42,357 nt of DNA from Betaproteobacteria bacterium HGW-Betaproteobacteria-12 (GTDB taxonomy: Bacteria > Pseudomonadota > Gammaproteobacteria > Burkholderiales > Rhodocyclaceae), in NCBI GenBank assembly GCA_002842345.1, contig PHCU01000012.1, positions 1-42,357 on the forward strand, given 5' to 3'. Positions 1-42,357 of the stretch are shown piece by piece (the first letter of the stretch is position 1; each line of letters starts with the position of its first letter). The notes beneath the pieces were generated by a model. The model saw nothing but the letters and a program-made list of their open reading frames with translations, was not told the origin of the DNA and made no database searches. Both the position numbers and the translations under genes were made by a program.

Positions 1-213
1 GCCGGTGCCGTCCTGCACATGGACGAAATTGCGCCCCATGATGCCGTTGTTGACCTTGACCACCTTGCCCTTGACGCTGACTTCCTTGCCGACCAGCGCG
101 GCCTTGTCCTTGTACACCGCTTCCACCGTGCGGCTTTCCGCTTCGGCGGCAAACGCCAGCGAGGCACTGAGCGACAGGGCACCAGCGAGAACTACAGCGA
201 TAAATTTGCTCAT
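1..213 (-). CDS. Periplasmic OB-fold (NrfJ-like) protein, partial
   Basis: The first 71 codons are visible; the 3' end lies outside the window. The protein begins MSKFIAVVLAGALSLSASLA, a typical Sec signal peptide with a short basic start, a hydrophobic core and a likely cleavage after Ala-Phe-Ala near residue 22. The mature part (VGKEVSVKGKVVKVNNGIMG, then NFVHVQDGTG) has the alternating beta pattern of small exported OB-fold proteins annotated as NrfJ-like or 'DNA-binding' proteins. In that family the GKxVxVxGxV and FVHVQDGTG motifs form the core strands. An SD-like GGAG lies just upstream of the ATG. It diverges from the radical SAM gene. The cellular role is unknown; NrfJ proteins occur near cytochrome c nitrite reductase genes, but none is visible here. 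Confidence 0.75.
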   Translation of the reverse strand, partial: MSKFIAVVLAGALSLSASLAFAAEAESRTVEAVYKDKAALVGKEVSVKGKVVKVNNGIMGRNFVHVQDGTG

Positions 214-350
214 GAGATACGACTCCGCAGGGGATAGAAGAAGCTTCATTTGAAGCAAACGACGTGCCGACTTGCCCCCGGCGACAGCGCCCTGCTTCGG
301 CAACAGCGGATCGGGCATACTGCACGCCCTCGCCACCCGCCGTCCGTCGC

Positions 351-1322
351 ATGCCCGCCGAAATCCCCCCGTCGCCCTTCGGCGAACGCCGCTACAACGC
401 CTGGAACGACTACGTGAAGCTGCGCCACGGCGGCCGCGTGCAGAAGATTTCGGTGCTCGGCGGCTTCACCTGCCCGAATCGCGACGGCACGCTCGGCACC
501 GGCGGCTGCAGCTTCTGCAACAACGCCGGCTTCACCCCCGGCCATCTCGATCGCCGCCAGTCCATCCACGCGCAGATCGACAGCGGCCTGGAATTCCTGC
601 GCCGGCGCTATCCGCGTACCCGGCACCACATCGCCTACTTCCAGAGCTACAGCAACACCTACGGCGAGTTCGACCGCCTGCGCGCCTGCTACGCGGAAGC
701 CCTGGCCCATCCGGAAATCAGCGGCCTGGCCATCGGCACCCGCCCCGACTGCCTACCCGACCGGGTGCTCGATTACCTGGCCGAGCTGGCGCAGGAGCAC
801 ATCGTCGAGCTGGAAATCGGCGTCGAATCGTGCAACGACGCCGCCCTGCAGCGGGTCAATCGCGGCCACGACTTCGCCAGCAGCGCCGACGCCATCCGGC
901 GGGCCGCCGCCCGCGGCCTGGAGGTCAGCGCCCACCTGATCCTCGGCCTGCCCGGCGAAAGCCCCGCCAGCATGCTCGACGGCGCCCGCCAGCTATCCGC
1001 CCTGCCCGTGCGCAGCCTGAAACTGCACCAGCTCGATCTGGTACGCGGCACCGCCCTGGCCCGCGAATGGGAGGCCGACCCGGCCGCCGTCACCCTGCTC
1101 GGCGAGGACGACTACATCGCCCTGCTTGCCGACTTCATCGAACGGCTGTCACCGGATATCCTGCTCCAGCGCCTGGGCAGCGAAGTGCCGCCGAAGCTGA
1201 AACTGGCGCCGCACTGGAACCTGCGCCTGCACGAACTGGCGCCGCGGCTGTCGGCCGAGCTGGCGCGCCGCGGCAGCTGGCATGGTTCCCGCTACGAAAC
1301 CGCCTTCTCCACCCTTTCCTGA
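351..1322 (+). CDS. Radical SAM protein, TIGR01212/YhcC family
   Basis: A 323-residue protein with a radical SAM core. The cluster-binding cysteines are C41, C53 and C56 in the spaced form Cx11Cx2C (GFTCPNRDGTLG, then GGCSFCN), which is characteristic of the YhcC subfamily rather than the common CxxxCxxC. Later family signatures are the YFQSYSNTYG stretch, the IGTRPDCLPD stretch and the VELEIGVESCND stretch of the SAM barrel. The reaction is not established for the family. I place the start at the ATG at 351 because the following residues (FGERRYNAWNDYVKLRHG) are where relatives begin. An in-frame ATG at 264 would add 29 low-complexity residues. The thioredoxin-like gene follows 14 bases downstream, so the two are probably co-transcribed. 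Confidence 0.88.
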   Translation: MPAEIPPSPFGERRYNAWNDYVKLRHGGRVQKISVLGGFTCPNRDGTLGTGGCSFCNNAGFTPGHLDRRQSIHAQIDSGLEFLRRRYPRTRHHIAYFQSYSNTYGEFDRLRACYAEALAHPEISGLAIGTRPDCLPDRVLDYLAELAQEHIVELEIGVESCNDAALQRVNRGHDFASSADAIRRAAARGLEVSAHLILGLPGESPASMLDGARQLSALPVRSLKLHQLDLVRGTALAREWEADPAAVTLLGEDDYIALLADFIERLSPDILLQRLGSEVPPKLKLAPHWNLRLHELAPRLSAELARRGSWHGSRYETAFSTLS

Positions 1323-1336
1323 CCGGCGGACGCCCC

Positions 1337-1870
1337 ATGAAGATCTTGATTGTCCTGCTCACTGCCTGGCTGGCCATCGCCCCCCTCGCCCAGGCCAAGA
1401 CGCCGGGCGAAGTCGAGATCGGCAGCGTCCTGCGCCAGGCCCCGCTGCAAGGCCTCTCCGGCCCCAGCCGGATGCTCTCCGACTACCGCGGCAAGCCGCT
1501 GATCATCAATGTCTGGGCCAGCTGGTGCGGCCCCTGCCGCGCCGAGATGGGCTCGCTCGACCGCCTGGCCCGGCGCTACGGCAAACAGTTCACGGTCATC
1601 GGCATCTCGACCGACGACTACCCTGATGCGGCCCGCAGCTTCATACAAAAATCGGGAACGGCCTTTCCCAACTTCATCGATAGCAAACCCTGGCCGCTGG
1701 AAAACATGCTCGGCGCCAACCGGCTGCCGCTGACCCTGCTGGTCGACGCCAACGGCCGCGTGCTGGCCAAGTATTACGGGGCCAAGGAGTGGGACAGCCC
1801 ACAGGCCATCGATCTGATCGGCAAAGCGTTCAGTCTCGGCTTGCCGCCGCCGGCGGCTTGGAGCAAGTAG
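1337..1870 (+). CDS. TlpA/ResA-like thioredoxin-fold protein, exported
   Basis: A 177-residue protein with an N-terminal Sec signal peptide (MKILIVLLTAWLAIAPLAQA) and a thioredoxin fold of the TlpA/ResA/AhpC-TSA type. The redox motif WASWCGPC gives active-site cysteines C64 and C67. The cis-proline region is NRLPLTLLVDANG. Such proteins reduce or hold periplasmic disulfides, often for cytochrome c or metalloprotein assembly; the partner here cannot be read from the sequence. It lies 14 bases after the radical SAM gene. It is separated by 105 bases from the hydrogenase operon, which has its own strong ribosome-binding site, so a functional link to the hydrogenase is possible but not shown. Confidence 0.88.
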   Translation: MKILIVLLTAWLAIAPLAQAKTPGEVEIGSVLRQAPLQGLSGPSRMLSDYRGKPLIINVWASWCGPCRAEMGSLDRLARRYGKQFTVIGISTDDYPDAARSFIQKSGTAFPNFIDSKPWPLENMLGANRLPLTLLVDANGRVLAKYYGAKEWDSPQAIDLIGKAFSLGLPPPAAWSK

Positions 1871-1975
1871 GTTAATCGCCGCCGGCCTTGAACTATCGCC
1901 CGCCGGGCCTATCCGCCAGCCCACCGACGGCATACCATAGAAAAAAATGGTGGCGCAACTTGGGAGGGGAACAGC

Positions 1976-2911
1976 ATGACCACGCTTATGTGGATGCAGA
2001 CCGGTGCCTGTAGCGGCGAATCGATGGCGCTGCTCTGCGCCGACCGGCCCAACCTGGAAAACCTGCTGCGCCAGTACGCCATCGACCTGCTCTGGCATCC
2101 CTCGCTGACAGTCGGCGACGGTTTCGGCGCTGTCCTGGCGCGGGTGCTGTCCGGCGACATCCCGCTCGACATCCTCTGCATCGAAGGCAGCCTGATGACC
2201 GGCCCCAACGGCACCGGGCAGTTCGACACGTTCAAGGGGCGGGCCAAGATCGACATCGTCCGCGAACTGGCCCCGCGTGCCCGCCACGTCGTCGCCATGG
2301 GCACCTGTGCCGCCTTCGGCGGCGTCCATGCTTCCGGCCCCAACCCGACCGACTGCACCGGCCTGCAGTTCCGGCGCGACCAGCCGGGCGGCCTGCTCGG
2401 CGCCGACTGGCGCGCGGCCAGCGGCCAGCCGGTGATCAACGTCGCCGGCTGCCCGGCCCATCCGAACACGATGACCAAGGTGCTGGCCCTGCTGGCCAGC
2501 GGCGAAACCCTGCCGCTCGATGCACTGAACCGGCCGGCGCCCTTCTTTGCCTCGCTGGTGCATCAGGGCTGCACGCGCAACGAGTATCACGAATACGACA
2601 TCGAGGAAGAAAGCTTCGGCGGCCGCGGCTGCATGTTCTTCAGTCTCGGCTGCCGCGGCCCGCAGACCGTCGCCCCGTGCAATAGCGACCTGTGGAACGG
2701 CCACAGCAGCAAGACGCGGGCGGGCGTGCCCTGCTTCGGCTGCACCTCGCCCGATTTCCCACCGGAACGCGACCTCTTCGTCACGCCACGCATCGGTGCC
2801 GTGCCCAAGTTCCTGCCGCCCGGCGTCGCCCGCGCCAAGTACATGGCCTACAAGAACCTGGCCCGGGCCGCGGCACCGGAACGGGTGGTCAAGCGCGAGA
2901 TGGAACCATGA
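1976..2911 (+). CDS. Group 2 [NiFe]-hydrogenase small subunit, cytosolic
   Basis: A 311-residue FeS subunit of a [NiFe]-hydrogenase with no Tat signal peptide, so the enzyme should stay in the cytoplasm. A strong SD (GGGAGGGG) precedes the ATG. Candidate proximal-cluster ligands are C12 in the N-terminal TGACSGES motif, C111 in MGTCAAFGG and C159 in AGCPAHP. The usual second N-terminal ligand position is Glu15 instead of Cys. Medial and distal ligands lie in HQGCTRNEYHEYD, GRGCMFFSLGCRGP and PCFGCTSPDFP. The GACSG form and the CRGP/SSKTRAG stretch resemble group 2a-type (cyanobacterial HupS-like) small subunits more than the GGCGGC form of HupU/HoxB sensors. Its stop overlaps the large-subunit start by four bases. 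The role is probably sensory or energy-linked H2 oxidation; the downstream kinase favours sensing. Confidence 0.9.
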   Translation: MTTLMWMQTGACSGESMALLCADRPNLENLLRQYAIDLLWHPSLTVGDGFGAVLARVLSGDIPLDILCIEGSLMTGPNGTGQFDTFKGRAKIDIVRELAPRARHVVAMGTCAAFGGVHASGPNPTDCTGLQFRRDQPGGLLGADWRAASGQPVINVAGCPAHPNTMTKVLALLASGETLPLDALNRPAPFFASLVHQGCTRNEYHEYDIEEESFGGRGCMFFSLGCRGPQTVAPCNSDLWNGHSSKTRAGVPCFGCTSPDFPPERDLFVTPRIGAVPKFLPPGVARAKYMAYKNLARAAAPERVVKREMEP

Positions 2912-4425
2912 GCCGGATCACCCTCGACATCGATCTCAACCGGGTTGAAGGCGACCTCGAATTCCAGCTCGACCTGGAAGACGGCATCGTCACCGACGCC
3001 CGCTGCATCGGTACCCTCTACCGCGGCTTCGAGCAGCTGTTGATCGGCCGGGCACCGCGTGACGCCCTGGTTATCACCCCACGCGTCTGCGGCATCTGCG
3101 GCACCGCCCACCTCTACGCGGCGACCCGCGCCCTCGAGCAGCTGGCCGGCATCGTCCCGCCGGCGCACGCCGTCCATGTGCGCAATCTCTGCCTGCTCGC
3201 CGAAACACTGCAGAGCGACCTGCGCCAGACCTTTCTCTTCTTCACCCCCGATTTCTGCGACGCGACCTACGCCGGCCACCCGCTCGCCGGCGAACTGCGG
3301 CAGGCCTTCGCGCCGCTCAAGGGCGATGTCGTGCGCAGTTGCCTGCAGGCGACCCGCGACCTGATCGGCATCGTCGCCGTCTTCGGCGGCCAGTGGCCGC
3401 ATTCGACCTACATGCTGCCCGGCGGCATCAGCCAGCCGGCCAACGCCCGCCGCCTGCTCGACACCCAGGACATCCTGGCGCGCACCCGCGAGTGGTTCGA
3501 AAACACCGTGCTCGGCGGCCCGCTCGCCGACTGGCTGGCCATCGACAGCGGTGCGGCGCTGCAGCGCTGGCAGGAGGCGTCGGCCGCTCGCCAGCGTTCG
3601 GCGCTCGGCCTGTTCAACCGTTTCGCCCGCGCCATCGGCCTGCAGCACCTCGGCCGCGGCAGCAGCCAGCTGCTCAGCTACGGCGTCAATCCGCTGCCCG
3701 GTGATGCCGGCAGCCAGTGGCCGGCCGGCGTCTTCAACGGCGACAGCGGGCAGATCGAAGCGCTCGACCAGCAGCAGATCAACGAGCATGTCCGCCACAG
3801 CTGGTTCCTCGACTATCCGGGCGGCCGCCATCCCTGGCAGGGTGAGACGATTCCCGAGCACCTGCCGGGCGGCGACCGCTACACCTGGGCCAAGGCGCCG
3901 CGCTACGGCGAGCGCGTCATGCAGACCGGGCCGCTGGCCCAGCTGCGCATCGCCGGCGACCCGCTGATCGCCGACCTGCTGGCCGCCGAGGGCGACAACA
4001 CCTGGCTGCGCCAGTTCGCCCGCCTGCGCCGGGCCGGGCAGTTGATCGCCCTGGCCGGCGAAACGCTGACGGCGCTGCGGGCGGTCGTCGACACGCCGCA
4101 TTTCATCGATCCCGGCATCGATGTCTGGCCGGACGGCGAGAGCTACGGCCTGATCGAGGCGGCGCGCGGCGCCCTCGGCCACTGGCTGCGCGTCCGCGAC
4201 GGCGTCATCGACAAGTACCAGATCGTCACCCCCACCGCCTGGAATGCCTCGCCGCGCGACAGCAGCGGCCGCCACGGCCACTGGGAGCAGAGCGTCATCG
4301 GCCTGCGCCTTGCCAATCCCGATCACCCGCTGGAAATCGGCCACATCGTCCGCTCGCACGACCCCTGCCTGGTGTGCACCGTGCATTTCCTCGGCAGCTC
4401 AAGGAAACTGCACATCGATGTCTGA
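2908..4425 (+). CDS. Group 2 [NiFe]-hydrogenase large subunit
   Basis: A 505-residue catalytic subunit. The N-terminal nickel motif is [10 protein letters not shown] (C61, C64) and the C-terminal motif is DPCLVCTVH (C487, C490, H493), so all four Ni-Fe cysteines are present. After His493 there is a 12-residue tail, [12 protein letters not shown]. In most [NiFe] enzymes, residues beyond this His are removed by a dedicated endopeptidase once nickel is inserted, and a HybD/HycI-type endopeptidase domain is encoded by the very next gene. The start ATG overlaps the small-subunit stop (ATGA), and the 3' end overlaps the next gene by eight bases, which implies translational coupling and equal stoichiometry. 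Hyp accessory genes, a cytochrome b partner and a structural uptake enzyme are not in the window. Confidence 0.92.
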
Positions 4426-7102
4426 GCCCGCGCGGCAGCGCATCCTCTGTTTCGGCAATCCGTTGCATGGCGACGACGGCTTCGGCCCGGCCGTCGCCAT
4501 GGCACTACGGCGGCTCACCGACGGGCGGCTGAGCGAAGTCGTCGACTGCGGCATCCGCGGCCTCGATGCCCTGCCGCTGTTCGAGCAGGTCGACCAAGTC
4601 ATCATCGTCGATGCCATGGCCGGCGACCAACCGGGCCGCCTGCACCACCTGCGCCCGGACGAGGTACCGGCGGAGAAAACCGCGGCCGGCGGTCACGGCG
4701 CCGGCGTCGGCTACCTGCTGCAGGCGGTGCGCGAAATGCTGGTCAAGCCGCCGACCATCGCGCTCATCGCCGTCGAGATCGGCGCGCCCGAACCCTTCCG
4801 CCCCGGCCTGTCGCTGCCGGTTGCGGCGGCAGTCGCCGAGGCGGTCGAGGCCATCCGCACCGGCTGGTCGGCGCTGGCCTGCACGACCAGTTGCGAGACG
4901 CGCGGCGAGCTGGCCGTGCTGCGCGAGGCCAACCAGGCGCTGGAAGAAGAGCTGAGCAAGAGCGTCGAGACCCTGGAGTTGCTGATCAGCGACCAGGAGC
5001 AGCAACAAGACGAACTCACGCGGCGGGCCGGCCAGGTGACCCAGCTGCATGACATGCTCGAACGCGCCATCGGCACGATGGCCGAGATATTCATCATGCT
5101 CGACCCGGAGGGCCGCATCCTGCGCGTCAATCCGCTGTTCGGCCAGGAGCTCGGTTACGCTGCCGGGAGCATGGTCGGCCACTATCTGGAAGAATGCATG
5201 CTGGCGGAAGACCTGCGTTTTCTCAAGCAGATCCGCCCGGCAGCCGGCGGCAATCCACCGCTGCTCGGCGCCATCCGGGCCCGCGGTGGCCGCTTTGAGA
5301 TGGAACTGCACCTGAACCCGGTGGCCGGCAGCCAGAGCATTCCCTACCTGATGCGCGCCAGCCTGCTGCATAGCCGCGCCGGCAAGCTGGAAGGCGCCGT
5401 CGTCGTCGCCGCCAACATCTCGGCCCTGACGGCGCGGGAAAATGCCCTGCGCCGGAACGAACGCATGCTGCACGAAGCCGCCGAGGAGCTGCGCCAGCAC
5501 CGCGACAATCTCGCCACCATGGTCGAAGCCCAGACGCACGACCTGCGCCAGGCCAAGGAACAGGCGGAAGCCGCCAGCCGCGCCAAGAGCGAGTTCCTCT
5601 CCAACATGTCGCACGAGGTGCGGACGCCGCTCAACGCCATCCTCGGCCTCACCGATCTGTGTCTGCTCGGCGCCGATCCAGCCAGGCAGCACAGCCATCT
5701 CGGCAACATCCGCAAGGCCGCCGACCACCTGCTCGGGATCATCAACGACATTCTCGACTTCTCGCGCATCGAGGCCGGGCGGCTGGTCCTCGAACGGCTG
5801 CCGATTCACCTGCCTGCGCTGATCGATGAAGTCGCCAGTCTGTTCAGCGGACGCATCCGGGAATGCGGCCTGCAGCTGCGGGTCGACATTTCTCCCGGCA
5901 TCCAGCACAACCTGCTCGGCGATCCGCTGCGCCTGAAGCAGATCCTGATCAACCTGCTCGGCAACGCCGTCAAGTTTTCCGAGTACGGCACCATCGAATT
6001 GCGCTGCGCCATCGACGGCAGCCGGGACGGCGACGAGATGCTGCACTTCCAGGTCATCGACCAGGGCATCGGCATCGCTGCCGCCGAGTGCGAGCTGCTG
6101 TTTGCCGCCTTCAGCCAAGCCGACAATTCGACGACGCGGCGCTACGGCGGCTCCGGCCTCGGTCTGGCGATCAGCAAGCGCCTGGTCGAGTTGATGGGCG
6201 GTCGCATCTGGGTCGACAGCCAGCCCGGCATCGGCAGCAACTTCCAGTTCACCATCCGCCACGAGCCGACCGAGCAGCTGGCCTGCGTTCCCTCGCTGGC
6301 CGGCGCCGCGCCCGATTTCTCGCTGGCCGCCGGTTACCTCGGGCGCGATGTGCTGGTTGTCGACGATGTCGAGATCAACCGCGAAATGCTGGCCGAGATG
6401 CTCAGCGGCGCCGGGCTCGCCGTCCGCCAGGCGGCCAATGGCCTGGAAGCGCTGGCGGCCATTCGCGAGCGGCGGCCGGACATCATCCTGATGGATTGCC
6501 AGATGCCGGTCATGGATGGCTTCGCCGCCACCCGCGAACTGCGCCGGCAGACCACCTACGCCGACCTGCCGATCGTCGCCCTGACCGCCGGCGTGCTGGC
6601 CGACGACAAGGATGCCTGCCGGGCCGCCGGCATGAACGAACACATCGCCAAACCGGTGGTCATCAACGAACTGCTGGCCTGCATCGCCCGCCTGCTCGGC
6701 GCGGCACAGCCGGCTGCCGCAGCGCCCCCGACACCGCCTTTGCCGCCTGCCCTCGACGACCTGCCGCCGCTGGCCGGCATCGATGTCGCCCGCGGCCTGA
6801 CGCTGATGAACCACAAGGGCGACCTCTACCGGCGGATGCTGCGCAAGTTCCGCGATGACGTCGCCGGGTGTTTCGAGCCGGAAATCCGCAAGCAACTGCT
6901 GGCCGGGCGACAGCAGGAGGCGGTGCGCCTGATCCACACGCTGAAGGGCACAGCCCGCACCCTGGGCATCATCGACCTCGGCGAGCGCGCCGCCGAACTG
7001 GAAGCCGAGCTCAAGGCGACCGGCGCCGACCCGGCCAGTCCGCTGCTGCAATCCGTGCTCGACGAATTGAGCAAGGTCTGCGCCGGTCTCGCCGCAATCT
7101 GA
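4418..7102 (+). CDS. Hydrogenase maturation protease domain fused to hybrid sensor kinase (PAS-HisKA-HATPase-REC-HPt)
   Basis: An 894-residue protein. Residues 8-155 form a HybD/HycI/HoxW-type domain: [15 protein letters not shown] at 12-26, VIIVDAM at 61-67 and [11 protein letters not shown] near 91-101. By alignment with HybD the three nickel-contact positions are D20, D65 and H93, all acidic or His as required. Residues about 160-215 are a coiled coil, followed by a PAS domain (about 212-330), a second coiled coil, HisKA with [12 protein letters not shown] (phospho-acceptor H399), HATPase_c ([18 protein letters not shown]), a receiver ([12 protein letters not shown]; acceptor D693) and a C-terminal HPt ([15 protein letters not shown]840). 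There is no membrane segment. The start overlaps the large-subunit gene by eight bases. I infer that the protease-like domain docks on the hydrogenase and couples its state to the phosphorelay. No matching DNA-binding response regulator lies in the window. Confidence 0.9.
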
Positions 7103-7126
7103 CGTCGCGGCGCGCCGGCAGCGCGC

Positions 7127-7900
7127 TCACGCCAGACGCCGGCGAAACACCCAGGTCGTCGCATCCGAGACTTCCGGCGCGTAGGCGTAGCCGTCGCTGG
7201 CGAAATCCTTCAGCCCTTCCGGTTGCGTCAGCCGGTTGAGCACCGCGTAGCGCGTCATCAGGCCGCGCGCCCGTTTGGCGTAGAAGCTGATGATCTTGTA
7301 CTTGCCGTTCTTCCAGTCCTCGAACACCGGCTGGATCAGTTCGCCCTTGATCTTGCGGCCGACGGCGGCCTTGAAATATTCCTCGGAGGCCAGGTTGATC
7401 GCCACCGGCCGCGGCATTTCGGCCAATTCGCCGTTGATCGTCTTGAGCAGGCGCTCGCCCCAGAAGGCGTAGAGATCCTTGCCGCCCTTGTTGGCGAAGC
7501 GGGTGCCCATTTCCAGGCGGTAGGGCTGCATCAGGTCGAGCGGCTTGAGAATGCCGTAGAGGCCGGAGAGGATACGCACCCGGCCCTGGGCGAAAGCGAG
7601 ATCGTCGGCACTCAGCGTCCGGGCTGCCAGACCATCGTAAACATCGCCGTCAAAGGCGAGCGCGGCCTGTTTGGCATTGTCCGGAGTAAACGGCAGCTGC
7701 CAGTCGGCGTAGCGGTTGAAGTTGAGTCGGGCCAGCGGGTCGGAAAGATCCATCAGCGTGGCGATATCGGCCGGCGACAGCTTGCGCAGTTGCTTGATCA
7801 GGCTTTCCGAGTGCTTCAGGAAGGCCGGCTGGGTGAACTCCGCAACATGCGGCGGCGTCGTGTAATCAAGGGATTTGGCCGGGGAAAGGAAGATCAGCAT
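7127..7900 (-). CDS. yaaA: Peroxide stress protein YaaA (DUF328/UPF0246)
   Basis: A 257-residue soluble protein, the full family length. It starts with the family signature [13 protein letters not shown]. It continues with [59 protein letters not shown] and [13 protein letters not shown], all characteristic of YaaA. In E. coli YaaA limits free iron and oxidative DNA damage during peroxide stress and is OxyR-dependent. It is convergent with the hydrogenase operon (24-base gap) and divergent from the DUF2863 gene. The shared 77-base upstream region contains a perfect palindrome that could control both genes. I see no clear SD before the ATG, but the conserved N-terminus fixes the start. Confidence 0.93.
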
Positions 7901-7929
7901 GGGTGAATTTTGTGCATTGCGGTACGCCG

Positions 7930-7951
7930 GATTTTACCGGCTGGTAAAATC
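7930..7951. promoter_or_regulatory. 22-bp palindrome in the yaaA/DUF2863 divergent promoter region
   Basis: Two perfect 9-base arms (7930-7938 and 7943-7951) flank a GGCT centre. Each arm contains TAAAAT read outward, one per strand, which resembles a -10 hexamer in both directions. Its location between two divergent starts suggests an operator or overlapping divergent promoters. It could also form an RNA hairpin in the leader of the plus-strand gene. No cognate regulator is identified. Confidence 0.45.
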
Positions 7952-7977
7952 CTGTCTTTGTATTTTCTGGAACACCC

Positions 7978-9150
7978 ATGAAACGAACCCGCTTCGGCGC
8001 GCGCGACCGCCTTTCACGCGATGCAGCTGAACTCCAGCGCTTGGCAGCCGGCCTTTCCGACTCCGGCGGCAAGCTGGAAGACAGTTACTGGGAAGCCCAG
8101 CTGGCCGAAACCGTCGACAGCCTGCTGAAAAATGGTGCCGAAGACGACATCAATACCGCCCTCGACCGGCTGTTCGAAGCCAATCCGCGCGCCCACGACG
8201 AACTCGCCGACATGGTCGAGTCGCGCGCCGAAACCGGCCGCCTGGAAGCCCAGGGGCAGGACTTCGACATCCTGCTGTTCGCCGCGCCGGTACTCGCCTG
8301 GTCGCGTTTCTCCATTCCCGCCGTCGCGCTGCCGCAGCCGACGCTGGCCGCGCTGTCGGTACAGCTCGGCGCCCATGTCTTCGGCGGTGGGGCGCGCGTC
8401 GCCCTGGCCGATTTCCTGTTCAGCCCCGACCAGCTGCCGCGCAGCTTCTGCGATACCTGGCAACTGACCAAGGCGCTGGGCGAAGCGACGCTGGCCGGCA
8501 AGCACCTGAGCATCGATACCGGCGGCCTGGCCGAAACCAACCGCTTCCTCTCGGATGTCCGCTACCTGGTCGGCGCCATCGCCGTGCCGCACGGCAAAGC
8601 GCTGTTCCGCTGGAACGAGAAGGACGGCAGCAAGGACGGCGCCTTGAAGGAATGGCTCAAGCAGGGCAGCCCCAGCCTCGAGCCGCTGCTCACCGGCTGC
8701 GCCTGGGAGCCGCTGCTGCCGGACGCCTACCACGCCGGCTGCCGCAATGCCGACCGCCTGTCCCGGCCGTATTCGCTGAAGGCTTCGGTGGCCTTCCTGC
8801 AGACCACGGTCGGCCTGCAGCCGGCCGACATGCGCGCCGTCGTCGGCCCCTGCTACGACCGCCGCATGGAGGAATATCGCGTCGGCCTCGGCCCCAAGGA
8901 CAAGCCGGAGACCTACCACGGCATCGTCTGGCCGCTGCTCGGTGCCGAGGACGAAGCGACCGACGCCGCCGGCGAGATCGAGGCGGTGCTGCGCGAATGC
9001 GGCGTCAAGGAAGTCAGCTTCCTCGACCATCACTTCCCGATGGAGTTCTGCGACGACTGCGGCGCGCCGCTCTACCCCAATGCCGAGGCTGAGCTGGTGC
9101 ATGCAGAAATGCCGGAACAGGCGGGCAGCAGCTCGCAGGTATTGCACTAA
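7978..9150 (+). CDS. DUF2863 family protein
   Basis: A 390-residue soluble protein that I recognise as DUF2863, found mainly in betaproteobacteria. It has no signal peptide or membrane helix. Recognisable stretches are FDILLFAAPVLAWSRFSIP (about 97-115), the ALADFLFSPDQLPRSF region, and a C-terminal part with DHHFPMEFCDDCGAPLYPN. The CDDC there is the only clustered cysteine pair and could bind metal, but no function is established. The ATG at 7978 follows a leader containing the palindrome at 7930-7951. It is transcribed away from yaaA and ends 48 bases before bioA, separated from it by a perfect inverted repeat. Confidence 0.82.
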   Translation: MKRTRFGARDRLSRDAAELQRLAAGLSDSGGKLEDSYWEAQLAETVDSLLKNGAEDDINTALDRLFEANPRAHDELADMVESRAETGRLEAQGQDFDILLFAAPVLAWSRFSIPAVALPQPTLAALSVQLGAHVFGGGARVALADFLFSPDQLPRSFCDTWQLTKALGEATLAGKHLSIDTGGLAETNRFLSDVRYLVGAIAVPHGKALFRWNEKDGSKDGALKEWLKQGSPSLEPLLTGCAWEPLLPDAYHAGCRNADRLSRPYSLKASVAFLQTTVGLQPADMRAVVGPCYDRRMEEYRVGLGPKDKPETYHGIVWPLLGAEDEATDAAGEIEAVLRECGVKEVSFLDHHFPMEFCDDCGAPLYPNAEAELVHAEMPEQAGSSSQVLH

Positions 9151-9160
9151 TCCCCTATTA

Positions 9161-9186
9161 GGTCATTCCCGCAAGCGGGAATGACC
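9161..9186. repeat. 26-bp perfect inverted repeat between DUF2863 gene and bioA
   Basis: Twelve-base arms (9161-9172 and 9175-9186) separated by AA give an ATTCCCGC...GCGGGAAT palindrome. There is no T-run after it, so it is not a classical intrinsic terminator. The core resembles the dispersed ATTCCC-N8-GGGAAT repeats (dRS3-type) known from Neisseria and seen as small repeats in other proteobacteria. It ends 12 bases before the bioA start and may act as an RNA structure or transcription boundary. Confidence 0.6.
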
Positions 9187-9198
9187 TGACCTGAGCCC

Positions 9199-10545
9199 AT
9201 GAGCGACTCCTCCAATCAAGCTTGGCTGGCGCGCAGCCAGGCTGCCGTCTGGCATCCATGCACGCAGATGCAGCACCACGCGCAGACCGGCTCGCCGGCG
9301 CATCTGCCGCTGGTGCCGATCGCCCGCGGCGCCGGCGCCTGGCTCTATGACTTCGACGGCCGACGCTACCTCGACGGCATCAGCTCGTGGTGGACCAACC
9401 TGTTCGGCCACGCCAACCCGCGCATCAACGCGGCTTTGTGCGACCAGCTGGAGACGCTGGAGCACGTGATGCTGGCCGGCTTCACGCACCGGCCGGTGGT
9501 CGAACTCTCGGAGCGTTTGTCGGCGCTGACCGGCGGTGCGCTCGGCCACGCCTTCTACGCCTCCGATGGCGCCTCGGCGACCGAGATCGCGCTGAAGATG
9601 AGCTTTCATTACTGGCGCAACGTCGGCCGCCCGGAGAAGGCGGAATTCCTCTGTCTGGCCGGCAGCTACCACGGCGAAACGGTCGGTGCGCTGGCCGTCA
9701 CCGACGTCGCCATTTTCAAGGACGCCTACGCGCCGCTGGTGCGCGCCGCCGCCCACGTCCTACCGTCGCCCGATTTCCGTTTGGGCGAGCCGGGCGAAAC
9801 GCCGGCCGACGTCGCCCGCCGCGCCGCCGCGGCACTGGCAGCGCACCTTGAACGCCGCGGCGACAGCATCGCCGCGCTGATCGTCGAGCCGCTGGTCCAA
9901 GGTGCCGCCGGCATGGCCATGTATGACCCGGAATACCTGCGCCTGGCCCGCCAACTGTGCGACCAGTACGAAGTACACCTGATCTGCGACGAGATCGCCG
10001 TCGGCTGCGGCCGCACCGGGACTTTCTTCGCCCATGAACAAGCCTCCATCCGGCCCGACCTGATGTGCCTGTCGAAGGGCATTTCCGGCGGCTACCTGCC
10101 GCTGTCCGTGGTGCTGTGCAGCGACACGATCTACGCCGCCTTCCTCGACGACTCGGTGGCCCGTGCCTTCCTGCATTCGCATTCCTACACCGGCAACCCG
10201 CTGGCCTGCCGGGCGGCACTGGCGACCCTCGACATCTTCGAACAGGACGACGTGCTCGCCGCCAACCGCCTCAAGGCGCAGCAGATCGCCGCCGCCCTGG
10301 CGCCGCTGGCCGGCCATCCGCAAGTCCGCCACCTGCGCCAGCGCGGCATGATCGCCGCCTTCGATGTGGCCACCGCCGACCCGCACTTCTCCCGCCGCTT
10401 CTACCGCGCCGCGCTGGAGCACGAGGCACTGCTGCGACCGATCGGCAACACCGTGTACCTGATGCCACCGTACATCGTCAGTGACGACGAGATTGCCCAT
10501 CTCGGCACGGCGGCCAGGCGCGCACTGGAACTGGCGCTGGCCTGA
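9199..10545 (+). CDS. bioA: Adenosylmethionine-8-amino-7-oxononanoate aminotransferase
   Basis: A 448-residue PLP enzyme that makes 7,8-diaminopelargonate from KAPA with SAM as amino donor. BioA hallmarks are WHPCTQMQ near residue 18, YLDGISSWWTNLFGH, FYASDGASATEIALKM, the SYHGETVGALAVTD loop, VEPLVQGAAGM, ICDEIAVGCGRTG (PLP-binding Asp) and CLSKGISGGYLPLS with the Schiff-base lysine K293. Length and motifs are complete. It is the first gene of a tight operon bioA-F-H-C-D; bioF follows after 23 bases with its own SD. The start at 9199 is supported by the position of the WHPCTQ motif relative to homologues. Confidence 0.96.
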   Translation: MSDSSNQAWLARSQAAVWHPCTQMQHHAQTGSPAHLPLVPIARGAGAWLYDFDGRRYLDGISSWWTNLFGHANPRINAALCDQLETLEHVMLAGFTHRPVVELSERLSALTGGALGHAFYASDGASATEIALKMSFHYWRNVGRPEKAEFLCLAGSYHGETVGALAVTDVAIFKDAYAPLVRAAAHVLPSPDFRLGEPGETPADVARRAAAALAAHLERRGDSIAALIVEPLVQGAAGMAMYDPEYLRLARQLCDQYEVHLICDEIAVGCGRTGTFFAHEQASIRPDLMCLSKGISGGYLPLSVVLCSDTIYAAFLDDSVARAFLHSHSYTGNPLACRAALATLDIFEQDDVLAANRLKAQQIAAALAPLAGHPQVRHLRQRGMIAAFDVATADPHFSRRFYRAALEHEALLRPIGNTVYLMPPYIVSDDEIAHLGTAARRALELALA

Positions 10546-10568
10546 GCGGCCGGCCGGAGGAAAACCGC

Positions 10569-11735
10569 ATGTCCCTTGACGACCGCCTGACCGAAGAACT
10601 GGCCGAGATCGCCGCGGCCGGCCTGACCCGCCGCCGCCGCGTGCTGGCCTCGCCCTGCGGCCGCATCGCCATCGTGGACGGCCGCGAGCTGCTCAATTTC
10701 GCCAGCAACGACTACCTCGGCCTGGCCGGCAATGCCGAGATCGCCGCCGCGCTGGCCGACGGCGCCCGCCAGTGGGGCGCCGGCAGCGGTGCCTCGCACC
10801 TGGTCAGCGGCCATCTCGAACCGCACGACGCGCTGGAAACGGACATCGCCGCCTTCACCGGCTTCGCCCGGACGCTGACCTTCTCCACCGGCTACCTGGC
10901 CAACCTGGCGGTGACGCCGACCCTGGCCGGACGCGGCGCCGCGGTGTTCGCCGACAAGCTCAACCACGCTTCGCTGATCGACGCCATGCAACTGGCTAAG
11001 GCCAACGGCGCCGAGGTGCAGCGCTATCCACACCACGACCTGGCGACGCTGGAACGCCAGCTGGCGGCCAGCAGCGCCACGACCAAGCTCATCGTCAGCG
11101 ACACGGTGTTCAGCATGGATGGCGATCTCGCGCCGCTGCCGCAACTGCTGCAGTTGGCCGAGCGCTTCGACGCCTGGCTGGTCCTCGACGATGCGCACGG
11201 CTTCGGCGTGCTCGGCGCCCAGGGCCGCGGCAGCCTGGCCCACTTCAACCTGCCGGCAGCCCGCCGCATCCTGCTGATGGGCACGCTGGGCAAGGCCGCC
11301 GGCGTCGGCGGCGCCTTCGTCGCCGGTTCGGCAACGGCCATCGAATACCTGCTGCAGAAGGGGCGCAGCTACATCTTCACCACTGCCGCGCCGCCGGCCA
11401 TTGCCTGCGCCCTGCGCCGCAGCCTGCAGATCATCGCCGGCGGCGACGCGCTGCGCGCCGCGCTGTTCGCCAACATCGCCCGCCTGCGCGACGGCATGGG
11501 CGGCCTACCCTGGCGCCTGCTGCCGTCGGCGACCGCCATCCAGCCGCTGATCGTCGGCGACAACGCCGCCGCCGTCGCCCTGTCCACGGCGCTGTGGGAA
11601 CGCGGCCTGTGGGCGCCGGCGATCCGCCCGCCGACGGTGCCGGCCGGCACCGCCCGCCTGCGCCTGTCGCTGTCGGGCGCCCACACCACCGCCGACATCG
11701 ACCAGTTGCTGGCCGCGCTGCGCGAACTGGCATGA
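10569..11735 (+). CDS. bioF: 8-amino-7-oxononanoate synthase
   Basis: A 388-residue PLP-dependent alpha-oxoamine synthase that condenses pimeloyl-ACP with alanine to KAPA. Signatures are NFASNDYLGLAGN, GAGSGASHLVSGH, FSTGYLANLA, DKLNHASLIDA, SDTVFSMDGDLAPL, VLDDAHGFGVLG (cofactor Asp and His) and MGTLGKAAGVGGAF with the PLP lysine K242. An SD (GGAGG) lies seven bases before the ATG. Its stop overlaps the bioH start in an ATGA junction, so translation is coupled. Confidence 0.96.
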   Translation: MSLDDRLTEELAEIAAAGLTRRRRVLASPCGRIAIVDGRELLNFASNDYLGLAGNAEIAAALADGARQWGAGSGASHLVSGHLEPHDALETDIAAFTGFARTLTFSTGYLANLAVTPTLAGRGAAVFADKLNHASLIDAMQLAKANGAEVQRYPHHDLATLERQLAASSATTKLIVSDTVFSMDGDLAPLPQLLQLAERFDAWLVLDDAHGFGVLGAQGRGSLAHFNLPAARRILLMGTLGKAAGVGGAFVAGSATAIEYLLQKGRSYIFTTAAPPAIACALRRSLQIIAGGDALRAALFANIARLRDGMGGLPWRLLPSATAIQPLIVGDNAAAVALSTALWERGLWAPAIRPPTVPAGTARLRLSLSGAHTTADIDQLLAALRELA

Positions 11736-12439
11736 GTCCGCTGGTCATCCTGCCCGGTTGGGCTCTCGGCCGCGCCCCGCTGGCCGCCAGCGCCGAAGCG
11801 CTGGGCGGCACCATCATCGACCTGCCCGGCTACGGCGCAACGCCGGCCTGCGACGATTTCGCTGCCACCGTCGACGCTATCGCCGAGCAGCTGGAGCCCG
11901 GCGCGACGCTCGCCGGCTGGTCGCTCGGCGCGCTGCTGGCGCTGGCCGTCGCCGCCCGCGCCCCGGCCAAGGTTGGCAAGCTGCTGCTGCTCGCCGGCAC
12001 AGCGTCCTTCGTCCAGCGCAACGGCTGGCCGGAAGCGATGCCGCCGGCGACGCTGGCCGAGTTCGCCAGCGCCATCGCCGCCGATCCGGCGACGCCGCTA
12101 CGCCACTTCGTCGCCGGCTTCAACCGCGGCGACGCCCGCGCCCGGGCGGTCACTGCCGAACTGCTGCGCATGGCTGCGCTGCCGCCAACCGACGTACTGA
12201 CATCCGGCCTCGCCTGGCTGCGCGATGTCGACCTGCGCGCCGAAGCACCGCGCGTGACCGCCCCGACCTTGCTCGTGCACGGCGCCGCCGACCCGCTGAT
12301 GCCGCTGGCCGCCGGTCAGGCGCTGGCATCCCTGATCCCCGGCGCCCGGCTGAGCGTGCTCGACGATTGCGCGCATGCGCCCTTCCTGTCGCGCCCGGCC
12401 GATTTCGTCGCCGCCGTCGCCCCCTTCGTCCATGACTAG
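11732..12439 (+). CDS. bioH: Pimeloyl-[ACP] methyl ester esterase
   Basis: A 235-residue alpha/beta hydrolase that cleaves pimeloyl-ACP methyl ester, releasing pimeloyl-ACP for BioF. The nucleophile elbow is GWSLGALL with S64. The acid is D187 in HGAADPLMP and the histidine is H215 in DDCAHAPF, giving a complete Ser-Asp-His triad at the usual spacing. The oxyanion strand LPGWALG lies near the N-terminus. It overlaps bioF by four bases and bioC by eight bases. Placement between bioF and bioC supports BioH rather than another esterase. Confidence 0.93.
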   Translation: MSPLVILPGWALGRAPLAASAEALGGTIIDLPGYGATPACDDFAATVDAIAEQLEPGATLAGWSLGALLALAVAARAPAKVGKLLLLAGTASFVQRNGWPEAMPPATLAEFASAIAADPATPLRHFVAGFNRGDARARAVTAELLRMAALPPTDVLTSGLAWLRDVDLRAEAPRVTAPTLLVHGAADPLMPLAAGQALASLIPGARLSVLDDCAHAPFLSRPADFVAAVAPFVHD

Positions 12440-13202
12440 CCACCGGCCCGCCAAGACGCGCATCCGCCAGGCTTTCGAGCGCGCCGCGCCGACCTACGAC
12501 AACGCCGCCGGCATCCAGCGGGACATTTGCCATGCGCTACTGGAAACGCTGCACGACACCGGCCCGCTGGCGGCGCTGCTCGATGCCGGCAGCGGCACCG
12601 GCTATGCCCTGCCGCTACTGGCCGAGCGCTTCCCCGCCGCCGAGCAGCTGGCCATCGACCTGGCGCCGGCGATGCTGCATCGCATCGCCATCCCCTGCCA
12701 ACGCCTGGTCGGCGATCTCGAACATCTGCCGCTGGCCAGCGCCAGCCTCGATCTGTACTGGTCCAGCCTGGCCGTGCAATGGTGCGAACTGCCGCGCGTG
12801 CTGGGCGAAGCCCGCCGCGTGCTGCGCCCGGCCGGCCGCCTGGCCGTCGCCAGCCTCGGCCCGGAGACCTTCGGCGAACTGCGCCAGGCCTTCGCCGGCG
12901 TCGACGACTACCGCCACACGCTGGGCTTCCACACCCCGGAAGAAATCGCCGAAATGGCCCGGGCCGCCGGTTTCGCCGAGGTCGCCGTCGGTCGCCGCCG
13001 GCACCTCGCCCATTACCCCGATTTCCGCAGCCTGTTGAAAGCGGTCAAGGCCATCGGCGCCAATCAGCTGGGCGACGGCCGCCGGCGCCACCTGATGGGC
13101 CGCGCCGCCTTCGCCGCTGCCGAGGCCGCCGCCGAACGCCAGCGCACCGCCGCCGGCCTGCCCCTGACCTACGATGTATTGATCCTGGAAGCGCGCGCAT
13201 GA
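12432..13202 (+). CDS. bioC: Malonyl-[ACP] O-methyltransferase
   Basis: A 256-residue class I SAM methyltransferase that methylates malonyl-ACP to start pimelate synthesis. The N-terminus IRQAFERAAPTYDNAAGIQR is the BioC signature. Motif I is LLDAGSGTGYALPLL, followed by the acidic loop IDLAPAML, then DLYWSSLAVQWCELPRVLGE and VLRPAGRLAVASLGPETFGEL. The C-terminal part contains GRRRHLMGR, typical of BioC. The start at 12432 overlaps the bioH end, and its stop overlaps bioD in an ATGA junction. Confidence 0.95.
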   Translation: MTSHRPAKTRIRQAFERAAPTYDNAAGIQRDICHALLETLHDTGPLAALLDAGSGTGYALPLLAERFPAAEQLAIDLAPAMLHRIAIPCQRLVGDLEHLPLASASLDLYWSSLAVQWCELPRVLGEARRVLRPAGRLAVASLGPETFGELRQAFAGVDDYRHTLGFHTPEEIAEMARAAGFAEVAVGRRRHLAHYPDFRSLLKAVKAIGANQLGDGRRRHLMGRAAFAAAEAAAERQRTAAGLPLTYDVLILEARA

Positions 13203-13876
13203 AACAGGCCTATTTCCTGACCGGCACCGACACCGGGATCGGCAAGACCTTCGTCACCTGCGCCCTGCTCCACCGCGCCCGCCAGCTCGGCCTATCCGCC
13301 GTCGGCCTCAAGCCGGTCGCCGCCGGCACCGACGCCGCCGGGCGCAACGACGATGTCGAGGCGATCCGCGCCGCCAGCAGCCTCCAGTTGCCGCCGGCGA
13401 TCGTCAATCCCTACTGCTTCGCCGCCGCCATCGCGCCGCACCTGGCGGCGGCCGAGGAAGGACGCAGCATCGCCTTCGCGCCGATCGCCGCCGCCTGCCT
13501 GCAGGCCCGCGACGCCGCGGATATCGTCATCGTCGAAGGGGTCGGCGGCTTTCGCGTGCCGCTCGGGCCGACCGGCGACAGCGCCGACCTGACCGTGGCC
13601 CTTGGCCTGCCGGTAATTTTCGTTGTCGGCATGCGCCTGGGCTGCCTCAATCACGCCCTGCTGACGGTCGAGGCCATCGCCGCCCGCGACCTCAAGCTGG
13701 CCGGCTGGGTGGCCAACCGCATCGATCCAGAGATGGCGCGTTTCGAGAGCAACCTGCAGACGCTGCAGGAACTGCTGCCGGCACCGCTGCTCGGCGTCGT
13801 GCCGCATGCGCCGGCCGGCGGGCCCGCCGGCGCCGCCAGCGCCCTGAACCTACCCGGTGCGGCGCGCCGCGGCTAG
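13199..13876 (+). CDS. bioD: Dethiobiotin synthetase
   Basis: A 225-residue ATP-dependent carboxylase that forms the ureido ring of dethiobiotin. The P-loop is GTDTGIGKTF at residues 9-18. Further motifs are GLKPVAAGTD, NPYCFAAAIAPHLAA (substrate binding), VEGVGGFRVPLG and GMRLGCLNHALLTVEAI. It is the last gene of the bio operon. bioB, needed for the final sulfur insertion, is not in the window and must lie elsewhere if the pathway is complete. The 3' end overlaps the convergent HPt gene by 27 bases. Confidence 0.96.
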   Translation: MKQAYFLTGTDTGIGKTFVTCALLHRARQLGLSAVGLKPVAAGTDAAGRNDDVEAIRAASSLQLPPAIVNPYCFAAAIAPHLAAAEEGRSIAFAPIAAACLQARDAADIVIVEGVGGFRVPLGPTGDSADLTVALGLPVIFVVGMRLGCLNHALLTVEAIAARDLKLAGWVANRIDPEMARFESNLQTLQELLPAPLLGVVPHAPAGGPAGAASALNLPGAARRG

Positions 13877-14200
13877 CGCCACCGCCACTTCGCGCATCCG
13901 CGTCTCCAGCGTCGCCGCCGCTGCGGCCAGGCCGTTCAGGTCGCCGGCCTTGGCCTGCTGCTCGACGACGAAAGCCGCCGCCGCGCCGCTGTCGTCGGAA
14001 AAGGTGGCCAGCAAGCCCTTGACCGTATGGGCTTCGCGCCGGATCTCGGCCGCCTGTCCGGAGGCAATGGCCGCGGCCAGACTGGCACAATTGGCATCGA
14101 CATCCTGCAGGTACATGTCGAGCATCATGATGTAGATTTCCTCGTCGCCGCCGAGACGCTCGAGGATGTTCTGGCGATTGAGCACGAAAGCCTCAGGCAT
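13850..14200 (-). CDS. Stand-alone HPt phosphotransfer protein
   Basis: A 116-residue protein consisting of one HPt four-helix domain. The phospho-acceptor motif is REAHTVKGLLATF, in which His is the predicted phosphorylation site. The preceding LGGDEEIYIMMLDMYLQDV is the typical first HPt helix. I chose the start at MPEAFVLN (14200) because GGAG lies six bases upstream. An in-frame ATG at 14230 overlaps the stop of the upstream gene (ATGA) and would add ten residues, so translational coupling is an alternative. It probably relays phosphate to or from the adjacent receiver/HD-GYP protein. Its 3' end overlaps bioD on the other strand by 27 bases. Confidence 0.82.
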   Translation of the reverse strand: MPEAFVLNRQNILERLGGDEEIYIMMLDMYLQDVDANCASLAAAIASGQAAEIRREAHTVKGLLATFSDDSGAAAAFVVEQQAKAGDLNGLAAAAATLETRMREVAVALAAARRTG

Positions 14201-14226
14201 CCTGTTCTCCGATCTGCAATCCGCGT

Positions 14227-15279
14227 TCATATCATCGGGACTTCTTCGTCCTGGAAACGCCGGCGGATGTCGAGTACCTCGTTCCAGCCGGCCAGGAAGG
14301 CCTCGACGCAAAGCGGGTCGAAATGCGTGCCGCGCCCCGCTTCGAGAAAACGGACGGCATCTTCCAGCGGCCAGGCTTTCTTGTACGGACGCTCCGAAGT
14401 CAGCGCATCGAAGACGTCGGCGACGGCGACAATCCGCCCGAACAGCGGGATGGCCTGGCCCTTCAGGCCGTGCGGATAGCCGCTGCCATCGTATTTCTCA
14501 TGATGCGAAATGGCGACTTCGGCGCCGGCCTGCATGATTTCCGAATGGCTGTCCTTGAGCAACTCGTGGCCGAGCCGGGCGTGGCCCTTCATCACCTCGA
14601 ATTCCTCGAAAGTGAGCTTGCCCGGCTTGAGCAGGATGTAATCGGGAATGCCGATCTTGCCGACATCGTGCATCGGCGCCGCTTCGAGGATCAGCTTCTG
14701 CCTGTTGGCATCGAGATCGAGGCCGCGGGCGATGATCTGCGAGTAGTGCGCCATGCGCTGGATGTGGGCACCGGTTTCCGGATCGCGGAACTCGGCCGCC
14801 CGCGAAATGCGGAAGATCAGTTCGCGCTCGCGGTCGCGGATCTCGCTGGTGCGCGCCTCGACCAGTTCGGCCAGGTGCCGGGCACGGTCGGCGAGAAATT
14901 TCTGGCCCTGGCGCAACGACAGCATGTTGCGGGCGCGGGCGGAGAATTCGATGCGGTCGATCGGCTTGGTCAGGTAATCGTTGGCGCCGCCGAGCAGGGC
15001 TTCGTAGCGCACGTCCTTCTGGTCGTTGGCGGTGATCATCAGGAGCGGGATTTCATTGCGCCCGTGCAGCGCCCGGAAGGCGCTGATGAAGCGCAGGCCG
15101 TCCATGTCCGGCATCATGTAATCGACGATGACCAGATCGGGCACATGGTCGCGGCACCATTCCAAGGCCTGCAACGGGTTCTCGAACAATACCGGCTGAC
15201 ACTCCCCGAGTTTCAGCACCAGCGCCTTGAGCAGCGTCAGGTTGATGTCGCTGTCGTCGATGATCAGCACGGTGTTCAT
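14227..15279 (-). CDS. Response regulator with HD-GYP domain (RpfG-like)
   Basis: A 350-residue two-domain protein. The receiver (about 1-125) begins [19 protein letters not shown] and has its acceptor Asp in [13 protein letters not shown]; the conserved Lys is in [14 protein letters not shown] helical linker leads to an HD-GYP domain with [26 protein letters not shown] (HD pair) and [17 protein letters not shown] (GYP loop). Such proteins hydrolyse cyclic di-GMP when phosphorylated. The HPt gene follows with a four-base overlap. No cognate kinase is adjacent, so input may come from a hybrid kinase elsewhere. Confidence 0.93.
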
Positions 15280-15316
15280 GGGTTCTCGCAGTGGCTGGTT
15301 GGCGCGCGGCCAAGTA

Positions 15317-15322
15317 TATAAT
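15317..15322 (+). promoter_or_regulatory. -10 hexamer immediately upstream of yciB
   Basis: A perfect TATAAT ends eight bases before the yciB ATG. A start site 7-8 bases downstream would fall at or within two bases of the start codon, and no SD is visible before the ATG, so the message may be leaderless. The -35 region (around CTGGTT at 15295-15300) is weak. Confidence 0.5.
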
Positions 15323-15330
15323 GCGGCGCC

Positions 15331-15939
15331 ATGAAACTACTCTTCGACCTCTTCCCGGTCATCCTCTTCTTCATCGCCTTCAAGTACGCCGAGAAGAGCC
15401 CGGAACTCGCCGCCGACTGGGTCGGCTCGCTGCTCGGCTCGGCCACCGTCAGCCTGACCCAGGCGCCGATCCTGCTGGCCACGGTGGTGGTCATCGTCGC
15501 CACCATCGCCCAGATCGCCTGGGTGCATTTCCGCCACGGCAAGGTGGACAAGATGCTGTGGATCAGCCTGGCGCTGGTTGTCGTCTTCGGCGGCATGACC
15601 CTGTTCTTCCAGAACGAGGCCTTCATCAAGTGGAAGCCGACCATCCTCTATTGGGTATTCGCCGGCAGCATGGGCTTCGCCGCGCTGGTCATGAAGAAGA
15701 ACGCGATCAAGACCATGCTCGGCGAGCAGCTGACGTTGCCCGAGGCCGTCTGGAGCCGCCTGAACCTGGCCTGGATAGTCTTCTTCCTGGCCATGGGCGT
15801 GCTCAACCTGTTCGTTGCCTTCAACTTTTCGACCGACACCTGGGTCAATTTCAAACTTTTCGGCGGCATGGGCCTGATGCTGCTGTTCGTCCTCGGTCAG
15901 GGGATGATGCTGTCGAAATACGTCGAGGAAGACAAATAA
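15331..15939 (+). CDS. yciB: Inner-membrane septation/spanning protein YciB (IspZ family)
   Basis: A 202-residue polytopic membrane protein with about five hydrophobic segments. The family N-terminus [20 protein letters not shown] and the motifs [33 protein letters not shown] and [17 protein letters not shown] identify it as YciB (intracellular septation protein A). The family acts in the cell envelope and is linked to division and elongation complexes in enterics. The stop codon overlaps the start of the YciI gene by one base, beginning a yciB-yciI-bolA operon that is common in betaproteobacteria. Confidence 0.95.
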
Positions 15940-16241
15940 TGCTCTACGCCATCATCGGCGAGGACCGCCCGGATTCTCTCGAATCCCGGCTGGCCACCCG
16001 TCCCGCCCATCTCGAACGCCTGCATGCCCTGCAGGCCGAAGGCCGCCTGCTGCTGGCCGGCCCCTGCCCGGCGATCGATTCGCCCGACCCCGGCCCGGCC
16101 GGCTTCTCCGGCAGCATCATCATCGCCGAGTTCGCCTCGCTGGCCGACGCCCGCGCCTGGGCCGATGCCGACCCCTACGTGGCTGCCGGCGTCTATGCCG
16201 GCGTCACCGTCAAGCCGTTCAAGAAGGCCCTGCCGGCCTGA
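15939..16241 (+). CDS. YciI family protein
   Basis: A 100-residue protein of the YciI/YCII ferredoxin-like fold. Conserved features are the N-terminal MLYAIIGED strand, the [22 protein letters not shown] segment with the family's conserved His and Asp/Glu surroundings, and [21 protein letters not shown]. The biochemical role in this family is unsettled; some members act as small dehalogenase- or stress-associated enzymes. Start and stop each share a base with the neighbouring genes (yciB TAATG and bolA TGATG), so the three genes form a single transcript. Confidence 0.88.
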
Positions 16242-16507
16242 TGGCGCCAAGCACCGTCGACCTGCTGCAAGCCCGCCTGGCAGCTCTGGAGCCGCTGGCC
16301 CTCGCCATCGCGGATGAATCCCACCACCACGTCGGCCACGCCGGTGCCCGCGATGGCGGACACTACCGCGTAGACATCGTCGCCGAGGTTTTTTCCGGCA
16401 AGGGCACGCTCGCCCGCCACCGTCTCGTCTATGATGCGGCGGGTGACCTGATGCGCGGCAAGATCCATGCCTTGAGCATCCACGCACGCGCACCCGACGA
16501 AGTATAA
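16241..16507 (+). CDS. BolA family protein
   Basis: An 88-residue protein with the BolA fold. The motif ESHHHVGHAGARDGGHYRVDIVAEVF (written here in part: DESHHHVGHAG) contains the histidines used by BolA proteins to share an Fe-S cluster with monothiol glutaredoxins. The C-terminal LVYDAAGDLMRGKIHALSI matches the class signature. It is coupled to yciI by a one-base overlap. The -10 element of the next gene overlaps its stop codon. Confidence 0.9.
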   Translation: MAPSTVDLLQARLAALEPLALAIADESHHHVGHAGARDGGHYRVDIVAEVFSGKGTLARHRLVYDAAGDLMRGKIHALSIHARAPDEV

Positions 16508-16508
16508 T
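16503..16508 (+). promoter_or_regulatory. -10 hexamer for the parvulin gene
   Basis: A perfect TATAAT overlaps the bolA stop codon, 33 bases before the ATG of the peptidyl-prolyl isomerase. A convincing -35 hexamer is not seen at 16-18 bases. The downstream SD (AAGGA at 16531-16535) fits an independent transcript. Confidence 0.4.
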
Positions 16509-16541
16509 TTTTCGCTTCACCCCTCATTCGAAGGACATTAC

Positions 16542-17327
16542 ATGCACAAGACCTCCCGCCTGGCCGCCCTGCTCGTCGCTGGCGCCATCATCTCGGTCCC
16601 GGCCCTGGCCCAGAACAAGCCCTACGCCACCGTCAACGGCCAGCCGATTCCGCAACAAGTCTACGACGCCTTCATCGCCGAGCAGAAGGCCCAGGGTGCG
16701 CCAGACAATCCGGAACTGCAGAGCGCCGTGCGCGAGGAACTGATCCGCCGCGAACTGCTGGCCCAGGAAGCCAAGAAGAAGGGTCTGGACAAGAAGGGCA
16801 CGGTGCCCGGCCAGGTCGAACTGGCTAAGCAGGCCGTGCTGATCCGCGCCTATCTGTCCGAGCACGTGCGCGCCAACCCGATTACCGAAGAGCGTCTGAA
16901 GGCCGAATACGAAGGCATCAAGGCCAATCTCGGCAGCACCGAGTACAAGGCCCGCCATGTGCTGGTCGAGAAGGAAGACGACGCCAAGGCGATCATCGCC
17001 AAGCTGGAAAAGGGCGAGAAGTTCTCCGAACTGGCCAAGCAGTCGAAGGACCCGGGCTCCCGCGACACCGGCGGCGAACTCGGCTGGAATTCGCCGGCCG
17101 CCTACGTCAAGCCCTTCGGCGACGCGCTGACCAAGCTGAAGAAGGGCGAATACACCAAGGCTCCGGTGAAGAGCGACTTCGGCTACCACGTCATCCAGCT
17201 CGACGATTCGCGTCCGTCCACCCCGCCGCCGTACGACCAGGTCAAGCAGCAGCTGCAGCAGCGCGCCGGCCAACAGCAGATCGAGCAGCTGGTCAAGGAT
17301 CTGCGCGCCAAGGCCAAGATCAACTAA
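16542..17327 (+). CDS. Exported parvulin-type peptidyl-prolyl cis-trans isomerase
   Basis: A 261-residue periplasmic foldase. The signal peptide is MHKTSRLAALLVAGAIISVP with cleavage after ALA (about residue 23). Residues 30-120 form a SurA-N-like helical chaperone region that starts ATVNGQPIPQQVYDAFI. Residues about 135-235 are the rotamase domain: EYKARHVLVEKEDDA, GEKFSELAKQSKDPGS, TGGELGWNSP and KSDFGYHVIQLDD. The tail is a basic coiled region. An SD (AAGGA) lies seven bases before the ATG. Transcription probably ends at the hairpin with a T-rich tail at 17371-17399. Confidence 0.93.
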   Translation: MHKTSRLAALLVAGAIISVPALAQNKPYATVNGQPIPQQVYDAFIAEQKAQGAPDNPELQSAVREELIRRELLAQEAKKKGLDKKGTVPGQVELAKQAVLIRAYLSEHVRANPITEERLKAEYEGIKANLGSTEYKARHVLVEKEDDAKAIIAKLEKGEKFSELAKQSKDPGSRDTGGELGWNSPAAYVKPFGDALTKLKKGEYTKAPVKSDFGYHVIQLDDSRPSTPPPYDQVKQQLQQRAGQQQIEQLVKDLRAKAKIN

Positions 17328-17350
17328 GCGGCCGTCGGCCATGCCACAAT

Positions 17351-17399
17351 GACCACCTCGCGGTGGTCCGATGCCCACCGTCAGGTGGGCATTTCTTTT
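17351..17399 (+). terminator. Tandem hairpins ending in an intrinsic terminator
   Basis: A first hairpin has 7-bp arms at 17351-17357 and 17362-17368. A second has perfect 9-bp arms at 17371-17379 and 17384-17392 with a GTCA loop, and its 3' arm runs into TTCTTTT. This lies 23 bases after the parvulin stop and just upstream of the next gene's GTG start, so it should end the parvulin transcript. Confidence 0.75.
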
Positions 17400-17411
17400 G
17401 CGGGAGGCAGC

Positions 17412-18764
17412 GTGTTCAACAGCCTGAAAAAACTGTTCGGCGGCCAGCCGGAGAAAAAGCCGCAGACTCCCCCGCCGGCCACCACCAGTGTCCCCACGAT
17501 GCCCCCACCGGCGGCACCCTCCGCCGACAACGAGGCCTTTCTCTGCCGCGAGGTGGTGTTCGATCGCACCGGTCGCCTGGCCGGCCACCTGTTCCTGGTG
17601 CGCGGCGCGCCGCTGCAGGCCGCCGACGAGGGCAGCGCCCAGCGCCAGGCCGACCAGGTACTGCTGACGGCGCTGAGCAACAGCGCCGAGGCGTGGAACA
17701 CCAGTCGCGCCTTCGTGCCGCTGAGTTCAGCCAGCCTGGCCCTGCCGGTGCTTGACGAGATCCGCACGCACAATCTGGTATTGCTCGTTAACCTGACGGC
17801 CGAGCCGGCCGACGCGGTCGAGGCACTGTGCGCCCGGGTCGCCGAACTGCGTCAGCGCGGCATCGCCATCGGCATTTTCCGCCAGCCGAAGCATGCCGCC
17901 TTCAGCGAGGTGATCAAGCTCGCCGACTATGGGGCCGTCGACATGGCCGCCACCGACCCCGGTGTCGTCCGCGACTTCTCGGCGGCCTTCCGCGCTGCCG
18001 AGCGCCCGCACAAAGCCTTCCTGTTTGCCGGCCACGTCGAGACTGCCGACGAACATCGCTTCTGCCACCAGTGGCATTTCGACTACTTTCATGGGGCTTT
18101 CGCCGCCAACGCCCCGGTGCGCGACGACAATGCGGCGACCGATCCGCACAAGGTGCAGCTGTTGCATCTGCTGCGCCTGGTTCAGGGCGACGCCGAAACG
18201 ACCGACATCGCGGCGGCGATGAAGCAGGACCCGCCACTGGCTTTCCGCATCCTGCGCTACCTCAACTCGCCGCTGCTCGGTTTCGACCATCGCATCGAGT
18301 CGCTGTCGCAGGCACTGACCATCCTCGGCCGCCAGCGGCTGACCCGCTGGCTGTCGGTGCTGCTCTTTTCCGTGCGCGACCCGAGTTTCGGCGACTGGCT
18401 GCTGGTCGAAAGCGCCCTGACCCGCGGCCGCCTGATGGAAGTGATCGGCGCCAAACTGTTGCCCGAGCACCCGGCCGACGCGCTCTTTCTGACCGGCATC
18501 TTCTCCTGTCTCGACAAGCTGCTGCGCCGGCCGCTGACCGAACTGCTCGACGAGATCCCGCTCTCCGGCGAAGTCCGCAGCGCCCTGCTCGAACGCAGCG
18601 GCCCCTACGCGCCGCTGCTGGCCCTGGCCGAGGCCGGCGAAGCCTTCGATCTCGAACGCATGGAACACACCGCCCGCGCCCTGGCCGTGCCGGCCGACAC
18701 CGTCAACCGCGCCCTGCTGGCGGCAACCGCCTGGGCCAGCGAAGTCTCCGAACATTGGGAATAA
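17412..18764 (+). CDS. Degenerate-EAL plus HDOD domain protein (YuxH-like)
   Basis: A 450-residue cytoplasmic protein. The start is taken as GTG at 17412 because GGGAGG lies at 17402-17407; an upstream ATG at 17349 falls inside the terminator of the previous gene. After a Pro-rich linker, residues 45-245 resemble an EAL fold. However, the EAL triplet position reads HLF (CREVVFDRTGRLAGHLFLVRG region) and the metal ligands are not recognisable, so phosphodiesterase activity is unlikely. Residues about 250-440 form an HDOD domain (AMKQDPPLAFRILRYLNSP, IESLSQALTILGRQRLTRWL). This EAL-HDOD architecture is known from YuxH-type regulators. An orphan nosD follows after 72 bases. Confidence 0.85.
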   Translation: MFNSLKKLFGGQPEKKPQTPPPATTSVPTMPPPAAPSADNEAFLCREVVFDRTGRLAGHLFLVRGAPLQAADEGSAQRQADQVLLTALSNSAEAWNTSRAFVPLSSASLALPVLDEIRTHNLVLLVNLTAEPADAVEALCARVAELRQRGIAIGIFRQPKHAAFSEVIKLADYGAVDMAATDPGVVRDFSAAFRAAERPHKAFLFAGHVETADEHRFCHQWHFDYFHGAFAANAPVRDDNAATDPHKVQLLHLLRLVQGDAETTDIAAAMKQDPPLAFRILRYLNSPLLGFDHRIESLSQALTILGRQRLTRWLSVLLFSVRDPSFGDWLLVESALTRGRLMEVIGAKLLPEHPADALFLTGIFSCLDKLLRRPLTELLDEIPLSGEVRSALLERSGPYAPLLALAEAGEAFDLERMEHTARALAVPADTVNRALLAATAWASEVSEHWE

Positions 18765-18836
18765 TCTGCGGCGCCGGCCGCTAAATTTGATGCAGGTGAA
18801 TGCCGGAGCGCCATCCGGCGCCTAGAGTCCGGCAGC

Positions 18837-20051
18837 ATGAGATTCCCTTGCCTGCCGTTCGTCGCCCTCCTCTGCCTGGCGCTTCCGGCGCACGCCGTCC
18901 AGCCGCTGCAGGCCTGGATCGATGTCGCCGCACCGGGCAGCGTGCTGCAGCTACCGCCCGGCGTCTATAGCGGGCCAGCGGTAATCGACAAGGCGCTGAC
19001 CCTGGACGGCGGCGGTCGGGCGGTGATCGACGCCGGCGGCCGCGGCACGGTGCTGACCGTGCGCGCCGACCACGTCACCCTGCGCGGCCTGACCCTGCGC
19101 AACAGCGGCCATTCGCACGACGCCCTCGACGGCGGCCTGATGGCCGAAGGCAAGCACCTGCTGATCGAGAACAATGTGATCGAGGACGTGTTGTTCGGCA
19201 TCTCGCTGCATCGCAGCGACGACAGCATCGTCCGCGGCAACCGCATCCGCTCGCGCAAAGTCGAACTGGCCGAGCGCGGCGACGGCCTGCGCCTGTGGTA
19301 CAGCACCGGCAACCGCATCGAGGGCAACGACATCGCGCAGATCCGCGATATCACCGTCAGCAATGCCCCGCGCAACCGTTTTGTCGGCAATACCGTGCGC
19401 GACAGCCGGCGCGCCCTGAACCTGCTGTTCGCCCACCGCACGCTGGTCGATGGCAACCGGTTCGAAAACAACGCCACCGGCGTCATCGCGCTGAATTCCG
19501 ACGGCCTGCTGATTCGCGGCAACCGCATCACCCATGCCATGGATCCGTCCGGCGCCGGCATCGCCCTCAAGGAAACCTCGGCGGCGCTGATCCAGAACAA
19601 CGAGATCGTCCATTGCGCCCACGGCATCATGGCCGACTCGCCGATGCATCCGATCAACCGCATCGTCTTCGTCGACAACCTGATCGCCCACAACGTCACC
19701 GGCGTCTATTTCTACGGCGCCAAGGGCGGCCACATGGCGCTCGGCAACGATTTCCGCAGCAATCTGTGGCCGGTGATGATCATCGGCGACGGCGATCCGA
19801 TGAACGACGTCTGGTGGGGCAACCACTGGGATATCTACGAGGGCTTCGACCGCGATGGCGACGGCTTTGGCGACCGGCCGCACGAGTTGTACGCCTACGC
19901 CGACCGGATCTGGATGGAGACACCGGCGGCGCGCTTTTTCAGGAATTCGCCGGTGCTCGAACTGCTCGATTTTCTCGAACGCCTGGCGCCCTTCTCGGCG
20001 CCCTCGCTGATCCTGCGCGATCCGCAGCCGCGCCTGCGGCGCTCACCCTAG
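18837..20051 (+). CDS. nosD: NosD-like periplasmic copper/nitrous-oxide reductase maturation protein
   Basis: A 404-residue exported beta-helix protein. The signal peptide is MRFPCLPFVALLCLALPAHA. The repeated NNxI/GNxI pattern (LLIENNVIEDVLFGISLHRS, IVRGNRIRS, NRIEGNDIAQI, RNRFVGNTVRDS, LLIRGNRITHAMDPSG, LIQNNEIVHC) marks the parallel beta-helix of NosD. The C-terminal NVTGVYFYGAKGGH, WWGNHWDIYEGFDRDGDGFGD and Y-A-D region are NosD-specific. NosD works with the ABC transporter NosFY in building the Cu-S centre of nitrous oxide reductase, but no nosZ, nosF, nosY or nosL lies nearby. The 3' end overlaps the convergent HDOD gene by nine bases. Confidence 0.82.
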   Translation: MRFPCLPFVALLCLALPAHAVQPLQAWIDVAAPGSVLQLPPGVYSGPAVIDKALTLDGGGRAVIDAGGRGTVLTVRADHVTLRGLTLRNSGHSHDALDGGLMAEGKHLLIENNVIEDVLFGISLHRSDDSIVRGNRIRSRKVELAERGDGLRLWYSTGNRIEGNDIAQIRDITVSNAPRNRFVGNTVRDSRRALNLLFAHRTLVDGNRFENNATGVIALNSDGLLIRGNRITHAMDPSGAGIALKETSAALIQNNEIVHCAHGIMADSPMHPINRIVFVDNLIAHNVTGVYFYGAKGGHMALGNDFRSNLWPVMIIGDGDPMNDVWWGNHWDIYEGFDRDGDGFGDRPHELYAYADRIWMETPAARFFRNSPVLELLDFLERLAPFSAPSLILRDPQPRLRRSP

Positions 20052-20888
20052 CCAGTCGCGCATGTCCTCGACCAGGTCGTCCACCGCCCCCAGCGACAGG
20101 CCGAACAGTTCGCAGGCCTCGGTCGCCGCCTTGCCCCATTCCTGATAGCGATCGTCACCGGCATGCAGGCGGATGATGTGCTCGGCCAGCACGGTCACGG
20201 CGATGATCAGGCGGGCCGTCTGCGACAGCACTTCCGGCTTGTTGAGCACGGAATAGTCATGGTGGTGCAGGATGGCCTCGGTGACCTCGGGCGACAGGCG
20301 CCAGCGCTTGGCCAGGAAATAGCCGACGACGGCATGGTTGGTCCCCAGGTGCTCGTCCTCAACTTCGGTGAACTTGCGTACTTCGCAGGCATTGGCCTCG
20401 GCCAGCACGTCGCGGGCGTTGGGAAAGCGCTTCATCATCAGCGGGATGCCGCAGTCGTGGAACAGGCCGAAGGTGTAGGCGACATCGGGGCGGACGCAGC
20501 GCAGGCGGCGGGCCAGTTCAGCCGACAGGCGGGCGGTCAGGGCCGACGTCTCCCAGAAGCGTTCCATCGGCACTTCCGGCTTGCCGGACAGGGCGATCTT
20601 CAATAACTGCGAAACAACCAGGTTGAACAACTGGCGGGTGCCGAGGATGTTCAGCGCCTGCATGATCGAACCGAACTTGTGGCCGGTCGAGAAGGCCGGC
20701 GAGTTGGCCACCTGCATCACGTGTCCGGAAAGGGCCACGTCCTTGCTGATGAGGCGGGCGATTTCCCGCTGATCCGGCGCCTCCTTGGCCAATTCGCGGT
20801 CGATGTCGAGAAGAATCGCCGGACAGGGCGGAATATCGACACCATTCAACAGCTTTTCCATCTGCTTTTCTTCGACTACTGCGTTCAT
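20043..20888 (-). CDS. HDOD domain signalling protein
   Basis: A 281-residue single-domain protein. HDOD features are PPCPAILLDIDRELA, LISKDVALSGHVMQVANSP, IMQALNILGTRQLFNLVVSQ and a partial HD-like helix in YTFGLFHDCGIPLMMKRFP followed by AILHHHDYSV. HDOD proteins are regulators related to HD phosphohydrolases, usually without full catalytic ligands. A GTGGAG SD lies about ten bases before the ATG. It is the second HDOD gene within 3 kb and is convergent with nosD. Its upstream region borders the 3' end of cysB. Confidence 0.9.
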   Translation of the reverse strand: MNAVVEEKQMEKLLNGVDIPPCPAILLDIDRELAKEAPDQREIARLISKDVALSGHVMQVANSPAFSTGHKFGSIMQALNILGTRQLFNLVVSQLLKIALSGKPEVPMERFWETSALTARLSAELARRLRCVRPDVAYTFGLFHDCGIPLMMKRFPNARDVLAEANACEVRKFTEVEDEHLGTNHAVVGYFLAKRWRLSPEVTEAILHHHDYSVLNKPEVLSQTARLIIAVTVLAEHIIRLHAGDDRYQEWGKAATEACELFGLSLGAVDDLVEDMRDWLG

Positions 20889-20954
20889 CTGGCGGGCTCC
20901 ACGGTATAGGCGGAAGGTTATAGCCTAATGTGGCGCAGGTGAATACTACTAAAG

Positions 20955-21896
20955 TTATAGTTGATAGGCGTCGCCGCCGCCCTGCAGGGTCATGTCGACC
21001 ACCCGCTTTGTCAGGTGCGGGGCGAACAGTTCGATCAGATCGTAGTCGTGGCGACGCAGGTAGGTGCCGCGGCGAAGCGCCAGACGCGTGGTGTTCGACT
21101 CGAACAGATGCGCCGCATCGATGGCCACCAGGCCAGTGTCGCGCTGCGCGTCGAAGGCCAGCGCCGAGATGATGCCGAGACCGAGGCCGAGACTGACGTA
21201 GGTCTTGATCACGTCGGCGTCGAGGGCGGTCAACGCGACGTTGGGTTCGACACCGATGCGCTCGAAGGCGCGATTGATCCGCGAACGCCCGGTGAAGGCC
21301 GTGTCGTAGGTGATCAGCGGCCACTTGACCAGTTCCTGCAGCGACAGCGGCTGGGTGCGCAGCACCGGATGGCCGGCCGGGACGATCACGCAGTGGCTCC
21401 ACTGCCGCACCGGCAGCGTGATCAGCTGCGGATACTGGTCGAGCGCCTCGGTGGCGATGCCGATGTCGGCATCGCCGGCCAGCACCCATTCGGCGATCTG
21501 CGTCGGGCTGCCCTGGTGCATCTCCAGCTTGACGCCGGGGTGGCGGGCGACGAAATCGCGGACCACGACCGGCAGCGCATAACGGGCCTGGGTATGGGTC
21601 GCTGCCAGCACCAGCCGACCGCTGTCGCCGGCCGAGAAATCGGCGCAGGCGCGCTTGAGGTTTTCCGCCTCGCCGAGAATGCGCTCGGCAATCGCCAGCA
21701 CCGTCCGCCCCGGCTCGGTGACGCCGGTGAAGCGCTTACCGCTGCGCTCGAAAATGGCCACCCCGAGCTCGTCCTCGAGCAGCTTGACCTGCTTCGAGAT
21801 ACCCGGCTGCGAAGTAAACAGCGACTCGGCCGCCTCCGAGACATTGAGCCCCTGGCGCCGGATCTCGACGATGTAACGCAATTGCTGAAGTTTCAT
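20955..21896 (-). CDS. cysB: CysB-type LysR regulator of sulfur assimilation
   Basis: A 313-residue LysR-type regulator. The N-terminal helix-turn-helix MKLQQLRYIVEIRRQGLNVS and LFTSQPGISKQVKLLEDELG are those of the CysB/Cbl subgroup. The effector domain begins LVLAATHTQARYALPVVVRDF, a subgroup signature, and continues with IGIATEALDQYPQLITLP and ITYDTAFTGRSRINRAFE. CysB responds to N-acetylserine or O-acetylserine and activates cysteine biosynthesis genes. It diverges from the tauE-cysI-DUF934-cysH operon, its expected target. Its 5' leader holds the repeat cluster at 21901-21970, and the ATG is preceded by an A-run rather than a clear SD. Confidence 0.92.
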   Translation of the reverse strand: MKLQQLRYIVEIRRQGLNVSEAAESLFTSQPGISKQVKLLEDELGVAIFERSGKRFTGVTEPGRTVLAIAERILGEAENLKRACADFSAGDSGRLVLAATHTQARYALPVVVRDFVARHPGVKLEMHQGSPTQIAEWVLAGDADIGIATEALDQYPQLITLPVRQWSHCVIVPAGHPVLRTQPLSLQELVKWPLITYDTAFTGRSRINRAFERIGVEPNVALTALDADVIKTYVSLGLGLGIISALAFDAQRDTGLVAIDAAHLFESNTTRLALRRGTYLRRHDYDLIELFAPHLTKRVVDMTLQGGGDAYQL

Positions 21897-21900
21897 TTTT

Positions 21901-21970
21901 TTAGGATCCAGTTGTCAGGATCGAGGATCGAGTTGGCAGGATCGGGGTTTTGCAACCAGCTCGATCCTAA
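21901..21970. repeat. Repeat cluster: two tandem 21-bp copies plus an inverted copy, bounded by 8-bp inverted repeats
   Basis: An imperfect 21-base unit occurs twice in tandem (21904-21924 and 21925-21945, three mismatches). A third, inverted and more diverged copy lies at about 21952-21970. The outermost eight bases (21901-21908 TTAGGATC and 21963-21970 GATCCTAA) are exact inverted repeats. The cluster fills the cysB-proximal half of the divergent cysB/tauE intergenic region. Confidence 0.7.
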
Positions 21971-21981
21971 TAACCAAAAGC

Positions 21982-22017
21982 TATACCAATCTAACCCAAT
22001 ATTCTTTTTGATACAAA
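21982..22017 (+). promoter_or_regulatory. AT-rich candidate promoter of the tauE-cysI operon
   Basis: The stretch 21968-22019 is strikingly AT-rich against a GC-rich background. It contains CCAATATT (21996-22003) and a possible extended -10, TGA followed by TACAAA (22012-22017). CCAATATT also occurs upstream of cysD (41352-41359). I infer a CysB-activated promoter with a poor -35; the exact site is not proven. Confidence 0.35.
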
Positions 22018-22040
22018 TGGCCGCTGCTACGATGCCGGCC

Positions 22041-22817
22041 ATGGACTATCTCTATACCCTTTCCGGCTTTGCCGTCGGTGCCATCGTCGGTCTCACCGGC
22101 GTCGGCGGCGGCTCGCTGATGACGCCGCTGCTGGTGCTGGTGTTCGGCGTGCATCCGGCCACCGCCGTCGGCACCGACCTGCTCTACGCGGCGCTGACCA
22201 AGGCCGGCGGCACCGCGGCGCACCACCGCAAGGGGCATATCGACTGGCAGGTGACGCGCCGCCTGGCGCTCGGCAGCATCCCGGCCGCCGCCCTGACCAT
22301 CGGCGTCCTGTCGCAGCTACCCAAGGACAGCAACGTGATCGGCGCCGTCATCTCTCACGGCCTCGGTTTCGCCCTGCTGCTGACCGCCATCGCCATCCTC
22401 TTCGGCCGCAAGCTGCGCGACTACGCCGGCGAGCACGACGAATCGCCGCTGCGCCAGCGCCACCTAGGCAAGATCACCATCGCCGTCGGCGCCATCCTCG
22501 GCGTGCTGGTCTCGATTTCGTCGGTCGGTGCCGGGGCGCTGGGCGTCGCCGCGCTGTTCTTCCTCTATCCCAAACTTTCGCCGGTGCGCATTGTCGGATC
22601 CGATGTGGCCCACGCCGTGCCGCTGACCCTGGTCGCCGGCCTCGGCCACTGGCTGCTCGGCGGCGTCAACTGGGGTCTGCTCGGCGCCCTGCTGCTCGGC
22701 TCGCTGCCCGGCATCTGGCTCGGCACCCAGGTTTCGGCCAAGGTGCCGGAACACATTCTGCGTCGCCTGCTGGCGTCCATGCTCATTCTCATCGGCGGCA
22801 AGCTGATCGTTGCTTAA
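22041..22817 (+). CDS. TauE/SafE family sulfite/anion exporter
   Basis: A 258-residue inner-membrane protein with about eight hydrophobic segments. The first helix carries the TauE/SafE glycine motif GLTGVGGGSLMTPLLVLVFG followed by HPATAVGTDLLYAALTKAGG. A second internal repeat has SISSVGAGALGVAALFFLYP and IVGSDVAHAVPLTLVAGLGH. The start MDYLYTLSGF at 22041 matches relatives; ATGs at 22032 and 22017 are in frame, but no SD favours them. It is first in the operon before cysI (nine-base gap), so export of sulfite or a related anion around sulfite reductase is a reasonable inference. Confidence 0.88.
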   Translation: MDYLYTLSGFAVGAIVGLTGVGGGSLMTPLLVLVFGVHPATAVGTDLLYAALTKAGGTAAHHRKGHIDWQVTRRLALGSIPAAALTIGVLSQLPKDSNVIGAVISHGLGFALLLTAIAILFGRKLRDYAGEHDESPLRQRHLGKITIAVGAILGVLVSISSVGAGALGVAALFFLYPKLSPVRIVGSDVAHAVPLTLVAGLGHWLLGGVNWGLLGALLLGSLPGIWLGTQVSAKVPEHILRRLLASMLILIGGKLIVA

Positions 22818-22826
22818 GGAAACACC

Positions 22827-24500
22827 ATGTACCAATACGATGCCATCGACCGCCAGCTGGTCACCGAGCGCGTGGCCCAGTTCCGCGACCAGGTCCGCCG
22901 CTGGCAGGCCGGCGAGCTGACCAACGACGAGTTCCGCCCGCTGCGCCTGCAGAACGGCCTCTACATTCAGCGCCACGCGCCGATGTTCCGCATCGCCGTG
23001 CCCTACGGGATGATGAATTCCGCCCAGCTGCGTACCCTGGCCAGCGTCGCCCGCCAATACGACCGCGGCTACGGCCATTTCACGACCCGCCACAACCTGC
23101 AGCTGAATTGGCCGAAGATCGAGGATGTGCCGGAGATCCTGGCCGAACTGGCGGAAGTCGAGATGCACGCCATCCAGACCTCCGGCAACTGCCTGCGCAA
23201 CATCACCACCGACCAGTTCGCCGGCGTCGCCGCCGACGAGATCATCGACCCGCGCCCGCTGGCCGAGATCCTCCGCCAGTGGACCACCTTCCACCCGGAA
23301 TTCGCCTTCCTGCCGCGCAAATTCAAGATCGCCATTTCCGGCACCACGGAAGACCGGGCCGTCACCTGGTTCCACGACATCGGCCTGCATCTGAAGCAGG
23401 AAAACGGCGAGACCGGCTTTACCGTGATCGTCGGCGGCGGCCTTGGCCGTACCCCGATCCGCGGCCAGGTGGTGCGCGAGTTCCTGCCCTGGCAGCACAT
23501 CTTGTCGTACTGCGAGGCGATCCTCCGCGTGTACAACCGCTTCGGCCGCCGCGACAACGCCTACAAGGCACGCATCAAGATCCTGGTGCAGGCCCTCGGC
23601 GTCGAGGAGTTCACCCGCCTGGTCGAAGCCGAGTGGGAACACGGCAAGGACGGCCCGGCGACCATCAGCCAGGCCGAGTTCGACCGCGTCGCTGCGCATT
23701 TCACGGCCCCGGCCTACGAAACCATTGGTGCCGTCGAATTGCCGCAGGACAAGGCTTTCCAGCGCTGGCTGGAGCGCAACACCCATGCGCACAAGGTGCC
23801 CGGCTACGCCGCCGTGACCCTGTCACTGAAGCCGCACGGCATCGCCCCCGGCGACATCACTTCCGAACAGATGGAGCTCGTCGCCGATCTGGCCGACCGC
23901 TACAGCTTCGGCGAACTGCGCATCAGCCACGAGCAGAACATCATCCTCGCCGACGTCAAGCAATCGGACCTATATGAAGTCTGGCAAAAGGCGAAGGCCG
24001 CCGGCCTGGCGACGCCCAACATCGGCCTGCTGACCGGCATCATCTGCTGCCCGGGCGGCGATTTCTGCGATCTGGCCAACGCCAAGTCGATCCCCATCGC
24101 CAATGCCATCCAGGCCCGTTTCGACGATCTCGACTACCTGTTCGACATCGGCGAGATCGACCTCAACATCTCCGGCTGCATGAACGCCTGCGGCCACCAC
24201 CACGTCGGTCACATTGGCGTGCTCGGCGTGGACAAGAACGACGCCGAGTTCTACCAGGTGACGCTGGGCGGCCGACAGGGCAACGATGCCAAGCTCGGCA
24301 AGGTCATCGGCCCATCGTTCTCGGCTGAGGAAATGCCGGATGTCGTAGCGAAGATCATCAAGGTGTATCTCGACAACCGCCACGCCGACGAGCGCTTCCT
24401 CGACACCTTCGATCGCATCGGCATCGACCCGTTCAAGAACCTGGTTTACGAAGGCCGCGCCCATGGCAAGGCCAAGGCTGCAGAAAAGGAGGCCGCATGA
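22827..24500 (+). CDS. cysI: Sulfite reductase hemoprotein (siroheme/4Fe-4S), CysI-type
   Basis: A 557-residue nitrite/sulfite reductase. Two ferredoxin-like half domains are followed by siroheme domains. FTTRHNLQLNWPKIED carries the substrate-site arginine region. The coupled 4Fe-4S/siroheme cysteines lie in GIICCPGGDFCDLANAKS and SGCMNACGHHHVGHIG. It reduces sulfite to sulfide; the operon with DUF934 and cysH supports sulfite rather than nitrite. An SD (AAGGA) lies seven bases before the ATG. No CysJ flavoprotein is nearby, so electrons must come from a ferredoxin or another donor, as is usual for this betaproteobacterial type. The stop overlaps the DUF934 start (ATGA). Confidence 0.93.
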   Translation: MYQYDAIDRQLVTERVAQFRDQVRRWQAGELTNDEFRPLRLQNGLYIQRHAPMFRIAVPYGMMNSAQLRTLASVARQYDRGYGHFTTRHNLQLNWPKIEDVPEILAELAEVEMHAIQTSGNCLRNITTDQFAGVAADEIIDPRPLAEILRQWTTFHPEFAFLPRKFKIAISGTTEDRAVTWFHDIGLHLKQENGETGFTVIVGGGLGRTPIRGQVVREFLPWQHILSYCEAILRVYNRFGRRDNAYKARIKILVQALGVEEFTRLVEAEWEHGKDGPATISQAEFDRVAAHFTAPAYETIGAVELPQDKAFQRWLERNTHAHKVPGYAAVTLSLKPHGIAPGDITSEQMELVADLADRYSFGELRISHEQNIILADVKQSDLYEVWQKAKAAGLATPNIGLLTGIICCPGGDFCDLANAKSIPIANAIQARFDDLDYLFDIGEIDLNISGCMNACGHHHVGHIGVLGVDKNDAEFYQVTLGGRQGNDAKLGKVIGPSFSAEEMPDVVAKIIKVYLDNRHADERFLDTFDRIGIDPFKNLVYEGRAHGKAKAAEKEAA

Positions 24501-25009
24501 TGGCGCAACTGATCAAGAACCGCGCGGCCCAGGCCGACACCTGGCTGAGCCTCGAACTGGCCGAAGGCGATAACCCGGAAACGCTCGCCCTGCCGGCCGG
24601 CGACGTGATCTTCCCGCTCGCCGTCTGGCAGGCGCGCAAGGCCGAGATCATCTCCTGCCACAAGCGCATCGGCCTGCTGCTACAGCCGGACGAGCGCGTC
24701 GAGGATGTTGCCGGCGATCTCGACTACTTCATCGTCATTGCCGTCAATTTCCCGAAATTCGTCGATGGCCGCGGCTACTCGACGGCCAGCCTGCTGCGCC
24801 AGCGCTACCACTACCAGGGCGAACTGCGCGCCGTCGGCGACGTGCTGCACGACCAACTGTTCTTCATGCAGCGTGTCGGCTTCGACAGCTACGTGCTGAA
24901 GGACGGCAAGGACACGGTCTATGCGCTGCAAGCCGGCTTTTCGACGTTCGGCGACGGCTACCAGGCGTCGACCAGCCAGCCGCAACCCTATTTCCGCCGC
25001 CGCGCCTGA
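24497..25009 (+). CDS. DUF934 protein linked to CysI and CysH
   Basis: A 170-residue soluble protein that I recognise as DUF934, a family almost always encoded between sulfite reductase and (P)APS reductase genes in proteobacteria. Conserved stretches are VIFPLAVWQARKAEI, DYFIVIAVNFPKFVDGRGYS, ASLLRQRYHYQGELRAVGDV, DQLFFMQRVGFDSYVLKDGK and YQASTSQPQPYFRRR. There is only one cysteine and no cofactor motif, so it is probably a structural or electron-transfer adaptor for sulfite reduction; this is inference. It overlaps cysI by four bases, and ATG codons at 24497 and 24500 are both possible starts. cysH follows 18 bases later. Confidence 0.9.
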   Translation: MMAQLIKNRAAQADTWLSLELAEGDNPETLALPAGDVIFPLAVWQARKAEIISCHKRIGLLLQPDERVEDVAGDLDYFIVIAVNFPKFVDGRGYSTASLLRQRYHYQGELRAVGDVLHDQLFFMQRVGFDSYVLKDGKDTVYALQAGFSTFGDGYQASTSQPQPYFRRRA

Positions 25010-25027
25010 TTTCGACGAAAAAACGCC

Positions 25028-25747
25028 ATGACCCCGAACCTGCTCAACATCACTCCGGAACTGACCGCCAGCGTCGCCGCCAAGACCGCCACCGCCAAGA
25101 CCCTGCTCGCCGAGATCGCCGGCAACTGGTCGCCGGCCGCCTTCGCCAACAGCCTCGGCGCCGAGGACATGGTGCTGACCGACCTGATCGTCAAGGCCAA
25201 GCTGCCGATCGAGATCTTCAGCCTGGATACCGGCCGCCTGCCGCTGGAAACCTACGACCTGATGGCCGAACTGCAGAAGCACTACCACCTCAAGCTGAAG
25301 ATCTATTTCCCGCAGGCCGAGGAAGTCGAAAGCTTCGTCCGCAACCACGGCATCAACGCCTTCTACGAATCGGTGACGCTCAGGAAGGCCTGCTGCTACG
25401 CGCGCAAGGTCGAGCCGCTGCGCCGCGCCCTGGCCGGCAAGCGCGCCTGGATCACCGGCATGCGCGCCGAACAGGCCGCCACCCGCGGCAACCTGGCCGT
25501 GCGCGAGTACGACGACGGCAACGGCCTGGAGAAGTTCAACCCGCTCGCCGACTGGAGCGAAAAGGAAGTCTGGACCTACATCAAGCAGCACGCCGTGCCC
25601 TACAACGCGCTGCACGACAAGTTCTACCCGAGCATCGGCTGCGCCCCGTGTACCCGCGCCATCTCGCTTGGCGAAGACATCCGCTCCGGCCGCTGGTGGT
25701 GGGAAGACCCGGAATCGAAGGAATGCGGGTTACACGTGAAAGCGTGA
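25028..25747 (+). CDS. cysH: Assimilatory adenylylsulfate (APS) reductase
   Basis: A 239-residue thiol-dependent reductase of APS/PAPS. The PP-loop-like SLGAEDMVL and the SLDTGRLPLETYDLM region bind the nucleotide. Two cysteine pairs, in RKACCYARKVEPL and GCAPCTRAISLGEDIRSGRW, ligate a 4Fe-4S cluster, which marks the APS-type enzyme rather than E. coli-type PAPS reductase. The catalytic cysteine is in the C-terminal KECGLHVKA. The last codons (GGG TTA CAC GTG AAA GCG) are unusual for this GC-rich gene. A second, synonymously different copy of the same nine codons lies at 25818-25844, so the 3' end seems to have been replaced or duplicated. Confidence 0.94.
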   Translation: MTPNLLNITPELTASVAAKTATAKTLLAEIAGNWSPAAFANSLGAEDMVLTDLIVKAKLPIEIFSLDTGRLPLETYDLMAELQKHYHLKLKIYFPQAEEVESFVRNHGINAFYESVTLRKACCYARKVEPLRRALAGKRAWITGMRAEQAATRGNLAVREYDDGNGLEKFNPLADWSEKEVWTYIKQHAVPYNALHDKFYPSIGCAPCTRAISLGEDIRSGRWWWEDPESKECGLHVKA

Positions 25748-25749
25748 TC

Positions 25750-25933
25750 GGCGCAGGCTAACCTCGCGCCGCGAGGTTAAGGGGCTTTGCCCCGGCCGGA
25801 GCCAAAATGCCGACACCAAAGAATGTGGCCTTCATGTGAAGGCCACCTCATAAGTCGGCATTTCGTCGCAGACTAACTCGCGTAGCGACGTTAAGTCCCG
25901 TAGGGGCGGCCGGAGACAAACTCCGGCCGCCCC
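25750..25933. repeat. Hairpin and direct-repeat array after cysH
   Basis: Two diverged direct repeats of about 57 bp (25750-25806 and 25865-25920) agree at roughly three quarters of positions by eye. Each has an inverted TAAC...GTTA pair and ends GGCCGGAG-NC-AAA. Structures in order: a 10-bp stem (25759-25768/25770-25779); GGGGC-TTT-GCCCC (25781-25793); a 10-bp outer pair (25805-25814/25854-25863) enclosing a 10-bp inner stem (25825-25834/25837-25846); and a 13-bp perfect stem with an ACAAA loop (25903-25915/25921-25933). None has a T-run. The last may separate the convergent cysH and chemoreceptor transcripts. Confidence 0.75.
25818..25853 (+). pseudogene. Relic of a second cysH 3' end
   Basis: Read in frame, this stretch encodes KECGLHVKATS and a TAA stop. 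It repeats the last nine residues of CysH, KECGLHVKA, encoded 100 bases upstream at 25718-25744. The nucleotide differences between the two nine-codon stretches all fall at synonymous positions (third positions, plus the first position of the Leu codon), which points to a diverged allele of cysH rather than chance. It has no start and no upstream cysH body, so it is a remnant. It lies inside a pair of exact 10-bp inverted repeats. Confidence 0.6.
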
Positions 25934-25951
25934 GTTCGCATGAATCGCTAA

Positions 25952-27367
25952 CTACTCTGCAAACCCATAGCCAATCCGCAGCGCCCCCCAGTGCCGGCCC
26001 TGCACCCAGATCGGTGCCGAGACATCCTTCATCAGCACTGTCTCGCCACCCCCCAGGTCGCGGCGGTAGGTTTGCAGCAGGAAAGGCTCCTCGTTGTGCG
26101 CCGCGCGCAGGCCGGTGCGATCCTTGAAGATGCGCCGGTTGCGGCTGAACGCCGCGTTGCGCACCGGGTCGCCACCCTGCGGCTGGGAGAATTGGCGGTT
26201 GTGTGTCGGCAGATAACCGTTACGATCGACCGCGACGCAGAAGGCGACCAGCGGCGACAGGCGCAGCACGGTTTCCTGGACAGCCGGCAGCAACGCATCG
26301 GTCAGCGGCACGAAGTCGGTCATGAACTGCTGCGGATTGCTGCCGGGAATCGCCCGATAGCGCTCGTCGAACAGCTCACCGACGGAAATCTCCCCTGCCA
26401 CCAGCGCCTGCTCGAAGCGCCGGGCAATCTCCGTGGCTGCCCGGGTCGCCGCCACGATGAACGGCGTGTCCTCGGTCTCGACGCCGCTGCTGGCAAAGCG
26501 GGCGATGGCATCCTCGCTGATTTCCAGCAGGCTGCCCGCCTCCTCGCGAATGGCGCCGATCAGCTGCAACGAGCGGGAGAACTCCTCGCCAAACGTACTC
26601 AAGCGCTCGACCGAACGGTCGCAGAGCGCCAGGTTGCCGGCCGACAGGTCCGCCGTCTGGCGCATCAGGTATTCCACCTCGCCGAAATGCGACTCGAAGG
26701 ACTCGATGGCGGCGCTCACTAGGAAGCGCGCATCGCCGCCGGCTTCGCCATCGCGCCCCTGATCGATCTCGTTTTCCAGCGCCTGGACACGCTCGCCGAG
26801 ATGATCGACGACACTGGCGATCTCGCGGCTCGAATCGGCGACCATCTGCGCCAGATCCTTGACGGCCTGGGCGACGACACCGAAGCTGCGCCCGGCTTCG
26901 CCGGCGCGCACCGCCTCGACCGAGGCATTGAAAGCAACGATGCGCGTCTGGAAGGCGATCTTGTTGATCACCTGCGAGGCCTCCGCGACCTGGCGCAGGG
27001 TTGCCGAGACGTCGGCGATGGCCTGCTCGACGCGGACCACCGAATCGGCCAGGCCAGCGGCACGGTCGAGCGCTGCGCGCACCTCACCATGCGTCGTTTC
27101 GGCCTTGTGCACACCATGGCGGGCCCGTTCGGCGATACCGCGATTGCCGTCGATCATGGCCGCCAGCGAACTGCGCACTTCACCGAACACCCGGGTGGCC
27201 TGATCGGTCAGCAAGCCCAGGTCGTCGGCCGAACCGGCAATGCTGGCGGCGCTGCGCCCGATGCCGGCCAGGCGATGGGCCGAGGCGGCCAGCAATTGTT
27301 CGGCGTCGACGGCCGGCGCCGGCCGACTGGCAAGGGAATGGGAATCGGCTGGCGACTGGCCATGCAT
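25952..27367 (-). CDS. Soluble methyl-accepting chemotaxis-like protein with C-terminal Cache-like sensor
   Basis: A 471-residue protein with no signal peptide or membrane helix. I set the start at MHGQSPADS (27367) because AGGAG lies seven bases upstream; the frame stays open further but without support. The N-terminal half is a helical MCP signalling domain, with the hairpin-tip region INKIAFQTRIVAFNASVEAV and RAGEAGRSFGVVAQAVKDLA. The C-terminal 140 residues (FTDFVPLTDALLPAVQETVL-like region, VDRNGYLPTHNRQFSQPQGG, GRHWGALRIGYGF) resemble a Cache-type ligand domain, which in membrane receptors would sit at the N-terminus. Domain order is therefore inverted, and the sensor is cytosolic. It diverges from the acetate kinase fusion gene. 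Confidence 0.85.
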   Translation of the reverse strand: MHGQSPADSHSLASRPAPAVDAEQLLAASAHRLAGIGRSAASIAGSADDLGLLTDQATRVFGEVRSSLAAMIDGNRGIAERARHGVHKAETTHGEVRAALDRAAGLADSVVRVEQAIADVSATLRQVAEASQVINKIAFQTRIVAFNASVEAVRAGEAGRSFGVVAQAVKDLAQMVADSSREIASVVDHLGERVQALENEIDQGRDGEAGGDARFLVSAAIESFESHFGEVEYLMRQTADLSAGNLALCDRSVERLSTFGEEFSRSLQLIGAIREEAGSLLEISEDAIARFASSGVETEDTPFIVAATRAATEIARRFEQALVAGEISVGELFDERYRAIPGSNPQQFMTDFVPLTDALLPAVQETVLRLSPLVAFCVAVDRNGYLPTHNRQFSQPQGGDPVRNAAFSRNRRIFKDRTGLRAAHNEEPFLLQTYRRDLGGGETVLMKDVSAPIWVQGRHWGALRIGYGFAE

Positions 27368-27459
27368 GGGAGGTCTCCTCTGTCTTTTTTGTCGGGATCG
27401 GCACGGCTGGCCGGAACATCCCTGGGGTCGGCGTGAGCATAGCCGATGTCCGCAGCAAA

Positions 27460-27516
27460 ATTGCGCGGCGCAATGCCGGCCGGCCCGCCTGCCTCCTTTG
27501 CTGCACCGCAACAAAG
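27460..27516. promoter_or_regulatory. Two palindromes between the chemoreceptor and acetate kinase fusion genes
   Basis: A perfect 15-base palindrome (27460-27474, ATTGCGC arms around one base) and a near-perfect 21-base palindrome (27496-27516, CTTTGCTGC/GCAACAAAG arms with one mismatch) lie in the 190-base divergent region. The second ends 41 bases before the ATG of the fusion gene. These are candidate operators; the regulator is unknown. Confidence 0.4.
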
Positions 27517-27557
27517 TGATACCCTTGGCCGACAATAATCCACCGCAGAGACCAGCC

Positions 27558-29879
27558 ATGAGCGACATCGATCTGAAACGCTTCTTCCTCGAAAACGTGC
27601 CCTTGTTCGAGCACTTTCCCGCCGACAAGGTCGAGGAGATCGTCCTCAAATCCCGCCTCGCCACCTACGAAGGCAATGAAGCCATCCTCGAGACCGGCGA
27701 CGAGGGCCACTGCATCGGCATCATGATCAGCGGCCACGCCGAGATTTCGCTGACCGACAACATCGGCACCCGCGCCGTGATCAGCCAGCTCGAAGCCGGC
27801 GACGTCTTCGGCGTCATGTCGCTGCTCACCGGCGACCGCATCGTCGCCGACGTCATCGCCGGCAACCGCTGCTTCGTGCTGATGATTCCGCAGGAGGTCT
27901 TCAACACCCAGATCCTGACCAATCCCAAGGCCGTCGGCTACCTCTCCCGGCTGCTCGCCGACCGCACGCGCGCCATGAGCAGCGATCTGGCCGGCGCCCA
28001 GGCGCGCGCCCTGGTCCGTTCGGAAGATCCCTACGCGCTGTCGCTGACCAGCAATACGCCGGGCAAGATCGTCGCCCTCAACGTCGGCCTCAGTCAGATC
28101 CATTTCGGCATCTACGACACCGCCGAGAGCGGTGCCGACATCCACGGCATCATCGACAACGCCGACCAGCCGTTCGCCCGCATCACGGTCCGGGTCGGAC
28201 CGCAGCTGCAGACCATGGAACAGGTGCCGTTCCAGCTCGCCGACCTGTTCAGGGTGATGGCCGAGGCCACCGCCCGGCTCGGCCCGGCCTTCACCTTCCA
28301 CCCGGAAGACGTCACCGCCATCGGCCACCGCGTCGTCCATGGCGGCAACAAGTTCTCCAGCTCGGTCGTCATCACCCCGGCGGTGATCGCCGATATCGAG
28401 GAACTGGCCGTCTTCGCGCCGCTGCACAACCCGGTCAACGTCGCCGGCATCCGCGTCGCCCTGCAGCAGTTCCCCAACCTGCCGCAGGTCGCCGTCTTCG
28501 ACACCGCCTTTCACCAGACGCTGGCGCCCTACGCCTACCTCTACGGCCTGCCCTACGACCTGTACAAGCAGCACGGCATCCGCCGCTACGGCTTCCACGG
28601 CACCTCGCACCGCTACGTCTCGCTGAAGGCGGCGGAAGTCCTCAAGCGGCCGCTCGGCGAACTGGAAATCGTCTCCTGCCACCTCGGCATCGGCGCCTCG
28701 CTGTGCGCCATCGACCACGGCCGCTCGGTCGACACGACCATGGGCATGACGCCGACCGACGGCCTGATCATGCCCAGCCGCTCGGGCAGCATCGACCCGG
28801 CAGTGATGATCCACCTGATGGAACAGCACGGCCTGTCGGCCGAGCAACTGTCATCGCTGATCAATACCGAAAGCGGCCTCAAGGGCATTTCCGGCATCTC
28901 CAGCGACATCCACGAGATCGAGGCGGCGGCGGCTGATGGCCACCACCGCGCCCTGCTCGCCCACAAGGCCTTCTGCTACCAGGTGCGCAAGAACATCGGC
29001 GCCTATGTCGCGGCGATGGGCGGCATCGATGTCCTGGCCTTCACCGGCGATGTCGGCGAAAGCAGTGCTACGGTACGCAGCCTGGCCTGCCAGGGCCTCG
29101 GTTACATGGGCATCAAGCTCGACGAGGAAAAGAACCGCAATCTCGGCCAGTTCGGTTCGCATGCAGTGATCTCGGCCGACGACTCGCCGGTCAAGATTCT
29201 CGTCGTCACCAACGACGACGAGCGTCTGGTGGCCTGGGAGGCGCTGCGCGCCATCGAGCGCAACCAGCTACTGCTGGAAGCCCGGGCCGGCGAGACGCCG
29301 GCCATTCCGGTGGAAATCTCGGCGCACCACGTGCATCTGGCGCAGGCCGACGTCGAGGCGCTGTTCGGCCCCGGCCACCAGCTGACACCGATGCACGAAC
29401 TGTCGCAGCCCGGCCAGTTCGCCTGCGAGGAGCAAGTGCATCTGGTCGGTCCGAAGGGACGCATCGCCAAGGTCCGCGTGCTCGGTCCGACACGCAAGGA
29501 AACCCAGGTCGAGATCGCCATGACCGAGCAGTTCAAGCTCGGCATCCAGCCGCCGATCCGCCAGTCCGGCGACCTCGCCGGCACTCCCGGGATCACGCTC
29601 GAAGGCCCGTACGGCAGCACCACCATCGAACGCGGCGTGGTCTGCGCCCAGCGCCACATCCACATGGCGCCGGAAGATGCGCTGCGTTTCCGCGTCCGTG
29701 ACAACTATGTCGTCCGCGTCCGCGTCGAAGGCGAACGCGAACTGATCTTCGGTGACGTCGTCGTCCGCGTGAATCCGGCCTTCCGCCTGGCCATGCACAT
29801 CGATACCGACGAAGGCAACGCCGGCAACATCCGCACCGGCATGCTCGGCTACATCGAGGAAATCCAGAGCCGCCACTGA
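27558..29879 (+). CDS. Fusion of cyclic nucleotide-binding domain, acetate kinase and PduL-type phosphotransacylase
   Basis: A 773-residue three-part protein. Residues 8-125 are a CNB/Crp-type barrel (GDVFGVMSLLTGDRIVADV); the usual FGE glutamate is Val, so ligand binding is uncertain. Residues about 170-545 are an acetate/propionate kinase with GHRVVHGG (R258), APLHNPVNV (H290), FDTAFHQ (D315), RYGFHGTSH (H347) and SRSGSIDP (R408). Yet N-V-G-L-S-Q-I-H (175-182) replaces the usual NxGSSSxK, I378 replaces the Asn of CHLGNGAS, and GDVGES replaces GIGEN. Residues about 580-760 are PduL: SAHHVHL (H590, H591, H593), AQRHIHM (H700, H702) and HIDTDEGNA (H747), the zinc-site histidines. Together the domains would interconvert acetyl-CoA, acetyl phosphate and acetate. 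The start ATG follows the palindromes. Confidence 0.9.
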   Translation: MSDIDLKRFFLENVPLFEHFPADKVEEIVLKSRLATYEGNEAILETGDEGHCIGIMISGHAEISLTDNIGTRAVISQLEAGDVFGVMSLLTGDRIVADVIAGNRCFVLMIPQEVFNTQILTNPKAVGYLSRLLADRTRAMSSDLAGAQARALVRSEDPYALSLTSNTPGKIVALNVGLSQIHFGIYDTAESGADIHGIIDNADQPFARITVRVGPQLQTMEQVPFQLADLFRVMAEATARLGPAFTFHPEDVTAIGHRVVHGGNKFSSSVVITPAVIADIEELAVFAPLHNPVNVAGIRVALQQFPNLPQVAVFDTAFHQTLAPYAYLYGLPYDLYKQHGIRRYGFHGTSHRYVSLKAAEVLKRPLGELEIVSCHLGIGASLCAIDHGRSVDTTMGMTPTDGLIMPSRSGSIDPAVMIHLMEQHGLSAEQLSSLINTESGLKGISGISSDIHEIEAAAADGHHRALLAHKAFCYQVRKNIGAYVAAMGGIDVLAFTGDVGESSATVRSLACQGLGYMGIKLDEEKNRNLGQFGSHAVISADDSPVKILVVTNDDERLVAWEALRAIERNQLLLEARAGETPAIPVEISAHHVHLAQADVEALFGPGHQLTPMHELSQPGQFACEEQVHLVGPKGRIAKVRVLGPTRKETQVEIAMTEQFKLGIQPPIRQSGDLAGTPGITLEGPYGSTTIERGVVCAQRHIHMAPEDALRFRVRDNYVVRVRVEGERELIFGDVVVRVNPAFRLAMHIDTDEGNAGNIRTGMLGYIEEIQSRH

Positions 29880-29899
29880 GCGGCGCGCCGGGGCCGGGC

Positions 29900-33496
<3,597 letters not shown>

Positions 33497-33812
33497 CACA
33501 GGCCCGAAGTTCGGAGATGGCGCAACAGTTTGGCGCCGGCGCGCACAGTTTACCCTTTAAGCCCTGACGGCATCGGGGGTTTTCCGGCCGGGCAGGCACC
33601 CGGCCCGGCACTCGCCGGTTGCGACCTGCACCGGCGCCGGCTCGCCGAATAGGCCAAGGCCCAACATGCCGTGGCCATCAGCGGATGACGCACGGGTTTC
33701 CGGCAATTTCCCGGTAGTTGACCATTGCCGGAGCAGAACGGGATACTGCGGCCAGACCATCAGGTGCCAGCTGCAACACGCCCTGCCAGGAAACCAGAAC
33801 CGCCCCGGAGAC
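33497..33812. other. 316-base divergent intergenic region
   Basis: This region separates the CBS kinase from the GGDEF/EAL gene. The only element I can support is a sigma70-like promoter on the plus strand at 33718-33747. No conserved coding frame, tRNA or long repeat is seen in the rest; short open frames here have no recognisable product. Confidence 0.5.
33718..33747 (+). promoter_or_regulatory. Sigma70-like promoter of the GGDEF/EAL gene
   Basis: TTGACC (33718-33723) and GATACT (33742-33747) are separated by 18 bases, matching the consensus at five and four of six positions. The predicted start site is about 60 bases before the ATG at 33813. Confidence 0.42.
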
Positions 33813-35747
33813 ATGTCGATCCGTTCCCTGTACCCACCGCTCCCCGGCGGCTCCGGCCAAGCTGCCGCGCCCGGTCCGGGCAATCGCGGCATCCGCACGC
33901 GCCTGGCGCTGCTCGGGCTGCTCTGCGTCCTCTTTCTGCTGCTCTGGTGGTGGGAATCGTCGCTGGTCATCCGCGGCGCCCTGGCCCTGTTCATCGTCGC
34001 CGGCGGCTACGTTGTCCACGCCCAGTTGCGCAAGCTGTGGGCGACGCAGCGCGCCTACCAGCTGGCCATGGAAGCCGCGCACGACGGTTTCTGGGCCTGG
34101 AACCCAGTCAGCAAGCGCCTCTATGTCGGCACCCGGCTGCTGGAAATCCTCGGCTACCGCGACAACTTCCTGCCCGACACGCATGCCTGGCTGGAACTGG
34201 TGCATCCCGAAGACCGCGCCCATTACAACCGGACCGTCGCCGAACACCTGAAGGGCCGCAGCCCGCACTTCTATTGCGAATACCGCGTCCGCGCCAGTAA
34301 CGGCCAGTATCTGTGGATCGCCTCGCGCGGCATCGCCGTGCGCGACCGGCATGGCGTCGCCTACCAGATGGCCGGTTCAGTCACCGACATCACCGAACGC
34401 AAGCTGCACGACGAGGAAGTCGCCTTCATGGCCCAGCACGACCCGCTGACCGGCCTGCCCAACCGCTTCCTGCTTGCCGAGAAACTCGGCGAGGCACTGC
34501 AACAGGCGGTAGCAAGGGACGAACATATCGCCCTGCTGTTCATCGACCTCGACCGTTTCAAGGACATCAACGATTCGCTCGGCCACCGTCTCGGCGACCG
34601 CCTGCTGCAGGATGTCGCCGGACGCCTGAGCGCTGCACTGGGCAAGGGCGAAACGCTGGTGCGCCAGGGCGGCGACGAATTCATCGTGCTGCTTACCGAC
34701 ATCGGCGATGGCGAGATGGCCGAAGTCCGGGCCCGCGATTTCCTCGAGCACCTGAACCAGCCCTTCGTCACCGACGGCAACCAGCTGCACGTCGGCGCCA
34801 GCATCGGCCTCAGCCTGTACCCGGACGATGCTGCCGACGCCGAGCAACTGCTGCGCGACGCCGATACCGCGATGTACGTGGCCAAGCGCCAGGGCGGGGG
34901 GCTGGTCGCCCGGCACACGCCGGAAATGAAGGAACGCGTGCAGTTGCGCGCCTCGATCGAAGCGCGCCTGCACCGGGCCATCGCCGAGCAGGCCTTCACC
35001 CTGCACTACCAGCCCAAGTTCGACACCGCCAGCGGCCGCCTGCTCGGCGCCGAGGCGCTGCTGCGCTGGCAGGACGACGGCCAGTGGATCCCGCCCGACC
35101 GCTTCATCTCGGTGGCCGAGGAAACCGGCCTGATCATTCCCCTCGGCCACTGGGTGCTGAGCGAGGCGATCGCCTGCCTGGCCCGCTGGAACCAGCAGTC
35201 GCCGACGCCGCTGCACATGGCCATCAACCTGTCGGCCCGCCAGTTCTGGCCCGGCGACCTGGCCGAGACGGTGGCGGCGCTGTGCGCCGAACATGGCGTC
35301 GCCTGCGCGCAGATCGAACTGGAAGTCACCGAATCGATGTTGCTGCAGGCCGAAGGCAACCACGTCGACATGCTGCACACCATGCGCGCCCACGGTTTCC
35401 GCCTGGCCCTGGACGATTTCGGCACCGGCTATTCGTCGCTCTCCTATTTGCACCGCCTGCCCTTCACCAGCCTGAAGATTGACCGCAGCTTCGTCGCCGC
35501 CCTGATCGACGAGGCCGGCGACTATGCCGGCGGCAGCGCCCTGGTGCCGGCGATCATCACCATGGCCCACAACCTCGGCCTCGAAGTCGTTGCCGAAGGC
35601 GTCGAGACGGCGGCGCAACTGGTGCTGCTGCGCGATTTCCATTGCGACATCCACCAGGGTTACCTGAGCGGTCGGCCGATGCCGGAAGCCGACTTCCGCC
35701 AACGCTTCCTCGACGCGCCACCGGCATCCGCCACCCCGGCTTTTTGA
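33813..35747 (+). CDS. Membrane PAS-GGDEF-EAL protein (cyclic di-GMP turnover)
   Basis: A 644-residue protein. Two transmembrane helices near residues 30-70 (LALLGLLCVLFLLLWWW, then ALALFIVAGGYVV) are separated by a very short loop, so there is no large periplasmic sensor. A PAS/PAC domain (about 85-200, ending VTDITERK) precedes GGDEF with an intact RQGGDEFIVLL active site. The RxxD inhibitory site five residues upstream is absent. EAL is complete: GAEALLRW, INLSARQFW, DDFGTGYSSLSYL, KIDRSF and VAEGVET. Both cyclase and phosphodiesterase activities are possible. The start at MSIRSLYP is chosen because it places the first helix normally; an ATG at 33666 is also in frame, but it lies upstream of the predicted promoter. 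Confidence 0.9.
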   Translation: MSIRSLYPPLPGGSGQAAAPGPGNRGIRTRLALLGLLCVLFLLLWWWESSLVIRGALALFIVAGGYVVHAQLRKLWATQRAYQLAMEAAHDGFWAWNPVSKRLYVGTRLLEILGYRDNFLPDTHAWLELVHPEDRAHYNRTVAEHLKGRSPHFYCEYRVRASNGQYLWIASRGIAVRDRHGVAYQMAGSVTDITERKLHDEEVAFMAQHDPLTGLPNRFLLAEKLGEALQQAVARDEHIALLFIDLDRFKDINDSLGHRLGDRLLQDVAGRLSAALGKGETLVRQGGDEFIVLLTDIGDGEMAEVRARDFLEHLNQPFVTDGNQLHVGASIGLSLYPDDAADAEQLLRDADTAMYVAKRQGGGLVARHTPEMKERVQLRASIEARLHRAIAEQAFTLHYQPKFDTASGRLLGAEALLRWQDDGQWIPPDRFISVAEETGLIIPLGHWVLSEAIACLARWNQQSPTPLHMAINLSARQFWPGDLAETVAALCAEHGVACAQIELEVTESMLLQAEGNHVDMLHTMRAHGFRLALDDFGTGYSSLSYLHRLPFTSLKIDRSFVAALIDEAGDYAGGSALVPAIITMAHNLGLEVVAEGVETAAQLVLLRDFHCDIHQGYLSGRPMPEADFRQRFLDAPPASATPAF

Positions 35748-35770
35748 TCTACCCCCGGGCGCGGTATAGT
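35744..35770 (+). promoter_or_regulatory. Candidate promoter of trmA
   Basis: TATAGT at 35765-35770 is a good -10 hexamer. TTGATC at 35744-35749 could serve as -35 with a short 15-base spacer. It begins at the end of the GGDEF/EAL gene and lies 66 bases before trmA. Confidence 0.35.
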
Positions 35771-35835
35771 CCGCCCCCTGCCCAATTTTCCCGACCGCCG
35801 GCGCCCTTCGCGGCGCTGCCCGCCGCCCCCGATCC

Positions 35836-36924
35836 ATGCCCCTGCCCAGTCTCGACCCCGCCGACTACCCGGCGCAACTTGCCGCCAAGGTCGCCCGTTT
35901 CCAGGACGACTTCGCCGCCTTCACCCTGCCCGAACCGGCGGTGTTCGCCTCGCCGCCACTGCATTACCGACTGCGCGCCGAATTTCGTATCTGGCATCAC
36001 GGCGAGGTCTTCGACTACGCCATGTTCGACCCGGAGAATCCCCGCCAGCCGGTGCTGATGGCCGACTTTCCGGCCGCCAGCGCCAGCATCTGCGCCTTGA
36101 TGCCGCGCCTGCGCGCTGCGCTGCTGGCCGACGCCGAGCTCAGCCGCAAATTGTTCGGGGCCGAGTTCCTGGCGACGCTGAGCGGCGAGATGCTGGTCAC
36201 CCTGATCTACCACCGCAAGCTCGATGAATCCTGGGAAAGCGCGGCCCGCATCCTGGCCGGCAAATTGCAGATCGGGCTGATCGGGCGCAGCAAGGGGCAG
36301 AAGGTCGTCCTCGAGCGCGACTGGGTACTCGAGTCCTTCGAGTTGAACGGCCGGCAGCTTCAGTACCAGCAGTTCGAAGGCAGCTTCAGCCAGCCCAACG
36401 CCGAGGTCAATCGCCACATGCTCGGCTGGGCCTGCGCCCAGGCTGCCGGCAGCGACGGCGACCTGCTCGAACTGTACTGCGGCAACGGCAACTTCACCGT
36501 CGCCCTGGCCCCGCACTTCGGCCGGGTGCTGGCCACCGAGGTCAGCAAGCCCTCGGTGCAGGCGGCGCAATACAACCTGGCGGCCAACGGCATCGCCAAC
36601 GCCGCCATCGTCCGCATGTCGAGCGAGGAGATCAGCGCCGCCCTGGCCGGTCGCGAAAGCTTTCAGCGGCTGAAGGACATCGACCTCGCCGGCCACCGCT
36701 TCACGACCATCTTCGTCGACCCGCCGCGCAGCGGCCTCGATCCGGCGACGCTGGAACTGGCCCGCGGCTTCGACCGGATCCTGTACATCTCCTGCAATCC
36801 GCAGACCCTGCGCGACAACGTCGCCGCCCTGCACACCACGCACGCCATCGCCGCCGCCGCCGCCTTCGACCAGTTTCCCTATACGCAGCACCTGGAAACC
36901 GGGGTTCTGCTGAAAAAACGCTGA
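35836..36924 (+). CDS. trmA: tRNA (uracil-5-)-methyltransferase
   Basis: A 362-residue SAM-dependent enzyme that forms ribothymidine-54 in tRNA. The TrmA-specific N-terminus contains HYRLRAEFRIWHHGE and YAMFDPENPRQPV. FEGSFSQPNAEVNRHML leads into motif I, LLELYCGNGNFTVAL. Further motifs are IFVDPPRSGLDPATL, the nucleophile loop YISCNPQTL (C320) and the general base near the C-terminus in QHLETGVLL (E354). The length is that of E. coli TrmA. A candidate promoter lies at 35744-35770. This is a core gene inside the block that separates cysH from cysD. Confidence 0.95.
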   Translation: MPLPSLDPADYPAQLAAKVARFQDDFAAFTLPEPAVFASPPLHYRLRAEFRIWHHGEVFDYAMFDPENPRQPVLMADFPAASASICALMPRLRAALLADAELSRKLFGAEFLATLSGEMLVTLIYHRKLDESWESAARILAGKLQIGLIGRSKGQKVVLERDWVLESFELNGRQLQYQQFEGSFSQPNAEVNRHMLGWACAQAAGSDGDLLELYCGNGNFTVALAPHFGRVLATEVSKPSVQAAQYNLAANGIANAAIVRMSSEEISAALAGRESFQRLKDIDLAGHRFTTIFVDPPRSGLDPATLELARGFDRILYISCNPQTLRDNVAALHTTHAIAAAAAFDQFPYTQHLETGVLLKKR

Positions 36925-37016
36925 AAACCTTTCTCTGCTAAGCTCGATCTGCAGCTTGACCGTTCCCCGCCGGATACCGCCCGGATCCGGCGACGGGGCT
37001 CACCGCAGACCGAGAC

Positions 37017-38666
37017 ATGAGTGCCTTCAGCGAATTCTCCCTGCTGCTGATCATCTCCGCCCTGGCTGGCGCCGTCTCGGTGCGTCTGCGCCAGCCGTTG
37101 ATCATCGCCTACATCGTCGTTGGCATCGTCGCCGGGCCGGCCGCCCTCGGCCTGGTCAGCGCCCATGACCAGATCGACCTGCTGGCCCAGGTCGGCATCG
37201 CCGTGCTGCTCTTCCTCGTCGGCCTCAAGCTCGACCTGCAGCATGTCCGCCATATCGGCCCGGTCGCCCTGGCCACCGGCCTCGGCCAGCTGGCCTTCAC
37301 TATCGCCGGCGGCTTCGCGCTGATCCTGCTGCTCGGCAAGGGGGTCATGGAAGCGCTCTACGTCGCCATCGCGCTGACCTTCTCCAGCACCATCATCATC
37401 GTCAAGCTGCTCTCCGACAAACGCGAGCTGGATGCCCTGCACGGCCGCATCGCCGTCGGCTTCCTGATCGTCCAGGATCTGGCCGTGGTGCTGGCGATGA
37501 TGGCGATGAGCGCCCTGCGCGGCAGCGACGAGGCAGCGCTGGCCGAAGTCGTCTTCTCGCTGGCCTGGCGCGTGCTGCTCGCCGCCGCCGTGCTCTACCT
37601 GCTGATGCGCTGGCTGTTACCGGGCATCGTCAAGGCCATGGCCCATTCGCAGGAACTGCTGCTGATTTTCGCCATCGCCTGGGGCACCGGACTGGCGGCG
37701 CTCGGCGAATGGGCCGGTTTTTCCAAGGAGGCCGGCGCCTTCCTCGCCGGTTTCTCGCTCGCCTCGACCGCCTACCGCGATGCCATCAACGCCCGCCTGG
37801 CCGGCATCCGCGATTTCCTGCTGCTGTTTTTTTTCATCGACCTCGGCTCCAAGCTCGACTTCTCGACGCTCGGCGGCGAAATCGTCCCGGCCATCGTGCT
37901 GTCGCTGTTCGTGCTGATCGGCAATCCGCTGATCGTCATGGCGATTATGGGCTACATGGGCTACCGCAAACGCACCGGCTTCCTCGCCGGCCTGACCGTC
38001 GCCCAGATCAGCGAGTTTTCCATCGTCTTCGTCGCCATGGGCATCTCGCTCGGCCATGTCGGCGTCGGAGCGCTCGGCCTGACGACGCTGGTCGGCCTGG
38101 TCACCATCGCCCTGTCGACCTACATGATCCTCTACTCGCAATTCCTCTACGAGCGGCTAGCCCCGCTGCTCGGCGCCTTCGAGCGGCGCGTCCCCTTCCG
38201 CGAACAGGCGGTGGAGAACGACCGGCGCAGCAATGACGTACCGGACGTGGTGATCTTCGGCCTCGGCCGCTACGGCGGCCGGCTCGCCCAGCAGCTGCAG
38301 GCGGCCGCGGTGCGCGTGCTGGGCGTCGATTTCGATCCGGAATGCGTCAGCGAGATGCGCCAGCGCGGCATCGCCGTGCATTACGGCGACGCCCAGGAAT
38401 CGGGCTTTCTCGACGAACTGCCGCTAAAGCACGCCAAATGGGTGGTCAGCACGCTGCCCGACCTCGAATCCAACCTGGCCTTCCTCAACGCTCTGAAGGA
38501 ACACCACTTCACCGGCGAGGTCGCCTTCGTCGCCCGCGACGATGCTGACGGCCTGGCGCTCAAGCAGGCCGGCGCGCCGACCGTGCTCTACCCGATGCGC
38601 GATGCCGTCGACTACACCGTCGAACATTTCGTCGCCCTGATCCGTCCCGAGGAGAATGCCCCATGA
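37017..38666 (+). CDS. Kef-type potassium/proton antiporter with RCK (TrkA-N) domain
   Basis: A 549-residue CPA2 antiporter. About twelve hydrophobic segments span residues 1-385, with LLFLVGLKLDLQ, ALTFSSTIIIVKLLSDK and FLIVQDLAVVLAM (the family's QD motif in helix 5) and EAGAFLAGFSLAST. The cytosolic RCK/TrkA-N domain starts VVIFGLGRYGGRLAQQLQ (Rossmann NAD site) and ends near residue 540. It resembles YbaL/KefB-like systems. No KefG/KefF ancillary quinone reductase is adjacent; instead a double Usp protein gene overlaps its stop by four bases, suggesting that protein may be a regulatory partner. Confidence 0.9.
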   Translation: MSAFSEFSLLLIISALAGAVSVRLRQPLIIAYIVVGIVAGPAALGLVSAHDQIDLLAQVGIAVLLFLVGLKLDLQHVRHIGPVALATGLGQLAFTIAGGFALILLLGKGVMEALYVAIALTFSSTIIIVKLLSDKRELDALHGRIAVGFLIVQDLAVVLAMMAMSALRGSDEAALAEVVFSLAWRVLLAAAVLYLLMRWLLPGIVKAMAHSQELLLIFAIAWGTGLAALGEWAGFSKEAGAFLAGFSLASTAYRDAINARLAGIRDFLLLFFFIDLGSKLDFSTLGGEIVPAIVLSLFVLIGNPLIVMAIMGYMGYRKRTGFLAGLTVAQISEFSIVFVAMGISLGHVGVGALGLTTLVGLVTIALSTYMILYSQFLYERLAPLLGAFERRVPFREQAVENDRRSNDVPDVVIFGLGRYGGRLAQQLQAAAVRVLGVDFDPECVSEMRQRGIAVHYGDAQESGFLDELPLKHAKWVVSTLPDLESNLAFLNALKEHHFTGEVAFVARDDADGLALKQAGAPTVLYPMRDAVDYTVEHFVALIRPEENAP

Positions 38667-39541
38667 CCCCCTGCATCCTGGCCGCCACCGATCTCTCCGC
38701 CCCCTCCCGCCATGCCGTCGACCGTGCCTACCGGCTGGCCGCCGAGCGCGGCTGGCCGCTGACCCTGGCCCACGCCATCGCCCCCGGCCTGTTCGACGAA
38801 CTGCAGGCGATGCTCGGCGGCGATGCGCCGTCGATCGCCGACGCGGTCACCGCCGGCGCTTGCGCCCGGCTGGCCGGGCTGAACCAGGATCTGCGGCGGA
38901 CGCATGGCGTCGTCGCCCGTTGCGAGGTGCTCAGCGGCGTCCCGGTCACCGCCCTGGCCAGCCACGCCGAGGCGATCGGCGCCGGATTGCTGGTCCTCGG
39001 CGCCCGCGGCGAAGACTTCCTGCGCCAGTTGATGTTGGGCTCGACCGCCTCGCGCCTGCTGCGCAAGACCCGCCGGCCGGTGCTGGTGGTCAAGCAACCG
39101 CCGCACGAAAGCTACCAGCGGGCGCTGGTCGCCATCGATTTTTCCCCCGCCTCGCTGGCCGCCCTGCGCCTGGTTCGGCACCTGGCCCCGGGTGCCACGC
39201 TGGTGCTGCTGCATGCCGTCGAACTGCCCTTCGAGGGCAAGATGCAGTACGCCAATGTGGACGACGAGATCATCCGCCGCTACCGGCAGGAGGCCCAGCA
39301 GGAAGCCGTCCGCAAACTACGCGAACTGGCTGCCGGCGAGCAGCTGCCGCTGCCGGCAACCCGGCTGCTGGCGCTGCCCGGCAAGCCGGCCCGGCTGCTT
39401 CTCGAACACGAGCAGGAAGAGGACTGCGACCTGATCGTCGTCGGCAAGCATGGCGTCAATGTGGTCGAGGAACTGCTGCTCGGCAGCACCACCAAGCACG
39501 TGCTCGGCGAAGCCCAGGGCGACGTGCTGGTGTCGGTCTGA
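38663..39541 (+). CDS. Universal stress protein with two Usp domains
   Basis: A 292-residue protein with tandem Usp domains. The first (1-148) begins CILAATDLSAPSRHAVDRAY and ends LLVLGARGEDFLRQLMLGST. The second (about 149-292) begins RALVAIDFSPASLAALRLVR and ends LIVVGKHGVNVVEELLLGST. The GxxG-x9-G(S/T) pattern at the ends indicates ATP-binding type domains. Translation is coupled to the upstream antiporter by an ATGA overlap. The gene is convergent with the NhaP2-type antiporter, leaving six bases between stops. Confidence 0.92.
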   Translation: MTPCILAATDLSAPSRHAVDRAYRLAAERGWPLTLAHAIAPGLFDELQAMLGGDAPSIADAVTAGACARLAGLNQDLRRTHGVVARCEVLSGVPVTALASHAEAIGAGLLVLGARGEDFLRQLMLGSTASRLLRKTRRPVLVVKQPPHESYQRALVAIDFSPASLAALRLVRHLAPGATLVLLHAVELPFEGKMQYANVDDEIIRRYRQEAQQEAVRKLRELAAGEQLPLPATRLLALPGKPARLLLEHEQEEDCDLIVVGKHGVNVVEELLLGSTTKHVLGEAQGDVLVSV

Positions 39542-39547
39542 ACGCGG

Positions 39548-41299
39548 TCAGTCGGCCGCCGCCGACGGCACCGGCAACGGACACTTCAGGCCGACGCCGC
39601 TGATCGCCCCGCTGCCGTCCATCTCGCGCACGACGAGGACGAAGCCGCCGAGCGAAACCCGGTCGCCGACAACCGCCGGCCGGCCGAGACGCTGGCGCAA
39701 CAACTCGCGCAGACTGCGTCCGCCCTCGTCCGGCGCCAGCGCAAAACCGTAAGCCAGCGCCAGGTCGCCGGCCAGGCAGGACGGATCGACGGCGAATTCG
39801 CCGAAGAAGCTGGCGTTGCGTCCGAGATCGAGGCCGGCGCAGCCGAAGACGCGGGCCAGCGGCTCGGCGACTTCCTCCGGGGCGATGAACCAGACGGCAT
39901 CGGCCGGACGCAGGCGGACACCCGGCCCCAGCTGCTGCAGGCAACCCTGGCGAACGATGGCGATGCAGCGCACCTCGATGCCGGCATAGCCGGCGGCAAT
40001 ATCGTCCGGATGCCGGCCTTCGGCGGCCGAACCGGCAGTGACCCGGTATTCGAACAAAGGCAGGGCGGCCTCGTCGCCGACCCAGACTTCGCGCCGGTCA
40101 TGCGGCGCGTCGACCGGCGGCAGCTCGACCTTGAGCAGCCGCGCCGCCGCCGGAATGGTCGCCCCCTGGACGAGCAGGGAGAGCAGGACGACGGCGAAGG
40201 CAACGTCGAACAGCAGTTGCGAATCGGGCACCCCCATGACCACCGGCACGATGGCGAGGACGACCGGCACCGCGCCGCGCAGGCCGACCCAGCTGACGAA
40301 GGCGACCTCGTTGCGCGTATAGCGGAAGGGCCAGAGGCCGATGGCGACCGCCAGCGGCCGCGCCACCAGCATCAGGAACAGCGCCATGGCCAGGGCCTCG
40401 CCGGCATACGCGGCAACGTGCGACGGCGTTACCAGCAGCCCGAGGACGACGAACATGCCGGCCTGGGCCAGCCAGGCGATGCCGTCCATGACGCGCAGCA
40501 CGTGCTCGGTGGCATGGCTGCGCCGGTTGCCGACGATGACGCCGGCGATATACACGGCGAGCAGACCGCTGCCGTCGAGCAGATTGGCGGCGCCGACGAT
40601 GAGCAGGCCGCCGGAGAGGATCAGCAGCGCATACAAGCCTTCGGCCAGGTTCAGCCGGCGCAGCAAGGCGGCGAGAATCAGGCCGCCGGCGAAGCCGAAG
40701 CCCAGCCCGAGGCCGAGCTGCTTGAGCAGCAGCAAGGCGAAGCTGGCGGTGCTGGCGCGCTCCGGATGCAGCAACATCTCGACCATCACGGTGACGAGCA
40801 GGATGGCCATCGGATCGTTGGAACCCGACTCGATTTCCAGCGTGCTCTTGACCCGCTCGTTGAGGCGCACGCCGCTGTTGCGCAGCAAGGCGAACACCGC
40901 CGCCGCATCGGTCGAGCCGACGATGGCGGCGAGCAGAAGACCGAGACGCCAATCGACATCGAGGAGCCAGGTGGCGAACAGGCCGAGCAGGCCGACGGTA
41001 CCGATCACCCCCCAGGTGGCCAGCACGGCGGCCGGCTTGAGGGCGACGCGGAAACTGCGCGTATCGGTGCGCAGACCGCCGTCGAGCAGGATCACCGCCA
41101 GCGCCAGCTGACCGATCAGGTTGGCGGTGAAGAAATCGCTGAACAGGATGCCGCCCGGACCATCCTCGCCGGCCAGCATGCCGACGACCAGGAAGAGCAG
41201 CAGCAGCGGCAGGCCGAGGCGGGCGGAGATGGTGCTGGCCAGGACGCTGATGAAGAGCAGCAGGCCCGCCAGCAGGAACAAGGTGCTGATCGTGGTCAT
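39548..41299 (-). CDS. NhaP2/CvrA-type potassium/proton antiporter
   Basis: A 583-residue CPA1 antiporter. The membrane part (about 1-390) carries LLLFLVVGMLAGEDGPGGI, GSTDAAAVFALLRNSGVRL, TLEIESGSNDPMAILLV (the ND exchange motif) and VSWVGLRGAVPVVLAI. The C-terminal cytosolic part contains a TrkA-C (RCK-C) domain (about 400-490, LFEYRVTAGSAAEGRHPDDI) and a CorC/HlyC-type domain (ending GDRVSLGGFVLVVREMDGSG). This architecture is that of NhaP2/CvrA, which exports K+ to adapt to high potassium or low osmolarity. It is divergent from cysD. Confidence 0.92.
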   Translation of the reverse strand: MTTISTLFLLAGLLLFISVLASTISARLGLPLLLLFLVVGMLAGEDGPGGILFSDFFTANLIGQLALAVILLDGGLRTDTRSFRVALKPAAVLATWGVIGTVGLLGLFATWLLDVDWRLGLLLAAIVGSTDAAAVFALLRNSGVRLNERVKSTLEIESGSNDPMAILLVTVMVEMLLHPERASTASFALLLLKQLGLGLGFGFAGGLILAALLRRLNLAEGLYALLILSGGLLIVGAANLLDGSGLLAVYIAGVIVGNRRSHATEHVLRVMDGIAWLAQAGMFVVLGLLVTPSHVAAYAGEALAMALFLMLVARPLAVAIGLWPFRYTRNEVAFVSWVGLRGAVPVVLAIVPVVMGVPDSQLLFDVAFAVVLLSLLVQGATIPAAARLLKVELPPVDAPHDRREVWVGDEAALPLFEYRVTAGSAAEGRHPDDIAAGYAGIEVRCIAIVRQGCLQQLGPGVRLRPADAVWFIAPEEVAEPLARVFGCAGLDLGRNASFFGEFAVDPSCLAGDLALAYGFALAPDEGGRSLRELLRQRLGRPAVVGDRVSLGGFVLVVREMDGSGAISGVGLKCPLPVPSAAAD

Positions 41300-41383
41300 C
41301 GCCCGAATCTATCACAGCGTCCCAATTTGGCAGGACAGCCGGATGATTATTCCAATATTGAATATAACAATGACCACATGTTC

Positions 41384-41412
41384 TTAAATTGGCATTAAGC
41401 CCTTGCTAGAAT
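41384..41412 (+). promoter_or_regulatory. Candidate cysD promoter with extended -10
   Basis: TAGAAT (41407-41412) is preceded by TGC, forming an extended -10 element. The -35 position (TTAAAT, 41384-41389) is poor, as expected for an activator-dependent promoter. The AT-rich stretch 41344-41390 upstream includes CCAATATT (41352-41359), also present upstream of the tauE-cysI operon, and is a candidate CysB target. Confidence 0.45.
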
Positions 41413-41448
41413 GGCGCCTATTCGACAATCCCCGCGGATTACCCTGCA

Positions 41449-42357
41449 ATGACCCAACGTTCTACTTTGTCCCACCTCGACTGGCTCGAAGCCGAAGCCA
41501 TCCACATCATGCGCGAAGTGGCCGGCCAGTGTGCCAACCCGGTGCTGCTGTTCTCCGGCGGCAAGGACTCGATCTGCATGCTGCGCCTGGCCGAAAAGGC
41601 CTTCCGCCCGGGCAAGTTTCCCTTCCCGCTGATGCACATCGATACCGGCCACAACTATCAGGAAGTCGTCGCCTTTCGCGACAAGCGCGCCGCCGAACTG
41701 GGCGAACGGCTGATCGTCCGTTCGGTCGAAGATTCGATGAAGCGCGGCACGGTGGTCTTGAAGCATGAAGGCGAATCGCGCAACAAGCACCAGTCGGTGA
41801 CCCTGCTCGAAGCCATCGAGGAATTCGGCTTCGACGCCTGCATCGGTGGCGCCCGGCGCGACGAGGAAAAGGCCCGCGCCAAGGAACGCATCTTCTCCTT
41901 CCGCGACGAATTCGGCCAATGGGACCCGAAGAACCAGCGCCCGGAACTGTGGAGCCTGTACAACGCGCGCAGTCACAAGGGCGAGAACATCCGCGCGTTC
42001 CCGATCTCGAACTGGACCGAAATGGACGTCTGGCAATACATCGAGCGCGAAGGCCTGGAACTGCCGTCGATCTACTTCGCCCACACCCGCCCGGTGGTCA
42101 TGCGCCAGGGCGCCATCGTGCCGGTCAATGTGCCGCTGATGAATGGCGAATTGACCAACCTGCCGAAGGCCGGCGAGGAAATCATCGACTTGCAGGTGCG
42201 CTTCCGCACCGTCGGCGACATTTCCTGCACGGCGCCGGTGGAGTCGGATGCCGACAATGTCGAGAAGATCGTTCTCGAAACCGCCACCACCACCATCACC
42301 GAGCGCGGCGCTACCCGTCTGGACGACCAGACCAGCGAAGCCTCCATGGAACAACGC
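41449..42357 (+). CDS. cysD: Sulfate adenylyltransferase subunit 2, partial
   Basis: 303 codons are visible and the frame is still open at the window edge; since E. coli CysD has 302 residues, only a few codons are missing. It begins MTQRSTLSHLDWLEAEAIHI. The PP-loop is LFSGGKDSICML, followed by MHIDTGHNYQEVV, KHQSVTLLEAIEEFGFDACI, GGARRDEEKARAKERIFSFR and the C-terminal ETATTTITERGATRLDD region. With CysN (expected just downstream) it makes APS from sulfate and ATP, the substrate for CysH at 25028. It has its own promoter region and is separated from cysH by about 15.7 kb. Confidence 0.93.
   Translation, partial: MTQRSTLSHLDWLEAEAIHIMREVAGQCANPVLLFSGGKDSICMLRLAEKAFRPGKFPFPLMHIDTGHNYQEVVAFRDKRAAELGERLIVRSVEDSMKRGTVVLKHEGESRNKHQSVTLLEAIEEFGFDACIGGARRDEEKARAKERIFSFRDEFGQWDPKNQRPELWSLYNARSHKGENIRAFPISNWTEMDVWQYIEREGLELPSIYFAHTRPVVMRQGAIVPVNVPLMNGELTNLPKAGEEIIDLQVRFRTVGDISCTAPVESDADNVEKIVLETATTTITERGATRLDDQTSEASMEQR

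Follow-up and report, generated by a model that had tools for sequence, protein, structure and literature searches.

Group 2b hydrogen sensors (HupUV/HoxBC with HupT/HoxJ) couple a cytosolic [NiFe]-hydrogenase to a PAS histidine kinase; the large subunit of the RH has no C-terminal extension according to excerpts of PMC7294309. Group 2c is a putative, diguanylate cyclase-linked class with the L2 consensus SFDxCLVCTVH, and the 2c-type genes in the accessible part of PMC4853749 match a Methylobacter best. Two further families are relevant here. Solved maturation endopeptidases of the HybD/HycI/HupD family are free proteins of 148-162 aa, and cofactor-dependent complexes of HydD and HyaD with the Hyd-5 large subunit are described in excerpts of PMC5299533. 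Hybrid kinases of the BarA/TorS/ArcB type have the order HisKA-HATPase-REC-HPt.

The window (the whole 42,357-nucleotide stretch of contig PHCU01000012.1 that was analysed) contains a locus with features of all four. Like group 2b systems, it pairs a probably cytosolic [NiFe]-hydrogenase with a PAS histidine kinase. The same genome also encodes an ordinary HupUV/HupT-like sensor; its HupV is tail-less and ends at DPCMVCTVH, its HupU has an intact CGGC and its HupT-like kinase, 457 aa long, has the order PAS-HisKA-HATPase. In contrast, the fused locus has a large subunit with a 12-residue tail, which sets it outside group 2b as defined by a tail-free large subunit; its small subunit has CxxE, and its kinase is a hybrid phosphorelay protein carrying a protease. 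The L2 motif resembles the group 2c type, departing from the consensus (PMC4853749, accessible part) at the F, as in Thiomargarita, and the large subunit is 57% identical to that of a Methylobacter locus with a PAS-PAS-GGDEF-EAL effector. The output is a phosphorelay kinase and not a diguanylate cyclase; the large subunit is called group-2c-like here. The protease is a frequent neighbour of such genes and is fused here; it is not named in the part of the 2c account available (PMC4853749).

The fused gene and its domains

The fused gene is a single open reading frame with zero internal stops (ATG at 4418, stop at 7102), and shares eight bases (4418-4425) with the large-subunit gene, as given in the preliminary description. 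The same in-frame fusion occurs in at least five other genomes among the best 80 of 570 loci, once on a single 4.2-Mb contig; an assembly artefact or frame error is therefore rejected, in agreement with the earlier view of a single gene. The protein consists, in order, of a HycI/HybD-type protease, a coil, PAS, HisKA, HATPase, REC and HPt (Table 1).

Table 1. Features of the hydrogenase and protease-kinase locus in the window
Feature	Position	Strand	Basis
[NiFe]-hydrogenase small subunit, probably cytosolic	1976..2911	+	Pfam Oxidored_q6 1.7e-25, NiFe_hyd_SSU_C 3.1e-24; best solved match 7uur_D, E 3e-89
Presumed proximal-cluster motif C12-S-G-E15	2009..2020	+	Glu in place of the second CxxC cysteine; most relatives have Asp
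[NiFe]-hydrogenase large subunit, 505 aa, group-2c-like	2908..4425	+	Pfam NiFeSe_Hases 1.8e-77 on longer frame; start by homology; L2 motif
L2 motif DPCLVCTVH	4360..4386	+	Sequence
12-residue C-terminal tail, presumed protease substrate	4387..4422	+	Residues after DPCLVCTVH
Fused protease-kinase, 894 aa	4418..7102	+	ORF, Pfam
HycI/HybD-type maturation protease domain, residues 8-148; D20, D65, H93	4439..4861	+	Pfam, alignment, AF2 model, fold search
Linker and likely coiled coil, residues 149-205	4862..5032	+	Coil by eye; homologous to N-terminal coil of unfused effectors
PAS domain, residues 206-340, likely input module	5033..5437	+	PAS_4 below cut-off; coil-PAS profile common to unfused effectors
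HisKA, H399	5582..5779	+	Pfam
HATPase_c	5918..6262	+	Pfam
Receiver domain, D693	6350..6685	+	Pfam
HPt domain, H840	6836..7078	+	Pfam

The N-terminal domain, previously assigned to the maturation proteases over residues 8-155, matches HycI (PF01750; 5.4e-14, 52.6 bits against a cut-off of 23) and, by sequence, E. coli HybD (2kml/1cfz; E 3.4e-7 and 3.8e-7). An AF2 model of residues 1-152 has a mean pLDDT of 89, falling below 50 at residues 90-93 (at H93). When this model is searched against the PDB, the first ten rows are solved hydrogenase maturation proteases (E 3.6e-10 to 1.5e-7); 1cfz_A matches with E 5.6e-10 and TM 0.77, which gives the domain the HybD fold, with residues 90-93 modelled at low confidence. 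Chance similarity is rejected by the profile, the HybD sequence match and the fold match together. In the sequence alignment with HybD, E16, D62 and H93 of that protein lie opposite D20, D65 and H93, the three residues placed at the HybD ligand positions earlier; we take the HybD residues to be metal ligands, and hence assume a ligand role for those of the fused protein. Of 67 HycI sequences in the alignment (65 from the family, with two loci repeated, plus two ordinary proteases of the same genome), 66 have D/E, D and H at these positions; the lone exception is cut by a contig end.

dN/dS values, from our own Nei-Gojobori script, are 0.15 for the protease domain and 0.14 for the kinase between G218 and L047, and 0.29 and 0.27 between L040 and L041. 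Judged by these ratios, the fused protease domain is constrained much like the kinase half. A dead relic is not supported, since ligand residues and constraint are both kept; the domain appears to retain the marks of a working maturation protease, with cleavage itself predicted.

The kinase half has Pfam matches to HisKA (2.5e-19), HATPase_c (6.8e-29), Response_reg (1.8e-25) and Hpt (2e-9). With phospho-sites at H399, D693 and H840, numbered correctly in the preliminary description, this is a complete hybrid phosphorelay histidine kinase. PAS_4 lies just under its cut-off (21.7 bits against 23.1; E 2.5e-4). BarA and TorS are the best NCBIfam models, and all 25 models listed score below their own cut-offs. 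Unlike BarA, TorS and ArcB, the fused protein has protease-coil-PAS as its input, and no membrane part is seen by eye. No response regulator with an output domain was found adjoining the gene. The ORF at 7223-7906 (+) is rejected as an operon member, as its GC3 is 0.62 against 0.83 on the opposite strand; the opposite-strand protein is presumably YaaA-like.

Hydrogenase subunits and the C-terminal tail

No Tat signal is seen by eye on the small subunit. Where the proximal CxxC would be expected, 78 of the 80 small-subunit rows that can be read have CxxD/E; we assume that this position provides proximal-cluster ligands. For the large subunit, homology favours a start at 2908 over the ORF start at 2692.

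Tails of 12 residues also occur in relatives G218, G088 and G062, and G187 has six. Every row with HycI close behind the large subunit (65/65) has a tail of 5 to 18 residues, while the three tail-less loci, all from one Desulfamplus clade, have no HycI. The raw association of tail and protease has p 0.016 with relatedness ignored; it is not significant once relatedness is accounted for (six independent pairs at tail limits of 7, 8 or 10 residues; on average 1.8 the same way and 0.4 opposite). The same test of any tail against none gives one pair the same way and zero opposite. Tails are just 5-8 residues long in 7 of 61 HycI-bearing rows, and at least 12 in 7 of 17 rows without HycI close behind; the latter include L070, with HycI about 4 kb downstream. 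A laxer search of 20 rows without HycI close behind finds extra copies only in L070 (distant), L085 and L096, the last two being 5-6 kb upstream and adjoining another large-subunit gene. The interpretation given below does not depend on a clean tail-protease correlation.

The gene set, its common input module and the origin of the fusion

Of 83 distinct loci, 64 have HycI in the neighbourhood of the large-subunit gene, as a separate gene in 58 and fused in six; the fusion beside a group 2-type hydrogenase noted earlier thus recurs, and the protease is a regular member of the sensor cassette. The next gene encodes a histidine kinase in 57 of these loci and a GGDEF protein in 14; in 12 the effector is cut or absent. 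HycI and large-subunit distances co-vary (r 0.85; 0 of 2000 Mantel shuffles as high; 62 loci); for comparison, r is 0.92 between small and large subunits of the same number of loci.

Fused loci range from betaproteobacterial lineages to Thiorhodococcus. On the large-subunit tree the fusion arose once, by one change of state (support 100/99). A FastTree of HycI domains also joins the six fused forms (support 1.0), but splits the wider clade of 30. Among 23 unfused loci inspected, 16 have an effector start codon that gives a 4-11 base overlap with the end of HycI, and a minor mutation could therefore join the two genes. The locus looks like a rare fused form of a widespread, little-studied hydrogen-sensor gene set.

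Four other long HycI frames were fetched; G324, G332, G351 and G474 (545-586 aa) and some of 392-434 aa were left out. L157 and L158 are real fusions of a different kind, joining HycI to HypF C-terminal domains. L159 and L160 are rejected; to the eye, both look like spurious reading frames that extend onward from a hydrogenase gene read in the wrong frame.

The fused protein's coil-PAS module recurs in all 23 unfused loci of the close clade in which an effector was found, whether that effector is a kinase or a GGDEF-EAL protein; in two further loci of this clade, L059 and L066, the search gave no effector. This goes against the earlier proposal of sensing by the protease domain: by sequence comparison, that domain probably does not do the sensing, and H2 input through coil-PAS is more likely. 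A docking role for the protease domain is possible. Other parts of that interpretation stand, namely the domain's family, the full phosphorelay kinase and the group 2-type neighbour; no description of a protease-kinase fusion was found in titles or abstract openings, a search outside which most subscription papers fall.

An N-terminal Rieske-type domain is present on nine effectors of relatives; in the sister clade it fills the N-terminal place on six of seven. It is a candidate electron acceptor of H2 sensors. In a 2015 regulatory hydrogenase study, the cytoplasmic electron acceptor is called "yet unknown" in the portion available (PMC5665086).

Role of the tethered protease

The best explanation, held with moderate confidence, is that the fused protein ties a dedicated maturation endopeptidase to an H2-responsive kinase, with the endopeptidase completing that kinase's own sensor subunit. 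The group-2c-like cytosolic hydrogenase (1976-4425) would sense H2 within a signalling complex. A short C-terminal tail would be present on the newly made large subunit; the protease domain of the fused protein would recognise the nickel-loaded form and remove the tail, leaving the large subunit free to assemble with the small subunit. Once complete, the hydrogenase would act on coil-PAS, which would control the kinase and a His-Asp-His phosphorelay to a putative regulator. The tether may ensure equal amounts of protease and kinase and place the kinase at the hydrogenase during maturation. This reading is favoured because D20, D65 and H93 are conserved, HycI is regularly present and co-varies with the large subunit, constraint is kinase-like, tails are found in all HycI rows, coil-PAS is joined to different outputs and gene overlaps are common. 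It is weakened by the non-significant tail link, the short tails with HycI, the long tails without it and the poor model at the H93 loop.

It is doubtful that the domain is no longer mainly a protease and stays on the large subunit as a clamp, holding the kinase there while H2 acts via PAS. The Rieske-type domain of the sister clade occupies the same N-terminal place, which may therefore be hydrogenase-binding; however, unfused relatives have coil-PAS without a fused clamp, and conserved ligand residues and tail fit plain proteolysis equally. A kinase gated by maturation is improbable: the protease domain would grip the nickel-loaded, tailed large subunit and hold one kinase state, and tail cutting, then H2, would switch it. 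If true, one protein would read both the amount of finished hydrogenase and the presence of H2.

Quite improbable is a kinase that signals the nickel loading or maturation state of the large subunit, with the protease domain as detector. Fusion would link binding directly to phosphorylation, conservation is high in the coil that immediately precedes the kinase (80% identity between the window's protein and G218), and the Hyd-5 protease-large subunit interaction was not detected in a cofactor-deficient strain (excerpts of PMC5299533). Against this, linker-coil and PAS, which lie between the protease and that coil, are 49% identical each in the same pair, whereas the protease reaches 67% and the kinase core 61%. 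The common input of the close clade is coil-PAS even where the protease is a separate gene, and no feature found favours such a reporter in particular. A neutral merger of two overlapping, co-translated genes, bringing no new interaction, would fit the single change of state and the 4-11 base overlaps possible in 16 of the 23 family loci inspected; it is nevertheless highly unlikely, as the fusion is kept in six genomes, from betaproteobacterial lineages to Thiorhodococcus, with similar constraint on both halves.

Putative H2 sensors of this large class thus frequently come with a maturation protease gene of their own, in the extreme case fused to the signalling protein, which sets them apart from the studied HoxBC type. 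The common coil-PAS marks the probable entry of the H2 signal, whatever the output, and the fused form offers structural and biochemical work a single polypeptide to start from. With the Rieske-type domain of the nine relatives, the electron-acceptor question of H2 sensors becomes testable; this domain and the CxxD/E small subunit are by-products that may matter more than the fusion.

The protease-kinase fusion and its distribution

The fused gene is an intact open reading frame of 894 residues. Pfam matches above cut-off are HycI, HisKA, HATPase_c, Response_reg and Hpt; the PAS fold scores slightly under cut-off. Residues 8-146 align with E. coli HybD. An AF2 model of the N-terminal domain (alignment of 30 family members; pLDDT 89) has solved hydrogenase maturation proteases as its top fold matches; it is poor at residues 90-93, the loop bearing H93. 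Together these bear out the preliminary description of a HycI/HybD-family protease domain in a single frame with a kinase. The fused gene starts within the large-subunit gene, giving an 8-bp overlap. An MSE start and, by coordinates, this overlap are shared by five of six fused genes; for the sixth, L042, the start codon is tentative.

Coordinates of the features discussed
Feature	Location	Remarks
Small subunit	window 1976-2911	cytosolic-looking N-terminus (by eye)
Proximal cluster motif site	window 2009-2020	in the small subunit
Large subunit	window 2908-4425	cytosolic-looking N-terminus (by eye)
Fused gene	window 4418-7102	
Unusual-looking fusion	window 27240-29879	cyclic-nucleotide-binding domain, acetate kinase and phosphate propanoyltransferase (PTAC) in a single ORF
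Hybrid kinase	window 29900-33499 (-)	three CBS matches, PAS, GAF, HisKA, HATPase, REC, HPt
462-aa ORF	window 40010-41398	zero Pfam matches at E 1e-4; possibly not a gene
2b-like sensor	contig C81, same genome, about 30909-40040	HupV, HupU, HupT-like PAS kinase
Different fusion, related locus L157	835-2562 (-)	HycI domain, then HypF Kae1-like C-terminal domains
Different fusion, related locus L158	731-2368 (-)	as L157

Genome contigs were scanned with an alignment of five large subunits. The best 80 of 570 confirmed loci, with the window, G218 and G062, gave 83 distinct loci (G088 repeats L044; G187 repeats L105). The genes usually run small subunit, large subunit, HycI, effector. At 64 of the 83 loci HycI occurs in the vicinity of the large subunit, fused in six and separate in 58, one of which (L070) has it ~4 kb downstream. 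No HycI turned up there at the other 19; five of these contigs end within 2.5 kb.

The fused members are the window, G218 (same genus), L040, L041 and L047 (MAGs named Betaproteobacteria or Proteobacteria) and L042 (Thiorhodococcus drewsii, Gammaproteobacteria). They form one clade on the large-subunit tree (bootstrap 100, SH-aLRT 99), sister (99/92) to seven separate-HycI loci named Rhodocyclaceae, Azonexaceae or Zoogloeaceae. The tree requires one change of state, and the fused HycI domains also group together. With the whole protease-coil-PAS query, the window and G218 were the sole full-span matches in 300 genomes of the order, and the window was the sole such match in 369 genomes of the class. 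Among 398 genomes of the phylum, HycI occurs in a frame >700 aa in the window only. In these samples the fusion is rare, and on the large-subunit tree it has a single origin.

Signal input and output

For [NiFe]-hydrogenases at large, PMC12727194 counts HycI, kinase and EAL families among the conserved neighbouring genes. Effectors at the 83 loci (best 80 of 570 plus three) comprise 57 histidine kinases and 14 GGDEF proteins (10 with EAL); 12 loci have a cut effector or none. At least seven changes of output type are required on the tree of all these loci. A putative effector start codon overlaps the HycI end by 4-11 bases in 16 of 23 unfused loci looked at; three have larger overlaps only and four a gap, the one in L052 containing a frame that is split.

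The protease domain had been proposed as a docking or sensing module. A sensing role is not borne out by the effectors of the close clade. A coil-PAS profile from the six fused proteins matches effectors in all 23 unfused close-clade loci having one, kinases and GGDEF-EAL proteins alike. The match is near full length in 22; that of L052 is divided between two frames, and the L058 effector is cut after PAS, its output part missing from the sequence. No effector was found at the clade members L059 and L066. Since coil-PAS persists despite differing outputs, it, rather than the protease, is by sequence comparison the probable shared input part. This applies to the close clade; beyond it, the profile matches only at E 5.6e-5 or worse.

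Nine effectors (L046, L048, L049, L053, L054, L110, L051, L064, L036) carry a Rieske-type domain N-terminal to coil-PAS. Three of them are GGDEF-EAL proteins; the rest are 6 of the 7 kinases in the neighbouring clade. Pfam Rieske E-values span 5.7e-8 to 1.6e-3, six passing cut-off. Of 738 frames >400 aa, these nine alone have the CxH...CxxH pattern. It is absent from the six fused proteins, where the protease occupies the Rieske position. The domain, of [2Fe-2S] type, may act as the electron acceptor of an H2 sensor. Among the papers listed by a literature search that covered few subscription journals, none describes such a domain on an H2-sensor effector or a fusion joining a kinase to a maturation protease, which is weak evidence of absence.

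Probable activity of the protease domain

Metal-ligand residues are conserved in 66 of 67 aligned HycI rows, the exception being cut by a contig end (the rows include two ordinary proteases of the window's genome and count two loci twice). The protease domain is under selective constraint similar to that of the kinase, and HycI divergence tracks large-subunit divergence. For these reasons the domain is probably active.

PMC7294309 describes endopeptidases cutting the tail after cofactor insertion, and a regulatory-hydrogenase (RH) large subunit without one. The RH signal is received by HoxJ, which phosphorylates HoxA without H2 (PMC10073562). PMC5299533 reports stable complexes of the Hyd-5 large subunit with HydD and HyaD, undetected in a strain unable to make the cofactor. 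Here, the median tail is 12 residues in 61 rows with HycI versus 6 in 17 without (p 0.016 before correction for relatedness, non-significant after it; seven rows with <900 bases downstream left out, L070 scored as without HycI). Some tailed large subunits have no HycI close by and may depend on a protease encoded at another site in the genome.

Hydrogenase class and the second sensor

The closest solved structures for the window subunits are 7uus/7utd and 7uur, which we take to be the group 2a enzyme Huc. The proximal CxxC motif of the small subunit is CxxD/E in 78/80 readable rows, its second Cys being replaced by Asp in 73, Glu in 5 and Asn in 2 (best 80 of 570 loci plus added rows; of 85 rows, five gave no reading, three because a small subunit was not found and two because the site was unreadable; two loci count twice). 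The motif is CSGN in 7uur and CGGC in HupU of the window's own genome.

In its L2 motif, [11 protein letters not shown], the large subunit is similar to SFDxCLVCTVH, quoted as the group 2c consensus in PMC4853749. In the HydDB classes (PMC5037454), 2c is putative and diguanylate cyclase-linked, and 2b is histidine kinase-linked. The C-terminus is DPCLVCTVH plus 12 residues. Large subunits of the Desulfamplus relatives L104, L108 and L112 end exactly at DPCMVCSVH, and no HycI was found nearby.

The genome also holds the 2b-like sensor on C81, whose Hup names were assigned in this analysis. HupV ends exactly at DPCMVCTVH; the nearest HycI is ~8 kb away and adjoins a large subunit taken as group 1. 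Thus only the tailed member of this genome's pair of sensor-type hydrogenases has an in-operon protease. We file the locus as a putative 2c-like H2-sensor cassette with a fused protease.
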